Assembly (NCBI RefSeq): GCF_019285735.1
Contig: NZ_CP079107.1
Location: 1,240,001 to 1,304,000, forward strand
Length of the DNA stretch: 64,000 nucleotides
Source of the DNA: Paeniglutamicibacter sp. Y32M11
Lineage (GTDB): Bacteria; Actinomycetota; Actinomycetes; Actinomycetales; Micrococcaceae
Reading direction: 5' to 3'
Shown: positions 1 through 64,000 of the stretch, one piece after another
Layout: each line of letters starts with the position of its first letter
Position numbering within the stretch: position 1 is the first letter of the stretch
The notes under the pieces: generated by a model
The model's database searches: none
What the model saw: only the letters and a program-made list of their open reading frames with translations
Told to the model about the DNA's origin: nothing
Program-made: the position numbers and the translations under genes

Positions 1-46
1 TCCGCCGAGCTAACGGTCAGAAACTCACCGGGCAAGCAACGTTGGT

Positions 47-349
47 CTACAGCTCGTTGCATTCACGGCAAATAATCACGCCACCCAGCACCTTAGCGGC
101 CTGACTGCGGTGCCTAACGCTGAAGCATTCCGAGCACACGAACTCATCGGCGCCTTGCGGAATCACTTCGACGACCAACTCGTCCAGAACGATGGCGCCG
201 GGCAACTCCTGGCCCTCGGAAAGATCAGTCTCTTCGAGGTCTGCTTGGACGCTCTTGGCGTTCGGGGCCTCTATTTTCTGGACGTCCTTGAGGACGCGCT
301 CGGATGCTTCGGCAACATCGGGGCGTACTTCGTCGTAATCCTGAGCCAT
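47..349 (-). CDS. DUF4193 family zinc-ribbon-like protein
   Basis: A 100-residue acidic protein of the actinobacterial DUF4193 family. No biochemical role is established for the family. The C-terminal third has two CxxC pairs (CSEC and, about 20 residues later, CREC), the pattern of a small zinc ribbon. The N-terminal half is rich in Asp and Glu and probably disordered. The gene runs leftward and is divergent from the small gene at 621. Family assignment rests on overall pattern and length; the function is unknown. Confidence 0.85.
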   Translation of the reverse strand: MAQDYDEVRPDVAEASERVLKDVQKIEAPNAKSVQADLEETDLSEGQELPGAIVLDELVVEVIPQGADEFVCSECFSVRHRSQAAKVLGGVIICRECNEL

Positions 350-620
350 GATGGTCCTACTTTCTTGTGGAGCTATTTACTGCCGAAATTGTAGGTCCGG
401 GGGAGTGCCTTGACCAATTGATGACCTCTTGCGGCTGTTTACATAACCGCTCGGTGACACCTTTTGCGCATGGAGTTGCTCGGTTTGAACATCACCCCTG
501 CGAGTTGCTCCGCTTTTACAGCCAAACAGGCCACTGCCGATCCGATGGTGATACCGCTGTGAACAATGCGCCATGGGGGCGTGGTGTGCGCTGAGTCCCG
601 CGCACCAGTACCCTAAGTAG

Positions 621-863
621 ATGACCAATGCACCAGAAATTGCCCAGTGGATCCTCGATACGATCCACGCTGAAAAAACCGTTCACCAGGAAGCCGTGGT
701 GCCACGCATCGCTGAGGCGTTCGGCGACGAATGGGTCTACACCAACGAAAACGGTCACCCAGCCATCAACCGCGACGTTCTGAAGGCCCTGCGTAAGCTG
801 CGCGATGCCTCGGTGACTTGGAACCGCGAGGACCGCAGCTGGAACGTCGTAGACGCCAGCTAG
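621..863 (+). CDS. Small DUF6953-like protein
   Basis: An 80-residue soluble protein. The middle segment with NENGHPAINRDVLKALRKL, followed by a Trp-rich end (VTWNREDRSWNV), resembles the DUF6953 family of small actinobacterial proteins of unknown function. It has no signal peptide or membrane segment. A clear intrinsic terminator follows directly, so it is probably a monocistronic gene. I recognise the pattern but can assign no biochemical role. Confidence 0.7.
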   Translation: MTNAPEIAQWILDTIHAEKTVHQEAVVPRIAEAFGDEWVYTNENGHPAINRDVLKALRKLRDASVTWNREDRSWNVVDAS

Positions 864-873
864 TATCACTGAA

Positions 874-902
874 GGGTCGCCACATCATCGGCGGCCCTTT
901 TT
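874..902 (+). terminator. Intrinsic terminator after the DUF6953-like gene
   Basis: An 8-bp stem (874-881 with 890-897, one G-T wobble) encloses an 8-nt loop and is followed by five T residues. Confidence 0.85.
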
Positions 903-1087
903 GCTGCCCGGATTGTGGGGCACGACGAGATTTCTGTCTTTAGATGCCGCGCCTGGGACCATGATCTGCGCCACTGGGTCCCGGATAGGAAATAATCCGA
1001 GCACTGTTAGCAACCCCACCGCGCAGATTCCCGCTTTGGATGTCATCGACGTGAAGCGCACCCCAATTTCCCGATACTCTAGAAGTC

Positions 1088-1846
1088 ATGAGTGCACCAC
1101 TGAAAGTCGCCGTCCTCGGCGCATCCGGACGAATGGGAGCCGAGGCCGTTAAGGCCGTTACGGCCGCTGCGGACATGGAGCTGGTTGCCGCCTTAGGTCG
1201 CGGAGACAAGCTCGAAGCCATTCTGGAAGCGGGCGCCACACACGTGGTGGACCTCAGTGTCCCGGCCAGCACCGAGCAGAACGTGCGTTTCGCCGTTAGC
1301 CACGGGCTGCATGCAGTCATCGGCACCACCGGCTGGGACGATGCCAAGCGCGCAGCGCTGAGCGCCCTGCTCGCCGAGCACCCCGAAACCGGTGTACTCA
1401 TCGCCCCGAACTTTGCGCTTGGCTCGGTATTGGCCTCGGCCTTCGCCGCCACCGCCGCACGCTACTTCGAATCGGTGGAAATCATCGAACTGCACCACCC
1501 CAACAAGGTTGATGCACCCTCGGGTACCGCGGTACGCACCGCGGAGCTCATTGCCGCCGAGCGGGCGTCAGCCGGTCTGGCTGCCAGCCCCGACGCCACC
1601 GAGACCCAGCTGGACGGTGCCCGCGGCGCTGTAGTTGATGGAGTGCACGTGCACTCGGTCCGCCTGCGTGGCCTGGTGGCACATCAGGAGGTCCTGCTCG
1701 GCGGGGCCGGCGAACAGCTCACGCTGCGCCACGATTCCTATGACCGCGCTTCATTTATGCCCGGCGTATTGCTGGGCCTGCGCACCGTCGCCTCACGCCC
1801 GGGGCTGACCTACGGCCTTGATGGCTACCTCGAGTTGGGACGCTAA
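1088..1846 (+). CDS. dapB: 4-hydroxy-tetrahydrodipicolinate reductase
   Basis: DapB (252 aa) reduces 4-hydroxy-tetrahydrodipicolinate with NAD(P)H in the cytoplasmic lysine/meso-diaminopimelate pathway, which also feeds peptidoglycan. The N-terminal nucleotide-binding loop GASGRMG is at residues 11-17. The family's catalytic segment HHPNK lies at 136-140 (active Lys140) and is followed by VDAPSGTA. Length is normal. The following membrane protein starts 4 nt after the stop, so the two are co-transcribed. dapA lies 11 kb downstream with accessory genes between them, and dapF lies further on at 45616. Confidence 0.97.
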   Translation: MSAPLKVAVLGASGRMGAEAVKAVTAAADMELVAALGRGDKLEAILEAGATHVVDLSVPASTEQNVRFAVSHGLHAVIGTTGWDDAKRAALSALLAEHPETGVLIAPNFALGSVLASAFAATAARYFESVEIIELHHPNKVDAPSGTAVRTAELIAAERASAGLAASPDATETQLDGARGAVVDGVHVHSVRLRGLVAHQEVLLGGAGEQLTLRHDSYDRASFMPGVLLGLRTVASRPGLTYGLDGYLELGR

Positions 1847-1850
1847 ACAG

Positions 1851-2306
1851 ATGAAAACCAAAATTTGGGTCGGCGCCATCCTGCTGCTTTTTGTCCTGTA
1901 CCTGGTGGTGGCGCTCTCCTCCGCGATGCAGTTCATCATGGCCGATGAACCCCTAGCCAAGGCCATTGGCGTTGCCGCGTTGGTTGTTCCGTTGTTGGGT
2001 GTCTGGATCCTGATCCGGGAGGTGCTCTTCGGTACTCGTACGCAGAAAATGGCTTCGATCTTGGCTTCCGAGGGACTCTTGCCAGAGGATAATCTTCCGC
2101 GCACCCCGGCCGGACGCATCATCAAGGCCAGTGCCGATGAGGACTTTGTCCAGTACAAGGAAGAGGTTGAGGCCAACCCCGAGTCATGGAAATCGTGGCA
2201 CCGTCTCGCCCTGGCCTATGACGCTTCGGGTGATCGCCGCCGAGCACGTGACGCCATGCGCACCGCCATTGGCTTCTACCTTGCAAGTGCCAAGGCAGCC
2301 GCCTAG
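1851..2306 (+). CDS. Small membrane protein with a C-terminal TPR-like segment
   Basis: A 151-residue protein with two hydrophobic helices (about residues 5-27 and 38-58) and a cytosolic tail. The tail contains a tetratricopeptide-like helix pair (ESWKSWHRLALAYDASGDRRRARDAMRTA). The start at 1851 was preferred because it lies 4 nt after the dapB stop, and an upstream in-frame start would run inside dapB. It is a conserved companion of dapB in Arthrobacter-like genomes as far as I recall; its function is unknown. Confidence 0.75.
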   Translation: MKTKIWVGAILLLFVLYLVVALSSAMQFIMADEPLAKAIGVAALVVPLLGVWILIREVLFGTRTQKMASILASEGLLPEDNLPRTPAGRIIKASADEDFVQYKEEVEANPESWKSWHRLALAYDASGDRRRARDAMRTAIGFYLASAKAAA

Positions 2307-2325
2307 CTATAAGGCATAAATACAA

Positions 2326-2380
2326 GAAAAGGGTTCCTGCCGCCGGTTCAGAAATGAATTGGCAGCTGGAACCCTTCTTT
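2326..2380 (+). terminator. Likely terminator between convergent genes
   Basis: Arms AAGGGTTCC (2329-2337) and GGAACCCTT (2368-2376) enclose an inner CTGCC/GGCAG stem. A-rich sequence precedes and T-rich sequence follows the hairpin, so it could serve both the dapB transcript and the leftward ars operon. Confidence 0.6.
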
Positions 2381-2484
2381 GTTGGTGCTGACGTGGTTCT
2401 TGAATGTGCTCGAACCGCGTGTGAGGGTCATTTGGCCCAACGAAGAAGAAGTCTCCGTTTTCACTCAGTTCTGACGAAGAAAAT

Positions 2485-4038
2485 TTACTCGGCTCGGCCG
2501 ACGTTGACCGATTGCGAACCGCAGCACGAATCGGCAACAACGGCCGGTTCGAGCACCGGCGCGGTAGAACCGCAGCAACCACCGTCCTCCGCGGTGACGG
2601 TCGCGGCAGTGCTCTTGGTGTGAAGCTCCGTATTGCCGTGCAGTGTTCCGGTGGCGAAGCCGACCGACACCAGTCGCGGTGGGCTACAGGCCTCATCAGC
2701 TAGCTCGGCCGAGGGCTCGGGGGTGGCACAACTGCTTGCCGGTGCGTCGCAGGAACCGCCAAGATCGGTGGAGCAAACGCCAGTTTCCGGAAGCTCAAGT
2801 TCCACCAGATCGGCCGCAGTACGGTCGCCGGCCAGAGCTGCGGCTATGGAACGAACCTGCTCGTATCCGGTGGCCATCAGGAACGTCGGGGCTCGGCCGT
2901 AGCTCTTCATCCCCACAATGTAGAAGTTCTTCTCCGGGTGGGAGAGAATTCGTTCACCGTGTGCGGAGACCGTGCCGCAACTATGGAACTCGGGATCGAT
3001 CAACGGGCCGAGCTCGCGCGCGGCCTCAACGATCTCATCGAGGTCCAGTCGCAGCTCGGAGAGCATGGCCAGATCCGGGCGGAACCCGGTGGCCGGAACC
3101 AGAAGATCAACGACAAAGGTACGACCGTCAGCCACTTTCACCGTGGCAGAATCACCGATCTCCACGGAGGTGACGGCCAGATTCTCCACGATGGTGATGT
3201 CGCCATTTTCGACAAAACGACGCAGGGAAGTCCCCAATTGTCCGCGGGCCGGCAGCTCGTCGGCAGCACCACCGCCATAGAGCTTGATCGGATTTGCTGC
3301 CCCACGCAGACCCCACAGAATCGTGGTGTCGGGGTTCTGCTGGCGCAGCCTACCGAGGCTGATCAATGTGTTGGCTGCCGAGTGCCCGGCACCAAGAACC
3401 AAGATTTTCTTGCCGCTAAAGGTTTCTTTGTCGGCCCCTAGGGGATCGGGCAGAGGGGACGTGATGACACCCGCGGCACGTGCCGCTTCTTCACCGATGG
3501 CGCTGATGCCCGAGCGGCCCACGGGGTTCTGGGTGCTCCAGGTGCCCGAGGCATCAATGACGGCGCGAGCCAAGATGTCGTCGGTGCCGGTTGAGGTGCT
3601 GGTGCGTACCAAGAAGAGTGATTCTTCGCGGCCTGCGCTGCGCGTCTTATCAACACTTTTGCCATCTTCTTGAAGGCGAGTCACGGTCGTGACGCGGTGG
3701 CCATAGCTGATGTGCGGAGCCAAGAGCGGGTGAGCGGCCAGGGGCGCAAGGTACTCGTCTACCATCTCGTTGCCGAAGGGCAACCGCGTTTCTCGCGGTG
3801 CCTTCCAGTCTCCCGCGTAGTTCTCGCTCGGGGTTTCCAGCAGGCGGCGCGATGCCGCGTCAATGTTGTAACGCCAGGTGGAGAACAGCCTGATGTGTCC
3901 CCAGTCCTGGATCGCTGCCCCGGCACCGGCGCCAGCTTCGAGAACTCGGACCGCTTGTCCACGTTCGATCAGGTGGGCGGCGGCCGCCAGTCCGATGGGA
4001 CCGGCTCCGATTACTACAACGGGGTACTGCTGGGTCAT
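2485..4038 (-). CDS. arsO: ArsO-type FAD-dependent oxidoreductase with Cys-rich tail
   Basis: A 517-residue flavoprotein monooxygenase/oxidoreductase of the kind often found in actinobacterial arsenic clusters and annotated ArsO. The FAD-binding loop GAGPIG is at residues 11-16. A second Rossmann loop (KILVLGAGHSAANT), probably for NAD(P)H, lies near residue 210. After about residue 420 comes a tail unlike the core, with about ten Cys residues including two CC pairs (GGCCGS, DSCCGS), suggestive of As(III) or metal binding. It is the last gene of the leftward acr3-arsC-arsO operon. The reaction of ArsO is not firmly established, so the role in arsenic resistance is inferred from context. Confidence 0.8.
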   Translation of the reverse strand: MTQQYPVVVIGAGPIGLAAAAHLIERGQAVRVLEAGAGAGAAIQDWGHIRLFSTWRYNIDAASRRLLETPSENYAGDWKAPRETRLPFGNEMVDEYLAPLAAHPLLAPHISYGHRVTTVTRLQEDGKSVDKTRSAGREESLFLVRTSTSTGTDDILARAVIDASGTWSTQNPVGRSGISAIGEEAARAAGVITSPLPDPLGADKETFSGKKILVLGAGHSAANTLISLGRLRQQNPDTTILWGLRGAANPIKLYGGGAADELPARGQLGTSLRRFVENGDITIVENLAVTSVEIGDSATVKVADGRTFVVDLLVPATGFRPDLAMLSELRLDLDEIVEAARELGPLIDPEFHSCGTVSAHGERILSHPEKNFYIVGMKSYGRAPTFLMATGYEQVRSIAAALAGDRTAADLVELELPETGVCSTDLGGSCDAPASSCATPEPSAELADEACSPPRLVSVGFATGTLHGNTELHTKSTAATVTAEDGGCCGSTAPVLEPAVVADSCCGSQSVNVGRAE

Positions 4039-4084
4039 GAGGTTTCTCCTGGAGGGGGAGGGGGGATGAAGCGAGGCGTTGGTA

Positions 4085-4498
4085 TTAGACCGTGGCCGGG
4101 AACAGCTCTGAGATTAGGGTCTCGATGCGGCGACGGATCTCATCGCGGATCGGACGTACCGACTCCACGCCTTGTCCTGCCGGGTCATCGAGCTGCCAGT
4201 CTTCGTAGCGTTTACCCGGGAAGATCGGGCAGGTGTCTCCGCAGCCCATGGTGATGACCACGTCGGATTCCTTGACCGCTTCAACCGTGAGGATCTTGGG
4301 TGTCTCGGCCGACATGTCAATGCCGACTTCCTTCATCGCTTCCACTGCGGCAGGGTTCACGCTATCCGCCGGGGCGGAGCCTGCGGAGCGGACCTCAACT
4401 TGTCCGGCGGAGAGATTGGTGAGGAATGCTGCGGCCATCTGGGAGCGTCCGGCGTTGTGGACACAGACGAACAGGACGGAGGGCTTGGAAGTGCTCAT
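4085..4498 (-). CDS. arsC: Arsenate reductase, low-molecular-weight PTP family
   Basis: A 137-residue ArsC of the low-molecular-weight tyrosine phosphatase fold. It reduces arsenate to arsenite for export. The P-loop VCVHNAGRSQ near the N-terminus carries the CX5R nucleophile motif. MGCGDTCP provides the additional cysteines typical of thiol-linked ArsC, and the electron donor (thioredoxin or mycothiol) cannot be read from sequence. The start codon overlaps the acr3 stop by 4 nt (ATGA), which indicates translational coupling in the leftward ars operon. Confidence 0.93.
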   Translation of the reverse strand: MSTSKPSVLFVCVHNAGRSQMAAAFLTNLSAGQVEVRSAGSAPADSVNPAAVEAMKEVGIDMSAETPKILTVEAVKESDVVITMGCGDTCPIFPGKRYEDWQLDDPAGQGVESVRPIRDEIRRRIETLISELFPATV

Positions 4499-5586
4499 GC
4501 GCTGACCTTCTTGGTGGTGTGAGTGGTGAAGAATTTGCGGGACCAGAGGGCGACATATACCAGGGCAACAAGAACCGGGACCTCGATCAGCGGGCCCACG
4601 ACTCCTGCCAATGCCTGGCCGCTGGTGACCCCGAAGGTAGCGATGGCTACCGCAATGGCCAATTCAAAGTTGTTGCCGGCAGCGGTGAAGGCCAGGGTGG
4701 TGGTGCGTTCGTATTCCATGCCCAGAGAACGTCCAATAAGCATGGATGCCCCAAAGACCACCGCGAAGTAGACCAGTAGCGGCAGTGCGATGCGCACAAC
4801 GTCCAGCGGCTTGGAAATGATGGTATTGCCCTGGAGGGCAAAGAGAATCACGATGGTGAAGAGTAGGCCGTAGAGTGCCCAGGGGCCGATCTTGGGCAGG
4901 AACGTGCCCTCGTACCATTGGCGTCCCTTGGCCTTTTCGCCCAGGGTGCGGGTGAGGAATCCTGCGACCAGCGGGATGCCCAGGAACACCAGTACCGATA
5001 GCGTGATGGCCCAGATAGAGAATTCGGCGCTGGTGGTCGGTAGTCCCAACCAGGTGGGCAGGACCTGAAGATAGAACCAGCCCAGCACGCCGAAGGCGAA
5101 GACCTGGAAGACGGAGTTGATGGCTACCAAGACTGCTGCCGCTTCCCGGTCACCGCAGGCGAGATCATTCCAGATCAATACCATCGCGATACAGCGGGCC
5201 AAACCGACGATGATCAACCCGGTGCGGTATTCGGGGAGGTCCGGCAGGAAGAGCCAGGCGAGGGCAAACATAAAGGCCGGTGCCAGCACCCAGTTGATTA
5301 CCAGGGAAGTGATCATGAGCTTCTTATCACCAATAACGCGCGAGGTTTCGCTGTAACGAACCTTGGCGAGTACCGGGTACATCATCACGAGCAACCCGAG
5401 CGCGATGGGGAGTGAAACACCTGCCACCTTGATCGATTCAAGGGCGTGGCCCAACCCCGGGATGATGCGACCAAGGCCCAATCCTAGGGCCATGGCGGCC
5501 AAAATCCACACGGCAAGATATCGGTCAAGCGTCGATAACTTGGCGGTAATGTGCCCCGCGTCGTTGGGTGCAGCGGTAGATGTCAT
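4495..5586 (-). CDS. acr3: Arsenite efflux permease Acr3
   Basis: A 363-residue membrane protein of the ACR3 (BASS superfamily) arsenite exporters with about ten hydrophobic helices. The signature GLARCIAMVLIWNDLA contains the conserved Cys needed for arsenite transport in characterised Acr3 proteins, and the late segment AAGNNFELAIAVAIA is also typical. It is the first gene of the leftward operon, divergent from arsR. It exports the arsenite made by the adjacent ArsC. Confidence 0.95.
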   Translation of the reverse strand: MTSTAAPNDAGHITAKLSTLDRYLAVWILAAMALGLGLGRIIPGLGHALESIKVAGVSLPIALGLLVMMYPVLAKVRYSETSRVIGDKKLMITSLVINWVLAPAFMFALAWLFLPDLPEYRTGLIIVGLARCIAMVLIWNDLACGDREAAAVLVAINSVFQVFAFGVLGWFYLQVLPTWLGLPTTSAEFSIWAITLSVLVFLGIPLVAGFLTRTLGEKAKGRQWYEGTFLPKIGPWALYGLLFTIVILFALQGNTIISKPLDVVRIALPLLVYFAVVFGASMLIGRSLGMEYERTTTLAFTAAGNNFELAIAVAIATFGVTSGQALAGVVGPLIEVPVLVALVYVALWSRKFFTTHTTKKVSA

Positions 5587-5611
5587 GAGAACTTTTACTC
5601 CGAAAAACTAG

Positions 5612-5658
5612 ATATCGACGAACATCGATGTTTAGAGTATGGTTGCATATATCGACGA
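5612..5658. promoter_or_regulatory. Candidate ArsR operator in the divergent ars promoter region
   Basis: The 117-nt gap between acr3 and arsR contains a perfect 12-bp palindrome AACATCGATGTT (5621-5632). It also contains a 10-bp direct repeat ATATCGACGA at 5612-5621 and 5649-5658. The elements lie where one ArsR dimer could control both promoters. Binding is inferred from position and symmetry only. Confidence 0.6.
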
Positions 5659-5703
5659 TTGTCAATCTCTCGTCGACGGTGCAAAGAAAGCGAGGGCGAT
5701 TTC

Positions 5704-6090
5704 ATGCCGACACAAGGTGCCACACAAATTAGGGCGACCGGGCTCGAGCTTTCCGTGCGCGAAACGGAACCGGCCTGCTGTGTTCCGGCTCAGGGAAAGG
5801 AAACCCTGCTTGCCACCGAGGCCGAGGCGCTTGCCCTACGTTTCAAGGCGCTGGCGGATCCCAACCGACTGCGCATTCTTTCCATCGTCTCCTCCAGTGA
5901 AAACGCCGAGACCTGTGTCTGCGATCTCGCCGAGCCACTCAACCTTGGTCAGCCCACCGTCTCTCACCACCTGAAGATCATGGTCGAGGCAGGACTGCTC
6001 AACCGTGAAAAGCGTGGCGTCTGGGCCTACTACTCCCTAGTACCCGGCGCCCTGAGCTCCTTGGCTGCCACCCTGATTCCGAAGGACTAA
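5704..6090 (+). CDS. arsR: ArsR-type arsenic-responsive repressor
   Basis: A 128-residue winged-helix repressor of the ArsR/SmtB family. The recognition helix region is QPTVSHHLKIMVEAGLL. A metalloid-sensing pair CVCDL (Cys71, Cys73) matches the classical As(III) site, and an extra Cys pair (Cys25-Cys26, PACCVP) sits in an N-terminal extension and could supply a third ligand. The start at 5704 was chosen because upstream in-frame sequence runs into the divergent promoter. It presumably represses both acr3-arsC-arsO and its own operon and is released by arsenite. Confidence 0.93.
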   Translation: MPTQGATQIRATGLELSVRETEPACCVPAQGKETLLATEAEALALRFKALADPNRLRILSIVSSSENAETCVCDLAEPLNLGQPTVSHHLKIMVEAGLLNREKRGVWAYYSLVPGALSSLAATLIPKD

Positions 6091-6092
6091 TC

Positions 6093-6527
6093 GTGAAGAA
6101 TTCATCAACAGCTGCGCCATCCCCTTCGGTTCTTTTTGTCTGTGTGAAGAACGGCGGAAAGTCTCAGATGGCCGCCGGGTTGATGAAACTTGAAGCGGGC
6201 CATGACATCACCGTGACCTCGGCGGGCACCAAACCCGGGCATGCGGTCAACGCTCTGTCCTCAGAGGTTTTGGCCGATCTGGGTGTTGACATCAGTTCCG
6301 AGGTACCCAAGATCTTGACCGAGGAAAATATGCGTGCGGCCGGGCTGGTGGTGGTGCTGGGCTCCGAAGCGAAGGTTCCGCCGGTGGACGGCGTGAGGAT
6401 CGAAGTGTGGGAAACCGACGAACCGAGTACCCGTGGCATCGAGGGGCGCGAACGCATGGAACTGGTTCGCGACGACATTCATGCCCGGGTGAAAGAGCTC
6501 AAGAAGCGTCTGCTGACCTCGGCCTAA
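6093..6527 (+). CDS. Second ArsC-like low-molecular-weight phosphatase-family protein
   Basis: A 144-residue protein of the same fold as ArsC, starting with GTG 2 nt after the arsR stop, so probably co-translated with arsR. The P-loop reads CVKNGGKSQ (Cys17 to Lys23), so the usual Arg of CX5R is Lys. The C-terminal Cys pair of ArsC is absent. It may be a mycothiol-dependent arsenate reductase variant or a family member with changed activity. Context (arsR operon) supports an arsenic role; catalysis is uncertain. Confidence 0.8.
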   Translation: MKNSSTAAPSPSVLFVCVKNGGKSQMAAGLMKLEAGHDITVTSAGTKPGHAVNALSSEVLADLGVDISSEVPKILTEENMRAAGLVVVLGSEAKVPPVDGVRIEVWETDEPSTRGIEGRERMELVRDDIHARVKELKKRLLTSA

Positions 6528-6585
6528 ATCTCCGAGCTGCGCGAGGCTACGCCTCACTGTGTGGCCAGGAACCTATGCTGGGTCC

Positions 6586-6966
6586 ATGACAACGATCCTG
6601 CACCTGACGGAAATGGGTATCTGGCAAGAAGCCCAAACCACCGGCGTTTATCGGTTATCAACCCGAGGCGCCACGGTGGCCGAGGTGGGTTTCATTTACT
6701 GCTCGGAACCGCATCAGCTTCCACGCGTGGCCTCGTACATCTACGCCGACTACCCGGGTGATCTGGTTGTGCTTCAGCTGGATGAGACAGCGATCGCCGC
6801 CGCTGGTGTCCAGATCCGATACGAGGATGGCGGTGACGGGGAGGATTTCCCGCACCTGTATTCCGAACTGCACACCGCGTGGGTCCACACCACCTTTGGG
6901 GCAACCATGGACGGATCGCTGCTTCGTTCTCCTGGCCTGGACGCAATTAGCGCAAGTACTTCGTAA
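6586..6966 (+). CDS. DUF952 family protein
   Basis: A 126-residue soluble protein of the DUF952 family, related in fold to ADP-ribosyl/glutathione-transferase-like small domains but of unknown function. Typical features are the opening ILHLTEMGIWQEA, the FIYCSEPHQLPRVA segment and the late HLYSEL motif. The start at 6586 matches the family N-terminus; a longer in-frame start would add an unrelated segment. It is followed by a strong terminator. Confidence 0.85.
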   Translation: MTTILHLTEMGIWQEAQTTGVYRLSTRGATVAEVGFIYCSEPHQLPRVASYIYADYPGDLVVLQLDETAIAAAGVQIRYEDGGDGEDFPHLYSELHTAWVHTTFGATMDGSLLRSPGLDAISASTS

Positions 6967-6982
6967 ACGCTCCGCATCTCGG

Positions 6983-7006
6983 GCCGCTGGCAACAGCGGC
7001 TCTTTT
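6983..7006 (+). terminator. Intrinsic terminator after the DUF952 gene
   Basis: A perfect 7-bp stem GCCGCTG/CAGCGGC (6983-6989, 6994-7000) with a GCAA tetraloop, followed by TCTTTT. Confidence 0.92.
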
Positions 7007-7250
7007 GAACTCTTCGGGCTGTGGACGGGTGTGCCACAGCCAAGGAAGCGAGACGAACTGTAGCGAAACGATGAGAGACTTTCTTCGCCGATTCGGTTGC
7101 CTGTCGTAATCCGCCTGTAGGACCTGCACACAACCACCACCCAAGAGCTGGATAACTCTGGATCAAATTTCACCTAGGTGCTGGATGCCGCGGTCAGGCT
7201 TCCGAGTGTGAGGACCAGGAGGAAACCGAGTTTCCCGGGGATCCTGCCTG

Positions 7251-7805
7251 CTAGCCTTTCTTTTCTTTTTCTTTGGCAGCACGTTCTTCCTTGATGCCGT
7301 TCACCGTCGCGTTTGCATCCGGCGCGAAGGCGTAGAGTTTACCGTTTTCCTGATGAACCCAGAAGCGTCCGCACAGCTCCGTGGTCTTCAGTTCTGCGCC
7401 CTGTGACCACCACTCGGCTTCCAGCGTCGGGGTGTCGGATAAGTCCTCCGGTGCGAAATTCTTGACGCGGTCATCAAAGGCGTACGCCTTGGCTAACTCA
7501 TCCTTGGTGGGCTTTCCAACGGCCTTCAAAGAGATGCATTGATTTGAGCTGAGTTTTTTGTCGTAGTCCACGACGAAGATGCGTTCGGCTCCGGTATTGC
7601 GCTGTACCAATTTCACCTCGGTTCCGCCGGCCGGAACCCACCGAGGAAGCAGTCCGTCTGCCACCGCTTCTTCGGTGGTTGCAGCGGTCCTCACCGTGGA
7701 CGTGTCCAAACTATCGGACACGGCAGCGTTGAGATCGCAACCGGCGAGCATCAAGGTGAAAGGTAGGAGAAGTAAGGGGGCGACAACAAGTTTTTTTAAG
7801 CTCAT
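7251..7805 (-). CDS. Putative lipoprotein of unknown function
   Basis: A 184-residue protein with an N-terminal signal peptide ending in a lipobox (LAGC, Cys at about residue 23), so probably anchored to the outer face of the membrane. The mature part has two further Cys residues (NQC and ELC) that could form a disulfide, two adjacent Trp residues (EWWSQG), and a Lys/Glu-rich C-terminus. It runs leftward, convergent with the DUF952 gene. I do not recognise a family. Confidence 0.75.
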   Translation of the reverse strand: MSLKKLVVAPLLLLPFTLMLAGCDLNAAVSDSLDTSTVRTAATTEEAVADGLLPRWVPAGGTEVKLVQRNTGAERIFVVDYDKKLSSNQCISLKAVGKPTKDELAKAYAFDDRVKNFAPEDLSDTPTLEAEWWSQGAELKTTELCGRFWVHQENGKLYAFAPDANATVNGIKEERAAKEKEKKG

Positions 7806-8197
7806 ATATAGATATTAGGAATGCGAGCCATCGCGCGGCATCGGAGTCAGGACGGATCTAAGATTTCGCTTTATCATCCCTGGGTAGGAGTTATGCGATG
7901 AGGATGCGGCAGGGGAGATCGGCTAGCGACCATGAAGAAACGTTGCACCGCAGTGCCAGTGGCTTTCTTAGTCAGTCGGGCCCCGGGACGGTCAGTGCTG
8001 CACGCCAACTGTTCCACCGGCGCGCGGCAGCTTTGGCCACAAGGCAATTGAGAAGCGCGAGGAACAGTAGTCAGTCGTTGGCCATGTGTTTGCTTCACGG
8101 AAGTGGACCAGCCAGAATTGGGCCACTTAAGTCGGAAAAGATGGGGTACCGCTGGCTCGCCGCCGAGCTAGCGGTCTCGACTCAAGGAGAGTTCCCC
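7806..8197. other. Gene-free stretch before a pseudogene
   Basis: About 390 nt with no convincing gene. An in-frame open stretch upstream of 8198 has no family resemblance and no ribosome binding site. The sequence may be remnant DNA linked to the decayed gene that follows. Confidence 0.5.
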
Positions 8198-8867
8198 ATG
8201 GATTTTGATCACAGACGAATGCTCACCGGCTCGGCCGGGGTAGGCGCCAGCGCCCTGGCCGAGCCGGTGGACAGACCATCAGCATCCGCTGCTTCGACTA
8301 TTCTGGCGGGCGGGAAGCTGCCGACCGCCCCGAAAGGTTCGGCGGAGACGATCGCTGGCGATGAGAAATGCTGGAAGCAAGTGGCCAATCACTACAAAAT
8401 GACCGATGCGACGGTCAACTTCGAAAACGGCTACGTTGGAGCTAACCCGAGCAACGTGCGGACCGCTTACACCAAGGAGACCGCGTGGATCCAGGAAGAG
8501 AATTTCTTGGTTCATGCGCCGCGATTTCGGCAACGAGGTAGCGGCGGTGCGCGAGCGGATCGCCACCGAGCTGGGCTGCTCGGTTGTTGAGATCGCCGTG
8601 ACTCGAGGTGCCAGCGAGGTTCTGAGGGCGATTATTGGCGGATACAACCAACTCGACCCCGGTGATGCCGATGGAAACACCACCTCCGCACAGTCCACGG
8701 CCATCACCAAGTACCTCAGTGATGAGTGGGGTGTCTTCACCGTCCGCCGCGGCGGCGTGGAACGTGGGGACGTTATCCGCGTGACACCCGCGCTTTACAA
8801 CACGATGGACGACGCGGATCTGTTCGCTAGAGGGCCAATGATGGATTCTTGTTGGCCAGCGGCTTAA
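8198..8867 (+). pseudogene. Broken class V aminotransferase (isopenicillin-N-epimerase-like) gene
   Basis: The remains of a PLP-dependent class V aminotransferase with a Tat-like N-terminus (HRRMLTGSAGVGASAL). The first frame keeps VNFENGYVGANP and then goes out of frame near 8515. The neighbouring frame continues with RRDFGNEVAAVRERIATELG and TRGASEVLRAIIGGYNQL. After that, about half of the protein, including the PLP-binding Lys region, is missing, and the sequence jumps to the C-terminal part (FTVRRGGVERGDVIRVTPAL). So there is both a frameshift and an internal deletion. A good ribosome binding site (GGAGA at 8186) precedes the original start. Confidence 0.85.
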
Positions 8868-8962
8868 CGTCTTATTGAACGACAGTAGAAGGACGTCATG
8901 ACCGCATCACGCTTCGTGGCACTATCCGCGACGAGCGACGAAATCTCTGGAGGTTCACGGCC

Positions 8963-9550
8963 ATGAACGAAGTCTTGCTCATTACCCTGACCATCATCAC
9001 CGCAGCCTGCACGGCCATCGCCGGGGGAGTGTATTTTTCCTTCTCGGCACTCGTGATGCCAGCACTAGAGAAGATACCGCCCCGAGAAGCCGTGACAGCG
9101 ATGCGGCGGATTAATGAAGTCGCCGTGCGCTGGCCCTTCATGAGCATCTTCTTTGGTTCCATGCTCGGCTCCGTGGCACTGCTGGTCACGGAAATGGCCG
9201 CCGGGAACTGGGTCCCGGCGGCCATGGCTCGCCTTATTGGTGCTGCTTTGGGAATTGCTGCCTTCGGTATCACGGTGCTGGGCAATGTCCCGTTGAACAA
9301 CCAGCTGGCCAGGACCCGCGAAAGCGACTCCGATGCTGATACTTGGACATCATTTGCCGTGTCGTGGGGCCGGCTGAATCACGCCCGCTGGATCTGCGCG
9401 GTGGTTTCGGCCGCGGTGCTGAGCTATTTCCTGGTGATCTATGGGCAGCTCAGCACCGCGTCACACGTGGCTAGACGAAGATCGAAAGCAACAGCACCAT
9501 GCCCAGACCCACCACGGAAATTAGTGTTTCCATCACGGACCAGGTCTTGA
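8963..9550 (+). CDS. DUF1772 (anthrone oxygenase-like) membrane protein
   Basis: A 195-residue protein with four predicted hydrophobic helices, matching the DUF1772 family of small membrane proteins. Some relatives are called anthrone oxygenases, but the function here is unknown. The family-like part ends near residue 165; the last 30 residues are basic and unrelated. They arise because the reading frame runs into the 3' end of the convergent gntP gene, overlapping it by 80 nt. The ribosome binding site GGAGG is close upstream. Confidence 0.8.
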   Translation: MNEVLLITLTIITAACTAIAGGVYFSFSALVMPALEKIPPREAVTAMRRINEVAVRWPFMSIFFGSMLGSVALLVTEMAAGNWVPAAMARLIGAALGIAAFGITVLGNVPLNNQLARTRESDSDADTWTSFAVSWGRLNHARWICAVVSAAVLSYFLVIYGQLSTASHVARRRSKATAPCPDPPRKLVFPSRTRS

Positions 9551-10910
9551 TGGTCTCCCAGACGGTCATACCGAAGTACTCCTTGACCAACCAGAACCCG
9601 GCATCATTCACGTGCGAGAAGAACACCGAACCCGCACCGACGGACAAGACCACCAGGGCCAATTGAGCCGGGGGAAGTCCCGCGGCCAGCGGAGCGACGA
9701 TGCCGGCAGCCGTCACCGTGGCAACGGTGGCAGAACCCGTGGCGACACGGATCAGCACGGCAATAATCCAGCCCATGATCAAGGCCGAGAGGCTCAGTGC
9801 CACGGCAATCTTGCCAATGGCCACGCTGGTGCCGCCATCAACCAGCACTTGCTTGAATCCGCCACCGGCTCCCACGATCAGCATGACTCCCACGACGGGC
9901 AGCAGGCTGTCACCAATCTTCTTGCTCAGCGCCGAGGCGGTGAATCCTACGGCGGTACCGAAGGTAATCATCGCCAGCAGGACGGCAAGCAGCAGGGCGA
10001 TGACCGGGTCACCGATGATGTTCAGGACCTTGAAGGCCATGGTGTCGGCATTGATCCACATATTGGCAGCCGAGTGCAACAACATCAGGAACACCGGGGA
10101 CAAGACCGTGGCCAGGGTCCAGCCGAAGGACGGAGTGCGCTTGGCATCGGCACCGGTCACCGAGGCACCGGTCTTGGCCGATCCCTCGGTCAGGAAGGCC
10201 AGTCCGGCGCCGGCCGGTCCGATGGGCACCCACCGAGCGGCAAGACGAGCAAAGAGCGGACCACAAATGATCACGGTCGGAATGGCAACAACCAGACCGA
10301 GCGCCAAGGTGACACCAAGATCGGCATTTAAGATACCCACCGCCGCCACCGGTCCCGGGTGCGGGGGAACAAAACCGTGCAGGACCGAAAGTCCGGCGAG
10401 CGCGGGGATGGCCAATTGCATGGCCGGAAGCTTTGTGCGTTGGACCGCCAACATGACCACTGGCACCAACAGGACCAGACCCACCTCGAAGAACATCGGA
10501 ATACCAATGATGGCGGCGATTAAAGCCATCTTCCACGGCAGGGAGGCCTTGGAGCCGCGCAAGAGCGTATCAACAATCTTGTCGGCTCCACCGGAGTCAC
10601 CCAGCAGCTTGCCCAACATGGCGCCGAGGGCAATCAAGACACCAACGTGCCCCAATACTCCACCCACGCCCGTCTCATAGGACTTGGTGAGATCACCGAG
10701 GGGAATTCCCGAGCCAACACCCACCACAAGGGCGGCGATCGTCAGGGCCAAGAAGGCATGCATTTTGGCCCACACAATCAGCACCACGACCACGGCGATG
10801 CCAAAGAGGGCAACCAGCAAAACCTGGGTGTCGTGGGCGGCCCACGGTTCATTCATGGCGTCGGTGGCCGAGGCGGCCAGGACCGAAACGCCGGTGCTCA
10901 GCATGCTCAT
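9471..10910 (-). CDS. gntP: Gluconate permease, GntP family
   Basis: A 479-residue membrane transporter of the GntP (gluconate:H+ symporter) family with about 12-14 hydrophobic segments. The long loop near residues 230-260 and the ending with the VSVGAGSVFFSHVNDAGFW motif are typical. Its start overlaps the gntK stop by 4 nt (ATGA), so kinase and permease form one leftward operon for gluconate uptake and phosphorylation. No gluconate regulator gene is adjacent. Its 3' end overlaps the convergent DUF1772 gene. Confidence 0.93.
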   Translation of the reverse strand: MSMLSTGVSVLAASATDAMNEPWAAHDTQVLLVALFGIAVVVVLIVWAKMHAFLALTIAALVVGVGSGIPLGDLTKSYETGVGGVLGHVGVLIALGAMLGKLLGDSGGADKIVDTLLRGSKASLPWKMALIAAIIGIPMFFEVGLVLLVPVVMLAVQRTKLPAMQLAIPALAGLSVLHGFVPPHPGPVAAVGILNADLGVTLALGLVVAIPTVIICGPLFARLAARWVPIGPAGAGLAFLTEGSAKTGASVTGADAKRTPSFGWTLATVLSPVFLMLLHSAANMWINADTMAFKVLNIIGDPVIALLLAVLLAMITFGTAVGFTASALSKKIGDSLLPVVGVMLIVGAGGGFKQVLVDGGTSVAIGKIAVALSLSALIMGWIIAVLIRVATGSATVATVTAAGIVAPLAAGLPPAQLALVVLSVGAGSVFFSHVNDAGFWLVKEYFGMTVWETIKTWSVMETLISVVGLGMVLLLSIFV

Positions 10911-11464
10911 GGCTTATCCGTTCGGTGCAGATTGCGTAGCTGCAGCTCGTCAATGATGTTCCGCGCAATTTCCTGTGGAGCCGGGCCAATGCCCACCGTG
11001 AAGCTTGGCTCATCCGCGGCCGGCTCCTCGAGGTCCGCAAACTGGCTCTTGAGCAGAGCCGGAGGCATAAAGTGCCCCTGCCTGGCGGCCAAGCGTTCGG
11101 CGATTTCCTCGTAGCTGCCCTCGAGGTAAACGAAGGTGACGCCGGAGCCGCGACGATTGAGAATATCGCGGTAGGAACGCTTGAGGGAGGAACACGTGAT
11201 GACACCGGATCGTGAGGCATCAAGCTGCTCATCAATCCAGTCGGCGACCTTGTTGAGCCACGGCCAACGGTCTTCATCATTCAAGGGGTGACCCTCGTGC
11301 ATCTTGGCGACATTTTCCGCCGGATGCAGTCCGTCACCCTCTTCGTATTCCCAGCCCAGACGACCGGCCAGCAATGCTGCGACCGTCGTTTTACCGCAAC
11401 CGGAAACGCCCATGAGAACCAAGACCTGAGGTTCGGGGGCAGTCGTTGTCTTTACTTCGTTCAT
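10907..11464 (-). CDS. gntK: Gluconokinase
   Basis: A 185-residue cytoplasmic kinase that phosphorylates D-gluconate to 6-phosphogluconate with ATP, feeding the pentose phosphate pathway. Walker A is GVSGCGKTT near the N-terminus, followed by the family's EGDGLHP and CSSLKRSYRD segments. The start at 11464 (MNEVKT) was chosen because the upstream in-frame 16 residues are not family-like. It is translationally coupled to gntP. Confidence 0.95.
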   Translation of the reverse strand: MNEVKTTTAPEPQVLVLMGVSGCGKTTVAALLAGRLGWEYEEGDGLHPAENVAKMHEGHPLNDEDRWPWLNKVADWIDEQLDASRSGVITCSSLKRSYRDILNRRGSGVTFVYLEGSYEEIAERLAARQGHFMPPALLKSQFADLEEPAADEPSFTVGIGPAPQEIARNIIDELQLRNLHRTDKP

Positions 11465-11686
11465 AGGCCAATAGTGGCACTCGATCAGGCGGCTGTCAGA
11501 TTGGCTTTGCACCTCCGAACGCTGTGAATCCTGCGGCCCGTGGTGTCACAGCTTTTTCTCAGTGAGGCGGCATACGGCTCGGTGCCCGCATCACGGTAGC
11601 CCGTGGGCACCGGAACCCGGGGCGAGAAATAAAAGCCGGTGGGGGCGAAATTTCGCGGAAAAACTGCCCTCACGGGGACTGCCGAG

Positions 11687-12928
11687 TCAGGCGCTGCGGG
11701 CCAGGGTCCGGGATACCGAATGCACCAAGGCCTCGAGTGGGGCACGTTTACCGAGGAATCCAAAGACCAAGCCGGCCAACAGGCAACCGATGGCATACGT
11801 GATAAATAGCATGGTCCGCGGCAGTGGCGCCGAGGCATCGCTGAACAAATCCAGCGCCACCAGGTGCGCCGCATAGAGCGTGAGGGTCGCGGCTCCGGCA
11901 CCGGTCAGCGGCCATAGGATCATCTCGCCCACCGATCCGAACAACGCGCTCAGTGCCATACACACCAATTGGGCCGCGCCCAGTACCGTCAGCGCGCAAC
12001 CGGTGACATGTAAAACATCCAGTGGTGCGCCCGAATGCGGGGCGGAGATGGCTAGGAACCAGATGCTCTGTGGTGCCTCGCCCAGCCGCTGACCCGTCAC
12101 CAGGGACACCTCGAGCTGAGTCGAATCCAGACCCGCGGCCTGACGTAGTGAGGAGAGTGCCCCGGGCATGGCCAGCAGCCAGGCCGAGAGTACTTTTGAC
12201 CCCACCGCGAGGAGCGCTCCGAGAACGGCGATGGCCAGGGCCACCGGGGGTCTGCTCAGGGCCAAGCGGCCCACACATAATCCAGCCAACAGGAAACCGA
12301 ACCACACCAGCACCGGGTAATAGCCGGTGACAAAAATATCGGCCAGGAACACCAGTGGCGTCCCGAAATCTTCGGGTAACGGCGAAGCCCCCAAGCGCGA
12401 GGGATCAAGGACTTGTTGTAGCCAGGGGCGCAGCAAATACAGGGCGCCGGGGGAGAGGATCAGCCAGCCGGCGGCCCAACACCCCAGCGCCACCGCACGT
12501 AGGCGCAGGAAGGCGATCGCCCCAAAAAACATGATGGCGTAGTGCACCAGAATGACCGCCACGTTGGTATCCAGCAGGCCAAGGCCCAACCCGAAACCAC
12601 AGATCAATACCGCTCGGATCACTACCTGCCGCCGCACCCCGGCCAGCTTGGGTGCGGCGATGGAACCACTGCCGCCGGAGAGCAGGGCCAGGCCCACTCC
12701 TGCCAGCAGGACAAAAAGTGCCGAGGCGCGACCGGCAAATAAGGTTCCCGCCCACGTGGCGCTGGGAACCGAAGAACTTGAGAGGACCGCCAGCGGCATG
12801 ATGTGCACGGCGATCATCCCCAGCAGCGCCAGTCCGCGGGCGACATCCACGCCGGCGATGCGCGATCCTTTTCCGGTCGCTGCGCTGGTTTTGCCCGCGG
12901 TGGCACCGGAAGTGGAGAAATGCGTCAT
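11687..12928 (-). CDS. Multispan membrane protein, DUF1624/DUF418-like acyltransferase family
   Basis: A 413-residue protein with about ten to eleven hydrophobic segments. The opening SRIAGVDVARGLALLGMIAVH is the signature of the heparan-alpha-glucosaminide N-acetyltransferase-like (DUF1624) and related DUF418 membrane proteins, with His and Asp in the first helix. A cell-surface acyl-transfer role is possible by family, but the substrate is unknown. It is divergent from dapA with a 64-nt gap holding both promoters. Confidence 0.8.
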   Translation of the reverse strand: MTHFSTSGATAGKTSAATGKGSRIAGVDVARGLALLGMIAVHIMPLAVLSSSSVPSATWAGTLFAGRASALFVLLAGVGLALLSGGSGSIAAPKLAGVRRQVVIRAVLICGFGLGLGLLDTNVAVILVHYAIMFFGAIAFLRLRAVALGCWAAGWLILSPGALYLLRPWLQQVLDPSRLGASPLPEDFGTPLVFLADIFVTGYYPVLVWFGFLLAGLCVGRLALSRPPVALAIAVLGALLAVGSKVLSAWLLAMPGALSSLRQAAGLDSTQLEVSLVTGQRLGEAPQSIWFLAISAPHSGAPLDVLHVTGCALTVLGAAQLVCMALSALFGSVGEMILWPLTGAGAATLTLYAAHLVALDLFSDASAPLPRTMLFITYAIGCLLAGLVFGFLGKRAPLEALVHSVSRTLARSA

Positions 12929-12992
12929 GTTTACAGCCTAAACGTCCGCTTCGAATCCTTGCTTCGAGTCTGCAAAGTGTAACGTTGGAGTC

Positions 12993-13910
12993 ATGGCTGA
13001 AACTGCGCTGCACACCCCTGGCAAGAATTACACCTTCGGAACCGTCCTCACCGCAATGGTGACGCCTTTCAAGGACAACGGGGACGTTGACTACGAAGCG
13101 GCCGCCAAACTGGCGACCAAGCTTGTTGACGACGGTTGCGACGGATTGGTTGTCACCGGCACCACCGGTGAAACCTCGACGCTTCGCGATGAGGAAAACG
13201 TCGAAATGTTCGCCACGGTGGTCAAGGCCGTCGGGCACCGTGCCAAGGTTTTGGCCGGTTCCACCACCAATGACACGGCACATTCGATCCGGCTCTCGCT
13301 TGCGGCGAAGGAGGCCGGGGTGCACGGCATCTTGGTGACCGCCCCGTACTACAACAAGCCTTCCCAGGCCGGCGTCATCGCTCACGTCGAGGCCATCGTC
13401 GCGGCCACGCAGCTGCCGGTGATGCTGTATGACATCCCGGGACGCGCGGGCATTGCCATGGCTCCGGAGACCATCATCGAGCTGGCGAAGAACCCGCTGG
13501 TTGTGGCGTTGAAGGACGCGAAGGCCGACTACCAGTCCACCACCACGGTGCTGGCCAATACCGACCTGGACGTGTACTCCGGGGATGACGGATTGACCCT
13601 GCCGCTGATGGCAGCGGGCGCCGTGGGCGTTGTCTCGGTCACCGCGCACATCGCCGCGGCCAAGTACCGCATCCTGGTTGACGCCATGCTGGCCGGAGAT
13701 CTGGCCACCGCACGCGCCACCCACTTTGAGCTGGATCCGATCCAGCGTGCCGTGATGAGCCACGTACAGGGCGCCGTTGCTGCAAAACACATTCTTAACT
13801 GGCAGGGAGTCCTGCCGAACACCGTGGTCCGGCTGCCGCTTGTGGCACCGTCGGAAACGGAACTCGAAACCATCCGCACCGATTTGCGCGAGGGCGGATG
13901 GGAGATCTAG
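12993..13910 (+). CDS. dapA: 4-hydroxy-tetrahydrodipicolinate synthase
   Basis: DapA (305 aa) condenses pyruvate with aspartate semialdehyde, the first committed step of lysine/diaminopimelate synthesis. It is a class I aldolase barrel. GTTGE (56-60) binds the pyruvate carboxylate, Tyr146 is in YDIPGRAG, and the Schiff-base Lys174 is in VVALKDAK. The start follows a GTTGGAG ribosome binding site. rnj begins 15 nt after the stop, a conserved actinobacterial dapA-rnj pair. Confidence 0.97.
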   Translation: MAETALHTPGKNYTFGTVLTAMVTPFKDNGDVDYEAAAKLATKLVDDGCDGLVVTGTTGETSTLRDEENVEMFATVVKAVGHRAKVLAGSTTNDTAHSIRLSLAAKEAGVHGILVTAPYYNKPSQAGVIAHVEAIVAATQLPVMLYDIPGRAGIAMAPETIIELAKNPLVVALKDAKADYQSTTTVLANTDLDVYSGDDGLTLPLMAAGAVGVVSVTAHIAAAKYRILVDAMLAGDLATARATHFELDPIQRAVMSHVQGAVAAKHILNWQGVLPNTVVRLPLVAPSETELETIRTDLREGGWEI

Positions 13911-13925
13911 AAAGGTAAGTAATTC

Positions 13926-15629
13926 ATGACCGATTCCTCTTCTGTGGGCACCGATGTGCTCCACAACCTTCCGCCCAAGCTGAAGCCTGGCACCCTGCGC
14001 ATCGTGCCGCTCGGTGGCCTCGGTGAGGTTGGACGGAACATGGCCGTCTTCGAAATTGACGGCAAACTGCTGATCGTCGACTGTGGTGTGCTCTTCCCCG
14101 AGGAGCACCAGCCGGGCGTGGACTTGATCCTGCCCGATTTCAGCTACATCAAGGACCGTCTGGACGATGTGGTGGGCCTGGTGCTCACCCACGGCCACGA
14201 GGACCACATTGGTGCCGTACCGTACCTGTTGCGCCTGCGTGGAGACATCCCGCTGATCGGCTCACGCCTGACGCTCGCCCTGATCTCCGCCAAGCTGGAA
14301 GAGCACCGCATTCGTCCGGTGCTCAAGCAGGTTGTCGAGGGTGACGTGGAGACCTTCGGTCCGTTTGAGACCGAATTTGTGGCCGTAAACCACTCGATCC
14401 CCGACGCCCTGGCCGTCTTCATCCGCACCGATGCCGGCAACGTCCTGCACACCGGTGACTTCAAGATGGACCAGCTGCCGCTGGATGGTCGCATCACCGA
14501 CCTGCGCCACTTCGCCCGCCTCGCGGACGAGGGCGTGGATCTGTTTATGCCCGACTCCACCAACGCCGAGGTTCCCGGTTTCACCACTGCGGAACGCGAC
14601 ATCGGACCGGTCCTCGAATCACTCTTCGGTCGCGCACGCAAGCGCATCATCGTTGCCTCGTTCTCCTCGCACATGCACCGCGTGCAGCAGGTTATCGACG
14701 CCGCGCAGGTTCACGGTCGTAAGGTGGCCTTCATTGGCCGCTCGATGGTCCGCAACATGACCATCGCCGAAAAGCTTGGTTACCTGCACGTGCCCGCCGG
14801 CATTCTGGTGGACATGAAAAACGTGGACAAGCTGCCGGATAACAAGGTTGTGCTGATGTCCACCGGTTCGCAGGGCGAGCCGATGGCAGCACTGTCCCGC
14901 ATGGCCACCGGAGATCACCGCATTCAGGTGGGCCCGGGCGACACCGTCATCCTGGCTTCCTCGCTGATTCCGGGCAATGAGAACTCGGTCTTCCGCGTGA
15001 TCAATGGTCTGATGCGCCTGGGCGCCGACGTCATCCACAAGGGCATGGCCAAGATTCACGTCTCGGGCCACGCCTCGGCCGGCGAGCTGTTGTACTGCTA
15101 CAACATCCTGCAGCCGCTGAACGTCATGCCGGTCCACGGCGAAACCCGCCACCTGATTGCCAACGGTCGCCTGGCCGCGCAGTCCGGCGTCCCGGCCGAA
15201 AACGTTCTCCTCACCGAGGACGGCTCGGTCGTTGACCTGCGCGACGGCGTGGCCAAGCTGGTTGGCCAGGTTGACTGCGGTTACGTTTACGTTGATGGCT
15301 CCAAGGTTGGCACCATCACCGACGAAGACCTCAAGGACCGCGTCACGCTGGCCGAAGAGGGCTTCATCTCGGTGATCTCCGTGATCAACCGCCAGAGTGG
15401 CAAGCTCATCTCCGGACCGGACATCCACGCACGTGGTGTGGCCGAGGACGACAAGGTCTTTGACGAGATCAAGCCGAAGATCGCCGAAGCTATCGAGGAA
15501 GCTGTGCGCAACAACCCGACGCACACCACCTACCAGCTGCAGCAGGTAGTTCGCCGGATCATGGGCTCGTGGGTGTCGCGCAAGCTGCGCCGCAAGCCGA
15601 TGATCGTTCCGGTCGTGCTCGAAGCCTAA
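13926..15629 (+). CDS. rnj: Ribonuclease J
   Basis: A 567-residue metallo-beta-lactamase/beta-CASP ribonuclease with 5'-3' exo- and endonuclease activity in RNA maturation and decay. The zinc site HGHEDH is at residues 89-94, and later metal ligands include HTGDFKMD and the beta-CASP region ISVSGHAS-type segment (KIHVSGHASAGE). The C-terminal end (residues about 525-567) is duplicated as a fragment 0.8 kb downstream. It is co-transcribed with dapA and ends at a strong terminator. Confidence 0.97.
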   Translation: MTDSSSVGTDVLHNLPPKLKPGTLRIVPLGGLGEVGRNMAVFEIDGKLLIVDCGVLFPEEHQPGVDLILPDFSYIKDRLDDVVGLVLTHGHEDHIGAVPYLLRLRGDIPLIGSRLTLALISAKLEEHRIRPVLKQVVEGDVETFGPFETEFVAVNHSIPDALAVFIRTDAGNVLHTGDFKMDQLPLDGRITDLRHFARLADEGVDLFMPDSTNAEVPGFTTAERDIGPVLESLFGRARKRIIVASFSSHMHRVQQVIDAAQVHGRKVAFIGRSMVRNMTIAEKLGYLHVPAGILVDMKNVDKLPDNKVVLMSTGSQGEPMAALSRMATGDHRIQVGPGDTVILASSLIPGNENSVFRVINGLMRLGADVIHKGMAKIHVSGHASAGELLYCYNILQPLNVMPVHGETRHLIANGRLAAQSGVPAENVLLTEDGSVVDLRDGVAKLVGQVDCGYVYVDGSKVGTITDEDLKDRVTLAEEGFISVISVINRQSGKLISGPDIHARGVAEDDKVFDEIKPKIAEAIEEAVRNNPTHTTYQLQQVVRRIMGSWVSRKLRRKPMIVPVVLEA

Positions 15630-15649
15630 GCTTTGATCGAACGCTGAAA

Positions 15650-15681
15650 GACCTCGCACTCACTCGAGTGCGAGGTCTTTT
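15650..15681 (+). terminator. Intrinsic terminator after rnj
   Basis: A perfect 12-bp stem (15650-15661 with 15666-15677) with a 4-nt loop, followed by TTTT. Confidence 0.95.
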
Positions 15682-15842
15682 GCTGTGCCGGTAAAGTCGG
15701 CCGCCGGATTTGGCCCTCTCAGGGGCGAGGGTTTTCAGCGGGTCATTTCGCCGCGAAAATTAGTGAATAGAGATCCTGAGCAGCGATAACGTAGCGTTGA
15801 GGGTCCACCAGAGATCACGAAACGACGTTGGAGGATTTGCTC

Positions 15843-16304
15843 GTGAAGAATTCACGCATCACGCTTCTGGGCGCGGCATGCCTTTTACTGGCGCTTACCG
15901 GATGTACTCCGACACCGGCTGGTGACCAGCCTTCAGCAGATGATGTCACGGCGCAAGATCCGCGCATCAAGGTGCTGATGGATGATTTGCAGTCCTCCAC
16001 GGAGTCCGAGGTGGGCACCCGGTTAGCGACCGCCGGCGGCGGCATCTCTCAGGTGCCGAACGCGATGAGCTTCTCAGATATTTCGGGGAAGGGTCCGTTC
16101 ACCATCTACTTCACCTGCGAGGTCCCGCAAGGCGCTGTGACCCTGACTCTCGATTCCACGACAGAAACCGCGGTCAACTGCGATGAGGGGACCAAAAAGA
16201 TCACCGGAGTCCAGCAGATTGCGCTCACCGGAGGTCTGAACATCGAAGTGACTGGAGAATCGGACGGCGGCGTGTGGGCCCTGGTCGCCAAGGGCCGGGC
16301 CTAG
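15843..16304 (+). CDS. Small lipoprotein of unknown function
   Basis: A 153-residue lipoprotein with a hydrophobic signal and lipobox LTGC (Cys at about residue 21 of the GTG start). The GTG at 15843 was chosen because GGAGGA lies 7 nt upstream; the longer frame would start inside that ribosome binding site. The mature part has a pair of Cys residues (YFTC and VNCDEG) that probably form a disulfide, and beta-rich sequence. I do not recognise the family. It is the first gene of the disturbed region after rnj. Confidence 0.75.
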   Translation: MKNSRITLLGAACLLLALTGCTPTPAGDQPSADDVTAQDPRIKVLMDDLQSSTESEVGTRLATAGGGISQVPNAMSFSDISGKGPFTIYFTCEVPQGAVTLTLDSTTETAVNCDEGTKKITGVQQIALTGGLNIEVTGESDGGVWALVAKGRA

Positions 16305-16322
16305 TTTAGAGTTGCCCCCAAA

Positions 16323-16451
16323 GAAGCAGTGCGCAACAACCCGACAGACACCACCCACCAGCTGCAGCAGGTAGTCCGCCGGATCAAGGGCTCGTGGGTG
16401 TTGAGCAAGCTGCGTCGCAAGCCGATGATTGTTCCGGTTGCGCTCGAAGCC
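16323..16451 (+). pseudogene. Displaced duplicate of the rnj 3' end
   Basis: These ~129 nt align without gaps to the last 43 codons of rnj (15498-15626); by eye I count about a dozen differences. The reading frame is preserved (VRNNPTDTTHQLQQVVRR and MIVPVALEA), but the stop codon has changed and the frame runs on. There is no start signal and no upstream rnj body. It is a gene fragment, either from a partial duplication or from a recombination event with a related strain. Confidence 0.9.
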
Positions 16452-16657
16452 AAAGATTTGCTTGATCGTTTCAAGACCCCCGAACCGTTTCGCATCGAAG
16501 TGATAGGGGGGTCGCAAACGCTGAGCAACAGTTATGGGGGAGGCATTCGGGAGTGCCCGAGGGGCAAATAGGGCGTTCTTACGCAGCTCAAAGTTCTAAG
16601 TCAGGATGAGTAGCGAGGCCCAAAGTGCTTCGATCGTAAAGCTTTGAATCGAAGCCC

Positions 16658-17336
16658 ATGCCTACTATCCTCCATATCAACGCCTCTCTCCGCTACGCCC
16701 ACAGTGAGTCCCTCCGAATGGCTCGGCACGTCATCGATGCTGTCCAAGGCGCCGGTTCGGAGAACTTTGAGGCGGAGACCCTGGACCTGTTTAACGATGG
16801 TGCGCTGCCAGCTTTTGGCCGCATCGCAGCAGATGCCAAGATGGCTGTTTTCTCCGGCCAAGATCAGACACCGGAACAAATCGCCGCTTGGGCATCAGCA
16901 CGCTCCGTGTTCGACCAGCTTGCCGCTGCCGATGCGTACGTCTTCAACATCCCCATGTGGAATGCCGGTGTTCCCTACGTCCTTAAACAGATGGATCGAC
17001 ATCATCACCGAGCCTGGTTGGAGCTTCGGTTTCGATGCGGAAAAGGGTTACCGAGGATTGATAGAGGGAAAGCAGACAATGGCAATCCACACCAGCGGAG
17101 TTTATGCCCCTGGTGTGCCGGCCGCCTTTGGTTCTGATTTCAGCAGCACCTGCTTTGCCGACTGGCTGAACTTCGTCGGCATTGAAGATGCCACCCATGT
17201 CCGTTTCGCCCCTACTGTGCTCAATGGTGATGTGGACGGCACGCGAAAGGAGGCCGAAGCCGAGATTTCCGGTGCAGCGGTCGGGTTTGCCGTCAGGCTC
17301 AGCGAAGTGGGAACTATCCAGCTCGTCAACGGTTAA
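16658..17336 (+). pseudogene. azoR: FMN-dependent NADH-azoreductase gene with a frameshift
   Basis: The two parts together give a full AzoR-like flavodoxin-fold protein (FMN-dependent NADH:quinone/azo reductase). The first frame covers the N-terminus through FNIPMWNAGVPYVLKQ. The second frame continues with WIDIITEPGWSFGFDAEKGY and ends at 17336. The break is one extra base near 16990 (CAG A TGG where TGG should follow directly). It is either a recent pseudogene or a sequencing error. The start follows no strong ribosome binding site. Confidence 0.85.
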
Positions 17337-17404
17337 AGCGGGCGAGGGGCACAACGATTTTTAGGGAACCCATCGGGCATCTACTGTTCCGGAAAATTGG
17401 GCGT

Positions 17405-18292
17405 AGAAGTTCCGCCAATAGGCGTTGGAGACACACGGTTTGCGATTGAGCGGGGTGTCCCAGCGATGGGTATGTCAGGCGTGGCGGATAAGTCGCTTGA
17501 GAGCGATGACGCTGTTGGAGAGGCTGATCATGGCGTCGATGACTAGTGCTTTGCAGTTGGTGCCGATGAGGCGTTTTATGAAGCCACGGTGGTGCCAGGA
17601 TTTGATTCGTTCAACGGCCCTCAGGTCCCCGGCTTGGAGCGGTTCGCCGCTGTTGCTGATCAACCATTCGCAGCCCAGATTGGTAAGTAGGTCGCGGGTT
17701 TTCTTGCTGTCGTATCCTGCATCCAGTGCACGGTGATCAGCGGGGACATGTGGAATCCAAACCGTGAAGGTTTCTCCAATGTGTGGCGCAGCAATGGCGA
17801 ATCGTTCCGGTTTGCCGGTGTCGTCGGCGAGGACCGATCGCTTAGTTCCCAACTTTCCACGGTCTACCGGCGATTTTCCGGCCATTTCACTGCCGCAGGG
17901 TGCTTTGACGCTGCATCAATCCAGAGCGCCCTTCGCCGGCTGACGGTGATTGCCGAGGTACTGCTGTCGCTGATCTGTTCGTAGGATGCGCCGAGGATGA
18001 GGACGTGGATGACTTCTTCGAAGATCAGTCGGTCACTGATGCGCGGGCGGTGGTATCCCTATGGGTGGTGGTCTTCTGCGGGCGGGATCAGCACCTCAAA
18101 TTGGGTTCAGAGGATTTCCATAAGGAAATGGGGATGGCGGGCACGGTTCTCCTGGGGCCAGCGTTTTCTTGGTCGAAAACAGTCTTAACAGGAGTCGGGC
18201 CCGCTTTCTGCCTTAATGACGCGTTGGGCTCGTTTAATGACGTCGCTGCATTACTTCGGGCCCGACGAGTAACGCCTATTGGCGGAATTTCT
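17405..18292 (-). mobile_element. Decayed IS5-family insertion sequence
   Basis: An 888-bp element bounded by 22-bp terminal inverted repeats (17405-17426 and 18271-18292, one mismatch). The internal transposase, read on the minus strand, is of the IS5 type but is interrupted. No clear target duplication is visible at the ends. The right end touches the stop codon of the neighbouring lipoprotein gene. A partial copy of its left end recurs at 19858 in the same orientation. Confidence 0.88.
17475..18110 (-). pseudogene. IS5-family transposase remnant
   Basis: On the minus strand an N-terminal part can be read (GYHRPRISDRLIFEEVIHVL then ISDSSTSAITVSRRR) with an in-frame stop just before it. The frame then shifts, and the middle of the catalytic domain is missing. 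The C-terminal part is open (17475-17885): SPVDRGKLGTKRS, a DAGYDSKKTRDLL segment and the ending SWHHRGFIKRLIG. The order matches actinobacterial IS5-type DDE transposases, but the copy cannot encode an active enzyme. Confidence 0.85.
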
Positions 18293-18884
18293 TAATTGCA
18301 GTAGAGCTCTTTCGCGCGCAGAGCGGGTTCGGCGCCGTCGCCCCTTGGCGTGTTTTTGTCACATGTCACTGCCCCGATGTTCGACAGGTCCCATGTGTGA
18401 ACCGTTCCCAGAACACGGGGAATATTGGCACATGTAACCATCATGTCGATCGAGATCGGGGTAACCGCTGCGTACCCAAGATGGGTCGCCGGTTCAGCGA
18501 TCCCGTTCAAGAATTCGTCAACTGCGGCCAAGGTGCCAGTTTCGCCAGTGAGAGGTTTTCCCACGGCTTCCTGGATGGCTTCTTGGACTTGAACGTTTTG
18601 AACCCACGTTTCGGGGGGACATCCCAATCGACGCGAGCGGTGAAAGAACTATCGAGCAGAACGGTGCTGTCGGATCTGTTTTCAGTGACACGGCGAATCG
18701 CTGTAAATTCCGCTTTCTCGCTGGCCGTACTTATGACCGCAACAATCGGCTGGTCACAAGCCCTAACAACTTCCGCACTACTCGCTGAAGACTTTTCAGG
18801 TGGGGTGGAAATAGCGGTATTCGCGCTACACGCTGCCAGTAAAGTGACCGCTGCTATTGCGATTGCGGGGCGCATGTACCGCAT
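18292..18884 (-). pseudogene. Lipoprotein gene with a poly-C frameshift
   Basis: The leftward gene begins with a signal peptide and lipobox (LLAAC) and reads to TARVDWDVPP. At a run of six C (G6 at 18613-18618 on the plus strand) the frame is lost. The adjacent frame continues as ETWVQNVQVQEAIQEAVGKP to a TAA at 18292. Adding one C restores a continuous protein of about 197 residues. This may be a phase-variable tract, a recent mutation or a sequencing error. Its ATG overlaps the stop of the upstream secreted-protein gene (TAATG), and its stop codon touches the IS5 end. The family is unknown. Confidence 0.75.
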
Positions 18885-19573
18885 TAGCAGTAACGGGTGC
18901 TTGCCAGATTGGCGAGGCTACCCGCTGGCGTTTTTAGACCACACTCGACGGCAGTGGTTTCTCGAATTGTGTAAGAGCGGCTCGTCCCTTTAGCACCAGC
19001 GACGACCCCTGCAGATCCTGAGGAGCAGACATTCTTCGTCCAGTTTCCCGTCACCTTCACGTTGCCTGCTGCCACTACCAAGTACTTCCCAGGGTTGATC
19101 GTCGCGCTGATACCGATGCTGTTCGACGAAGTTTTGCTACCGTTCCCGGCAATGGCAACGCTGGCGCTGGTGGAAAGCTTGCCGAGGATGACACCGGCTT
19201 CTGCAGCGGCACCAGCCGTAACTGTAATCCCGGCACTCAGCGTGGTTTCGTGTCCAGCCTGTCGTGTGGCTGTAGCGCTTTTCGATGTGAAGTTGGAGTA
19301 CATATCTGCGTGGGTGATCGTCTTGGCCTTCTTCACATTCGTGGTGGTGTACCAGGATCCCTTGAACCCATCGCACGGCACCGCCCACGTATAGAAACCA
19401 CCAGAACTATTCGGTCCGTCTAGCGTGCCGGAGGACGGTTCAATCAACACTGTGGTGTCCCTAGAATCCACTACATCAGGGTTCCCCAGACCTTCTGATG
19501 CCCATGCCGTCGTAGCGGCGCCCGTCATGAGTGAAGCTGCCACTAGAGGAGCAATGAAAAGAGAAATGCGCAT
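18884..19573 (-). CDS. Secreted beta-rich protein, possible pore-former-like
   Basis: A 229-residue exported protein with a Sec signal peptide (cleavage likely after AWA, residue 25). The mature part has four Cys and a long stretch of alternating small and hydrophobic residues (about 105-150, with segments such as TLSAGITVTAGAAAEAG and STSASVAIAG). This resembles amphipathic beta-hairpin segments of aerolysin-type or other beta-barrel-forming secreted proteins. That resemblance is by pattern only. It is translationally coupled to the lipoprotein gene downstream (TAATG). Sequence around it is more AT-rich than the core, suggesting transfer. Confidence 0.72.
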   Translation of the reverse strand: MRISLFIAPLVAASLMTGAATTAWASEGLGNPDVVDSRDTTVLIEPSSGTLDGPNSSGGFYTWAVPCDGFKGSWYTTTNVKKAKTITHADMYSNFTSKSATATRQAGHETTLSAGITVTAGAAAEAGVILGKLSTSASVAIAGNGSKTSSNSIGISATINPGKYLVVAAGNVKVTGNWTKNVCSSGSAGVVAGAKGTSRSYTIRETTAVECGLKTPAGSLANLASTRYC

Positions 19574-19671
19574 GGTGAAACCTCACTGCGGTGCATAGAA
19601 TGAACCAAGTCAGGAGGTGAAAAACCTCAAGTGACTGTGATTGAAAACACTACCCAGCACGTTCTGCTTAA

Positions 19672-19706
19672 GCAAATTGAGTGATTTGAAAATTTGTTCA
19701 ATTTGC
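19672..19706. promoter_or_regulatory. AT-rich inverted repeat upstream of the secreted-protein gene
   Basis: Perfect 9-bp arms GCAAATTGA (19672-19680) and TCAATTTGC (19698-19706) are separated by 17 nt, about 100 nt upstream of the start at 19573. It could be an operator or a transcript end. Nothing else is evident between 19574 and 19857. Confidence 0.4.
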
Positions 19707-19857
19707 AAATCTGATTTTCCTCGCAGAGATGCGCACATCAGAAAGCAATCAATACCTCAATGGAGACATCGCGTGCCCTGGAAATTCTGGAAGCAGCGGA
19801 ATGGAACAACGAAGTGGGGCGGATTTGTTGGTTTGCAGCTAACAGGATTCCTAGACT

Positions 19858-20015
19858 CTTAGAAGTTCAACCAATAGGCGTTGGAGACTCATGGTCTGCG
19901 TTTGGGCCGGGTGTCCCAGCGGTGGGTATGCCTGAGGTGGCGGATGTGTCGCTTGAGAGTGATGGCGCTGTTGGCGAGGCTGATCATGGCCTCGAAGACT
20001 AGATGCTTTGCGCCG
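19858..20015 (-). mobile_element. Left-end remnant of a second IS5-type copy
   Basis: About 155 nt match the left end of the 17405 element in the same orientation, including the start of the inverted repeat and the transposase C-terminus (FEAMISLANSAITLKR versus IDAMISLSNSVIALKR). Homology ends near 20015, and the rest of the element is absent. The sequence to 20178 is unassigned. Near 20143-20166 a short stretch CGAAGCCTAAGCTT resembles the rnj gene end. Confidence 0.8.
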
Positions 20016-20217
20016 TCGACTTTTGCACTCAAGATTGCTGGATGGTCTGCGTCAGCCGGTGAATTCGGTCCAAAGCCGGTGCACGCGTCGGCATTAGCTT
20101 TGCGCCGGGTGGTTAGGTTGACTGCTGATTGTTCCAGCCGCCTTCGAAGCCTAAGCTTCGTTTGATCGCCGAAAAAAGTGGACTGGACCCCGAAAGTTAG
20201 ACTCGGTAAATAAGAGT

Positions 20218-21057
20218 CTACGCAGCGAGTGCCTGAGCCCGATATTCCATCGGGCTCAGGCACTCGAGCGTTAACGAGATGCGCTCGGCGTTGTACCAGC
20301 GGATATAGTCGCGGAGCTCGGTAGTGAACTTCTCGATGTCGGTGAATTCTTGGGGGTGGAACATCTCTTCCTTCAGATGACCGAAGAAGTTTTCCATCAC
20401 CGAATTATCCAAACAGTTGTCCTTGCGCGACATGGATTGAGCCATCCCGGCCTTGGCGAGAAGTTTCTGCCAGCTGGCGTGCTGATACTGAAATCCCTGA
20501 TCAGAATGCATCATCGGGGCCTCACCGGAAGCCAAGGTGCTAATCGCCTCGATCAGTGATTGGTTGGTGAACGCCGTGTTTGGCGATTCTGACACCGAGT
20601 AGGAAACGATCGAGTGGTCAAACAGATCCAGCACTGGGGAGAGATAGACCTTGCGCTCGGCGATCTTAAACTCGGTCACGTCGGTCACCCATTTGGTGTT
20701 TGGTGCCTCAGTGTCGAACTTACGCTTCAGCAGGTTTTCGGCGATCTGGCCGACTTGACCCTTGTAAGTGGAAAATCTGCGGCGGGTGCGGACCTTGCAG
20801 ACCGGTTTTTCTTCACGCATCAGTTTCAGCACGGTCTTGCGTGCGATCTGCCAGCCTCGGCGCGCCAGAACCGCGTGGATGCGTCGGTGGCCGTAGCGGC
20901 TCTTCACTTGGGCGAAAACCTCGTGGATCTGGGCGCGAAGCTCAGCGTGCCGGTCAGGGGACTTGAGTGCGGCCTGGCGATAGAAGAAGGTGGAACGAGC
21001 CAATCCAGCGGCCTGCAGGAGCAGGGGCAGGGAATGGGATGCCTTGAGGGCAATCAC
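20218..21057 (-). CDS. IS3-family transposase OrfB (integrase catalytic domain)
   Basis: A 279-residue part with the rve/DDE integrase core. An N-terminal HTH_21-like segment (SRYGHRRIHAVLARRGWQI) is followed by TKWVTDVTEFKI (first Asp), MMHSDQGFQYQ (second Asp) and DNSVMENFFGHLKEEM (Glu). It lies in the -1 frame relative to OrfA. The functional OrfAB fusion should be made by frameshifting at the A7 run at 21102-21108, so its own ATG at 21057 may not be used. Confidence 0.93.
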   Translation of the reverse strand: MIALKASHSLPLLLQAAGLARSTFFYRQAALKSPDRHAELRAQIHEVFAQVKSRYGHRRIHAVLARRGWQIARKTVLKLMREEKPVCKVRTRRRFSTYKGQVGQIAENLLKRKFDTEAPNTKWVTDVTEFKIAERKVYLSPVLDLFDHSIVSYSVSESPNTAFTNQSLIEAISTLASGEAPMMHSDQGFQYQHASWQKLLAKAGMAQSMSRKDNCLDNSVMENFFGHLKEEMFHPQEFTDIEKFTTELRDYIRWYNAERISLTLECLSPMEYRAQALAA

Positions 21058-21068
21058 GGCACTGACTT

Positions 21069-21560
21069 TCAGCGCGGTGGTTGGTTCCTCAAGGCTCGTA
21101 CTTTTTTTAGGTAAGCGTTCTCAGCCGCCAACCGCCGGTTCTCTAGACGCAGCTTCTCCAGCTCACTGACTTTGACGGATGGGGTGCGCGGCGCAGACGT
21201 GGGTCGGCCCTTAGCCTTGGGGCGCAACCCGTCCTCCCCATGATCACGATAGATGCGGACCCACGTGCGCAAGAGCCTTGGGGAACTGAGTTGGTGCGTC
21301 CGGGCAAGATCCGGTGCAGAGACTTCGCCATCCAGAAATTGACGGACGAGTGCGAGTTTGAACTCGAAAGAAAACACCTGCTTGGTTGGTTTGCTTTCCA
21401 ACGCTGCCCTACCCCAAATCTTGAAACGCTTCTCCAGCTCTCTAACTGCATGAACGCTGACTTCCAATCTTGAGGATACCGCGCAATACCCGAATCCTTG
21501 CTCGAGTAGATCAACGGCAGCCAACCGTTGATCGGTAGTCAATGAACTGCTTTGGAACAT
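21069..21560 (-). CDS. IS3-family transposase OrfA (helix-turn-helix)
   Basis: A 163-residue DNA-binding subunit with two helix-turn-helix segments (early AAVDLLEQGFGYCAVSSRLEV, later KLALVRQFLDGEVSAPDLA). A C-terminal leucine-zipper-like helix (VSELEKLRLENRRLAAENAYL) mediates multimerisation in this family. The start at 21560 was chosen because it lies just inside the right inverted repeat; the longer frame reads through the repeat. Near its end lies AAAAAAA for -1 frameshifting into OrfB. Confidence 0.9.
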   Translation of the reverse strand: MFQSSSLTTDQRLAAVDLLEQGFGYCAVSSRLEVSVHAVRELEKRFKIWGRAALESKPTKQVFSFEFKLALVRQFLDGEVSAPDLARTHQLSSPRLLRTWVRIYRDHGEDGLRPKAKGRPTSAPRTPSVKVSELEKLRLENRRLAAENAYLKKVRALRNQPPR

Positions 21561-21773
21561 GAAAAACTCCCCGAAAGTAAGGAGCTGCATTAAGTTAGTC
21601 CAACTTTCGGGGAGCAGTTCACGTTTCTCAACGGTTCGGAGGGTCTTTTTTGTGCCTAGGGGGGTCTCTTCGAAAGCCCCGGGCTGATGACGGGGATCCG
21701 CACTTGGCGGGCACGTTATCTCGGCAACCGCGGCTGACCTGCGGGAATCTCGGAGCAGCGTCGCGTCTCCGTT

Positions 21774-21802
21774 TTGACAAATGATAATGATTCTCATTAG
21801 TG
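21774..21802 (+). promoter_or_regulatory. Promoter with Fur/Zur-type box for the metallophore operon
   Basis: TTGACA (21774-21779) matches a -35 element. Directly after it lies TGATAAT-G-ATTCTCA (21782-21796), a 7-1-7 palindrome with one mismatch to the Fur/Zur consensus, in the spacer where a bound repressor would block RNA polymerase. The -10 is less clear (TTAGTG/TAGTGT at about 21797). The operon makes a metallophore, so repression under zinc sufficiency (Zur) is the simplest reading; the actinobacterial IdeR/DmdR box is different. Confidence 0.75.
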
Positions 21803-21878
21803 TTTACGAGGTGCTGGCCAGACGTGCCCCCGGCGACCGAACGTCGCAGCCTTGTCCTCGAAAACGGAGAACTCATCG

Positions 21879-22901
21879 ATGAAAAAAATCAATCCCTGGA
21901 TGGTTGTCATGCCCGCCGTCGTCTTGGCGGTGGCGACTGCGTGCGGTACCCCTGCCAGCTCCGTATCCAGCGCAGCAGAAGACGCGGCAATCGGTCCGAT
22001 CAGCCTGGACAGCTGCGGTCGCGAGGTCATCTTCGACGCGCCACCGCAGCGGGTGCTCGCGGTCGGATCGGAGGCACCGGCGCTACTGGTAGCCGCCGGA
22101 GCCGGCGACAAGCTGACGCACTACGCGGGCAGCCTGGAAGTGCCCTTCGACGCCGCGACGAAAACCGTAGTCGAAGGGGCCGAACGGATTGCCGAAGACT
22201 CCCACGACGTCTCCTACGAAATGATCATCGGTTCGGGAGCCGACGTGGTGATCGGCACCGACATCGCGGCGGGAGTTGACCTCGATTCGCTCGCGGATCG
22301 CCTCCAGCAGGCCGGGGTGCAGATGCTGACGGTGAGTGGTTACTGCGCCGGTTTCGAGGATCGCTCCACCGGCGGCTTGAGCGGGTTCGAGCAGATCTAC
22401 CGCGACGTCGAGTCCTACGGCCGACTGTTCGGGACCCAGCAGGTGGCAGCCGAAGCCGTCCAAGACATGCGAGAGCGTGTCGCGGCGGCAGCGGAGCGCA
22501 TCAACCAAGAAGCGGGGGAGCGCGCGCTCTCCCTGTACGTTCCGACCGCCGGCACTCTGGGCTCCTACGGGCACGAATCGCTGGTCTCGGAGCAGATGTC
22601 ACTGCTGGGCCTAAAAAACGTGTTCAGCGATGTGCCCAAGCGCTACTTCGAACCCTCCACGGAGGAACTGGTCGCCAGCGCTGCCGACAAGGTCTTCGCA
22701 ATGTACCTGCCCACCGGATCCTCGGCCATGGAAACCGACCAGGACGTGCTCGACGTGCTTCGCGAGCGGCCAGAACTTGATGGACTTCAGGCCGTCAACG
22801 ACGACGCGTCCGTGGTGCCGCTGAACTACTACTACTCCTCGCCCGGCCCGCTGGCCGTTGACGGGGTCGAGCTGCTGGCCGAACGGCTGGCCACTCCATG
22901 A
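21879..22901 (+). CDS. Metal-chelate ABC transporter binding lipoprotein (FecB/BtuF type)
   Basis: A 340-residue lipoprotein with lipobox ATAC and a periplasmic-binding fold of the siderophore/cobalamin class (PF01497 type). It has the family opening CGREVIFDAPPQRVLAVGSEAPALLVAAGAGDK-like pattern and a late segment RPELDGLQAVNDDASVVPL. The start at 21879 is preceded by CGGAGA. It is the first gene of the operon and overlaps or abuts the racemase gene. By context it should capture the metal-loaded opine metallophore and deliver it to the FecCD-type permease encoded at 27194. The precise ligand is inferred. Confidence 0.9.
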   Translation: MKKINPWMVVMPAVVLAVATACGTPASSVSSAAEDAAIGPISLDSCGREVIFDAPPQRVLAVGSEAPALLVAAGAGDKLTHYAGSLEVPFDAATKTVVEGAERIAEDSHDVSYEMIIGSGADVVIGTDIAAGVDLDSLADRLQQAGVQMLTVSGYCAGFEDRSTGGLSGFEQIYRDVESYGRLFGTQQVAAEAVQDMRERVAAAAERINQEAGERALSLYVPTAGTLGSYGHESLVSEQMSLLGLKNVFSDVPKRYFEPSTEELVASAADKVFAMYLPTGSSAMETDQDVLDVLRERPELDGLQAVNDDASVVPLNYYYSSPGPLAVDGVELLAERLATP

Positions 22902-22990
22902 TCCAGACGGGACCATTGCGCTGGCCCGCGCACACTGCCGGGGACCGGCGCTCCCACGAGGCGCCGGCACGGAGTCGGCCGGGCCACGCC

Positions 22991-23821
22991 ATGTCCCGGG
23001 GCGCCACCGAGGTCGACTTCGTCAAGCTGAGCCCCACCCGCAACACCACCCTGTTGGTCACCAGCAGACACCCGGCGCGGAACTACCGCGCCATCGCCGA
23101 AAAGCTGCTGCGCGCCGAGCATGTGCACGCCGAACAGGTCGGGTTCATCCTGCCAGCGCAATCGCCGGACGCGCAGGTGCGCCTGCACATGGCGGGGGAC
23201 GAGTTCTGCGCGAACGCCACCTTGGCGCTGGCCGCGCTCCACGCCGCGACGCAGGGGCTTCGCGGCCCCGTCGAGCTCCGGCTGGAGGCCTCGGGTGCCG
23301 AGGATCTGCTGGAATGCCGTGTCGAAAGCCACGCCGCCGGCTACCGCTGCGAGCTGGCCAATCCGCTGCCGCTACGGATCGATCCCTACCCGTTCCCCGG
23401 GGCCACCGTAGGTGCCGCCATGGTGCGCTACGCCGATGCGGTGCATCTGGTTATCGAGTGCTCCGGGCACGATGCGGTGCTGCGCGAGCGCGCCGAGCGG
23501 CTGGCCGCGCAGCTGGGGAGTAGCGAAAGTGTGTCCGTGATTGGGGTGATGCTCTATGACTCGGCGAGTGGCGAGCTGGCCCCGCTGATCAACGTCCCGG
23601 CATTGGGCAGCCTGGTGTGGGAGGGAAGCTGCGGCTCGGGAACAGCCTCGCTCGGCGCCTACCTTGCCGCCAAGGCCCAGGCACCGGTGAGCACCGCGGT
23701 GCGGCAACCCGGAGGCACCATGCACGTTCACGCCGACTACGGCTGCGGCAAAGTAACGGAGCTGCGGGTCACCGGGCAGGTGGCCCTGGTGGCCGAGGGG
23801 ACGGCCTACATCCATGACTGA
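22991..23821 (+). CDS. cntK: CntK-like histidine racemase (DapF fold)
   Basis: A 276-residue cofactor-independent racemase of the diaminopimelate-epimerase fold, similar along its length to staphylococcal CntK, which converts L-His to D-His for staphylopine. Both catalytic Cys sites are present: EFCANAT (Cys73) and WEGSCGSGTAS (Cys214). It also keeps EQVGFI, QPGG and a C-terminal GQVALVAEGTAYI block, which I recall from CntK. I chose ATG 22991 because conserved sequence begins there. An alternative ATG at 22898 overlaps the previous stop (ATGA) but adds 31 non-conserved residues. A true dapF exists at 45616, so this is not the lysine-pathway enzyme. Confidence 0.88.
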   Translation: MSRGATEVDFVKLSPTRNTTLLVTSRHPARNYRAIAEKLLRAEHVHAEQVGFILPAQSPDAQVRLHMAGDEFCANATLALAALHAATQGLRGPVELRLEASGAEDLLECRVESHAAGYRCELANPLPLRIDPYPFPGATVGAAMVRYADAVHLVIECSGHDAVLRERAERLAAQLGSSESVSVIGVMLYDSASGELAPLINVPALGSLVWEGSCGSGTASLGAYLAAKAQAPVSTAVRQPGGTMHVHADYGCGKVTELRVTGQVALVAEGTAYIHD

Positions 23822-24626
23822 ATCGGTAACTAACACCGCGGTCTCCGGCGAAACCGCTGCGGGACTGCCGAACACGCTGCGGACCTACCTGCGCCGCTTT
23901 ACCGCGGCCGCCAACGAGTACGACGGCTCGATTCGGCACGCCGCTGAGCTCGAAGAGTTGCTGGCCGACTACTCGCGCTTGGTCACCGACCCGGGCCACG
24001 AGGCCCCCTTTGCGCTATTCGTCGCGGCCGCCGGAACGGACGAGGTGGTGGAGCAGCTGCGCACACAGTCGGCGCGCTGCGTGGCGGTCATCGAGAAGTA
24101 TCGTGCGCTGCGGCTGCTGGCGGGCACGGCGGGAGCTCAGGGCTACTTCGCCAACATCGAATCCTGCATCACCGAGGAATTCGGGGCGGTTGCACCACGA
24201 AAGGAGTCGAAGGTGATGCTCGTCGGCTCCGGGTCCTTCCCGATGACGCTGCTGAACATCTCCGCGCTCACCGGCGCCTCCACCCTCGGGATCGACATCG
24301 ACGCCGAGTCCATCAACCTCGGTCGCCGGGTCGTGGCCCTGCTGGGCGAAGGCCTGGACATCGCGCTGGAAGAAACCGCGATTCACGAACTGGACTTCAT
24401 CTCCGAGGCCACGCACATCGTGATCAGCTCCACGGTGAGCGTGAAATACGAGTTGTTGCACCAGATGCACCCCCTCACCCGCGAGGACGTCGTGGTGGCC
24501 ATGCGCTTTGGCGACGGGCTGAAATCGCTGTTCAACTACCCAATGCAGGAGGTCGACCCCGCGCTCTGGCGCCTGGCCGAGACCATCCGCCGGCCCGAGC
24601 AAGTATTCGATATCGCGTGTACGTGA
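23814..24626 (+). CDS. cntL: CntL-like nicotianamine-synthase-type aminobutanoyl transferase
   Basis: A 270-residue enzyme similar throughout to CntL, which transfers the aminobutyrate part of S-adenosylmethionine onto histidine. The SAM-binding Rossmann region is GSGSFPMT (138-145) and GIDID (159-163), followed by NLGRRVV. AQGYFANIESCITEEFG and VVAMRFGDGLKSLFNYP are further CntL-like blocks. The start overlaps the cntK stop by 8 nt, so the two are coupled. With the racemase upstream, the acceptor is expected to be D-His. Plant nicotianamine synthases share the chemistry but are much more distant. Confidence 0.93.
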   Translation: MTESVTNTAVSGETAAGLPNTLRTYLRRFTAAANEYDGSIRHAAELEELLADYSRLVTDPGHEAPFALFVAAAGTDEVVEQLRTQSARCVAVIEKYRALRLLAGTAGAQGYFANIESCITEEFGAVAPRKESKVMLVGSGSFPMTLLNISALTGASTLGIDIDAESINLGRRVVALLGEGLDIALEETAIHELDFISEATHIVISSTVSVKYELLHQMHPLTREDVVVAMRFGDGLKSLFNYPMQEVDPALWRLAETIRRPEQVFDIACT

Positions 24627-24658
24627 AGCAGCGCCCTAGCAGAAAAGACGTGTAGCAG

Positions 24659-25954
24659 ATGGACGAATTGGGAAACATCCTCATCGCCGGGACCGGCCCG
24701 GTGGCGGTGCAAAGCGCCGTGCTGCTCGCTTCGCTGCCCGGCGCCCTGGGCATCGCCGGGCGCGAGTCCGAGCGTTCCGCGGCCTTCTTCGCGGCGCTGG
24801 ACTCCACCGCGGGCACCGTCCGGGCCGAGGTGCAGAACGCCAGCCATGCCGCGCTGGCGGGACGGTGCCGGATCGAGCAGCGGTTCCGCGGATACGGATC
24901 CGTGGCCGGGAGCTGGGACACCCTGATCCTCACGGTCACCGCGGATGCCTACCTCCCGGTGCTGCGCCAGCTGGCGAGCGAGGTGCTGGCCGGATTCCAG
25001 CGCATCGTGCTGCTCTCACCCACCCTGGGCTCCGGGGCCCTGGTGCGCGAGTACGCCAGGGCACAGGGCACGGATCCGGAAGTCATCAGCTTTTCCAGCT
25101 ACCTGGGTGATACCCGCTGGGCGCAGGGCACCCCGGGCGCCTCGGTGCTGACCGCCGGGGCCAAGGCCCGCATCTACGCCGGATCCAGCCGCGGTGAATC
25201 GCCCGCGCTGCAGCGGCTGCGCGCGGTGCACGAGACGGTGGGCACCGAGCTGAACATCCTGCCCCTGCCGGTGGAGGCCGAGGCACGAAACCTGTCCCTG
25301 TATGTGCATCCGGCGCTATTCATGAACGAGGTCACGCTGCGCGCCGTATTCGCCGCGGCGCCACCGACTCAGTACGTTTACAAGCTTTACCCCGAGGGAC
25401 CTATCACCCCGTCAATGATCCACACCCTGGTGCAGCAGTGGCGGGAGCTTTCGGCCATTCTCACCGCGCTGGGCGGGAAGGGAGTTAACCTGCTGTCCTT
25501 CATGCTCCACGACGGCTACCCGGTGCACCCGCAGAGCATCGACCCGGCACACGTGGCCGCGTTCGAGCAGCTGCCGGCCATCCACCAGGAGTACCTCATC
25601 TACGTGCGCTACGCCTCGCTACTGGTGGACCCATTCTCCGAACCCAGTGCGGACGGGAGATACTTCGACTTCTCGGCCATCCCCATCCGGCCGATCTTCC
25701 GCAACGACTCGGGCCACTGGGACGTGCCACGGATGCCAAAGGAAGACTACTACCGCACCAAGATCATCCAGGGTCTGGCCCGGCACCTCGCGGTGCCCTG
25801 CCCGACGATCGATCACCTCCTGGACGCCTACGAGGGCGCGCTCACGCAGGCGGCACAGGCACTGGGGGACCAGCCGCGCTCCGCGGCCTTTAGCGTGCAG
25901 GACTTCGCAGAAGACCTGGGCATGATCCGCGCCGGCATCGGGAGCGCCGCATGA
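24659..25954 (+). CDS. cntM: CntM-like opine (staphylopine) dehydrogenase
   Basis: A 431-residue enzyme that would reductively condense the CntL product with a 2-keto acid. The NAD(P)H loop is [11 protein letters not shown] (8-18). Arg35 aligns with the Arg33 tied to NADPH preference in S. aureus CntM, and Asp151 in SYLGDTR aligns with the Asp150 tied to pyruvate selectivity. [10 protein letters not shown] (His217), [12 protein letters not shown] and [13 protein letters not shown] match CntM closely. It ends overlapping the MFS gene (ATGA). The expected product is staphylopine-like; alignment is by hand from memory of the staphylococcal sequence. Confidence 0.94.
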
Positions 25955-27186
25955 AGACCACCGAACCGGGAACCACCGAAAAGCTACTGAGCGAACGAAA
26001 GATCATCGCCGAAATCTGGCCGGCCCTGCTGGCCTCGGCCGTGGGCCTGTTGCCCTTCACCGTGCTGAGCACCTTCCTGATACCGATCGCCGATTGGGCC
26101 GAGGCCGGCGTTGCGGAGGTCGGTTCCCTGCGCGGACTGGCCGGGGTGGGTGCGGTACTCACCGGCGTCGCGCTGGCCCCGCTGATTGGGCGCATCGCCC
26201 CGGGCCGCGTGGCCGCCGCCGCCCTGGCACTGCTGGGGGCCGCCGCGGTGCTCGGGACCTTCTCCGGACTGGCCGCGCTGGCGGCCTTCTGCCTGGCCAC
26301 CGGGGTGTCCAACGCGCTGCTCTACCCGGCGCTGTCCACCGCCGCCGCTGACCGCTTCGGGGCTACTCCCGCCGCGGGCCGTGCCGCCACCCTGGTCATG
26401 ACCGCCCAGACGCTGGCCTCCATGGTGGGCGCACCGCTGCTGGTGCTGCCGGCACTGTGGTGGGGCTGGCGGGGCAATCTCATCGCGATCGCGGTGCTCG
26501 CCCTCGCCTTGGCGCCGGCCCTGCTGCGCTACGGCCGCGCACATCCCGGCGCGGATGCTCCGGCCCCGCGGCTGGGCTACCTGGCTGCCTTCCGCACGCT
26601 GGCGGCCATCCCCGGGGCGCGGGCTCTGCTGCTGGTTTCCTTCGGACGGGCCGGCGCGCTGATGGGTCATCTGGCCTTCCTCGCCCCGTTGTACGCGGAG
26701 AAGTTCCAGCTTTCCACCGGCTGGTTCGCCTTCGTCTGGTCTTTGAGCGGAGGCTCCTTCTTCCTCGGGCACCTGCTCGCCGGGCGGATGCTCAACGCGC
26801 AGGACTCCGAGATTCGCACCCGGGCCGTGATGGCCATCGCCCTGGGCACCGGCCTGCTGGCGCTGCTCGGGGTGTACCTTTCCCCGGTGCTCCCGCTGGC
26901 GATGCTGGGCACCGCGGTGCTCTCGGCCAGCCATGCGGTGGTTTCCGCGGCGGTGATGACCCTGCTGGTGCGCCGCTGCGGGCAGGTGCGCGGCACCGCG
27001 CTGAGCCTGAATGCCGCCAGTATGTCCCTGGGATTGTTCCTCGGCGCCGGGGCCGCCGGGGTGGCACTGGGCGCGGCGGGCTATCTGGCCGCGGCCGCGG
27101 TGCTCGGCGGATTCACCCTGCTGGCCCTATTTGCCGCGCTCACCCTGCGCACCAGCACCGATCACCCATCCACAAGCAACCGATGA
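25951..27186 (+). CDS. MFS exporter of the metallophore (CntE-like role)
   Basis: A 411-residue major-facilitator protein with about twelve hydrophobic helices and small, Ala/Gly/Leu-rich composition. It is translationally coupled to cntM (ATGA overlap). In Staphylococcus the MFS protein CntE exports staphylopine, and the position here directly after the last biosynthetic gene argues for the same job. Sequence alone shows only the MFS family. A polar C-terminus ([12 protein letters not shown]) ends the protein. Confidence 0.88.
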
Positions 27187-27193
27187 AGAGGCC

Positions 27194-28324
27194 ATGATGA
27201 CCCAGCTGGACCCCGCACTCCGCGAACCGCGCAGCGCACCACCACCACCGAGTGCCCCGCTGGTCTTCTCCGGCGATGATCTGGAGCACGATCGGCGCAC
27301 CCGGCACACCGCATGGTGGATCGCCGCTCTGCTGGCCGCGCTGCTGATCACCCTGCCGGTGGCCGTGGGCCTTGGGCCGGTGGCCATCGAAGCGGGCACG
27401 GTACTCCAGATCCTGCGCGGGCACCTGGTCGGCGGCGAGCCGATGGGTAGCTGGACCAACTCCGAGGAATCCATCGTGCTGCTGCTGCGCGTGCCCCGGG
27501 TGCTGCTGGGCGCCGCCGTCGGCGCCGGGCTGGCGCTGGCCGGGGTGGCATTGCAGGCCCTGACACGCAACATCCTGGCCGAACCCTACCTGCTGGGCGT
27601 GACCTCAGGGGCCTCAACCCTGTCGGCGGCCTCGATCCTCTTCGGTGCCTCGGCGGGCATCGGATCGGCCTCGCTGGCCGGTAGCGCCTTTGCCGGGGCG
27701 CTGGCCGCCGGGATCGCGGTTTTCCTGCTCGCGCGGGTCGGATCTCAGATGACCTCCACCCGGCTGGTGCTTGCCGGGGTAACGGTGGGCTACGTGCTGC
27801 ATGCGCTCACCTCGCTGCTGATCTTCGCCTCCGATGACCCCAATGCGGGCCGCTCGGTGCTCTTCTGGACGCTCGGTTCGCTGACCCAGGCCACCGGGCA
27901 ATCCGCGCTGATCACCTGGGCGGTGGTGCTGGGCACCATCGCGCTGCTGCTGCTCTGGTCCCGCCCGCTGGACGCGCTGGCCATCGGAGACAGCACGGCC
28001 CAGACGCTGGGGGTCTCCCCGGCGAAGCTGCGCGCGGCGGTCATGGTGGTGACCGCGCTCTGCGTGGGCGCGCTCGTCGCGGCCTCCGGCGGCATCGGAT
28101 TTGTCGGGCTGATCATCCCGCACATCGCCCGGCTGTGCGTGGGCTCCACCCACCGCAAGCTGTTGCCGGTGGCGGCGCTGCTCGGCGCGATCTTCCTGGT
28201 CTGGGCCGACGTGCTCGCCCGGACGGCGCTGGCCCCGCAGGAACTGCCACTGGGCATCGTCACCGCCCTGCTCGGCGCCCCGCTGCTGTTCGTGCTGGTG
28301 CGCAAATTAAACCCGACCCAATGA
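27194..28324 (+). CDS. FecCD-family ABC permease for metal chelate uptake
   Basis: A 376-residue integral membrane permease of the FecCD/BtuC family with about ten helices. An N-terminal cytosolic segment of about 35 residues precedes the first helix. Family hallmarks include RVPRVLLGAAVGAGLALAG and the late GGIGFVGLIIPHIARL block with the EAA-like coupling region. The start at 27194 follows GAAGAG by 3 nt. It should form a homodimer with the ATPase encoded next and accept cargo from the lipoprotein at 21879. Staphylococcal Cnt uses an Opp/Nik-type transporter, so this is a different importer class. Confidence 0.93.
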   Translation: MMTQLDPALREPRSAPPPPSAPLVFSGDDLEHDRRTRHTAWWIAALLAALLITLPVAVGLGPVAIEAGTVLQILRGHLVGGEPMGSWTNSEESIVLLLRVPRVLLGAAVGAGLALAGVALQALTRNILAEPYLLGVTSGASTLSAASILFGASAGIGSASLAGSAFAGALAAGIAVFLLARVGSQMTSTRLVLAGVTVGYVLHALTSLLIFASDDPNAGRSVLFWTLGSLTQATGQSALITWAVVLGTIALLLLWSRPLDALAIGDSTAQTLGVSPAKLRAAVMVVTALCVGALVAASGGIGFVGLIIPHIARLCVGSTHRKLLPVAALLGAIFLVWADVLARTALAPQELPLGIVTALLGAPLLFVLVRKLNPTQ

Positions 28325-28352
28325 GAATCAATCGCCCCAGGAGGCCCACAAC

Positions 28353-29144
28353 ATGATCACAGCCACCGATATTTCCGTGGGCTACGGCGGCACGCTGGTA
28401 GTGAAATCCGCTTCCCTGCACGCCGGGCCCGGGGAGGTCATCGGGCTCATCGGCCCGAACGGCAGCGGCAAGTCCACCTTCCTGCGCACCCTGTACGCGG
28501 CGCTGCGCCCGCGGGCCGGACTGGTCACCCTCGACGAGCAACCGATCACGGCGCTGCGCGGCACCGAGCTGGCCCGGCGGGTGGCCGTGGTCGCTCAGGA
28601 AACGCCCACCGATTTGCCGGTGAGCGTCGCGGACATGGTGCTGCTCGGCCGCGCCCCGCACCGCAAGGCGCTGGCCGCCTTCACCCGCGAGGATCACCAG
28701 GCGGTGGCCGCGGCGCTGAGCCGGGTCGGGGCCCGGGAGCTGGCCGACCGTCGTTATTCCACGCTCTCGGGCGGGGAGAAGCAGCGCGTGCTGGTGGCTC
28801 GCACGCTGGCCCAGCAGGCGGATCACCTGCTGCTCGATGAACCGACCAACCACCTGGACATCCGCTACCAGCACGAGCTTTTGCGCATGGTGGGGCAGCT
28901 CGGGGTCACCACCGTGGTGGTGCTGCACGACCTGAACCTGGCCGCGCGCTACTGCACCAAGTTGGTCATGCTTCAGGACGGCGAGGTGGTGGCGGGCGGA
29001 ACACCAGAGGAGGTGCTGACCCCGGAGATGCTGCTGCGGGTGTACGGGATCCACGTTGAACCGGTTTCGGTGCGCGGGACCCTGCAGCTGGTCTTCAGCA
29101 TGGCGGACGAGCCGGCCATGGCGCACGCGGGGGCCGCCGGCTAG
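28353..29144 (+). CDS. FecE-type ABC transporter ATPase
   Basis: A 263-residue ATPase of the iron-siderophore/B12 import class. Walker A GPNGSGKST (34-42), Q-loop VVAQETPTDLP (80-90), signature LSGGEKQR (138-145) and Walker B LLLDEPTNHLD (159-169) are all intact, with the switch His in VVVLHDLNLAARYC. A strong AGGAGG precedes the ATG. It is the last gene of the metallophore operon and powers the permease at 27194. Confidence 0.96.
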   Translation: MITATDISVGYGGTLVVKSASLHAGPGEVIGLIGPNGSGKSTFLRTLYAALRPRAGLVTLDEQPITALRGTELARRVAVVAQETPTDLPVSVADMVLLGRAPHRKALAAFTREDHQAVAAALSRVGARELADRRYSTLSGGEKQRVLVARTLAQQADHLLLDEPTNHLDIRYQHELLRMVGQLGVTTVVVLHDLNLAARYCTKLVMLQDGEVVAGGTPEEVLTPEMLLRVYGIHVEPVSVRGTLQLVFSMADEPAMAHAGAAG

Positions 29145-29159
29145 GGTGTCGGCTGGTCC

Positions 29160-29180
29160 GCCGGGCCTTGCTGGCCCGGC
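29160..29180 (+). terminator. GC hairpin at the end of the metallophore operon
   Basis: A perfect 8-bp stem GCCGGGCC/GGCCCGGC with a TTGCT loop lies 15 nt after the ATPase stop. No T run follows, so it is a weak or Rho-aided terminator candidate. Confidence 0.55.
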
Positions 29181-29470
29181 GCCGGTGCGCAGAAGCAGCT
29201 GTTCCTCCACCGGACACGAAGTCGGTCCGGGTATATGCGGATCTTGACAACGCGAAAATTCAGCCATCTAAGATGACGGAATATTGATCGCCGGGTGTAG
29301 CGCCGAGAGATCGGCAGCAATTTTCAGCAGCTGTATGCGCGGGATATCGGAAGGAGCGTGAACCGGGATTCCGTGTCCTTAAGGGGAACCTCTTACCGGA
29401 CGGCTGGATGAGTTCCGTTGGCGGATGGTTCATGGATTCGATCGGTGCCTTGCCGAGGCGCCGGGCCCAC
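29181..29470 (+). other. Intergenic stretch with a possible promoter and leader
   Basis: There is no convincing gene. A possible promoter begins with TTGACA (29244-29249) and has TAAGAT about 19 nt later. Downstream lies AAGGAG (29351-29356), then a 17-codon frame from GTG 29358 to TGA 29411 with too short a spacing to be convincing. The MerR gene ends on the other strand at 29471. Confidence 0.35.
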
Positions 29471-30358
29471 TTAGGACGACGCCGCCGCTCCGAGTTGCAC
29501 CGCCAGCTCCATGCTGCGCAGACGGGCCGGGGAGAAGTCGTAGGGCATGCTCCGGATGATCTCCGCCGCGGTCCTCGCGCGGGATCCTTCTACGGGGTCG
29601 GGCGCCGGGTTCGCGTTCTCAGGCGGGTGCAGCTCGTCCCAGGTGTCGAAGAGAGCATCGTCCTGCTCCAACTGACCGGACTCTTCGATGACGCGCATCA
29701 GCTCGGTCTCGAAGGCGTGCCGCTGGACCGCCAGCTCCGCAACTCGGGGGTCATCAACGGCGACCGTGTTATCCAGTGCTTTCTCGGCGGCGTCGAGGCG
29801 GTCGGACTTCGCCCGCAGTGCAGGATGGAGCGCCAACGCGAGGAAGCGGCCGGCCTGGACAGCGGCGCCGAGTGGACCGAAGATCCGCTCGGTGACCAAC
29901 AGGGTATCCAGGTCGTCCTGGCGCAGCGAGCCCTCGGGTGCGGCCTCGAGGCGGGTGGAGACGAAATCGTCGAGCAGTCCCAGTCGGCTCCCAAGGGCCC
30001 GCATGCGCTGCACCGAGGCGCGCTTGTGCTGCAGCTCGGCCTCCTGCGCGGCGAGGGTGTCCTCCAGCCGAGCGAGGACGCCTGCGATCTCGCCCTCGCT
30101 GCCGGCGCCGACTGGTGCGGCGCCTTCGAAGGCGCCGCGGATGTCTTCGAGGGCGATCCCAGCGTCGGCCATGCGGCGGATCCAGAGCAGCCGGATGATC
30201 TCCGCGTAGCCGTACCGGCGGCGGCCGTCGCCGCCCCGCTCCCGCTCGGGCAGCAGGCCGACCTGGTGGTAGTGGCGGATCGTCCGCGGAGTGACGCCGA
30301 CGAATGCCGCGGCGTCGCCGATCAGGACCTCTCGGGGCGGGGTAGGGAACGGGTGCAT
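29471..30358 (-). CDS. MerR-family transcriptional regulator
   Basis: A 295-residue regulator. The N-terminal MerR helix-turn-helix with wing is seen in FVGVTPRTIRHYHQVGLLPE and RRYGYAEIIRLLWIRRM (residues about 20-65). The rest is a long helical effector/coiled region, Ala/Glu-rich, without a Cys metal-binding motif. The start at 30358 (MHPFPT) is where family-like sequence begins; the longer frame adds an unrelated 15 residues. It is convergent with the metallophore operon, and a regulatory link is not shown by sequence. Confidence 0.88.
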   Translation of the reverse strand: MHPFPTPPREVLIGDAAAFVGVTPRTIRHYHQVGLLPERERGGDGRRRYGYAEIIRLLWIRRMADAGIALEDIRGAFEGAAPVGAGSEGEIAGVLARLEDTLAAQEAELQHKRASVQRMRALGSRLGLLDDFVSTRLEAAPEGSLRQDDLDTLLVTERIFGPLGAAVQAGRFLALALHPALRAKSDRLDAAEKALDNTVAVDDPRVAELAVQRHAFETELMRVIEESGQLEQDDALFDTWDELHPPENANPAPDPVEGSRARTAAEIIRSMPYDFSPARLRSMELAVQLGAAASS

Positions 30359-30582
30359 GGCAAACCTCTCGGATTGGGACGGGATGTGCTTCCAGCAGAC
30401 CACATGACGCTACGGCAGGTGCAACGGCCAACGGCCAACGGGACATTGGCATCGGGTATCGCTTGCCACGTTCCCTCGCACATTTCTAGCCCGGGCCCCT
30501 TTGCTGTCCTGACGGTTGCAACGAACCTGACACACAACGCATGGACCTAACAAGATGCGTTCCTTCCATTGATAGTAGGTGG

Positions 30583-30984
30583 ATGACTTCAATGCGTAGA
30601 ACGGTTTCTCCAGTGATTTTGTACGAATCATGGAGCGAGGATCCCGATGATGACGAGTACCTCTGCGAAAGGGATTTTTCGAAGGCCCCGTTTGGCGCAG
30701 AGGAAACCACTTGGGCCACCGTTTACGAGCTCACCGTCAAAGAGATTTTCCTGGGCTCCTTCTCCGAAAAGATCGGGAACATCTTCTATGTCAGGGTCTG
30801 TTCCCCTGGTTTTGTGGATTCCGACCATCGGTTCAGAGGTAGGTGGAGAGTGGAGCTCGATGGCTTTAACGATGCAGAAGCTAGAACGAGGATCGTTGAC
30901 TACGTCGAAAATACGAGGGGTGTTTTCCTGCTCAAAACACCAGTGGAAGTTCTCGCATCTGAGTTCTACTGCGAGGAACGGTAA
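30583..30984 (+). CDS. Imm8-like immunity family protein
   Basis: A 133-residue acidic protein. The pattern of an early WSEDPDDDEYLCE segment, then TVKEIFLGSFSEKIGNIFYVRVCSPGF and a C-terminal RTRIVDYVENTRG, resembles the Imm8 immunity protein family that protects against polymorphic toxins. No toxin gene is seen beside it, so it would be an orphan immunity gene. ATG codons at 30583 and 30592 are both possible starts. Family assignment is moderate. Confidence 0.6.
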   Translation: MTSMRRTVSPVILYESWSEDPDDDEYLCERDFSKAPFGAEETTWATVYELTVKEIFLGSFSEKIGNIFYVRVCSPGFVDSDHRFRGRWRVELDGFNDAEARTRIVDYVENTRGVFLLKTPVEVLASEFYCEER

Positions 30985-31055
30985 GTGGCCGAGCTCTCCG
31001 TCCTACCGTTCCACACGGGAACCTCTTGCGGACCAGTTTGCTTCGATAGCGGAGA

Positions 31056-31529
31056 CTAGACCGTAGTTGGTGTCATGACCCATGCGCCGTCATGCTTCTC
31101 TGCGTTCCAGGCCCGTTTGCTTTCATACTCGATAGGGTGTGATTCGCCTTGGCAAAAATCGACTGCCGATCTTTCGACAGAAATACGACTGAGATTGTTT
31201 TGCTCAGAAAAGAGCAGCCACTGCACGGAATCCGTCGACGCGGTATCAAGATTCTGGACGTTCTTGGCGAACGGTTCTGGAACCAGGTTCGTGTCACTGT
31301 AGGGACAGACAATCAGAACTGTTTCCCACAGGGGAATGGGTGCGCCTTCACCCTCTCCTCTTGGAAGGGCGAAAGCACCCTGTGCATTGTCAGCGGCACT
31401 TGCTAGCGACTCTTGGTATCCGGAATTTTGTGCGCACCCGGTGAGAGAAACCCCGAGGAACAACGACACGGCGAGAAAAGCCCATGCGGTTGGGAACTGA
31501 ACCGGTTTCTTGTTCTGCCTAAACTCCAT
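31056..31529 (-). CDS. Putative lipoprotein of unknown function
   Basis: A 157-residue protein with a basic N-terminus, hydrophobic segment and lipobox LTGC (Cys at about residue 32). The mature part contains two Cys residues (IVC and DFC) that may pair. It is convergent with the Imm8-like gene. I recognise no family; a surface partner of that neighbour cannot be excluded. Confidence 0.65.
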   Translation of the reverse strand: MEFRQNKKPVQFPTAWAFLAVSLFLGVSLTGCAQNSGYQESLASAADNAQGAFALPRGEGEGAPIPLWETVLIVCPYSDTNLVPEPFAKNVQNLDTASTDSVQWLLFSEQNNLSRISVERSAVDFCQGESHPIEYESKRAWNAEKHDGAWVMTPTTV

Positions 31530-31957
31530 GGGTCCATCTTGTCCTACGAAGCTGAAAGCTGCATGCCCATATGCCGCATGACCTCATCGATTCCGCTCGG
31601 GGGACGGCGAATTCTGGCAGTTCCGTAAGAGGGTGGGGATCGGAGCACCGATCACTGTCCCGAGTGGTTGAAAGCCCATAGCCATGCCGTCCCATAGCGG
31701 GAACCTTCCACGGGACACTCTTATGCCTGATTCGGACCAGGCATTATTGCGGGCAGCACCCCTGCATCAACCCACTGATGACGACCTCAATCCGCATTGC
31801 CTCAATGCCTAGCGCCGAGCTGTCCTCACCGACTCCCAACTTCCGCTTTCTAACCCAAAAGTGCGGCGCCCGAGTAGCCGTTGGGTGTGGCAAAGGCTCC
31901 ATCAGAGATGGGAGAGGGTCAACCGTATTCAGATGACCCTCTCCCATTACTTGCGGT
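31530..31957. other. Gene-free stretch with two hairpins
   Basis: About 430 nt with no convincing gene. It holds a 7-bp hairpin ATGCCTG/CAGGCAT (31724-31745) and the stronger hairpin at 31910-31945 described separately. Confidence 0.5.
31910..31945 (-). terminator. Hairpin downstream of the alpha/beta hydrolase gene
   Basis: A perfect 12-bp stem GGGAGAGGGTCA/TGACCCTCTCCC with a 12-nt loop lies 12 nt beyond the stop of the leftward hydrolase gene. Confidence 0.7.
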
Positions 31958-32689
31958 TTAGTTGTCTAGTGAAGCCGCTGAGTGAATGGCATTGGAGAGG
32001 TCAAGGGGCCGACTCCACATGGGCCAGTGCCCTGTGGGGAGATCGATGCTGTCGAGGCGTTCGAGGTTCGCGACTTCGGCAAACACGGGATGGCCTGCTT
32101 CGACCAGCTCCATTACCTGTTTGCTCGAGATCGAGCAGCACACCAGGGTGGTCGGGATGCTACTGCGGGCCTCGTTAGTGAGCTCGACGGGCTGACGAAG
32201 CACTGGGCCGGGCTCAGGGACGGCAAGGGCCCGAAAACGTTCGAGGACCTCTGCACTCAGGCCTTCGAGACTCGCCTGTTGCGCGAGTACATCGAACGAC
32301 GGTAGCGGCAGCTCATTCAACTCAACGGAGAAATCGGGGGCGGTGACATTGCCCGTCGCCACAGGGCCGGAGTCGACCCACACTACCCGGTGGACAAGCT
32401 CAGGGTGCCGGTCCATGACGAGGCTGACGGGGGCGTTAGCCCCGCTGTGGGCGACGAGAACCACGGGCTGATCTCCTTGTTGAGAAATTACGCCCAGGAT
32501 CGCTTCCGCCTGGTCATCGAGAGTCTTCGTCGCACGTGCAGGATCGTCCGCGTCGAGACCAGGCAGTGTCATAGCGATTGCACTGGAGTGGTCGGTTTGC
32601 AAGTGCTCAAGGACTTCATCCCACGCCCAAGCCCCCAGCCAGTGGCCGGCGATGAGAATGATGCTTGGGCTGCGCTTAGTAGTTGTCAT
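31958..32689 (-). CDS. Alpha/beta-fold hydrolase
   Basis: A 243-residue hydrolase. The N-terminal oxyanion-type segment IILIAGHWLGAWAW, nucleophile elbow VAHSGAN (Ser), and C-terminal LPTGHWPMW (His) outline the catalytic triad. The substrate is unknown; esterase-like proteins of this subgroup act on small esters. It is divergent from the WYL regulator at 32763 with a 73-nt gap, the usual layout when the regulator controls the hydrolase. Confidence 0.9.
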   Translation of the reverse strand: MTTTKRSPSIILIAGHWLGAWAWDEVLEHLQTDHSSAIAMTLPGLDADDPARATKTLDDQAEAILGVISQQGDQPVVLVAHSGANAPVSLVMDRHPELVHRVVWVDSGPVATGNVTAPDFSVELNELPLPSFDVLAQQASLEGLSAEVLERFRALAVPEPGPVLRQPVELTNEARSSIPTTLVCCSISSKQVMELVEAGHPVFAEVANLERLDSIDLPTGHWPMWSRPLDLSNAIHSAASLDN

Positions 32690-32762
32690 ATCACAACTCT
32701 CGCAGGCCCTTCGGACAAGGGTGTGTCACTATTTATGTCATGAATTCATTTGGGCCTGAACT

Positions 32763-33461
32763 GTGAAGCGCACCGAACGCCTCCATGCTCTCACTGAGAT
32801 GTTGCGCCGTAGCGGCGCGCGGGGAGTGTCCGCTGAGCGGTTGGCGAGTGAGTTCGAGGTATCCGTGCGCACGGTCAAGAGGGACCTCGATGCGTTAGAG
32901 AACAGTGGGGCGCTTCTATGGTCGCGCCCAGGCCCTGGTGGCGGCTACGGACTAGCCGACGGCGCGTCCCTGCCGCCTGTCAGCCTTTCCCCAGCGCAGG
33001 CCGTGGCGCTCATGGCGGCTGTGTCTGCTGCCCCCGATGCCCCCTACGCAGATCTGGCAGCCGCGGGTATCCAGAAGATCTTGGACGTCCTCGATCCCAG
33101 AACTCGAGCAAGAGCTGACGAACTAGCCCAACGTGTCTGGGTTAAGTCGATTCCTTCATCTTCGCGCGCAATAAAGTCGGCTTTGGAGGAGGCGATGGCC
33201 GAGCAGCGCGTAGTTCGCATTCGCTACACTTCTAGAGATGGCACCACGACCACCCGCGACGTCGAACCTGTGCTGTTCGCCTCGACGAACGGCCAGTGGT
33301 ACCTAATTGGGTGGTGCCGACTGCGCAATGCAATGCGATGGTTTACCGTATCGCGCATCGATCGGGCCAACGTAACTAAGTCGGCCTGTAGTGACCACAC
33401 CATCCACGAGGTTGGAATACCCCCGGCGAACGCTACACCGGTGCACGGTCGGAGCGAGTGA
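32763..33461 (+). CDS. HTH-WYL family transcriptional regulator (YafY-like)
   Basis: A 232-residue regulator starting with GTG. The N-terminal HTH_11 domain (RLASEFEVSVRTVKRDLDAL) is followed by a GGYGLADG wing. The C-terminal WYL domain begins with EAMAEQRVVRIRYTSRDG and contains NGQWYLIGWCRLRNAMRWF, the segment that names the family. WYL domains sense ligands, often nucleic-acid or small molecules. The divergent hydrolase gene is its likely target. Confidence 0.92.
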   Translation: MKRTERLHALTEMLRRSGARGVSAERLASEFEVSVRTVKRDLDALENSGALLWSRPGPGGGYGLADGASLPPVSLSPAQAVALMAAVSAAPDAPYADLAAAGIQKILDVLDPRTRARADELAQRVWVKSIPSSSRAIKSALEEAMAEQRVVRIRYTSRDGTTTTRDVEPVLFASTNGQWYLIGWCRLRNAMRWFTVSRIDRANVTKSACSDHTIHEVGIPPANATPVHGRSE

Positions 33462-33506
33462 ACCACTGAAGTAACCCTCACCGGGACAGTTTCACTCAGG
33501 TGCAGA

Positions 33507-34274
33507 ATGACGAGCCAATCCATGCCATACGATGACCCGATGACGACAAATATGGAACTCACTTGGGACGGTTACGTCAATGCCCGGGATCTGGGCGGAT
33601 TGCCAACCAGTCTCTCTCGCACGGGGACAACCGTACCGGGCCGGATCGCTAGGGGGCCACGTCGCGAGCGCTTCACTCCGGCAGGTTGGGAAACCGCGCG
33701 CGCTTGGGGCCTCACCTCGATCGTGGATCTACGCTGCTCCTATGAGGTGGGGAAACAAGACGGGGATCCAAACATTTCGACCGAAATCCTTGCAGATTTG
33801 GCAATCACAAGCGCCCCGACAGAAGACCATAACGATCCCGAGTTTCAAAAGGTCTGCTTTCCGATACTCGACTCTCCCGAGTATTGGAGCCACAACTGGC
33901 GGCTCCAACCTCACCTTGTGCGGGCTGCTCTGGAAGCCATCGCATCCGCAATCCCGGGGGTGCTGGTGCATTGCAGCGCAGGGCGAGACCGCACCGGAAT
34001 GATCAGCGCATTGCTTCTTGGGAATGCGGGGGTTGAGCCCCATGCTGTCGTCAACGACTATGCCGCGTCAGTCCGCGCAATGGCGGGCATTGCCAGTCAT
34101 GCCCCGACGGTTGATGACCATGCGAAGTGGTCCCAAGAAACCGCAAATGAGTGGCTGAACGACAAGCTTCCCATCGTTCGTGAGGTGGTAGTCAATGCAC
34201 AGGGCATTTTTGACTCACTCAATGTATCGGCTGCAACTCGGGAGTTGTTGCGGGCGAAACTTATTGACTACTAG
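33507..34274 (+). CDS. Tyrosine-protein phosphatase family protein
   Basis: A 255-residue phosphatase of the tyrosine/phosphoinositide (MptpB-like) family. The P-loop VHCSAGRDRTGM gives CX5R with Asp after the first Gly pair, and NARDLGG near the N-terminus is a family hallmark. It has no signal peptide. The start is uncertain: 33507, 33540 and 33552 are in-frame ATGs, and conserved sequence begins at about the third. Its substrate is unknown. Confidence 0.88.
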   Translation: MTSQSMPYDDPMTTNMELTWDGYVNARDLGGLPTSLSRTGTTVPGRIARGPRRERFTPAGWETARAWGLTSIVDLRCSYEVGKQDGDPNISTEILADLAITSAPTEDHNDPEFQKVCFPILDSPEYWSHNWRLQPHLVRAALEAIASAIPGVLVHCSAGRDRTGMISALLLGNAGVEPHAVVNDYAASVRAMAGIASHAPTVDDHAKWSQETANEWLNDKLPIVREVVVNAQGIFDSLNVSAATRELLRAKLIDY

Positions 34275-34535
34275 GTGGTTGAGTCTGGATTTCTGAAGGT
34301 TGCGTATGCCAGGAGCGTGCCTCGGCAATTTGGCAGCATTCCACCCGCTGCCATCCCGCAAAGTATGTTCCGTGCGTGAAGGGGCCAACGTCCCGTATGA
34401 CGGATCTTGACCGGTACAGCATTCGATTGGCGGGCGAACCTATTTGGTTAGGAGAACCTCTTGTGTGCAGTCATGGCAACTCCATTCTTGGTAGTCTCGA
34501 GCAGCAGAAGAATGCACCAGCGGAGCATCACCGAA

Positions 34536-34820
34536 ATGATCAGCGTCTTGGTGGGATCTTCGGTTACAGAGGAGAATCTCGAAACGGCCCTCGCCGTCTA
34601 TGGAGAGCTGGTCGCCGCAACACTGAAAGAGCCCGGATGCGTAAGCTACGAACTCCTTCAGCTTCGCGATGATCCTTGTCAACTTATGCTTGCGGAGCGT
34701 TGGCTCTCGCAAGATCATCTTGACGCACACACAAGAACAGATCATTTCATTGAAGCTATGCACAAGCTCGAAACCCTGGAGACGGCAGCACCAGCCCTGA
34801 TCTACACCAGCGCTGCCTAG
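34536..34820 (+). CDS. Small monooxygenase-like protein (ABM/YgiN family)
   Basis: A 94-residue dimeric ferredoxin-like domain of the antibiotic biosynthesis monooxygenase superfamily (quinol monooxygenase YgiN type). Supporting segments are EPGCVSYELLQLRDDP and FIEAMHKLE. The start at 34536 matches the family N-terminus and has GGAG at 34522-34525. An alternative TTG at 34461 with a good GGAG would add 25 unrelated residues. It probably acts on small aromatic or quinone substrates. Confidence 0.82.
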   Translation: MISVLVGSSVTEENLETALAVYGELVAATLKEPGCVSYELLQLRDDPCQLMLAERWLSQDHLDAHTRTDHFIEAMHKLETLETAAPALIYTSAA

Positions 34821-34896
34821 TTCCCGAAACTACCAACGGTTGTTTCCATTGGGAACCAATTAGTGGACACCAAGCGGGAGCCCGCAAGCCGAAGGT

Positions 34897-35688
34897 CTAT
34901 CGGCTCATCTTCTCCGTCGAATACTCCGGGGTCGCATAAATTCCACCTTGGGGAAGATTCACGTCGATACGCTCCTCCGGACCCCAGTGGGCAGCATTAT
35001 CTTGCGGGATGAATCCGACCGTTTTTCCGGATTCGAGATCCCACCAGCGGGCAGTGTTGGCGGACACGGCGTAGAACACGGCAGTGCGTTCCTCGGTCGT
35101 CATGGCCGCGATGAACGCCCGTACAGCGTCCGCAGGACTGAGCCAGGTTCGCTGTTCTCGCGCGGATGAGGGGCGGTTCTCGTAACTGCCGATGCGTACA
35201 GAGATGGTGCTGAGTCCGAATTTGTCAGCGTAAAGCCGGCACAGTGCTTCCCCTGCGACTTTCGATACGCCGTAGAACCCGTCGGGGCGAGGAGGCATGT
35301 CGGGTGAAACGTGTTCACTCGAGGGGTACATGCCCGTCAGTCGGTTGCTGCTGGCGAATACCACTCGAGGCACGCTGGAGCGCCGTGCGGCCTCGAGGAC
35401 ATGGTAAGTGCCGATAATATTCGCATCGGCCAGATCATGGAAATCAGCTTCGTCAGCGATCCCCCCGAGGTGGATTACTCCGTCAACGCCGACAAACAGT
35501 TCAACTAATGACTCCAGGTCCCCGAGTGCTGCCTGCACGAATGAGTCCCGTGGTCCGACCGGAGCCGTTGAAAGGATGTCCGTGGAGACGAGGTCGACCC
35601 CCAGCTCCAGCAGGGCGGCACGGAGCGCCGATCCGATATTTCCGGCTGCGCCGGTGATTACCCAGCGACTTCTAGCAATCTTCGTCAT
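34897..35688 (-). CDS. NAD-dependent epimerase/dehydratase family protein, uronate-dehydrogenase-like
   Basis: A 263-residue short-chain Rossmann enzyme. The NAD loop is TGAAGNIGS at the N-terminus. FASSNRLTGMYP and the catalytic YGVSK (Tyr, Lys) recall uronate dehydrogenase, which oxidises glucuronate or galacturonate to the aldaric lactone. Without other uronate genes nearby, the substrate is uncertain. The start at 35688 (MTKIAR) was chosen over an upstream ATG that adds six residues. Confidence 0.85.
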   Translation of the reverse strand: MTKIARSRWVITGAAGNIGSALRAALLELGVDLVSTDILSTAPVGPRDSFVQAALGDLESLVELFVGVDGVIHLGGIADEADFHDLADANIIGTYHVLEAARRSSVPRVVFASSNRLTGMYPSSEHVSPDMPPRPDGFYGVSKVAGEALCRLYADKFGLSTISVRIGSYENRPSSAREQRTWLSPADAVRAFIAAMTTEERTAVFYAVSANTARWWDLESGKTVGFIPQDNAAHWGPEERIDVNLPQGGIYATPEYSTEKMSR

Positions 35689-35794
35689 TCTCAAACCGTA
35701 GGGCATGACCTTGAGAGCACCACATCGATACGTCCGATAGGTGATCGTGGCTTAGCTCATTCTGATGTCCGTTGCAGTAGATCCGATAAGAAAT

Positions 35795-35842
35795 CCCGGA
35801 TGCGAAACGGAACACCGGCACGAGCCCGATTCGCATCCCGGG
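35795..35842 (-). terminator. Hairpin downstream of the FAD monooxygenase gene
   Basis: Arms CCCGGATGCGAA (35795-35806) and TTCGCATCCCGGG (35830-35842) form a near-perfect stem with a 23-nt loop. On the minus strand it is followed by ATTTCTT. It would end the transcript of the leftward gene whose stop is at 35934. Confidence 0.6.
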
Positions 35843-35933
35843 GGCGGGTCAACGGTTGTCGAACACGGACGCCTCTGGTCGAACACGGCCTCCCGCTGCC
35901 GGTGCGCGAGGTGCGAGACCGTGCGGCAACCGG

Positions 35934-37139
35934 TCAGGCCGAGGCGGGCTGAAGGGAGCGAGCCGCCTGGTACTCGTGGATCCAGCCCAGGTGGCGATCC
36001 CACGCGTCCGGCGCCGCCAGCCGGGCGTTGCGAGCATCGGCGCGTGCGCCGTCGGGCAGGTGTAGGACCTCACCGGTGGTGGCCGAGGCGATCTGGACCT
36101 TGCGGGTCCGCTCGATGCGCACGTCCTGGTAGCGCTGGCGCGCGTTCTCCCAGCCGGAACCGTCCTCTAGCCCCTGGATGAGGCAATCGGCCAAGACAAT
36201 GGCGTCCTCGATGGACTGGTTTGCTCCCTGTCCGTGATGGGGGACCAGTGCATGGGCGGCGTCTCCCATGAGGGTGACCCTTCCGCGGCTCCATTGATGT
36301 AGCGGCGGGCGCTGGAACAGTGCCCAGCGGTCTCCGGTCGGCGCGGCGCCGATCATTTGCCGCACGGCTGGGTGCCAGCCCTCGAATGCCTTGAGGTGGG
36401 CGCCTTCCTCATCCGGTGCGGCCCAGGCCGGGCCCTCCCACGGTCCGCCGTGCCGGCGGACCAGAAGATAGTTCTGCTCGCCGCTGCCGATCGGGTAGTG
36501 CAGCAGGTGGCCGCCGGGCCCCATCCAGAACTGGATGGCCTCCGGATCTGGAAGGTCCGCCAGGGCCTCGGGGGCCACGATCCCGCGCCAGCCGGAACAG
36601 CCGGAGAACTGGGCGTCGTCGTATCCCACGACGTGGCGGCGCAGCATCGAGCGTGCGCCATCGGCGCCGATGACCAGATCTGCCTCGACGATGTCCCCGT
36701 CACTGAAATGGAGGGACACCGCGTCGGTGCCTTCCTCGATCCGCACGCACTCCTTGGATAGGTGCAGACCCTCACCGCCGAGACGCTCCACCAGCAGTTT
36801 CTGCAGATCCGCCCGGTGGATGCCGTAGTACGGTGCGCCGCAGGTGGCCCGATAGTGCTCGCGTGAGGACACTCGGGCGATGACCCGCCCGTCGCGGCCA
36901 TCGCGGAATACCAGCCCGTCCACGTTGGCCGATGCCGCTGCCAATCCGGCTCCGATGCCGGTTCGCTCCTGGAGGTAGCGGGTGGCATTGGCCGAGAGAG
37001 CGACGGCCGCGCCGACCTCGCGCAGTTCCGCCACCCGGTCAAAGACCAGCGGTTCCAGTCCGCGGCGGCGCAGCTCGATGGCAAGGGTTGACCTGCGGTC
37101 AGCCAGTGAAATCGGTCCGGGATCGCAGCATCGCGCCAA
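35934..37139 (-). CDS. FAD-dependent aromatic monooxygenase, degenerate N-terminus
   Basis: A 401-residue protein of the salicylate/hydroxybenzoate hydroxylase type. Retained features are IELRRRGLEPLVFDR, the GADGARS motif and LMGDAAHALVPHHGQGANQSIEDA (FAD pyrophosphate/ribityl contact). The N-terminal GxGxxG FAD loop that should precede IELRRRG is missing; residues 1-16 are unrelated, and no good alternative frame supplies it. It is probably a recent pseudogene or a non-functional enzyme. It runs toward 35934 and is divergent from ftsK. Confidence 0.72.
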   Translation of the reverse strand: MARCCDPGPISLADRRSTLAIELRRRGLEPLVFDRVAELREVGAAVALSANATRYLQERTGIGAGLAAASANVDGLVFRDGRDGRVIARVSSREHYRATCGAPYYGIHRADLQKLLVERLGGEGLHLSKECVRIEEGTDAVSLHFSDGDIVEADLVIGADGARSMLRRHVVGYDDAQFSGCSGWRGIVAPEALADLPDPEAIQFWMGPGGHLLHYPIGSGEQNYLLVRRHGGPWEGPAWAAPDEEGAHLKAFEGWHPAVRQMIGAAPTGDRWALFQRPPLHQWSRGRVTLMGDAAHALVPHHGQGANQSIEDAIVLADCLIQGLEDGSGWENARQRYQDVRIERTRKVQIASATTGEVLHLPDGARADARNARLAAPDAWDRHLGWIHEYQAARSLQPASA

Positions 37140-37250
37140 GTCCCGCGGCGGCTGGAGTCCACTGGTTGTGATCCATCTTTCGGGGCGCCAGAGGCCGCGT
37201 GAACTGTGTAAATTCAGCGGTTAGTCACCTGCGGGCGATACGCTAGAGCT

Positions 37251-40145
37251 ATGGCCACCCGCACTCCCTCCAAGAAACCCAAGGCCTCGGGCCGCACCAC
37301 GGGTTCCGGAGGCACCACCAAAACGACACGCACCACCAAGAACGCCGCAGCGGCGATTGAGCACGATTTCCCGCTGCCGGTGCGCATGGTGCGTTCGGCC
37401 TGGATGGGCATCGCGCGAGTCACCGCCGGAGCCTTCCGTAAGATCGGTGCCGACGTGCACCCACCCTATGAGGTCCGCCGCGACGGCACGGGCCTCTTTC
37501 TGGTGATCCTGGCCATTATCATCGCCTCGGTGGAGTGGTGGGGGCTGCGTGGCATCGGTTGGTACGGCAGCTTTGTGCATTCGGTGGCCGCGGGAACCTT
37601 CGGATTTATGTCGGCGCTGATGCCGCCGATCCTTTTGATCGGAGCCATTAGACTCTTCCGCTGGCCGGAGGATGATCGAGCGAACAACCGGGTGGGTATC
37701 GGCCTCACGTTGCTCACGCTGGCCGGATCCGGCATCTCCCACGTGGCCGGGGGAGTACCGGGAATCTCCGCACCCTTTGACGAACTCTGGGCAGCCGGCG
37801 GCGTTTTGGGCGCCCTGCTGACCGTCCCACTGGCGGCGCTGATCAGCGCGCCAGCCACCATGGCCGTGATGATTTTCCTGGCCCTGCTGAGCCTGATGAT
37901 CCTCACCGCCACCCCCTTTAGGCAGATCCCCGCGCGCTTCCGCAGCGGGTATGAACGACTCATGGGCCAGCACCCGGAGGGCTACAGCGCACCGCGCGGC
38001 ACCGAACTGACCGGGGAAGAGCACGACCAGTCCTACCTCTACGAATCCGACGTCGAGCCCAAGAAGTCCCGCAAGAAGATCAGGCTCTTTGGCAAGGACA
38101 AGGACACTGACGCGGAGGCTCTCGCCGCGGCCGAAGCCGCCGCCGAATACGATCGCAACGTCGCCTATGACACGGCCGTGATCACCGATGATTACGGCAA
38201 CGTCCCGGTGAACGATGCGGACGCCTACTACACGGATGCCGCGGCCGAACAGGACGCCGAACCGGCGATCCGCCCGGGCGTCCGCCGCCCCACCAAGGAC
38301 GAGCGCGAGCGCGCTGCCATCATGGACTCGGTGGGGCTGGGCCGCGAGCCCGAGGCCGACACCCAGGCCATGAGCGCGATCGACCTGAGCAACTACGACG
38401 CCGAGACCACCTCGAGTGTGTCCCAGGTTCCGGACCGCCCGGCGGCCGCACCGCTGCCGCCGATCCCGGCGCGTACCGAACAGCTCCAGCTCTCCGGGGA
38501 CGTGACCTACACGCTGCCGGCCTCCGACCTCCTGCCCGCCGGCCCGCCCTCCAAGCAACGCTCCGAGGCCAACGATGCGGTGGTTGCCGCGCTGACCGAC
38601 ACGCTGGATCAGTTCAAGGTGGACGCGAAGGTCACCGGGTTCTCCCGCGGCCCAACGGTCACCCGTTATGAGATCGAGCTGGCCTCGGGCACCAAGGTCG
38701 AGCGTGTCACCGCCCTGTCCAAGAACATCTCCTACGCGGTGGCCTCCTCGGACGTGCGCATTCTGTCCCCGATCCCGGGCAAGTCCGCGATCGGTATCGA
38801 GATCCCGAATGCGGATAAGGAAATTGTGGTCCTGGGAGACGTGCTGCGCAGCCACAATGCCCGTAAGACCGAGCACCCCATGGTCATGGGGGTGGGCAAG
38901 GATGTTGAGGGCGGTTTTGTTGTTGCCAACCTCGCCAAGATGCCGCACCTCTTGGTGGCGGGTGCCACCGGTGCCGGTAAATCATCGTTTGTGAACTCGA
39001 TGATCACCTCCATCTTGATGCGTGCCACCCCCGATGAGGTGCGCATGGTCATGGTTGACCCCAAGCGTGTGGAACTCACCGCCTACGAGGGCGTGCCGCA
39101 CCTGATCACCCCGATCATCACCAACCCGAAGAAGGCCGCCGAGGCCCTGCAGTGGGTGGTTCGTGAAATGGACACCCGCTACGACGACCTGGCCAACTTC
39201 GGTTTTAAGCACATCGATGACTTCAACAAGGCCGTCAAGAACGGTAAGGCCGTCCCGCCCGAGGGCTCCAAGCGGATCATGAAGCCCTACCCGTACCTGT
39301 TGGTCATCGTTGATGAGCTCGCGGACCTCATGATGGTCGCCCCGCGCGACGTGGAAGACTCGATCGTGCGTATCACCCAGCTGGCCCGTGCCGCGGGTAT
39401 CCACCTGGTGCTGGCCACCCAGCGTCCCTCCGTTGACGTGGTGACCGGTCTGATCAAGGCCAACGTGCCCTCGCGCATGGCCTTTGCCACCTCGTCGGTC
39501 ACTGACTCCCGTGTGGTCCTTGACCAGCCGGGTGCCGAGAAGTTGCTGGGTCAGGGTGACGCGCTCTTCCTGCCCATGGGCACCTCCAAGCCCATGCGTG
39601 TCCAGGGTGCCTGGGTCACCGAGTCCGAGATCCATGCCGTGGTGGAACACGTCAAGGGTCAGCTGAAGGCCGAGTACCGTCACGACGTGGCCCCCGAGGT
39701 CCAAAAGAAGCAGATCGATGATGACATCGGAGATGACCTGGAGCTGTTGCTGCAGGCCACCGAGCTGGTGGTTACCACACAATTTGGTTCCACCTCGATG
39801 TTGCAGCGCAAGCTGCGCGTGGGCTTTGCGAAGGCCGGCCGGCTCATGGACCTGCTCGAATCTCGTGGCGTGGTGGGCCCTTCCGAGGGCTCGAAGGCTC
39901 GCGACGTGTTGGTCAAGCCCGATGATTTGCCCGAGGTCTTGGCGGCCATGCGTGGGGATGACACCTCCGCGGGTGCCCCGGCGCCCACGGCCGTGGAGGC
40001 AGCGCTGGCGGATAACGCCAACGCCAATCACTACGGTGCCGATCTGGTGGCCGAGGACCTTGATGGATTCGAACAGGCCACCGAATACCATGACGGTGCC
40101 GATGACGAGGGCTCGGAAGACGCCTGGAACCTTACCGGAAGGTAG
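37251..40145 (+). CDS. ftsK: DNA translocase FtsK/SpoIIIE
   Basis: A 964-residue septal DNA translocase that pumps chromosome ends through the closing septum. The N-terminal part has about four membrane helices (residues about 80-230), then an acidic, disordered linker to about 400. Walker A GATGAGKS is at 571-578, with a downstream [13 protein letters not shown] Walker B. The C-terminal gamma winged-helix ([26 protein letters not shown]) recognises polar DNA motifs. It begins the core block continuing to recA, and pgsA starts 9 nt later. Confidence 0.97.
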
Positions 40146-40154
40146 CCTAGAGAC

Positions 40155-40751
40155 GTGACTGAATCCCCAGCAGAACAGCAGCCAGCTCCCGTCCCCACCC
40201 TGAACATCGCCAATGTGCTCACCGTGCTGCGCATTATCATGGTCCCGTTCTTCATTTGGGCCTTGGTGGCAGACGAGAAGGATTACTCGGTGATGCGCTG
40301 GGTGGCCGTGGCCATCTTCGCCGTGGCCATGTACACCGACAAGCTGGATGGGGATCTGGCCCGCAGCCGCGGGCTGATCACTAACTTCGGAAAGATCGCC
40401 GATCCGATCGCCGACAAGCTGCTCACCGGCTCCGCGCTGGTGATGTTCTCGATCTTGGCCGAGTTGCCCTGGTGGATCACCATCGTGATTCTGGTCCGTG
40501 AATGGGGCATTACGTTGGTCCGCTTTGTGGTGATCCGTTATGGCGTCATGGCCGCCTCGCGCGGTGGCAAGCTGAAAACCGTGCTGCAGGCAGTGGCCAT
40601 CGTGCTGTACCTACTGCCGTGGACCTTTACCTTTGACTGGTTGCATGCCGTGGCGTTTGGCGTCATGCTGCTCACCCTGGCGGTCACCGTGGTGACGGGT
40701 GTGGACTACCTGGTGAAGGCCTGGCAGCTCCGCGCCGCCGCCACCAAATAG
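40155..40751 (+). CDS. pgsA: CDP-diacylglycerol-glycerol-3-phosphate 3-phosphatidyltransferase
   Basis: A 198-residue membrane enzyme making phosphatidylglycerophosphate, precursor of phosphatidylglycerol and cardiolipin. The CDP-alcohol phosphotransferase signature appears as DKLDGDLARSRGLITNFGKIADPIADK (DGxxAR...GxxxDxxxD). There are about five hydrophobic helices. It starts with GTG shortly after ftsK and is followed by cinA, the usual actinobacterial order. Confidence 0.95.
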   Translation: MTESPAEQQPAPVPTLNIANVLTVLRIIMVPFFIWALVADEKDYSVMRWVAVAIFAVAMYTDKLDGDLARSRGLITNFGKIADPIADKLLTGSALVMFSILAELPWWITIVILVREWGITLVRFVVIRYGVMAASRGGKLKTVLQAVAIVLYLLPWTFTFDWLHAVAFGVMLLTLAVTVVTGVDYLVKAWQLRAAATK

Positions 40752-40783
40752 CCAACTCACTTTTGAAGGGACGGAACGCGACC

Positions 40784-41284
40784 ATGTCGGAATCAACCAC
40801 CGCAATCCGTGCAGCCGAGGTCATCACGGCGGCCAGCGCCGCGCAGCTCAGCCTGGCGACGGCCGAGTCCCTGACCGCCGGCATGATCGCTGCGTCGCTC
40901 GCGGCGGTTCCCGGTGCTTCGGCCGTGCTGATGGGCGGGGTGGTGAGCTACTCGAGCACCGTCAAGGCCAACGTGTTGGGCGTGGATTCGGACTTGCTCA
41001 CCGAGCGCGGATCCGTTGATGGAGAGGTAGCCCGGCAAATGGCGATTGGTGCCAGGAACGTCTGCGGCGCGGATCTGGCGGTCTCCGCCACCGGCGTGGC
41101 CGGCCCGTCCGCGCATGATGGCAAGGCCGTGGGGACCGTGTTCCTCGGATTTGCCACCGAATCGGACAGTGGCTTTATCGAGCAGCATTTCAGTGGCGAT
41201 CGTGAACAGATTCGCAGCGCCAGCAACCTCGCTGCCTTAGACTTGTTCCTCTCCCATCTGCTACCCAGCAAGCACACAGCTTGA
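40784..41284 (+). CDS. cinA: CinA C-terminal domain protein (nicotinamide-nucleotide amidase)
   Basis: A 166-residue protein consisting only of the CinA C-terminal domain, which deamidates nicotinamide mononucleotide in characterised members. Key segments are ATAESLTAGMIAASL, GGVVSYSSTVKANVLGV and AVSATGVAGPSAHDGK. The start at 40784 follows AAGGGACGG; seven upstream in-frame residues are dropped. It lies between pgsA and clgR, as in other Arthrobacter-like genomes. Confidence 0.93.
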   Translation: MSESTTAIRAAEVITAASAAQLSLATAESLTAGMIAASLAAVPGASAVLMGGVVSYSSTVKANVLGVDSDLLTERGSVDGEVARQMAIGARNVCGADLAVSATGVAGPSAHDGKAVGTVFLGFATESDSGFIEQHFSGDREQIRSASNLAALDLFLSHLLPSKHTA

Positions 41285-41584
41285 TGCGGTTATCTTGTTA
41301 ATGATCGGTTTGTGACAAGAAAGCAGATCGATTAGCCGTATTTGTGGAAATGTTTCCGCATGCATGGCTAAGGTGGGGGCGTGGGAACAAAAAACGACTC
41401 CCGGTAGTTATTACCCATGACAGGCACAAAACAGTGACCTGCACCGTTCGCCCCACAAGGCATTTAGGACCGGAGAACAAAGGCAATGCACATGGTCAAG
41501 CAACCAGTATCGGTAAACGGTGTGGTCCGTTGGCGTGATGTGGGCCTTCAGAGCGAGGTCCGCCGAGACAAAGAGGAGCGCAAG
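41285..41584 (+). promoter_or_regulatory. clgR upstream region
   Basis: A 300-nt stretch without a gene. It contains a near-perfect palindrome TGTGGAAATGTTTCCGCA (41343-41360) that may be an operator. The clgR ribosome binding site GAGGAG is at 41573-41578. Confidence 0.45.
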
Positions 41585-41917
41585 ATGGTAGTCCTTCGAC
41601 ATGAAATCGGTGATGTCCTGCGCGACGTTCGTCAACGTCAAGGACGCACTCTGCGCGAAGTCTCGCACAGCGCTCGTGTTTCACTCGGATACCTCTCCGA
41701 GGTTGAACGCGGACAAAAGGAAGCCTCCTCGGAGCTTCTTTCCTCCATCTGTGGCGCTCTCGAGGTTCCGTTATCTCTGATGCTCCGCGAGGTTAGCGAT
41801 CGCATCGCCATCACCGAAGGTATCGTCATTCCGGACACGGTCCCCGTGGACCTGACCAGCGAATTCGCTGGCGACTACCCGGCAGAACTCGGCAAGCGCC
41901 TCGCCCCGAGCCACTAA
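41585..41917 (+). CDS. clgR: ClgR-like XRE-family regulator
   Basis: A 110-residue single-domain helix-turn-helix protein ([41 protein letters not shown] is the XRE domain; residues quoted here exceed no functional claim). In actinobacteria ClgR activates Clp protease and stress genes, and the cinA-clgR-recA order is conserved. The start at 41585 has GAGGAG 6 nt upstream; an earlier in-frame ATG at 41486 lacks this. A large hairpin follows the gene. Confidence 0.88.
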
Positions 41918-41963
41918 GCACTAGAGCTATAACCCCGGTGGTGTACCCGGGATGAAGCAACGC

Positions 41964-42018
41964 TGACCCCCGCGTCGGTGTTCGGTTCTCACGAACTAGG
42001 ACTCCGACGCGGGGGTCA
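41964..42018 (+). terminator. Large hairpin after clgR
   Basis: A perfect 15-bp stem (41964-41978 with 42004-42018) with a 25-nt loop and no T run. It probably ends the clgR transcript or insulates it from the recA block. Confidence 0.75.
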
Positions 42019-42063
42019 ACTCACTTAAATGACGGCCGGGATGTGGCATGGCACAATAGCCGA

Positions 42064-42288
42064 GTGCGAATGAGTGATTTTTGGCGTCTGATGGACGATG
42101 AGTTTGGTGCGGGCTACTCCCGCACGCTGGCTTCCACCCTGGTGTTATCCGCGGTTGGCGGGGTGAGCGCGGATGAAGCGCTGGCCAAGGGAGTGCCGCC
42201 GCGAGATGTGTGGTTGGCCCTGTGTGCTATCCAGGATGTGCCTCCGGAGCGACACTTCGGCAAGGACGTCCCGCTCAAGGAGCGGTAG
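42064..42288 (+). CDS. DUF3046 family protein
   Basis: A 74-residue protein of the actinobacterial DUF3046 family, typically encoded just before recA. The opening RMSDFWRLMDDEFG and the DEALAKGVPPRDVWLALC block are characteristic. The GTG start at 42064 aligns with the family N-terminus. The function is unknown. Confidence 0.88.
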   Translation: MRMSDFWRLMDDEFGAGYSRTLASTLVLSAVGGVSADEALAKGVPPRDVWLALCAIQDVPPERHFGKDVPLKER

Positions 42289-42316
42289 AATATTCGAAGA
42301 AACACATCCGTTCCAT

Positions 42317-42332
42317 TCGAATATCTATTCGG
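42317..42332. promoter_or_regulatory. Candidate LexA box upstream of recA
   Basis: TCGAATATCTATTCGG matches the actinobacterial SOS pattern TCGAAC-N4-GTTCGA with three differences but keeps the symmetry. It lies about 165 nt upstream of the recA start. Confidence 0.6.
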
Positions 42333-42497
42333 GACCGTGTAGTGTTCTAGGTGAAAGCTCGATGGGGCGTGGTGCGGTTTTTTCCACAATGAACCCGTTC
42401 CAAAACCAAAGTGTCGGCCCAAGGTCGTACGCTCGTGGATAGACAAAGAGTACCGGCCGCTCCCTGATGGGACTGGCCCCAACAACCGAGGTGAACA

Positions 42498-43541
42498 ATG
42501 GCCGCAGGTAAAGATCGCGAGAAGGCTCTCGAAGCTGCACTCGCACAGATCGACAAGCAATTCGGCAAGGGTTCGGTCATGCGACTGGGCGATAAGACCG
42601 TTGCGCCCATTGCAGCCATCCCGACCGGTTCGGTGGCCTTGGATATCGCATTGGGTATTGGCGGGCTGCCTCGTGGCCGCGTCGTGGAGATCTACGGTCC
42701 GGAATCTTCGGGTAAGACCACCGTTGCATTGCACGCCGTGGCTAGCGCACAGCGACTCGGTGGCATTGCCGCATTCATCGATGCCGAGCACGCCCTGGAT
42801 CCCGAATACGCCAAGAAGTTGGGCGTCGACACCGACGCACTGCTGGTTTCACAGCCCGACACCGGCGAGCAGGCCCTGGAAATCATGGACATGCTCGTGG
42901 GCTCCGGTTCCGTGGACATCGTCGTGATCGACTCCGTTGCCGCCCTGGTACCGCGTGCCGAAATCGAAGGCGAAATGGGCGACAGCCACGTGGGTCTACA
43001 GGCCCGCCTGATGAGCCAGGCGCTGCGTAAGATTACCGGCCGTCTGTCCCAGACCCGCACCACCGCGATCTTCATCAACCAGCTGCGCGAAAAGATCGGC
43101 GTAATGTTCGGCAGCCCGGAAACCACCACCGGTGGTAAGGCGCTGAAGTTCTATGCATCGATCCGCATCGACGTTCGCCGCATCGAAACGTTGAAGGAAG
43201 GCACGGTGCCGGTGGGTAACCGCACCCGTGCCAAGATCGTGAAGAACAAGATGGCCCCGCCGTTCAAGCAGGCCGAATTCGACATTATTTACGGTCTCGG
43301 CATTTCCCGCGAGGGAAGCCTGATCGACATTGGTGTGGACCAAGGCTTCGTCAAGAAGTCCGGAGCTTGGTTCACCTATGACGGTGACCAGCTGGGCCAG
43401 GGTAAGGAAAACGCACGCAAGTTCCTGCGTGATAACCCCGATCTCGCCAACGAACTCGAACGCCAGATCCTCGAGAAGCTCGGCATTGGCCAGGCCGCCG
43501 AGGACAGCGCCGAAACGTTGCGCGTGGTCAAGGAATCCTAA
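42498..43541 (+). CDS. recA: Recombinase RecA
   Basis: A 347-residue strand-exchange protein and co-protease for LexA. Walker A GPESSGKT is at 67-74, and the L1/L2 region, [19 protein letters not shown] and [28 protein letters not shown] segments are all standard. It is preceded by a putative SOS box and followed 4 nt later by recX, so it is probably induced with it after DNA damage. Confidence 0.98.
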
Positions 43542-43545
43542 TTCC

Positions 43546-44412
43546 GTGAGCACCACCAAAGACAAGGGCGGTTCGTCCGGCTCCCGAGGGGGAGCCGAAC
43601 GGCCGCTTTGGTCGTTTCCAGCAGATGGCAACTCGGACTGGGGAGTGCCCACCGAAATTCCCGGCTGGGCGCAAAGCCCAGCAGCCAGCCAAGCGCCAGC
43701 TCCCGAGCAGGCCCCTGGGCCACCGGAAAGCAAACCGGCCTTCGGGGAGCGCTCCGGATTCGCCGGACGCAGCGGTGCGCGTACTTCGCCACGATCTGCC
43801 GGCGGCGGATCGTGGGGAAGTGGTGGACGATCGACGCGGCAAGGGAGTAAACGCGCCGCGCCCCGGGCTCCACGCGCCCGCGCCAAGAAGGAAGACGCCG
43901 ATCTTGAGCCGGTGATCCTGAGTGACGAGCAGTACGCCACCAAGGGTCGCGCCATCCTGCTGCGCCAGCTCACCGCCTCGGCCAAAAGCCGGGCACAGCT
44001 CAAAACCAAGCTGCTGGAAAAAGAGATCCCGGAGCACGTGGCCGAGGAATTGCTTGACCGTTTCGAGGAGATCGCGCTCGTGGACGACGAGGCCTTCGCC
44101 GAGGGCTGGGTCCGATCCAGAGCACGCAGTCGCGGACTGGCGCGTTCGGCCATTCGCCGCGAATTGCGGGACAAGGGCATCGAGGGCGACATGGCCGAGA
44201 CAGCCCTTGAACAAATCGATGAAGACGCCGAGGAGGCAACCGCCCGGGATCTGGTGGAGCGGAAGCTTCGCGCCCCCTCCATGGGGTTGGACCGGGAGAA
44301 GAGCGTTCGTCGACTCGTGGGCATGCTGGCACGCAAGGGATATTCACCGGGCCAGGCCTTCCGTATCGTCAACGCCGCCTGGGAAGAACGCTTCAACGGT
44401 GACGACGAGTGA
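43546..44412 (+). CDS. recX: RecA modulator RecX
   Basis: A 288-residue protein. The RecX three-helix repeats occupy the C-terminal 170 residues (ILLRQLTASAKSRAQLKTKL, DRFEEIALVDDEAFAEGWV, VRRLVGMLARKGYSPGQAF). The first ~120 residues are a low-complexity Gly/Ser/Arg/Pro extension, longer than usual for the family. It starts with GTG 4 nt after recA and would limit RecA filament growth. Confidence 0.92.
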   Translation: MSTTKDKGGSSGSRGGAERPLWSFPADGNSDWGVPTEIPGWAQSPAASQAPAPEQAPGPPESKPAFGERSGFAGRSGARTSPRSAGGGSWGSGGRSTRQGSKRAAPRAPRARAKKEDADLEPVILSDEQYATKGRAILLRQLTASAKSRAQLKTKLLEKEIPEHVAEELLDRFEEIALVDDEAFAEGWVRSRARSRGLARSAIRRELRDKGIEGDMAETALEQIDEDAEEATARDLVERKLRAPSMGLDREKSVRRLVGMLARKGYSPGQAFRIVNAAWEERFNGDDE

Positions 44413-44415
44413 TCC

Positions 44416-44438
44416 GTGGCCCCGCACCTCGGGGCCAC
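44416..44438 (+). terminator. Hairpin after recX
   Basis: A perfect 8-bp stem GTGGCCCC/GGGGCCAC with a 7-nt loop lies 4 nt after the recX stop. No clear gene lies between it and miaA. Confidence 0.75.
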
Positions 44439-44650
44439 ATCGGTGCCCGATTGGGTAACCTTGAATGATGCCTTCGAGCATCTCCATGTTTACGCCGACC
44501 CCTCGCACGACCCCGGCCACCGTTCGCGAGCCGGAGCGAAGGATCACCAGCAGACAGAATCCTGTAGCGTTCCTAGGGTAGGCAACTGAGTTATTCGCGG
44601 TATGTCTCCGGGCCTGCCCAGCCTTTCCACCACCACGTAATGAGCCCACG

Positions 44651-45550
44651 ATGCACCTCCCTATCCTTGCCATTCTCGGGCCAACCGGTACCGGAAAATC
44701 CGATCTTTCCATTGCCCTGGCCCAAGAACTGGGTGGCGAAATAGTCAACGCGGATGCCCTGCAGTTCTACCGCGGCATGGATATTGGGACAGCAAAACTT
44801 CCTTTGGCCGAGCGTGGCTCCATTCCACACCACCTCCTGGACATCATGGATGTCGGGGAGGAAGCCAGCGTCGCGCGTTTCCAATCGACTGCTCGAGAGA
44901 CGTTTGCGGAGATCCGTTCGCGTGGCCGCGTCCCTATTTTGGTGGGCGGCTCGGGACTCTATGTTCGGGCGGCACTGGACGAAATCGATTTCCCACCCAC
45001 CGATCCCGCGGTCCGAGCGCGGCTCGAAGCCGAAGTACAAACCGTCGGCATTGGCCCCCTGGCCCAGCGGCTGGCCGAGGTTGACCCGGAATCGGCGGCG
45101 CGAAACCTGGATGAACGTCGACTCGTTCGTGCCCTGGAAGTCTATGAAATCAGTGGAAAGCCCTTCAGCTCCTACATGCCCCAGCGTCGGTACCACGCCC
45201 CGGCCGTGCAGATCGGACTGAACATTGACCGGTCACTCTTGCACCAACGCCTCGCACAGCGGGTGGACAACATGGTGGATCTGGGATTGCTTGATGAGGT
45301 GCGCCGGCTCGATGCTCAGGGTCTCCGCGAGGGCAAGACCGCATCGCGGGCCATCGGCTATGCGCAATTCTTGGCCGTCCTCGACGGAACCATGTCGATG
45401 AAGGAGGCCACGGAAAAAACGGTGATCGCCACCCGGCAGTTTGCGCGCCGACAGGTCACGTGGTTTGGTGCCGATGACCGAGTGAACTGGTTTGACCCGA
45501 CGGAAGCAGATTTGCTCCCAAGAGTCTTGGACCGTATCCGCAATTCCTGA
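44651..45550 (+). CDS. miaA: tRNA dimethylallyltransferase
   Basis: A 299-residue enzyme that adds a dimethylallyl group to A37 of tRNAs reading UNN codons. The P-loop GPTGTGKS is near the N-terminus, with [17 protein letters not shown] (DSxQ-like) and the late [11 protein letters not shown] segment. Many actinobacteria have miaB between recX and miaA, but here there is no room for it. dapF follows. Confidence 0.96.
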
Positions 45551-45615
45551 AACCACACCCCGGTGCGGGCTTAGCAAATAGGCCACTCGAGGGAGCTGCA
45601 CGTATTCTTAAAAGC

Positions 45616-46572
45616 ATGAGCGCGAGCGAACCCACCACGACAAATGCACCCACCCTCCAGTCCCTCGTGGGTAACCTGCCCTACGCCAAGGGGCATGGGA
45701 CGGGCAACGATTTTGTGCTCGTGGCTGACCCCACGGACCAGCACCAGCTCGATGGGCATCAGGTCGCCGCGCTGTGCGATCGGCACCGCGGTATTGGCGC
45801 CGACGGACTGATTCGTGCGGTCCCTTCTAAGTTCCTGGCCGAGGGTCGCGAGGTGCTGACATCTAGCCCCGATGCCTACTGGTTCATGGACTACCGCAAC
45901 GGCGACGGATCAATTTCCGAGATGTGCGGCAATGGAGTGCGAGTTTTTGTCCACTTCCTGCTGGCCGAAAAGCTGGTCGAGCTGCCCGTTGGCTCCCAGC
46001 TGTCCATCGGGACGCGCGCCGGAGTGAAGATTGTGACTCGGCTGAACGACGGTTACGCGGTGGACATGGGTCCCTGGGAATTCATCTTTGAGCAGGCTGC
46101 CACAGAAAACGGACTCGATTCGAGGGTGAGCACCCCCGGGCTGGAGAAGGCGCGCGGAGCGCTGAGCATTTCCATGGGGAACCCACACACCGTGGTGGCC
46201 CTGGCCAATGAGACCGAGCTGGAGAATTTGGAGCTTTTTGCCATTCCCGAGGTTTTGCCGCTTCCTCCGCATGGCACCAATGTTGAATACGTGCTGGCCG
46301 CGAATCCGGTGGTCACCGAGGGCGTGGGATCGCTACGCATGCGCGTGCACGAACGTGGTGTGGGTGAAACCCTCTCCTGCGGCACCGGTGCCTGCGCCGC
46401 CGCGATGGCGACCCGGCACTGGGCCCAGGCCTTGGACGTGTTGCAGTGGAAGGTTCAGGTGCCGGGAGGCGAACTGGGCATCGAATTTAGACTAGGTGCC
46501 ACGGGCCGCGAGCATGTAGTGCTCAGTGGGCCAGCGGTTCTGGTCTCCCGCGGGGAGATCTCCGCCAGCTAG
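45616..46572 (+). CDS. dapF: Diaminopimelate epimerase
   Basis: A 318-residue enzyme converting LL- to meso-diaminopimelate for lysine and peptidoglycan. The two catalytic Cys sites are MCGNGVRVF and SCGTGACAAA, and KGHGTGNDFVLV opens the first domain. It belongs to the same fold as the CntK-like racemase at 22991 but has the DapF-specific motifs. It ends at a strong bidirectional hairpin. Confidence 0.97.
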   Translation: MSASEPTTTNAPTLQSLVGNLPYAKGHGTGNDFVLVADPTDQHQLDGHQVAALCDRHRGIGADGLIRAVPSKFLAEGREVLTSSPDAYWFMDYRNGDGSISEMCGNGVRVFVHFLLAEKLVELPVGSQLSIGTRAGVKIVTRLNDGYAVDMGPWEFIFEQAATENGLDSRVSTPGLEKARGALSISMGNPHTVVALANETELENLELFAIPEVLPLPPHGTNVEYVLAANPVVTEGVGSLRMRVHERGVGETLSCGTGACAAAMATRHWAQALDVLQWKVQVPGGELGIEFRLGATGREHVVLSGPAVLVSRGEISAS

Positions 46573-46578
46573 AAACGA

Positions 46579-46613
46579 CAGTGGCTGAATTCCTTCAAGG
46601 AATTCGGCCACTG
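46579..46613. terminator. Bidirectional terminator between dapF and the methyltransferase gene
   Basis: A long stem, near-perfect over about 16 bp with one wobble, lies between the two convergent genes. Flanks are A-rich on one side and TTAAT on the other. Confidence 0.8.
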
Positions 46614-46632
46614 CTTAATCTGCGGAAGGGGG

Positions 46633-47250
46633 CTAGGAAGCCTCGGGGCGTGCCACTCGCAGGATGCGGAAGGCATTGTCGGTCGAGACCCGCTCGACGG
46701 TCCAGTCCTCGGGCAGAACGCCGATCATCCACTTCTGCAGGGAATCGGCGCCCAGATTCTTCTGGACCACCAACCAGGCGATTCCGCCCGGGGCCAGACG
46801 CGGGAGCCACAGCAGCAAAAGCTCGTGAAGAGCTTCCTTACCAATCCTGATCGGCGGGTTGGACCAGATGGTGTTGTACGTCATCGCCGGGTCAATGGAC
46901 TCGGGCAGCGCCACGACAACGTTTTTCAAGCCGAGCGTCGCTGCGTTATCGCGAGTGAGGGCGAGGCTTCGTTCATTAACGTCCACCCCGTACACCGTGG
47001 CCTCTGGCGATGCCATGGCCATGCTCAGTGCAATGGGACCCCAACCGCAGCCGAGATCTAGGAGATTTCCACTGCTTGCTGGATCCGGTACACCGCCCAA
47101 AAGGATGGCGGTTCCCTTGTCGATTCGATCCGGGCTGAAGATGCCACCGGAGGTTTCTAACCTGTGCACGGTGCCACCCAAGGGCACGCTAATTTGGCGT
47201 CGCTTCTCTGGGGTGGAGGGCTGGGGGCTGAAATAATGTTCCGGGCTCAT
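46633..47250 (-). CDS. RsmC-like class I SAM-dependent methyltransferase
   Basis: A 205-residue methyltransferase of the MTS/RsmC family, members of which make m2G in 16S rRNA. The SAM loop is LLDLGCGWGPIAL, the acidic residue is in VYGVDVNE, and the active-site NPPIRIGKEALHE is the N6/N2-methylase motif. It lacks the N-terminal duplicated domain of E. coli RsmC, which is normal for actinobacterial members. It is convergent with dapF. Confidence 0.9.
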   Translation of the reverse strand: MSPEHYFSPQPSTPEKRRQISVPLGGTVHRLETSGGIFSPDRIDKGTAILLGGVPDPASSGNLLDLGCGWGPIALSMAMASPEATVYGVDVNERSLALTRDNAATLGLKNVVVALPESIDPAMTYNTIWSNPPIRIGKEALHELLLLWLPRLAPGGIAWLVVQKNLGADSLQKWMIGVLPEDWTVERVSTDNAFRILRVARPEAS

Positions 47251-47819
47251 GTTGGCAGGTTAACCGCCCGGAGGTTCCAAACCCAAACTGGGGAAGCCGA
47301 AACGGTGCCATCGGGGGTGTGAGATGCCTCAAAGCGCCCCTGGGAATTAAGTGATAGAGTTTTCCCTATGACTTACCTATAAGACGCTGAGTGCCCTCGC
47401 ACACACCCGTAGTCCTTCCCGCCAGAGCCATGTGCTCGCTGCTGGAAGTTGACCGCAGCCGGGTGGCAGTAAAAAGCGCCATAAGTCATTCCCAGCGTGT
47501 CCCGGACACCGAGATCAACCACAAATTTAGATTTCGGGTCCAGCCAAGGGAACATTTTTCAGCCGAGAATCGCTATATAACATGTCGCCTTACTGTCTTC
47601 TGGCCGCTTCGCTCGCGCAGCAACCGAAGCGGAGCTTGCCCGACACGTACGATCAACAACATTGCACAGGGTGCGGCCCCTCATATGGGGCCGGATCCGG
47701 GTAGGGGATATACCTTGCAGACACCACACCATGATTCGGCCCATGACATTGATTCGACCCGCAAACACTCTTCTGTCGGTGCGGGGCACTATTCTGGAAT
47801 ACAGCAAGCAAAGGGGAAC
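47251..47819 (+). other. Long untranslated stretch before hflX
   Basis: About 570 nt with no recognised gene. An open frame continues upstream from hflX but has no family resemblance and no start signal. It contains a hairpin CGGCCCC/GGGGCCG (47674-47693) about 130 nt before the hflX start. It could be a long leader or an unrecognised small RNA region. Confidence 0.45.
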
Positions 47820-49391
47820 ATGACCAATTCACAGCCTTCCGGCCAGCAGCATAACGACATGGACGAGGCTCAGCTTCAGTCCACGATCGAACGAATCCTT
47901 GCCAGTGACAAGGCCTCAGCGAGCAAAACCGCGCATTTTGGTGCTCCGGAAGACGAGGGGATCGTTTCCGGTCGCGCCCAGGCGCTGAGCAATCTCACCC
48001 GCGAGCACTCGGCCACGGATGGGGATCAAGAAGACCTCGCCGAACGTCGGGCGCTGCGCCGCGGTGCGAGCCTGTCCACCGAGCTTGAGGACGTCACGGA
48101 GGTCGAATACCGCCAGCTGCGCCTCGAGCGCGTGGTTCTCGCCGGTATCTGGAATGAAGGCACCGTTGAAGACGCGGAGAACTCCCTGCGTGAGCTGGCC
48201 GCCCTGGCCGAAACCGCGGGCTCCGAAGTACTCGATGGTGTGGTTCAGCGCCGTTCCAAGCCGGACGCCAGCACCTACCTCGGTTCGGGCAAGGCCCAAG
48301 AGGTTCGCGCCATTGTTGAAGCCACCGGCGCCGACACCGTCATCATCGACACCGAGCTTGCCCCCTCGCAGCGTCGCGCCCTTGAAGATGTGGTCAAGGT
48401 CAAGGTCATTGACCGCACCGCACTGATTCTGGACATCTTCGCTCAGCATGCCAAGAGCCGCGAGGGTCGAGCCCAGGTTGAGCTGGCACAGCTCGAATAC
48501 CTGTTGCCGCGTCTTCGTGGCTGGGGTGACTCCATGTCACGGCAGGCCGGTGGACGCGTCGGTGCTGCCGGTGGTGGCATCGGTTCCCGTGGTCCGGGTG
48601 AAACCAAAATCGAATTGGACCGCCGCCGCATTCGCGACCGCATGGCCAAGCTCCGCAAGGAAATCAAGGCCATGCTCCCGGCTCGCGAAGCCAAGCGAGC
48701 CAACCGCAAGCGCAACGAAGTGCCGTCGGTGGCCATCACCGGGTACACCAACTCGGGCAAGTCCTCACTGCTCAACCGCCTTACCAGCGCCGGCGTTCTG
48801 GTGGAAAACGCGCTCTTCGCCACGCTGGATCCCACGGTTCGTCAGACCGAAACCGAAGATGGTCTGAACTACACGCTGGTGGATACGGTGGGCTTTGTGA
48901 AGTCACTGCCGACCCAGTTGGTTGAAGCATTCCGTTCCACCCTTGAGGAAGTGGCGGACGCCAACCTGATCCTGCACGTGGTTGACGCTGCTCACCCGGA
49001 TCCGGAGGGCCAGATTCAGGCGGTACGCGAGGTACTCAACGATGTGGACGCCCGGAACATCCCGGAAATCATCGTGCTGAACAAGGCAGATGTGGCAGAT
49101 CCTTTTGTGGTTGAACGCTTGCGCCAGCGCGAGCCAAACCACGTCATCGTCTCGGCGCGCACCGGCGAAGGCATCACGGAATTGCTGGAAAAGATCAGCG
49201 CCGCAATTCCGCGCCCCAATGTCCAACTAGAATTGATGATTCCCTATGATCGAGGCGACGTGGTCAATAAACTCCACGGCGCCGAGGCCGAAATTTTAGC
49301 CGTCGAGCATACCGAAACGGGAACGCGCATGATGGTCAAGGTCCGCGAAGGCATGGCCGCAGAAGTGGAGCAATTTAGTATTCATGGCTGA
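47820..49391 (+). CDS. hflX: GTPase HflX
   Basis: A 523-residue ribosome-associated GTPase that splits stalled ribosomes. The N-terminal HflX domain (TYLGSGKAQEVRAIVE) and the glycine-rich GGGIGSRGPGETKIELDRRRI linker precede the G domain, with P-loop GYTNSGKSSL (about 308-317), DTVGFV and NKAD. The N-terminal ~75 residues are polar and variable. The start at 47820 follows AAGGGGAAC. Its end overlaps the helicase gene by 8 nt. Confidence 0.96.
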   Translation: MTNSQPSGQQHNDMDEAQLQSTIERILASDKASASKTAHFGAPEDEGIVSGRAQALSNLTREHSATDGDQEDLAERRALRRGASLSTELEDVTEVEYRQLRLERVVLAGIWNEGTVEDAENSLRELAALAETAGSEVLDGVVQRRSKPDASTYLGSGKAQEVRAIVEATGADTVIIDTELAPSQRRALEDVVKVKVIDRTALILDIFAQHAKSREGRAQVELAQLEYLLPRLRGWGDSMSRQAGGRVGAAGGGIGSRGPGETKIELDRRRIRDRMAKLRKEIKAMLPAREAKRANRKRNEVPSVAITGYTNSGKSSLLNRLTSAGVLVENALFATLDPTVRQTETEDGLNYTLVDTVGFVKSLPTQLVEAFRSTLEEVADANLILHVVDAAHPDPEGQIQAVREVLNDVDARNIPEIIVLNKADVADPFVVERLRQREPNHVIVSARTGEGITELLEKISAAIPRPNVQLELMIPYDRGDVVNKLHGAEAEILAVEHTETGTRMMVKVREGMAAEVEQFSIHG

Positions 49392-51390
49392 GGAATCAGA
49401 GGTCATCGCCCTGTTGGACGAAGCAGTGTCCAGCATGGGCGGTCAAAGCCGTCCGGGCCAGCATGAAATGACGCGCCAAGTGGTGCGCGCCATGGAAAGC
49501 GGAGAACACCTGCTGGTGCAGGCAGGAACCGGCACGGGTAAATCCATGGCGTATCTGGTCCCCGCGTTGGCTCACGCACTGGAAGCGGAAAAGCCCGTGG
49601 TGATTTCCACCGCAACGCTGGCCCTGCAGGCACAGATCGTGGGACGGGACGTGCCCCGGCTTTTGGCCTCGCTGAAAGATCAACTACCGCGCGAAATGGA
49701 CGTGGCTCTGGTGAAGGGCCGCTCCAACTACGTATGCCAGTACAAGCTCAGCGGCGGCTACCCGGATGACGACGAGGGTGCACTATTTGCTCTTGATGCG
49801 GGCATCCCGGTGGTCGGGGGTCCCGGTGATGGCCCGGGCTCCAACCTGGGCAAGGAAGTGGTGCGCCTGCGCCAATGGGCGGAACAAACCGACACCGGTG
49901 ATCGTGATGACATCACTCCCGGAGTCAGTGACAAGGCGTGGCGCCAGGTATCGGTGAGCGCCATGGATTGCCTGGGCGCGCAAAAGTGCCCGATGGCCTC
50001 CGAATGTTTCAGCGAGTTGGCCCGAGCCCGCGCCGCCGAAGCCGATGTCATCATCACGAACCACGCGATGCTCGCCGTCTCGGCGTTCGAAGGCATCGCG
50101 GTACTTCCCGACTTCGATACCGTCATCATCGATGAGGCCCACGAGCTCCAGGACCGGGTGACCAGCTCGGTCACCCGACCGTTGTCCGTGAGCATGGTCC
50201 AGACCGCGGCCTCAGCGGCCCGTAAGCACTGCTCGGTGAGTGTTGATTCGCTGAACCAGGGCGCCAAGGCCCTGGCTCGTGCCCTCGAGGGAGTCCCCAC
50301 GGGCCTGATGGCCCACGGGCTTAATCCCGAACAGCAGTCGGCACTGAATCAGATCGCCGAAGCCGCACGCGTGGTGCTCTCGGACTCTAAGCCGGAGGCT
50401 AATGCACCGGCCGATGGTGGGCGGCAGATGGCGCGCTCCCAGGTCATGTATCTGGTGGACCAATGCACCAAGATGCTGGAAATGACGGAGGAGCGCGAGG
50501 TGGTGTGGGCCTCGCGGCCCGGACACTTCAGCCCGGGGGAGGGCTACGTCCAGCCCGACGAATCGAGTCAACCCACCCTGAACGTCGCACCGCTCTCGGT
50601 GGCCGGCAAACTGCGCGAAGGGCTTTTTGATGGGCGCACCGTGGTGCTCACCAGCGCCACTCTAGCCATCGGTGCCGCCTTCGAGCCCGTTGCCGGTGCC
50701 CTAGGGCTGGTGGGTGACGGTGCTCCGACGTGGAACGGCGTCGACGTTGGCAGCCCCTTCGACTACCCCAAACAGGGCATTTTGTATGTTGCTAAGCATC
50801 TGCCCAAGCCGGGTCGACAGATGTCTCAGGAAACCCTGAGCGAAATTGAGGACCTGATCAATGCCTCCGGCGGTGGGGCGCTGGTGCTGTTTACCTCGCG
50901 CCGCGCTGCGGAGGACGCCGCGGAGATCTTGCGGGCTCGTATGGACATCCCGATCCTGTGTCAGGGGGAGTCCAGCATGAAGGCGCTGGTGGATCAGTTC
51001 TCCGCGGAGAAGGACACCTGCCTCTTTGGCACCATGACGCTCTGGCAGGGTGTTGATGTCCCGGGCAATGCCTGCCGTTTGGTGATCATCGACAAGATCC
51101 CTTTCCCGCGTCCGGATGATCCGCTCTCATCCGCGCGCAGCCGTGACGTTGCCAAGCATGGTGGAAACGGATTTATGGCCGTGGCTGCCAGTCACGCAGC
51201 GGTCCGCCTGGCCCAGGGTGCGGGACGTTTGATCCGTTCGATCAATGACAAGGGCGTGGTGGCCGTGTTGGATTCTCGTCTCGCCACCGAACGCTACGGA
51301 ACCTTCCTGCGTGCCTCGCTGCCGCCCCTGTGGTCAACTCCCGACAAGGCGACGGTTATCGCCGCACTTGAGCGCCTCAGCGAAGACTGA
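49384..51390 (+). CDS. dinG: DinG-like ATP-dependent DNA helicase
   Basis: A 668-residue XPD/DinG-family helicase. Walker A is AGTGTGKS (about residue 47), and the DEAH box is IIDEAHELQD. Four Cys residues between them (CQYK, CLGAQKCPMASEC) would hold a 4Fe-4S cluster. Late motifs include LTSATLAIG and QGAGRLIRS. It overlaps hflX by 8 nt and is convergent with lexA. DinG unwinds D- and R-loops during damage responses; the exact orthology is inferred. Confidence 0.93.
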   Translation: MAEESEVIALLDEAVSSMGGQSRPGQHEMTRQVVRAMESGEHLLVQAGTGTGKSMAYLVPALAHALEAEKPVVISTATLALQAQIVGRDVPRLLASLKDQLPREMDVALVKGRSNYVCQYKLSGGYPDDDEGALFALDAGIPVVGGPGDGPGSNLGKEVVRLRQWAEQTDTGDRDDITPGVSDKAWRQVSVSAMDCLGAQKCPMASECFSELARARAAEADVIITNHAMLAVSAFEGIAVLPDFDTVIIDEAHELQDRVTSSVTRPLSVSMVQTAASAARKHCSVSVDSLNQGAKALARALEGVPTGLMAHGLNPEQQSALNQIAEAARVVLSDSKPEANAPADGGRQMARSQVMYLVDQCTKMLEMTEEREVVWASRPGHFSPGEGYVQPDESSQPTLNVAPLSVAGKLREGLFDGRTVVLTSATLAIGAAFEPVAGALGLVGDGAPTWNGVDVGSPFDYPKQGILYVAKHLPKPGRQMSQETLSEIEDLINASGGGALVLFTSRRAAEDAAEILRARMDIPILCQGESSMKALVDQFSAEKDTCLFGTMTLWQGVDVPGNACRLVIIDKIPFPRPDDPLSSARSRDVAKHGGNGFMAVAASHAAVRLAQGAGRLIRSINDKGVVAVLDSRLATERYGTFLRASLPPLWSTPDKATVIAALERLSED

Positions 51391-51445
51391 GTGCCGTGGC
51401 CCCGGGTCCCCGGCCGTGATGGCTAGGTGACCCGGGGAAGCGCTA

Positions 51446-51489
51446 GATATACGTCAGGGCCGGTCAATTGACCGGCCCTGACGTATATC
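51446..51489. terminator. Perfect 44-nt palindrome between dinG and lexA
   Basis: The two 22-nt halves (51446-51467 and 51468-51489) are exact inverted copies. It lies between convergent genes, so it should act as a bidirectional terminator. Confidence 0.9.
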
Positions 51490-51512
51490 GAGGATGAGTG
51501 ATGGGATTGCCC

Positions 51513-52232
51513 CTAGATGGAGCGCATCACCGAGACGACCTTGCCCATGACGGTGGCAGTGTCGCCGAGAATTGGTTCGTAACGTGAGTTCTGCGGCAAC
51601 AACCAGGTGTGCCCATCACGTTGGCGGAACGTCTTGACGGTGGCCTCGTCTTCGAGCAGCGCCGCAACGATGTCACCGTTGTTGGCCGTCTGTTGGCGTC
51701 GGACCACAACCCAGTCACCGTCGCAGATGGCTGCGTCGATCATGGAATCGCCACTGACCTTGAGCATAAAGAGTTCGCCGTGGCCAACCAGTTGGCGCGG
51801 TAGGGCGAAAACGTCCTCCACTGCCTGATCCGCGAGGATCGGGCCGCCTGCCGCGATGCGACCAACCAGCGGCACCATGGCGGTATCGGCGGAGGTGGTG
51901 AGCTCGGAGACGTTCATGCCGTTAGCTGCCTTCAAATCCGCTTGGCCATCAACGGCTTCAAGCTTGGATTCGCTCTTGAGCTGCAGTGGCAACAAGATTT
52001 CCATGGCCCGCGGACGACGCGGATCGCGGCGAATGTAGCCAAGCTTTTCAAGCTGGCTGAGCTGGTGGGTAACGCTGGAGAGGCTGGCTAGCCCCACCGC
52101 GTCCCCGATTTCGCGCATCGAGGGCGGGTAGCCGTTGTGGCTCACCGAGCGCTGGATGGTCTCCAGAACCTTCTTCTGACGGATCGTCAGACTCTTCGCG
52201 TCGCGTCGAGGGGTTCGTTGTTCGGTCGTCAT
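51513..52232 (-). CDS. lexA: SOS repressor LexA
   Basis: A 239-residue repressor. The N-terminal winged helix ([16 protein letters not shown]) binds SOS boxes. The self-cleavage site is Ala128-Gly129 in GRIAAGGPI, and the catalytic pair is Ser163 (SGDSM) and Lys200 (ATVKTF). The start at 52232 was chosen over an upstream ATG that adds 16 unrelated residues. It is divergent from the LysM gene, with a strong LexA box between them. Confidence 0.97.
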
Positions 52233-52418
52233 TGTCAATGCCTCATCCCGATCGTCGCCGGTTACCCGCGCGTGCCGCAAATTGTCGGTGCCTGCTGATG
52301 TAGTAAATACATCGCTCCACTCCCTTCATCCTAGTAGACAAAGACACTATTTTCAAAGATTTGTTCGAACAGATCTGGACAGGTGTCGTCGAAAAGTGCT
52401 AGAAATAAGATACGCACT

Positions 52419-52434
52419 CCGAACACATGTTCGA
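52419..52434. promoter_or_regulatory. LexA box between lexA and the LysM gene
   Basis: CCGAACACATGTTCGA differs from the actinobacterial consensus TCGAACACATGTTCGA at one position. Weaker half-sites (GTTCGAAC at 52363-52370, GTTCGA at 52461-52466) flank it. It could regulate both divergent genes. Confidence 0.88.
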
Positions 52435-52521
52435 TAGACACGTTCGAATAACCGTCGCGTGTTCGATAAAGGGCCCCGGCTCCACCACCGAACATCCGCA
52501 CCTTGAGGAAAGGCAAAGACG

Positions 52522-52908
52522 ATGGCAAACACTGCTCTCTCGGCCCAGCTCCACCTAGTTACAGCAAACGACTACCCGATCGACCTGCAGGAGCGCCTGG
52601 CGCCACTGCGATTGACCCGACGCGGAAAATTCGTGTTGATCGGTGTTCCAATCTTCATCATCAGCACAGCAGTGCTCATGCTCCTGGGACTGTTCCTCTC
52701 ACCGGCCAAGGCCTCCGACTCGGTGCCGCTGGGTGTCGAGGCGGTCACCGTGACCGTGATTGAGGGTGACACGCTGTGGGGGATCGCTCGCGAATTCGCC
52801 CCGGAGCTTGAACCGCGTGAGGCGATCCGCCAGATTGGCGACCTCAATAACCTGAACAGCTCGGTACTGCAGGCAGGCACCGAACTTTTCGTTCCGACCG
52901 GGAGCTAA
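52522..52908 (+). CDS. LysM-domain membrane protein, SOS-linked (YneA/ChiZ-like position)
   Basis: A 128-residue protein with one transmembrane helix (about residues 38-60) and an extracellular LysM domain (TVTVIEGDTLWGIAREFA ... LNNLNSSVLQAGTELFVP) that binds peptidoglycan. It is divergent from lexA with a strong LexA box between. The same layout holds for yneA of Bacillus, divS of Corynebacterium and Rv2719c of Mycobacterium, which delay cell division under SOS. A division-suppressor role is therefore inferred from context and domain. Confidence 0.88.
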   Translation: MANTALSAQLHLVTANDYPIDLQERLAPLRLTRRGKFVLIGVPIFIISTAVLMLLGLFLSPAKASDSVPLGVEAVTVTVIEGDTLWGIAREFAPELEPREAIRQIGDLNNLNSSVLQAGTELFVPTGS

Positions 52909-53020
52909 CGCAGCAAGAGCGACCCCTGGCTCGTGTCGCAGGGCACCTATGCGAACCGATTATTACCGGGACGCCGCGCAAGATTCTCGACCCGCTCTAC
53001 CGCCGCCGTAGACTTGAAGC

Positions 53021-54142
53021 GTGAATGAACGGCTAAATCGCCTGGCAAATTTGCCCCTGCGAGAGAATCTTCAAGGTCTTGCCCCATACGGCGCACCCCA
53101 AATTGACGTCCCCATCCAACTGAACGTCAACGAAAACACGCATCCCCTTCCCGCCGAGGTGCATCGCGCCATCGTCGAAGAGGTATCCGCCGCCGCCGTG
53201 GGCTTGAACCGCTATCCCGACCGGGAATTCACCGAATTACGCGAACGACTGGCCGCCTACCTTGGCCATGGACTGGCTGCCGAGAACGTGTGGGCGGCCA
53301 ACGGCTCCAACGAAGTGCTTCAGCAAATTCTGCAGGCATTCGGCGGCCCCGGCCGCTCGGTGATGGGATTCCCTCCCACCTACTCGATGTATCCGCTACT
53401 GGCCTCCGGGACCGACACGACCTACATCGCTGGCGTGCGCTCGGCGGACTACGGCCTTTCGGCACGGGATGCTGCCGAACAGGTGAAGGCGGCTGCACCG
53501 AACATCGTATTGTTGTGCTCACCGAACAACCCCACGGGAACGGCACTGGGTTTGGACGTGGTCGAGGCCGTATACGAGGCAGGCCGTGCCAGCAGCACCG
53601 TGGTGATTGTTGACGAGGCCTACGCCGAGTTCGCTCACACCGGTACGCCCTCCGCACTGTCCTTGCTGCCCGGACGCGAACGACTCATCGTCTCGCGCAC
53701 CATGTCCAAGGCCTTCGCCCTTGCCGGTGCCCGCATCGGCTACCTCGCAGCGGCACCGGAAATCTCCGATGCCATTCGCTTGGTTCGACTGCCGTACCAC
53801 CTCTCGGCTGTCACCCAGGCCACCGGCAACGCCGCGCTCAAGCACATCGATACCTTGCTGGCCAACGTTGAAGCCATCAAGGTGCAACGCGACCGCATCG
53901 TGTCCGAACTGACCCGCCTGGGCTTCACCCCGGCCTCAAGTGATTCAAACTTCGTCTTCTTTGGCGGAGTGAAGAACACCAAGGCCATCTGGGAAGGCCT
54001 GCTCGAAGCCGGTGTCATCATCCGTGACGTGGGCATCCCCGGGCACCTGCGCGTCACCGCCGGCACCGAGGCCGAAACCACGGCCTTCTTGGTACGCCTC
54101 GAGGAATTGTTAACACAGGGTGTAAACAACTCTCCAAGCTAA
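53021..54142 (+). CDS. hisC: Histidinol-phosphate aminotransferase
   Basis: A 373-residue PLP enzyme of histidine synthesis. The class II aminotransferase features are NVWAANGSNEVLQQI, SPNNPTGTALG and SRTMSKAFALAGARIG, where the Lys holds PLP. It starts with GTG. It opens the his block hisC-hisB-hisH-small ORF-hisA. Confidence 0.96.
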   Translation: MNERLNRLANLPLRENLQGLAPYGAPQIDVPIQLNVNENTHPLPAEVHRAIVEEVSAAAVGLNRYPDREFTELRERLAAYLGHGLAAENVWAANGSNEVLQQILQAFGGPGRSVMGFPPTYSMYPLLASGTDTTYIAGVRSADYGLSARDAAEQVKAAAPNIVLLCSPNNPTGTALGLDVVEAVYEAGRASSTVVIVDEAYAEFAHTGTPSALSLLPGRERLIVSRTMSKAFALAGARIGYLAAAPEISDAIRLVRLPYHLSAVTQATGNAALKHIDTLLANVEAIKVQRDRIVSELTRLGFTPASSDSNFVFFGGVKNTKAIWEGLLEAGVIIRDVGIPGHLRVTAGTEAETTAFLVRLEELLTQGVNNSPS

Positions 54143-54251
54143 ACTTGTGGCGGTTGGCATGGTCGGCCGGGTACGAAGATCGATTTCAGCCCGTCCACCT
54201 AGCAACCCGCCCCCACATCCTCCTCTCAACGCCTGATCCAAAGGAATGTGC

Positions 54252-54872
54252 ATGTCTGCCGAAAAACTCACGGGTCGTCGCGCTCGCCTCGAACGCAGCA
54301 CCAGCGAGTCATCCGTCCTCGTCGAAATCGATCTGGACGGCACTGGCCGCTCGGATATCAGCACCAGTGTCCCGTTCTATGACCACATGCTCACGGCCCT
54401 GGCCAAGCACTCGCTCATCGACATCACCGTGCGCGCCACGGGGGACACCCACATCGACGTCCACCACACCGTCGAGGACGTGGCCATCACCCTCGGTGAG
54501 GTGCTGCGCACCGCCTTGGGCAACAAGGCAGGCATTCGCCGCTTCGGCGAAGCCACCGTCCCGCTGGACGAAGCCCTGGCCAACGCCGTGGTTGATATCT
54601 CCGGCCGCCCCTACCTGGTCCACTCCGGGGAACCGGCAGGTCAGGAATACCACCTCATCGGTGGACACTTCACCGGATCGCTGACTCGACACGTTTTTGA
54701 GGCACTGACCCTGCACGCCCAAATCTGCGTGCACATGACAGTGATCGCCGGCCGCGACCCGCACCACATCGTTGAAGCGCAGTTCAAGGCGCTGGCACGC
54801 GCCCTGCGTCAAGCCGTCGAAATGGACCCGCGGATCGGCGACGCCATTCCCTCCACCAAGGGCGCGCTCTAA
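54252..54872 (+). CDS. hisB: Imidazoleglycerol-phosphate dehydratase
   Basis: A 206-residue monofunctional HisB. Metal-binding motifs [12 protein letters not shown] and the later [17 protein letters not shown] are intact, as is FYDHML. The start at 54252 follows AAGGA. hisH starts 1 nt after its stop. Confidence 0.97.
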
Positions 54873-54873
54873 G

Positions 54874-55509
54874 ATGGCGGCCAAGACCGTCACCGTCCTA
54901 GACTACGGATCCGGCAACGTCCGCTCCGCTGTGCGCGCCCTGGAGGCAGCCGGTGCCGAGGTTAAACTCTCCGCCAAACCCGATGACATCCTGAACTGCG
55001 ACGGATTATTTGTGCCAGGTGTTGGCGCCTTTGCCGCGGTCATGCAGGCACTCAAAGACGTCGGCGCCATCCGCTGGATCGGTCGGCGCATCGCCGGCGG
55101 CCGCCCGGTGCTCGGCGTCTGCGTCGGACACCAGGTCTTCTTCGAAGAAGGCGTGGAGCACGGGATCCGCACCGAGGGCATCGGCGAATGGCCCGGTACC
55201 GTGGCGCTGCTCAAGGCCCCCGTCGTGCCGCACATGGGCTGGAACACACTCACCCCGCCGGCCGGCAGCAAGCTGTTCGCCGGCATCGAGGACGAACGTT
55301 TCTACTTCGTGCACTCCTACGCCGTGCAGGAATGGAACTTCGAGGTTGCCCAGCCCAAGATGATCCCACCACAGATCACCTGGGCCGAGCACGGCGGCCC
55401 GTTTATTGCCGCCGTGGAAAACGGTCCCCTGTGCGCCCTCCAATTCCACCCGGAGAAGTCCGGCGACGCCGGAGCCAAGCTCCTGCGCAACTGGCTGGAG
55501 ACCCTCTAA
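54874..55509 (+). CDS. hisH: Imidazole glycerol phosphate synthase, glutaminase subunit
   Basis: A 211-residue class I glutamine amidotransferase. The nucleophile is in [11 protein letters not shown], and the late [10 protein letters not shown] contains the catalytic His-Glu. It delivers ammonia to HisF, which is not in this window. The start lies directly after hisB. Confidence 0.96.
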
Positions 55510-55513
55510 CACC

Positions 55514-55663
55514 ATGTGGTCAATTATTCTGATGGCCGCCGCCGGCCTCCTTGCCGGCGGCGCGCTCTCCCTGCGCCAACAACGAGCCCATCTGTCCTGG
55601 GTCATCACCGTCTGGGTGCTGGCCGGGCTCTCGCTCTTCGCCGCCTACCGGCTCACGCTCTAA
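55514..55663 (+). CDS. Small two-helix membrane protein in the his operon
   Basis: A 49-residue protein, almost entirely two hydrophobic helices joined by a short basic loop (RQQRAH). It starts 4 nt after the hisH stop and ends about 90 nt before hisA. Its in-frame position within the operon and codon use suggest it is real. The function is unknown. Confidence 0.6.
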   Translation: MWSIILMAAAGLLAGGALSLRQQRAHLSWVITVWVLAGLSLFAAYRLTL

Positions 55664-55755
55664 CCCCACGGAGCAACCGGTTCGCCGGTTAGCTGGCCAG
55701 CCGCTGTATCCCCAGCCGGATGCGGCCTCGTCCTAGAAACAACCAAGGAATGATC

Positions 55756-56505
55756 ATGACCGAGAACTCACAGCCCATCCTGGAATTGCTTCCCGCCGTC
55801 GACGTGGTGGACGGACAGGCAGTACGCCTGGTCCAGGGCGAGGCCGGATCCGAAACCGGATACGGCAACCCGCTCGACGCGGCCCTGGCTTGGCAGAATG
55901 CCGGAGCCGAATGGATCCACCTGGTCGACCTCGACGCGGCCTTCGACCGCGGCGACAACACCAAGATCCTGGGCCGCATCGCCAGCGAACTCAACATCAA
56001 GGTTGAACTCTCCGGCGGCATCCGTGACGATGCATCGCTGGAGCGCGCCCTGGAATTCGGTGCCACTCGTGTGAATCTGGGCACCGCCGCTTTGGAAAAT
56101 CCGCAGTGGACGGCCCGCGCCATCGCCCGGCACGGAGATAAAATCGCCGTCGGACTAGACGTACGTGGCACCACCCTCTCGGGTCGCGGCTGGACCAAGG
56201 AAGGCGGGGACATCTGGGAGGTCCTGGCCCGCCTGGAAGACGCCGGATGCGCCCGCTACGTCGTCACCGATGTCACCAAGGACGGAACGCTGCGCGGTCC
56301 CAACGTGGAACTGCTGGCCCAGATGTGCGAGCGCACCTCCAAGCCGGTCGTCGCCTCCGGCGGCATCTCCAGCCTCGAGGATCTTCGAGTTCTGCGCGAA
56401 CTAGTCCCCAACGGCGTCGAAGGTGCCATCGTGGGCAAGGCCCTTTACGCAGGAAAGTTCACCATGGCCGAGGCCTTGGACGTCGCAGGTCGCCGCTCGG
56501 TTTAA
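55756..56505 (+). CDS. hisA: HisA/PriA phosphoribosyl isomerase
   Basis: A 249-residue (beta-alpha)8 isomerase. The phosphate-binding [13 protein letters not shown] and GGISSLEDL loops, and [19 protein letters not shown], are typical. In actinobacteria this enzyme (PriA) often serves both histidine and tryptophan pathways. The start at 55756 has AAGGA 6 nt upstream. Confidence 0.95.
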
Positions 56506-56641
56506 CACCAGCAGCAAGCGAGTTTCGCCACACCTCCCGGGGGAGCTCCGCAGGAGCCCTCGGCGTGGTTGGCGGGTTACGGGGCCGGAGGCGCACTTGG
56601 TGCCGTCCGGCCCCGCACCGCGTGCAAGATAGCATGTGGAT

Positions 56642-57556
56642 ATGAGCTCGCATCCTCCTTCTTCCCCACCATCATCCGGCGCCGAACGGCACCTGCCCGG
56701 ACACATCGCCGCGGCCCTGCAACGGGCCGGTGGACCGCTGGACTCTGCGGGTCAAAGCTGGGATGGACGCGACCTCAGCGGTGAAGGCAACCCGCTGCAC
56801 AATTTTGATAACGACACCGGTCTGATCGACGAGCGGCTTCACACGGCTCTGAGCGAGCTGGTCGCGGGTACCGGTAGCGAGGCGAAGGTTCATACCGCAC
56901 TGGCCCAGGCACGGGTCTACATCGCCGTCGTGGCGCAATTGGCCGAGGGTGGTCTGGGGGAGCATGGCTTCACCGAAGACAAAGAGGCCGACATGGCCCT
57001 GATCACGCTCAACGCTCCGGATGGCCGCAAGGCACTGCCGGTCTTCAGCAGCGTAGCGACCCTCCAAGCGTGGCACACCGAGGCCCGCCCGGTCGCCGTG
57101 TACGCACCACGGGCAGCCCTCTCCGCCGTCAGCGAGGACGCCGCGCTCCTGGTCCTTGATCCGGGAGCCGACTTCACCTTTGTTTTGCGCCGCCCTGGCA
57201 TGTGGGCCCTGGCCCAACAGCAAGAATGGATCCCCAGCTACCTCCAAGAGGAGCTGGCCACCATCGTGGCAACCCAGGTGAGTGACGAACCTGACCTGGC
57301 GAGCATCAAGATAGCGCCGGGTCGCGGAGTGGGAACCCGAACTGCCGCAGGGGCCAGCGTTCCCGGTGGGGGACCGGGTCCGGAACTGCGTCTGGAATTT
57401 GGCTTCCGTCCCGGTACCGATGAGGCCACGGCTCGTGCCTGTGTTGGACGTGTTCACTCGCGGCTGGCCGCTATTGCGCGGTTTGCCGAAAACGTTGATT
57501 CGCTGGAAGTTACCATGGCAGCCGGTGCCGCACCCGAGAGTGATTCCCGGGCATGA
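56642..57556 (+). CDS. SseB-family protein
   Basis: A 304-residue protein with an SseB N-terminal domain (ALPVFSSVATLQAWH...ARPVAVYAPRAAL) and a second, divergent C-terminal domain. SseB-like proteins have no established enzymatic role. An ATG at 56642 or GTG at 56636 can start it. Its stop overlaps the MFS gene (ATGA). Confidence 0.87.
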   Translation: MSSHPPSSPPSSGAERHLPGHIAAALQRAGGPLDSAGQSWDGRDLSGEGNPLHNFDNDTGLIDERLHTALSELVAGTGSEAKVHTALAQARVYIAVVAQLAEGGLGEHGFTEDKEADMALITLNAPDGRKALPVFSSVATLQAWHTEARPVAVYAPRAALSAVSEDAALLVLDPGADFTFVLRRPGMWALAQQQEWIPSYLQEELATIVATQVSDEPDLASIKIAPGRGVGTRTAAGASVPGGGPGPELRLEFGFRPGTDEATARACVGRVHSRLAAIARFAENVDSLEVTMAAGAAPESDSRA

Positions 57557-58896
57557 AATTTGGACGTTATGGGCAGCTGCTGCGGCAACCGGGCATCACG
57601 CCGCTCCTGCTGATTGGCATGGTGGCCAGGCTGCCGCACGCCTCCGTTGGCATGCTCTTACTGCTGCACCTGGTCAATGAGCTGGATCAGGATTGGGGCT
57701 CGGCAGGCTTAGTGGTGGCCATCATGACCATTGGCATCGCCCTAGGTGCCCCGTGGCGCGGTCACGTCGTTGACCTCTACGGATTACGCCGGGCACTGAT
57801 TCCATCCATCATTGTTGAGGCGGTGGTGTGGAGCATTGTTCCGCACGTTTCCTTCTACTGGATTATGCCCTTGGTGTTCGTCGCGGGGATGTTCTCACTG
57901 CCGGTATTCTCCGTGGTGCGCACGGCACTGGGCGTGATGACCACCGGGGATACCCGACGTTCGGCGTTCGCCCTGGATGCGATGAGCACCGAATTAGTCT
58001 TCATCGTCGGCCCTGCCTCCGCGGGCATCGTGGCCACCTCGCTGAATACCACCGTGGGGATGAGTGGCGTGGCCATCGCCGCGTCGCTGAGCGGTCTGTG
58101 CCTGATGTTGTTGAACCCGCCGACTCGCTCCGGGCAACCCGGAGCCGTGGCGACCAGGGCCAACCCGCACGAGGAACGTCTGGGTGCCGAGGCCTCGCTG
58201 ATCGCCGCCGGCCCCGGTGGTCTCGCGGACGTTGAAGGTGAACTGATTTTGGCCGGTGGTAAGTCCAGGCGTGCGCGGGTCGCGGCACGGGGTCGGGACT
58301 TCCGCCACAAATTCGGCTGGGTCAGTGCCTCGGTGGTCGCGGTATTCATCGCCGCAGCCGGGGCGGGTCTTGTCCTCTCCGGTACCGAGGTGGGCATCAT
58401 TGCGCTGCTGGAACAAGAACACAGTGAAGGCCAACTGGGCATCGTCTTTTTGCTCTGGTGTGGCGCGTCGCTGATCGGCGGTCTGATCTACGGCAGCATG
58501 CAACGACGCATCTCACCCATTATCTTGTTGCTGGCCATGGCGCTACTGACGGTGCCCATGGCCTTTGCCAGCAACACCATTTCACTGGCGTTGCTCTCGG
58601 TACTGCCCGGACTGCTCTGTGCTCCGGTGCTCTCTGCGGCCTCCGAATGGCTGACGGATTTGGTGGCGGAGAAGCGCCGTGGCGAGGCCATGGGTTGGTA
58701 TGGCTCGGCACTGACCAGCGGAACGGCCCTTGGATCTCCGATCACCGGTGCCACGGTGGATGGATTCGGGGCCGGCGCAGGATTCCTGGTGGTCGGGATT
58801 TTGGGTGGCTTTATTTGTGTCGTGGCCCTGATCGCCCAGCAATTGCGGAGGCATCGCGCGCGGTCTCATTCACGCACGCTGATTCTCGGCGACTAA
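57553..58896 (+). CDS. MFS transporter
   Basis: A 447-residue transporter with about twelve hydrophobic helices and a long central cytoplasmic loop (residues about 185-260). Family motifs are weak, such as GAPWRGHVVDLYGLRRAL after helix 2. It is coupled to the SseB-like gene. The substrate is unknown. Confidence 0.88.
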   Translation: MKFGRYGQLLRQPGITPLLLIGMVARLPHASVGMLLLLHLVNELDQDWGSAGLVVAIMTIGIALGAPWRGHVVDLYGLRRALIPSIIVEAVVWSIVPHVSFYWIMPLVFVAGMFSLPVFSVVRTALGVMTTGDTRRSAFALDAMSTELVFIVGPASAGIVATSLNTTVGMSGVAIAASLSGLCLMLLNPPTRSGQPGAVATRANPHEERLGAEASLIAAGPGGLADVEGELILAGGKSRRARVAARGRDFRHKFGWVSASVVAVFIAAAGAGLVLSGTEVGIIALLEQEHSEGQLGIVFLLWCGASLIGGLIYGSMQRRISPIILLLAMALLTVPMAFASNTISLALLSVLPGLLCAPVLSAASEWLTDLVAEKRRGEAMGWYGSALTSGTALGSPITGATVDGFGAGAGFLVVGILGGFICVVALIAQQLRRHRARSHSRTLILGD

Positions 58897-58929
58897 TACG
58901 TCAACCCGGCTCCGGTCGGGCAAACAAGA

Positions 58930-58956
58930 GGGCCCGGTTCAATAAGAACCGGGCCC
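58930..58956 (+). terminator. Terminator after the MFS gene
   Basis: A perfect 11-bp stem GGGCCCGGTTC/GAACCGGGCCC with an AATAA loop, about 35 nt after the stop. Sequence after it is moderately T-rich. Confidence 0.8.
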
Positions 58957-59050
58957 GCTTGGCGTTTTGTGGTCTGTGAGGCGGGTTTGTGCTTAACCTC
59001 TCAGGGGTACTTCAGGTGTTGCTGCGGTGTGGTGGAAATAGTTGGTGCGC

Positions 59051-59416
59051 TTAGTTCACTGGGCCGGTGAGCTTTTCGCCCGGGCCCTTGCCTGGCTCGT
59101 CCGGGAAGGCCGATGCTTCACGGAAGGCCAGCTGCAGTGAACGCAGTCCGTCGCGCAACGGACCTGCGTGCTGCGAGCCGATTTCCGGGGCAGCGGAGGT
59201 AACTAGGCCGGCCAAGGCAATAATAAGCTTGCGGGCTTCGTCGAGGTCTTTCAGTTCCTCGGCGTCGTCGCCCGCGGCCAGACCGCACTTGACGGCAGCG
59301 GCGCTCATCAGGTGAACGGCGGCGGTGGTGATGATTTCAACGGCAGCCACTTCGGCGATGTCGCGAATCTCGTTCTCGGCGTTAGTGGAGACCGGATTGG
59401 TTTCAGGAGTACTCAT
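59051..59416 (-). CDS. DUF1844 family protein
   Basis: A 121-residue helical protein. The core AEVAAVEIITTAAVHLMSAAAVKCGLA is the DUF1844 signature; its function is unknown. It is often encoded next to infC in actinobacteria. The start at 59416 (MSTPETN) was preferred over an upstream frame extension. Confidence 0.88.
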   Translation of the reverse strand: MSTPETNPVSTNAENEIRDIAEVAAVEIITTAAVHLMSAAAVKCGLAAGDDAEELKDLDEARKLIIALAGLVTSAAPEIGSQHAGPLRDGLRSLQLAFREASAFPDEPGKGPGEKLTGPVN

Positions 59417-59693
59417 ACTGCTAAGCTTTCCATAGACCGACTGAATCTTTGTATTTGGATGCACCATCTTACCGATGGATGTGACCAGAGAGTCATGGAT
59501 TCAGTACGCAAGTGGAGGCCACCTCCCACCCGCAGCAGCCAATCTTAGGCGGCCGGGTAAGTTCGGTGTTGATCATTCCCACGGGAATTGATTGGCTGGA
59601 TGAATTTTCATCGATCGAATCTGGGGCCCCCGCCTGCACCTGCAGCCGAGGGCCTTTCCTTTTGCTGGGGTGGCCTGAAACTACGAACTACTC

Positions 59694-59707
59694 AGGAGCA
59701 ACACATC
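59694..59707 (+). promoter_or_regulatory. Ribosome binding site and AUC start of infC
   Basis: AGGAG (59694-59698) is followed after 6 nt by ATC (59705-59707), which begins [16 protein letters not shown], the usual IF3 N-terminus. No ATG, GTG or TTG is suitably placed. infC with an AUU/AUC start is known from other bacteria and allows autoregulation by IF3. Confidence 0.85.
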
Positions 59708-60712
59708 AGCGATCCACGCATTAATGATCGAATCCGCGTCCCAGAGGTGCGGCTTGTCGGCCCTGCCGGTGAACAGGTTGGCATTGTCCGTATTGAGGAT
59801 GCACTTCGTCTTGCCGTCGAGTCCGACCTTGATCTCGTGGAGGTGGCGCCCACCGCGAAACCTCCCGTGTGCAAACTGATGGACTTCGGAAAGTACAAGT
59901 ACGAGGCCGCCGTCAAGGCACGCGAAACTCGCAAGAACCAGACGAACACCATTCTGAAGGAAATTCGTTTCCGACTGAAGATCGATACGCACGACTACGA
60001 AACCAAGGTCGGACACGCACTGCGCTTCCTCGGAGCCGGTGACAAGGTCAAGGCCATGATCCAGTTCCGCGGTCGTGAGCAGCAGCGTCCGGAAATGGGT
60101 ATTCGTTTGCTCAACAAGTTTGCCGAGGCAGTAGCCGAGGTCGGACTTATTGAGTCGTCTCCCCGCATCGATGGCCGCAACATGGTCATGGTCGTTGGAC
60201 CGCTGAAGAACAAGGCAGAAGCTAAGGCCGAAGCCCGTCGTTTGGAACAGCGCGATGCCGATAAGGCCAAGGCAGCTAACCCCAAGGCAAAGATGGATAC
60301 CTCGGAGCCTCAGGGCGACATTGGTGGATCCGTTGCCGATGTCATCGAATCCGACATCATGGAAAAGCTGGCCAAGGTACGTGCGGAAGCAGCAGCCGAA
60401 GAGGCAGCCGCCAAGCTTGCACCCAAGGTCGCACCGGTTCGGAGCGCCCCTGTGGCGTCGAAGGCCCCTGCGAAGTCGGCTCCGGCCCGCGAAGGCTCCA
60501 GCCGCCCGGCAGCCGCAAAGGCTCCGGTACGTACGGCAGCTAGCCGTCCGGCAGCAGCAGCTGCGGCCCCACGGCCGGTAGTTGCAGCCAAGCCGGCCGT
60601 AGCTCCCAAGCCAATGGCGATTCCCAAGCCAATGGCAATGCCACCAAAGCCTGCGGGCAAGCCGGGTCCCAAGCCCGCAACCCGCGCCGCCAAGCCGGGA
60701 ACGTCCAAGTAA
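59705..60712 (+). CDS. infC: Translation initiation factor IF-3
   Basis: A 335-residue IF3 that binds the 30S subunit and proofreads initiator tRNA. The N-domain begins with [15 protein letters not shown], the linker has [11 protein letters not shown], and the C-domain has [19 protein letters not shown] and MVVGPLKN. After about residue 190 comes a Lys/Ala/Pro-rich tail of some 145 residues, absent from E. coli IF3 (~180 aa). It is the first gene of infC-rpmI-rplT and has a rare AUC start. Confidence 0.95.
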
Positions 60713-60837
60713 GGACGCCTCCGCGCAGGGCACGCTCGTAAGAGCAACACCAGAACCACGGATTTCCCGCAAACGCGAGAATTCGCAAGATCCCCGGCCC
60801 GACAGGTCCCCGGGAGTAAGTAAGGAGAACGGCGGAT

Positions 60838-61032
60838 ATGCCGAAGTTCAAGACCCACAGTGGCGCCAAGAAGCGCTTCAAGCTCACCGGTAGCGGCAAG
60901 CTCGTGCGCCAGCAGGCTAACCGCCGCCACTACCTGGAGCACAAGTCTTCACGACTTACCCGTCGCCTGGCTTCTGACCAGTTGGTCGCCAAGGCGGACG
61001 TAAAGACCATCAAGCGGATGCTCGGTATCTAA
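60838..61032 (+). CDS. rpmI: 50S ribosomal protein L35
   Basis: A 64-residue basic protein with the L35 signature ([19 protein letters not shown]) and a normal length. It lies between infC and rplT in the standard operon. Confidence 0.98.
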
Positions 61033-61137
61033 CTCAGTCCGTCTGGGGAACCCAGTACCGGGTTCTCGACCACATAAAGATTTTTCGTTCGTCCGCTTGG
61101 ATGCGGTACGACGAGACAGAAACAAAGGAGTACACAC

Positions 61138-61818
61138 GTGGCACGTGTGAAGCGGGCGGTCAACGCCCATAAGAAGCGTCGCGTCATTCTTGAACGCGCA
61201 AAGGGTTACCGCGGACAGCGTTCGCGCCTGTACAAGAAGGCGAAGGAGCAGCTGCTCCACTCGTTCGTGTACAGCTACGGCGACCGTCGCAAGCGTAAGG
61301 GCAACTTCCGTCGCCTGTGGATCCAGCGCATCAACGCTGCATCCCGCGCCAACGGCATGACCTACAACCGCTTGATCCAGGGCCTGAAGGCTGCTGCGGT
61401 TGAGGTTGACCGTCGTATGCTCGCCGAGCTGGCTGTCTCGGATGCCAAGGCATTCGCAGTACTGGTAGAGGTTGCCAAGAGCGCCCTTCCGGCAGACGTC
61501 AACGCTCCGGCAGCTGCTGCCGAGGCTCCGGTTGCTCCGGCCGCCAAGAAGGCTCCGGCCAAGAAGGCTGCAAAGGCTGCCGCTCCGGCCGCCGAGAAGG
61601 CTGAAGTTGAAGGTGCCGTCAAGGCCGTCGAAGGCGAAGCTGCTCCGGAAGGCTTTGTCATCAAGGGCAACGCCCAGTCGAACAAGTACCACGTACCGGG
61701 CTCGACCTGGTACGACCAGACCGACGCCGAATACTGGTTCAACTCTGTTGAAGCAGCCAAGGCAGCCGGCTTCGAGCCTGCAGGTGGCGAATCCCGCCAG
61801 CAGATCAAAGATGCCTAG
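61138..61818 (+). CDS. rplT: 50S ribosomal protein L20 with a C-terminal extra domain
   Basis: Residues 1-117 are a standard L20 ([13 protein letters not shown] at the start, [13 protein letters not shown] in the middle), an early assembly protein binding 23S rRNA. Residues 118-170 are an Ala/Lys/Pro linker. Residues 171-217 form a small extra domain ([17 protein letters not shown], then [14 protein letters not shown]) resembling the so-called sunset domain of actinobacterial proteins. L20 usually has about 115-130 residues. It starts with GTG. Confidence 0.95.
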
Positions 61819-61840
61819 TCTTTGAGCTCATAAAGCTTTA

Positions 61841-61880
61841 GACAAAGGGACGGAATCGCTTGCGATTCCGTCCCTTTGTC
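61841..61880 (+). terminator. Terminator after rplT
   Basis: A perfect 19-bp stem (61841-61859 with 61862-61880), with sequence ending CCCTTTGTC. It separates the ribosomal operon from the methyltransferase gene. Confidence 0.9.
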
Positions 61881-61903
61881 ATCTCCCCGGTAAAGTCGTA
61901 GTT

Positions 61904-62812
61904 ATGAACCGCCCTGGATACTACGACGAACCCATGAATAACCTCGGTGCCGAACGCGTGCGTGAAGTTTCGCGCCTGGCCACAAAGAGTGGACGTGCCC
62001 ACAGCGGCGAGTTCCTGGCCGAAGGCCCGCAGGCCGTGCGCGAGGCACTGCGCCAGCACCTCGAGAACGCCGAGAACAACCGCGACGCGGTAGTGAACAC
62101 CATTTATGCCACCGACGATTGCCTCGATCGGTACCCCGAATTTGAAGAAATGGCTGCCAAGGCCAAGGGCGTACGCAGCCGCGTCGTCAGCCCCGAGGTC
62201 CTGGCCGGCATGGCCGATACCGTGACCCCACAGGGCATCGTGGCAGTCTGCCGAATCCCCGAAATCAGCCTCCAGGACGTTGTTGCGGCCAAACCGCGCC
62301 TCGTCGCGGTGCTGTGCCGCGTCCAGGATCCGGGAAATGCCGGAACCATTCTGCGTGCGGCCGATGCCGCAGGTGCCGACGCGTTTATCCTCACCGGCGG
62401 CAGCGTGGATATCTATAACCCCAAGGCCGTCCGCTCCACCGTTGGGTCCCTCTTCCACTTGCCGATCGTCACCAACGTCTCCCTCGAGGAAACCGTGGAG
62501 GCCTTCAAAAACGCCGGAAGCACCGTTTTGGCAGCCGACGGTTACGGAGCAACCAATCTCGATACGCTTCTTGACGCCACCGCCGCGCGACGCGCTGATC
62601 TCGAGACTCCCGATGCACCGGATATGCCGGTTCTGGAGAACCCCACCGTCTGGCTCTTCGGTAATGAAGGTGCGGGACTCAACGAAGCGGAACTTGCCAG
62701 GGCCGATCACCGCGTCGCCGTGCCGCTGTATGGTGTTGCCGAGTCGCTGAACGTTGGAACGGCCGCGGCCGTGTGCATGTACGCCTCGGCGCGGGCACAG
62801 CGCACCAGCTAA
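61904..62812 (+). CDS. TrmH/SpoU-family RNA 2'-O-methyltransferase
   Basis: A 302-residue SPOUT methyltransferase. An N-terminal substrate-binding region (EFLAEGPQAVREAL) is followed by the knotted domain with QDPGNAGTILRAADAAGADA, LFGNEGAGLNEAEL and the C-terminal VAVPLYGVAESLNVGTAAAV. The target is probably 23S rRNA, but it cannot be fixed from sequence. Confidence 0.94.
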   Translation: MNRPGYYDEPMNNLGAERVREVSRLATKSGRAHSGEFLAEGPQAVREALRQHLENAENNRDAVVNTIYATDDCLDRYPEFEEMAAKAKGVRSRVVSPEVLAGMADTVTPQGIVAVCRIPEISLQDVVAAKPRLVAVLCRVQDPGNAGTILRAADAAGADAFILTGGSVDIYNPKAVRSTVGSLFHLPIVTNVSLEETVEAFKNAGSTVLAADGYGATNLDTLLDATAARRADLETPDAPDMPVLENPTVWLFGNEGAGLNEAELARADHRVAVPLYGVAESLNVGTAAAVCMYASARAQRTS

Positions 62813-62890
62813 CCTCGCCCGGAGCCCTATCAGAGTGAGAACACGTCCTCGCTGCCTACCCCCGCGGAACAATAATTGCTCCAGCTCTTT

Positions 62891-62932
62891 GTGCTGTTAG
62901 GGACCTCGCACCCACGCGGTCCCTAACAGCAC
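62891..62932 (+). terminator. Hairpin after the TrmH-family gene
   Basis: A perfect 15-bp stem GTGCTGTTAGGGACC/GGTCCCTAACAGCAC with a 12-nt loop, about 80 nt after the stop and 56 nt before the CDF gene. Confidence 0.8.
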
Positions 62933-62987
62933 GGCGAGAAGCGTGCTTGACTGGACGGACCATCCCCGAAGGAAAGTTGGTGCGGAC

Positions 62988-63923
62988 ATGTCGGCTACTG
63001 GTGGATCCAAGGCCGTGATTGCGGCACTTGCCGCAAACCTGACCATCGCGCTGTTCAAGTTCGTGGCGTGGGCCGTGACTAGCTCATCCTCGATGTTGGC
63101 GGAGGCCATCCACTCGGTGGCCGACTCCGGGAATCAACTCCTGCTGCTTTTGGGTGGGAAGAAGTCCCGACGGGAAGCCGACGAGGCGCATCCCTTTGGC
63201 TACGGGCGTGAACGCTACGTTTACTCCTTCATTGTCTCCATCGTGCTCTTCAGTCTCGGTGGACTCTTTGCACTCTATGAGGCCTGGCAGAAATTCCAGC
63301 ACCCCCATGGCATCGAGGGGCGCTGGTGGTGGGTTCCGCTCGCGGTGCTGATCGGCGCGATCGCTGCCGAGTCATTCTCTTTCCGCACCGCCATCAGGGA
63401 AGCAAATCCCCAGCGTGGCCAACAGTCTTGGGTATCGTTTATCCGCACGGCGAAGGCACCCGAGCTGCCGGTGGTTCTGCTCGAAGACTTCGGTGCGCTC
63501 ATCGGTCTGGTTCTGGCGTTGTGCGGCGTCAGCTTGACGTTGCTGACCGGCAACGGGATATACGACGCGGCCGGCACCGCCTGCATTGGCCTGCTGCTGG
63601 TGATGATCGCCATCGTGTTGGCCATTGAGACTAAATCTCTGCTGCTCGGTGAATCGGCGCGGGACCACGTCGTGCAGGCCATCACCGCTGCCATCACCGC
63701 CAACGGGGCCAAACTGATCCACCTCAAGACCCTGCATCTTGGGCCAGAAGAAATCTTGGTGGCGGCAAAGGTATCGGTCCCGCTCAACTCCACCGGCGCC
63801 CAGATCGCCGCCGCCATCGATGAAGCGGAAGAACGCATTCGTGCGGCGGTTAAGCTCAGCTGCGTGATCTACATCGAACCCGACATCATGGTGAACCAGA
63901 ATTCCGAAACGGAAGGAAAATAG
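62988..63923 (+). CDS. Cation diffusion facilitator (CDF) metal transporter
   Basis: A 311-residue CDF transporter with five to six hydrophobic helices. The metal-site helix ends in ALAANLTIALFKFVAWAV...AEAIHSVADSGNQ (HxxxD), with the later LLEDFGALIGLVLALCG helix and a C-terminal cytosolic ferredoxin-like domain. It probably exports Zn, Co or Fe by proton antiport. The start at 62988 has GAAGGAAAG upstream. The NUDIX gene starts 5 nt after the stop. Confidence 0.92.
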   Translation: MSATGGSKAVIAALAANLTIALFKFVAWAVTSSSSMLAEAIHSVADSGNQLLLLLGGKKSRREADEAHPFGYGRERYVYSFIVSIVLFSLGGLFALYEAWQKFQHPHGIEGRWWWVPLAVLIGAIAAESFSFRTAIREANPQRGQQSWVSFIRTAKAPELPVVLLEDFGALIGLVLALCGVSLTLLTGNGIYDAAGTACIGLLLVMIAIVLAIETKSLLLGESARDHVVQAITAAITANGAKLIHLKTLHLGPEEILVAAKVSVPLNSTGAQIAAAIDEAEERIRAAVKLSCVIYIEPDIMVNQNSETEGK

Positions 63924-63928
63924 TAGAC

Positions 63929-64000
63929 ATGCCCTACAAACAAATTGTTGCAGCTGCCATCGTTGATTCCTTGGTGGCACCCACCAAGCTGTTGGCAGCC
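63929..64000 (+). CDS. NUDIX hydrolase, start only (cut by the window end)
   Basis: Only the first 24 codons are present: QIVAAAIVDSLVAPTKLLAA is the usual first strand region of MutT-type (deoxy)nucleoside triphosphate pyrophosphohydrolases. The Nudix box lies beyond the window. It is 5 nt after the CDF gene with GGAAGGAAA upstream. Confidence 0.7.
   Translation, partial: MPYKQIVAAAIVDSLVAPTKLLAA

Follow-up and report, generated by a model that had tools for sequence, protein, structure and literature searches.

The window, by which we mean the whole 64,000-nucleotide stretch of Paeniglutamicibacter sp. Y32M11 DNA that was analysed, contains at 21774-29144 seven genes, all on the + strand, for a PF01497 lipoprotein, CntK-, CntL- and CntM-type enzymes, an MFS protein, a FecCD permease and an ATPase (Table 1). 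The original prediction of seven co-oriented genes of this content was right in coordinates and strand, and the Pfam, NCBIfam and PDB matches agree with it. Its description of the genes as mostly overlapping was slightly generous: three of the six junctions overlap (from the coordinates, SBP/K by 4 bp, K/L by 8 bp and M/MFS by 4 bp), while the other three are separated by gaps of 32 bp (CntL to CntM), 7 bp (MFS to FecCD) and 28 bp (FecCD to ATPase). With its start at 21774, the prediction begins exactly where the TTGACA -35 box does. Gene order and content are identical in all 10 other Micrococcaceae loci fetched (11/11 with the window) and in Pseudonocardia, so the arrangement is not due to chance.

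An opine-like zincophore cluster is recognized in PMC7438024 by a PF10100 CntM homologue, a nicotianamine-synthase-like CntL directly upstream of cntM, and importer and exporter genes within six ORFs. Here, CntM matches PF10100 (staphylopine dehydrogenase in Pfam) at 612 bits, where the cut-off is 25, such a cntL lies directly upstream, 32 bp apart, and the importer and exporter genes stand at most three genes to either side of cntM. The gene content supports the claim of a complete unit that would synthesize, export and import an opine metallophore.

Table 1. Coordinates of the predicted features in the window
Feature	Position	Strand	Basis
Promoter: TTGACA -35 at 21774-21779, TAGTGT -10-like at 21798-21803, spacer 18 bp	21774..21803	+	read from sequence
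7-1-7 palindrome TGATAATGATTCTCA, predicted Zur operator within promoter spacer	21782..21796	.	motif search, relatives, Zur box fit
Substrate-binding lipoprotein, FecB-like, predicted metal-opine receptor	21879..22901	+	PF01497 51 bits; 9-sequence alignment
CntK-type histidine racemase	22898..23821	+	NCBIfam CntK 196 bits; PDB 6jis; Cys pair 17/17
CntL-type aminobutanoyltransferase (nicotianamine-synthase-like)	23814..24626	+	NCBIfam CntL 265 bits; PDB 7c9m
CntM-type opine dehydrogenase, Asp at 150 (SaCntM numbering)	24659..25954	+	PF10100 612 bits; PDB 6h31
MFS exporter, transporter class as CntE	25951..27186	+	PF07690 (MFS_1) 70 bits
FecCD-type ABC permease	27194..28324	+	PF01032 284 bits
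ABC transporter ATPase	28353..29144	+	PF00005 (ABC_tran) 109 bits

Synthesis enzymes and transport proteins

The CntK-, CntL- and CntM-type proteins match the PDB entries 6jis (E 6e-38, residues 9-276), 7c9m (E 5e-62, residues 21-268) and 6h31 (E 3e-102, residues 6-423) near full length and retain the cysteine pair and Asp150, which bears out the whole-length likeness to the staphylococcal proteins that had been claimed. The entry 6jis is labelled diaminopimelate epimerase in PDB, and we take it to be S. aureus CntK. The start of cntK is either 22898, which gives a 4-bp overlap that the listed ORFs of Micrococcaceae relatives share, or 22991. The best NCBIfam models for the three enzymes were CntK, CntL and staphylopine dehydrogenase and not other families, and all three scores missed the equivalog cut-offs (196/300, 265/350 and 455/675 bits, respectively), so the matches do not certify them as equivalents of the staphylococcal enzymes. 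No Pfam match was obtained for CntK or CntL at E 0.001. Both cysteines of the CntK pair, which is presumably catalytic, are present in 17/17 aligned sequences, and Asp150 of CntM in 18/18 (window motif SSYLGDTR), the window included in both. Asp150 is linked to pyruvate use and alpha-ketoglutarate is the substrate of other CntM enzymes (PMC7438024); CntM of the window is predicted from this one residue to use pyruvate.

The product could possibly be a related opine other than staphylopine, made from another alpha-keto acid or amino acid. This would suit the scores far under the equivalog cut-offs, the use of alpha-ketoglutarate by other CntM enzymes and an importer class unlike that of staphylopine producers, whereas Asp150 in all 18 sequences and CntK in 11/11 Micrococcaceae loci favour a staphylopine-like product.

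On the transport side, the matches to PF01497, MFS_1, FecCD and ABC_tran are each above the Pfam cut-off. The MFS protein matched no CntE-specific model in NCBIfam, and the best NCBIfam model for the ATPase was F420-0_ABC_ATP, followed by heme and siderophore ATPases, below cut-off. The Opp/Nik-type importer CntABCDF is absent from the operon, with no CntA relative within its seven genes. The designation as staphylopine-type therefore holds for the enzymes and fails for the importer, which is composed of PF01497, PF01032 and PF00005 proteins. An Opp-type importer elsewhere in this strain was rejected as part of the system: a search of the own genome with the NikA-type protein that adjoins the same operator in relatives gave no ortholog, the best homologue being 35% identical.

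Promoter and predicted Zur operator

The sequence block around the palindrome is conserved with relatives, and a palindrome of this type lies in the promoter spacer of 11/11 Micrococcaceae cnt loci, the window counted, deviating in one half in two of them (L030 and L031). The exact motif has a single copy in the 4.17-Mb genome and is absent from 3/3 searched same-genus genomes without the operon. It fits the S. coelicolor Zur box, tGaNNatSatNNtCa, as given in a passage of PMC5472717.

A position matrix was built from the cnt operators only and then applied to other loci of this genome. In a znuACB-like locus, which was chosen for its Fur-family gene independently of the motif, the top-scoring position is immediately ahead of the znuA-like gene, with 20.7 bits compared with 0.9 for the runner-up. 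Further matrix sites precede a COG0523/MRF GTPase gene (19.5 bits) and aztD; these two loci were chosen by motif mismatch, which leaves the znuA-like site as the one unbiased test. Among five shuffled windows, one reached 16.7 bits, not much lower than the COG0523 and znuA-like sites. The Fur-family protein, whose gene adjoins the znuACB-like genes, has 3mwm/7vo0 and FurB 2o03 as its nearest structures, and NCBIfam does not name it Zur; we take 3mwm to be an actinobacterial Zur structure. The fit to the Zur box, the conservation of the palindrome and the sites before the znuA-like, COG0523 and aztD genes make it very probable that the metal is zinc and the repressor is Zur.

Palindromes with one mismatch occur in three places, one of which (3993691) precedes a 2-keto-4-pentenoate hydratase gene without zinc link. 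A two-mismatch scan (61 matches, mostly chance, the znuA-like site not among them) was rejected as a regulon list. Likewise, the MerR gene at 29471-30403 on the - strand was rejected as the regulator, with a homologue (E 1e-20 or better) only in P. terrestris, that is, in 2/12 loci with the window.

We consider it improbable that the same machinery serves mainly another metal (nickel, cobalt, copper, manganese or iron), zinc being one cargo among others, in view of the operator, which is common to the COG0523/MRF GTPase and aztD genes and fits the Zur box, and of the nearby Fur-family protein, closest to presumed actinobacterial Zur structures. Such a role would agree with the importer class, as FecCD-type importers classically carry iron chelates and B12, with the NikA-type importer that stands behind the same palindrome in relatives, and with the znuA-like protein (PF01297), which scores about equally with the zinc and manganese models of NCBIfam (AztC 68 bits, MntC 62 bits, both below cut-off). 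Several metals are also bound by opine metallophores, according to a passage of PMC10653882.

Distribution, genomic site and origin

The operon is present in 11/395 Micrococcaceae genomes and, in a 396-genome sample of the phylum, in the own genome only; the unit is invariant in make-up and patchy in occurrence. It lies between rnj and ftsK, where the site is variable, and some 150 bp upstream is an IS3 element. The patchy presence, the IS3 element and the split of cntM over two frames in P. terrestris might be taken for a decaying or silent passenger without function in this strain, which is hardly credible given that none of the seven frames is interrupted in the window, their GC3 (0.79-0.90) is like that of the neighbours rnj, dapA and ftsK (0.79-0.82 or higher), and the IS lies outside the promoter and the operator, both of which are intact.

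The unit has a GC content of 68.8%, compared with 60.8% in the window when 20001-31000 is left out; as a mark of a fresh island this is weak, with unit GC of 58.5-71.7% in relatives and the same site in other members of the genus. Nor do the trees support a recent transfer from Staphylococcus or Paenibacillus: in these trees, which contained no staphylococcal sequences and in which many inner branches were weak (as low as 11 for the ATPase), the K, L and M proteins of Bacillota group as one clade apart from those of actinobacteria, with support 100 in each of the three, CntL among them. In a distant-mode search of a plasmid collection, 574 records matched, and no single place in any of them covered 80% of the operon; the 20 matches listed fall in the FecCD/ATPase part.

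Discussion

It is highly likely that the seven genes constitute a zinc-repressed opine-zincophore operon, by which the cell would make, secrete and retake a zinc-binding opine. From gene content, order, motifs, operator and conservation, all read from the sequence, we infer the enzyme activities, the product, the metal, Zur repression and the direction of the transporters as follows. With ample zinc, Zn-bound Zur would occupy the palindrome between -35 and -10 and block transcription, and the seven genes would be transcribed when zinc falls. CntK would convert L-His to D-His, CntL would add aminobutanoate from S-adenosylmethionine, and CntM, with a reduced nicotinamide cofactor, would join this product to pyruvate, yielding staphylopine or something closely similar. 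Export of the opine would fall to the MFS protein, the FecB-type lipoprotein would bind its zinc complex outside the cell, and the FecCD permease and ATPase would bring the complex in. The ABC system that would take up this staphylopine-like opine is unlike CntABCDF.

The opine zincophores that have been characterised are those of staphylococci, pseudomonads, yersiniae and paenibacilli. Morey and Kehl-Fie (2020; PMC7438024) had found CntM homologues in four phyla, Actinobacteria among them, and listed 24 actinobacteria with opine-zincophore clusters, the layout of racemase, MFS and FecCD included; the novelty claimed for the unit is therefore mostly not borne out. The importers of these actinobacterial clusters are FecCD only in 14/24 and FecCD plus Opp in 10/24 (PMC7438024). 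The present operon is a further member of a kind that was listed from related bacteria in 2020; sequence evidence for control by a zinc-sensing repressor is what this analysis adds. In the main text of PMC7438024, 'micrococc' does not occur, 'Arthrobacter' occurs twice (once for an opine dehydrogenase that has no part in zincophores and once in the reference to it) and Zur appears only in one reference. The actinobacterial CntM cluster 1 of that paper shares racemase, CntL, CntM, MFS and FecCD with our operon, and Asp150 is predominant there. Its FecCD-only loci are said to carry an extra methyltransferase, whereas none was found among eleven scanned neighbours in the window; the paper is uneven on this point (14 FecCD-only loci versus 8 methyltransferases in the whole cluster).

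The S. aureus staphylopine system, cntKLMABCDFE, shares the K, L and M enzymes and the MFS exporter, and its Zur-dependent expression (in a passage of PMC10653882) resembles the control predicted here, but its import is of the Opp type instead of FecB/FecCD/ATPase. The bacillopaline system of Paenibacillus mucilaginosus shares racemase, CntL, CntM and MFS, and its CntM falls in the same cluster as the actinobacterial ones; however, it has Ala at 150, where Asp is found here, and uses alpha-ketoglutarate, and outside actinobacteria this cluster goes with Opp-type importers (PMC7438024). Unlike our operon with its racemase and MFS protein, the yersinopine and pseudopaline systems have an EamA exporter and no racemase (PMC7438024). 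They share CntL and CntM, and the Yersinia cluster also comes with FecCD-type importers. The enzymes of the coelibactin cluster of Streptomyces coelicolor are presumably unrelated to those of the window operon. This cluster also holds Zur-bound metallophore genes in an actinobacterium (passages of PMC5472717 and PMC6103462), though coelibactin is a peptide-type zincophore (enterobactin-type in PMC5472717). PMC11309472 was rejected as a report from Paenarthrobacter, its single 'opine-like' being in the reference to Morey and Kehl-Fie. PMC10628120, whose species include an Arthrobacter, reports an opine-like cluster from Paenibacillus vandeheii and from no other of them.

This compact, invariant and apparently Zur-controlled unit of soil actinobacteria would serve as a safe laboratory model for opine zinc capture, and would allow testing how a FecCD-type importer recognizes a ligand like staphylopine. 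As the unit is patchily spread and sits at a variable chromosomal site, it offers a natural example of how a shared public good is gained and lost.

Finally, we tentatively suggest that an unmodified D-His staphylopine-type opine is imported by FecB/FecCD unlike CntABCDF, so that one kind of metallophore would have made two unrelated receptor marriages, and that the NikA-type importer is a possible receptor in strains taking their neighbours' zincophore. The NikA-type binding protein has an ortholog in 7/11 cnt genomes (65-100% identity) and none in the other four, the own genome included, nor in any of the four same-genus genomes without cnt that were searched. In the 18 genomes of g23 (E 1e-120), binding protein and cnt occur together in five, cnt alone in one, the importer alone in three and neither in nine (one-sided Fisher 0.03), and the link between cnt and importer is therefore modest. 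Because three of these 18 genomes carry the binding protein without synthesis genes, it could be the receptor for a zincophore made by neighbours.

Gene content and predicted product

The kind of operon described here is already known, and what is worked out in this study is its likely regulator and its chromosomal site. The window covers bases 1240001-1304000 of a single-contig genome of 4,173,408 bases, and the original prediction of a seven-gene metallophore operon within it was confirmed by gene content, Pfam, NCBIfam and solved-structure matches. PF10100 matched CntM with 612 bits against a Pfam cut-off of 25. The closest solved structures, aligned over nearly the full length, were 6jis for CntK (an entry labelled diaminopimelate epimerase, which we take to be S. 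aureus CntK), 7c9m for CntL and 6h31 for CntM. The three enzymes had the NCBIfam models of CntK, CntL and staphylopine dehydrogenase as their nearest, though all scores were under the equivalog cut-offs.

Features of the operon, its surroundings and related loci (window coordinates unless a locus is named)
Feature	Sequence	Position	Strand	Remark
rnj	window	13926-15629		upstream flank of operon
IS3-family element	window	20171-21629		33-nt imperfect inverted ends; closes stretch ~16494-21631
Operon	window	21774-29144	+	binding lipoprotein, CntK, CntL, CntM, MFS, FecCD permease, ATPase
-35 box TTGACA	window	21774-21779	+	read from sequence
Palindrome TGATAATGATTCTCA	window	21782-21796		between TTGACA and TAGTGT; read from sequence
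TAGTGT (-10 side)	window	21798-21803	+	read from sequence
MerR-family gene	window	29471-30403		convergent with operon
ftsK	window	37251-40145		downstream flank of operon
cntM of P. terrestris	L033	7502-8814		two frames; L033 turned to operon's strand
AztD zinc chaperone gene	L062	7371-8712		Zur-like site just upstream
NikA-type importer	L076	6435-11229
NikA-type importer	L077	6188-10989

Both CntK cysteines were kept in all 17 aligned sequences (18 loci were entered, of which L009 had no CntK match), and the Asp at SaCntM position 150, tied to pyruvate in PMC7438024 (Morey & Kehl-Fie 2020), was kept in 18/18 CntM sequences. On these residues, the product is predicted to combine D-His, aminobutanoate and pyruvate, namely staphylopine or an analogue. 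Pfam scans of eleven window neighbours gave no methyltransferase, and a 233-aa protein adjoining the related locus L027 had a sub-threshold methyltransferase match and a stronger alanine-dehydrogenase match. The next co-oriented downstream gene was similar in three loci of the genus group g23 (L024, L029 and L031; 84-86% identity), and that of L024, the one scanned among them, encodes a pyridine-nucleotide-disulphide oxidoreductase.

A full unit of this kind in a Micrococcaceae genome had also been thought little described, a novelty that mostly did not hold, because PMC7438024 already includes Actinobacteria among the carriers of zincophore clusters and describes their loci with racemase, MFS and FecCD genes. 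For the operon in Micrococcaceae or its Zur site, no report was found in the literature searched, which included PMC7438024 without its supplements.

Promoter, operator and candidate regulator

The pattern TGANAATNATTNTCA occurs in its exact form at a single place in the whole genome, within the promoter of the operon. A similar palindrome was found at a roughly equal position in 11/11 Micrococcaceae loci, with one half deviating in L030 and L031, and TTGAC was kept in all of them except L030 (10/11). Among seven genomes searched of g1, the genus group of the strain (probably Paeniglutamicibacter), every one of the four operon carriers had a single copy of the exact motif, whereas the three genomes lacking the operon had none; thus the exact form travels with the operon in g1.

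According to PMC5472717, Zur of Streptomyces coelicolor binds the 7-1-7 palindrome tGaNNatSatNNtCa, and taaTGaNAANNNTTNtCANta is a znuA motif computed for actinobacteria. Compared with these, the cnt operator agrees with the former in full and with the latter at every base except the first. A matrix was built from 11 cnt operators only, leaving out zinc genes, and was run on eight stretches. In the window, the operator, itself a training site, scored 36.1 and the next place 8.1, and five shuffled windows peaked at 8.3, 16.7, 4.6, 1.7 and 1.2. The znuACB-like locus had been chosen for its Fur-family gene, and there the best match (20.7; next 0.9) lay about 50 bases 5' of the znuA-like gene. Further matches lay 5' of the Pseudonocardia operon (27.2), of a COG0523/MRF GTPase gene (19.5 in the own genome, 31.8 in the g23 genome G220), of aztD (25.1) and of a NikA-type importer (29.8 in each of two relatives), though the COG0523, aztD and NikA loci are weaker evidence because the motif itself had led to them. 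Near aztD in L062, none of the neighbouring, unscanned ORFs was recognised as an azt transporter gene. A third one-mismatch place in the own genome, 5' of a 2-keto-4-pentenoate hydratase gene, has no zinc link.

The znuA-like gene encodes a PF01297 protein and its permease belongs to PF00950. Since the binding protein scored 68 bits with the NCBIfam model AztC (zinc) and 62 bits with MntC (manganese), both under cut-off, zinc is likely, but not certain, to be its metal. One of the three Fur-family genes of the genome adjoins this locus; the nearest structures to its product were 3mwm, presumably S. coelicolor Zur, and 7vo0, followed by FurB 2o03, and NCBIfam gave no subfamily decision. Zur targets in S. 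coelicolor include COG0523 proteins and ZnuABC (PMC6103462). Taken from these sequence comparisons, the operon would very probably be repressed by Zur, and the predicted repression in turn points to zinc as its metal.

Chromosomal site and distribution

Both rnj and ftsK flanks were visible in three of the four g1 loci (the window, L002 and L028), the fetched stretch of the fourth, L025, reaching the rnj side only, and also in L003 of g23. All 11 operon-less g1 genomes listed had both flanks, separated by 176-477 bases in four (G180, G200, G210 and G219) and by about 1.5-20 kb in seven. Therefore, the interval (window 15630-37250) counts as a variable site, which also exists in empty form. Compared with P. 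terrestris, the window has two added stretches, one closed by the IS3 element and the other at about 30873-37205, with genes for a WYL regulator, a tyrosine phosphatase family protein, an alpha/beta hydrolase, an epimerase and a FAD-binding protein. The IS3 element ends about 150 bases upstream of the operator and has relatives of about 80% identity on two Arthrobacter plasmids. The MerR-family gene was otherwise found in P. terrestris alone among the loci compared.

In the Micrococcaceae sample, PF10100 was present in 11 of 395 genomes, the own included: four of the 15 listed in g1, one in g21 and six in g23, whose 18 available genomes gave 6/18. In a phylum-wide sample of 396 genomes, only the own genome was above the PF10100 cut-off, with one further match under it. 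The closest loci among named genomes were those of Paeniglutamicibacter terrestris (L002) and Arthrobacter sp. MYb229 (L003), followed by Pseudonocardia alaniniphila (L004), then Paenibacillus, Bacillus and Lysinibacillus, with a Reyranella assembly as a weak tenth match. The seven genes have identical order in all ten other fetched Micrococcaceae loci and in Pseudonocardia. The cntM of P. terrestris is broken into two frames, which may reflect sequencing error or decay. Gene trees disagree with genera: L030 (g23) and Pseudonocardia were grouped at 100 in the joint tree, the trees being unrooted and these two being long branches in some of them. This grouping suggests, short of proof, that the unit probably moved between lineages.

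A second importer in relatives

Other exact palindromes in three g23 genomes lay 5' of a NikA-type ABC importer (G201, G075 and G220) and, in G220, also 5' of the COG0523 gene. No ortholog of the NikA-type binding protein is encoded in the window genome. In the L077 importer, the two halves of the permease ORF match the NikB and NikC models, and the importer operator overlaps the listed start of the first ATPase ORF. The NikA-type binding protein is also encoded by genomes that lack the zincophore operon.
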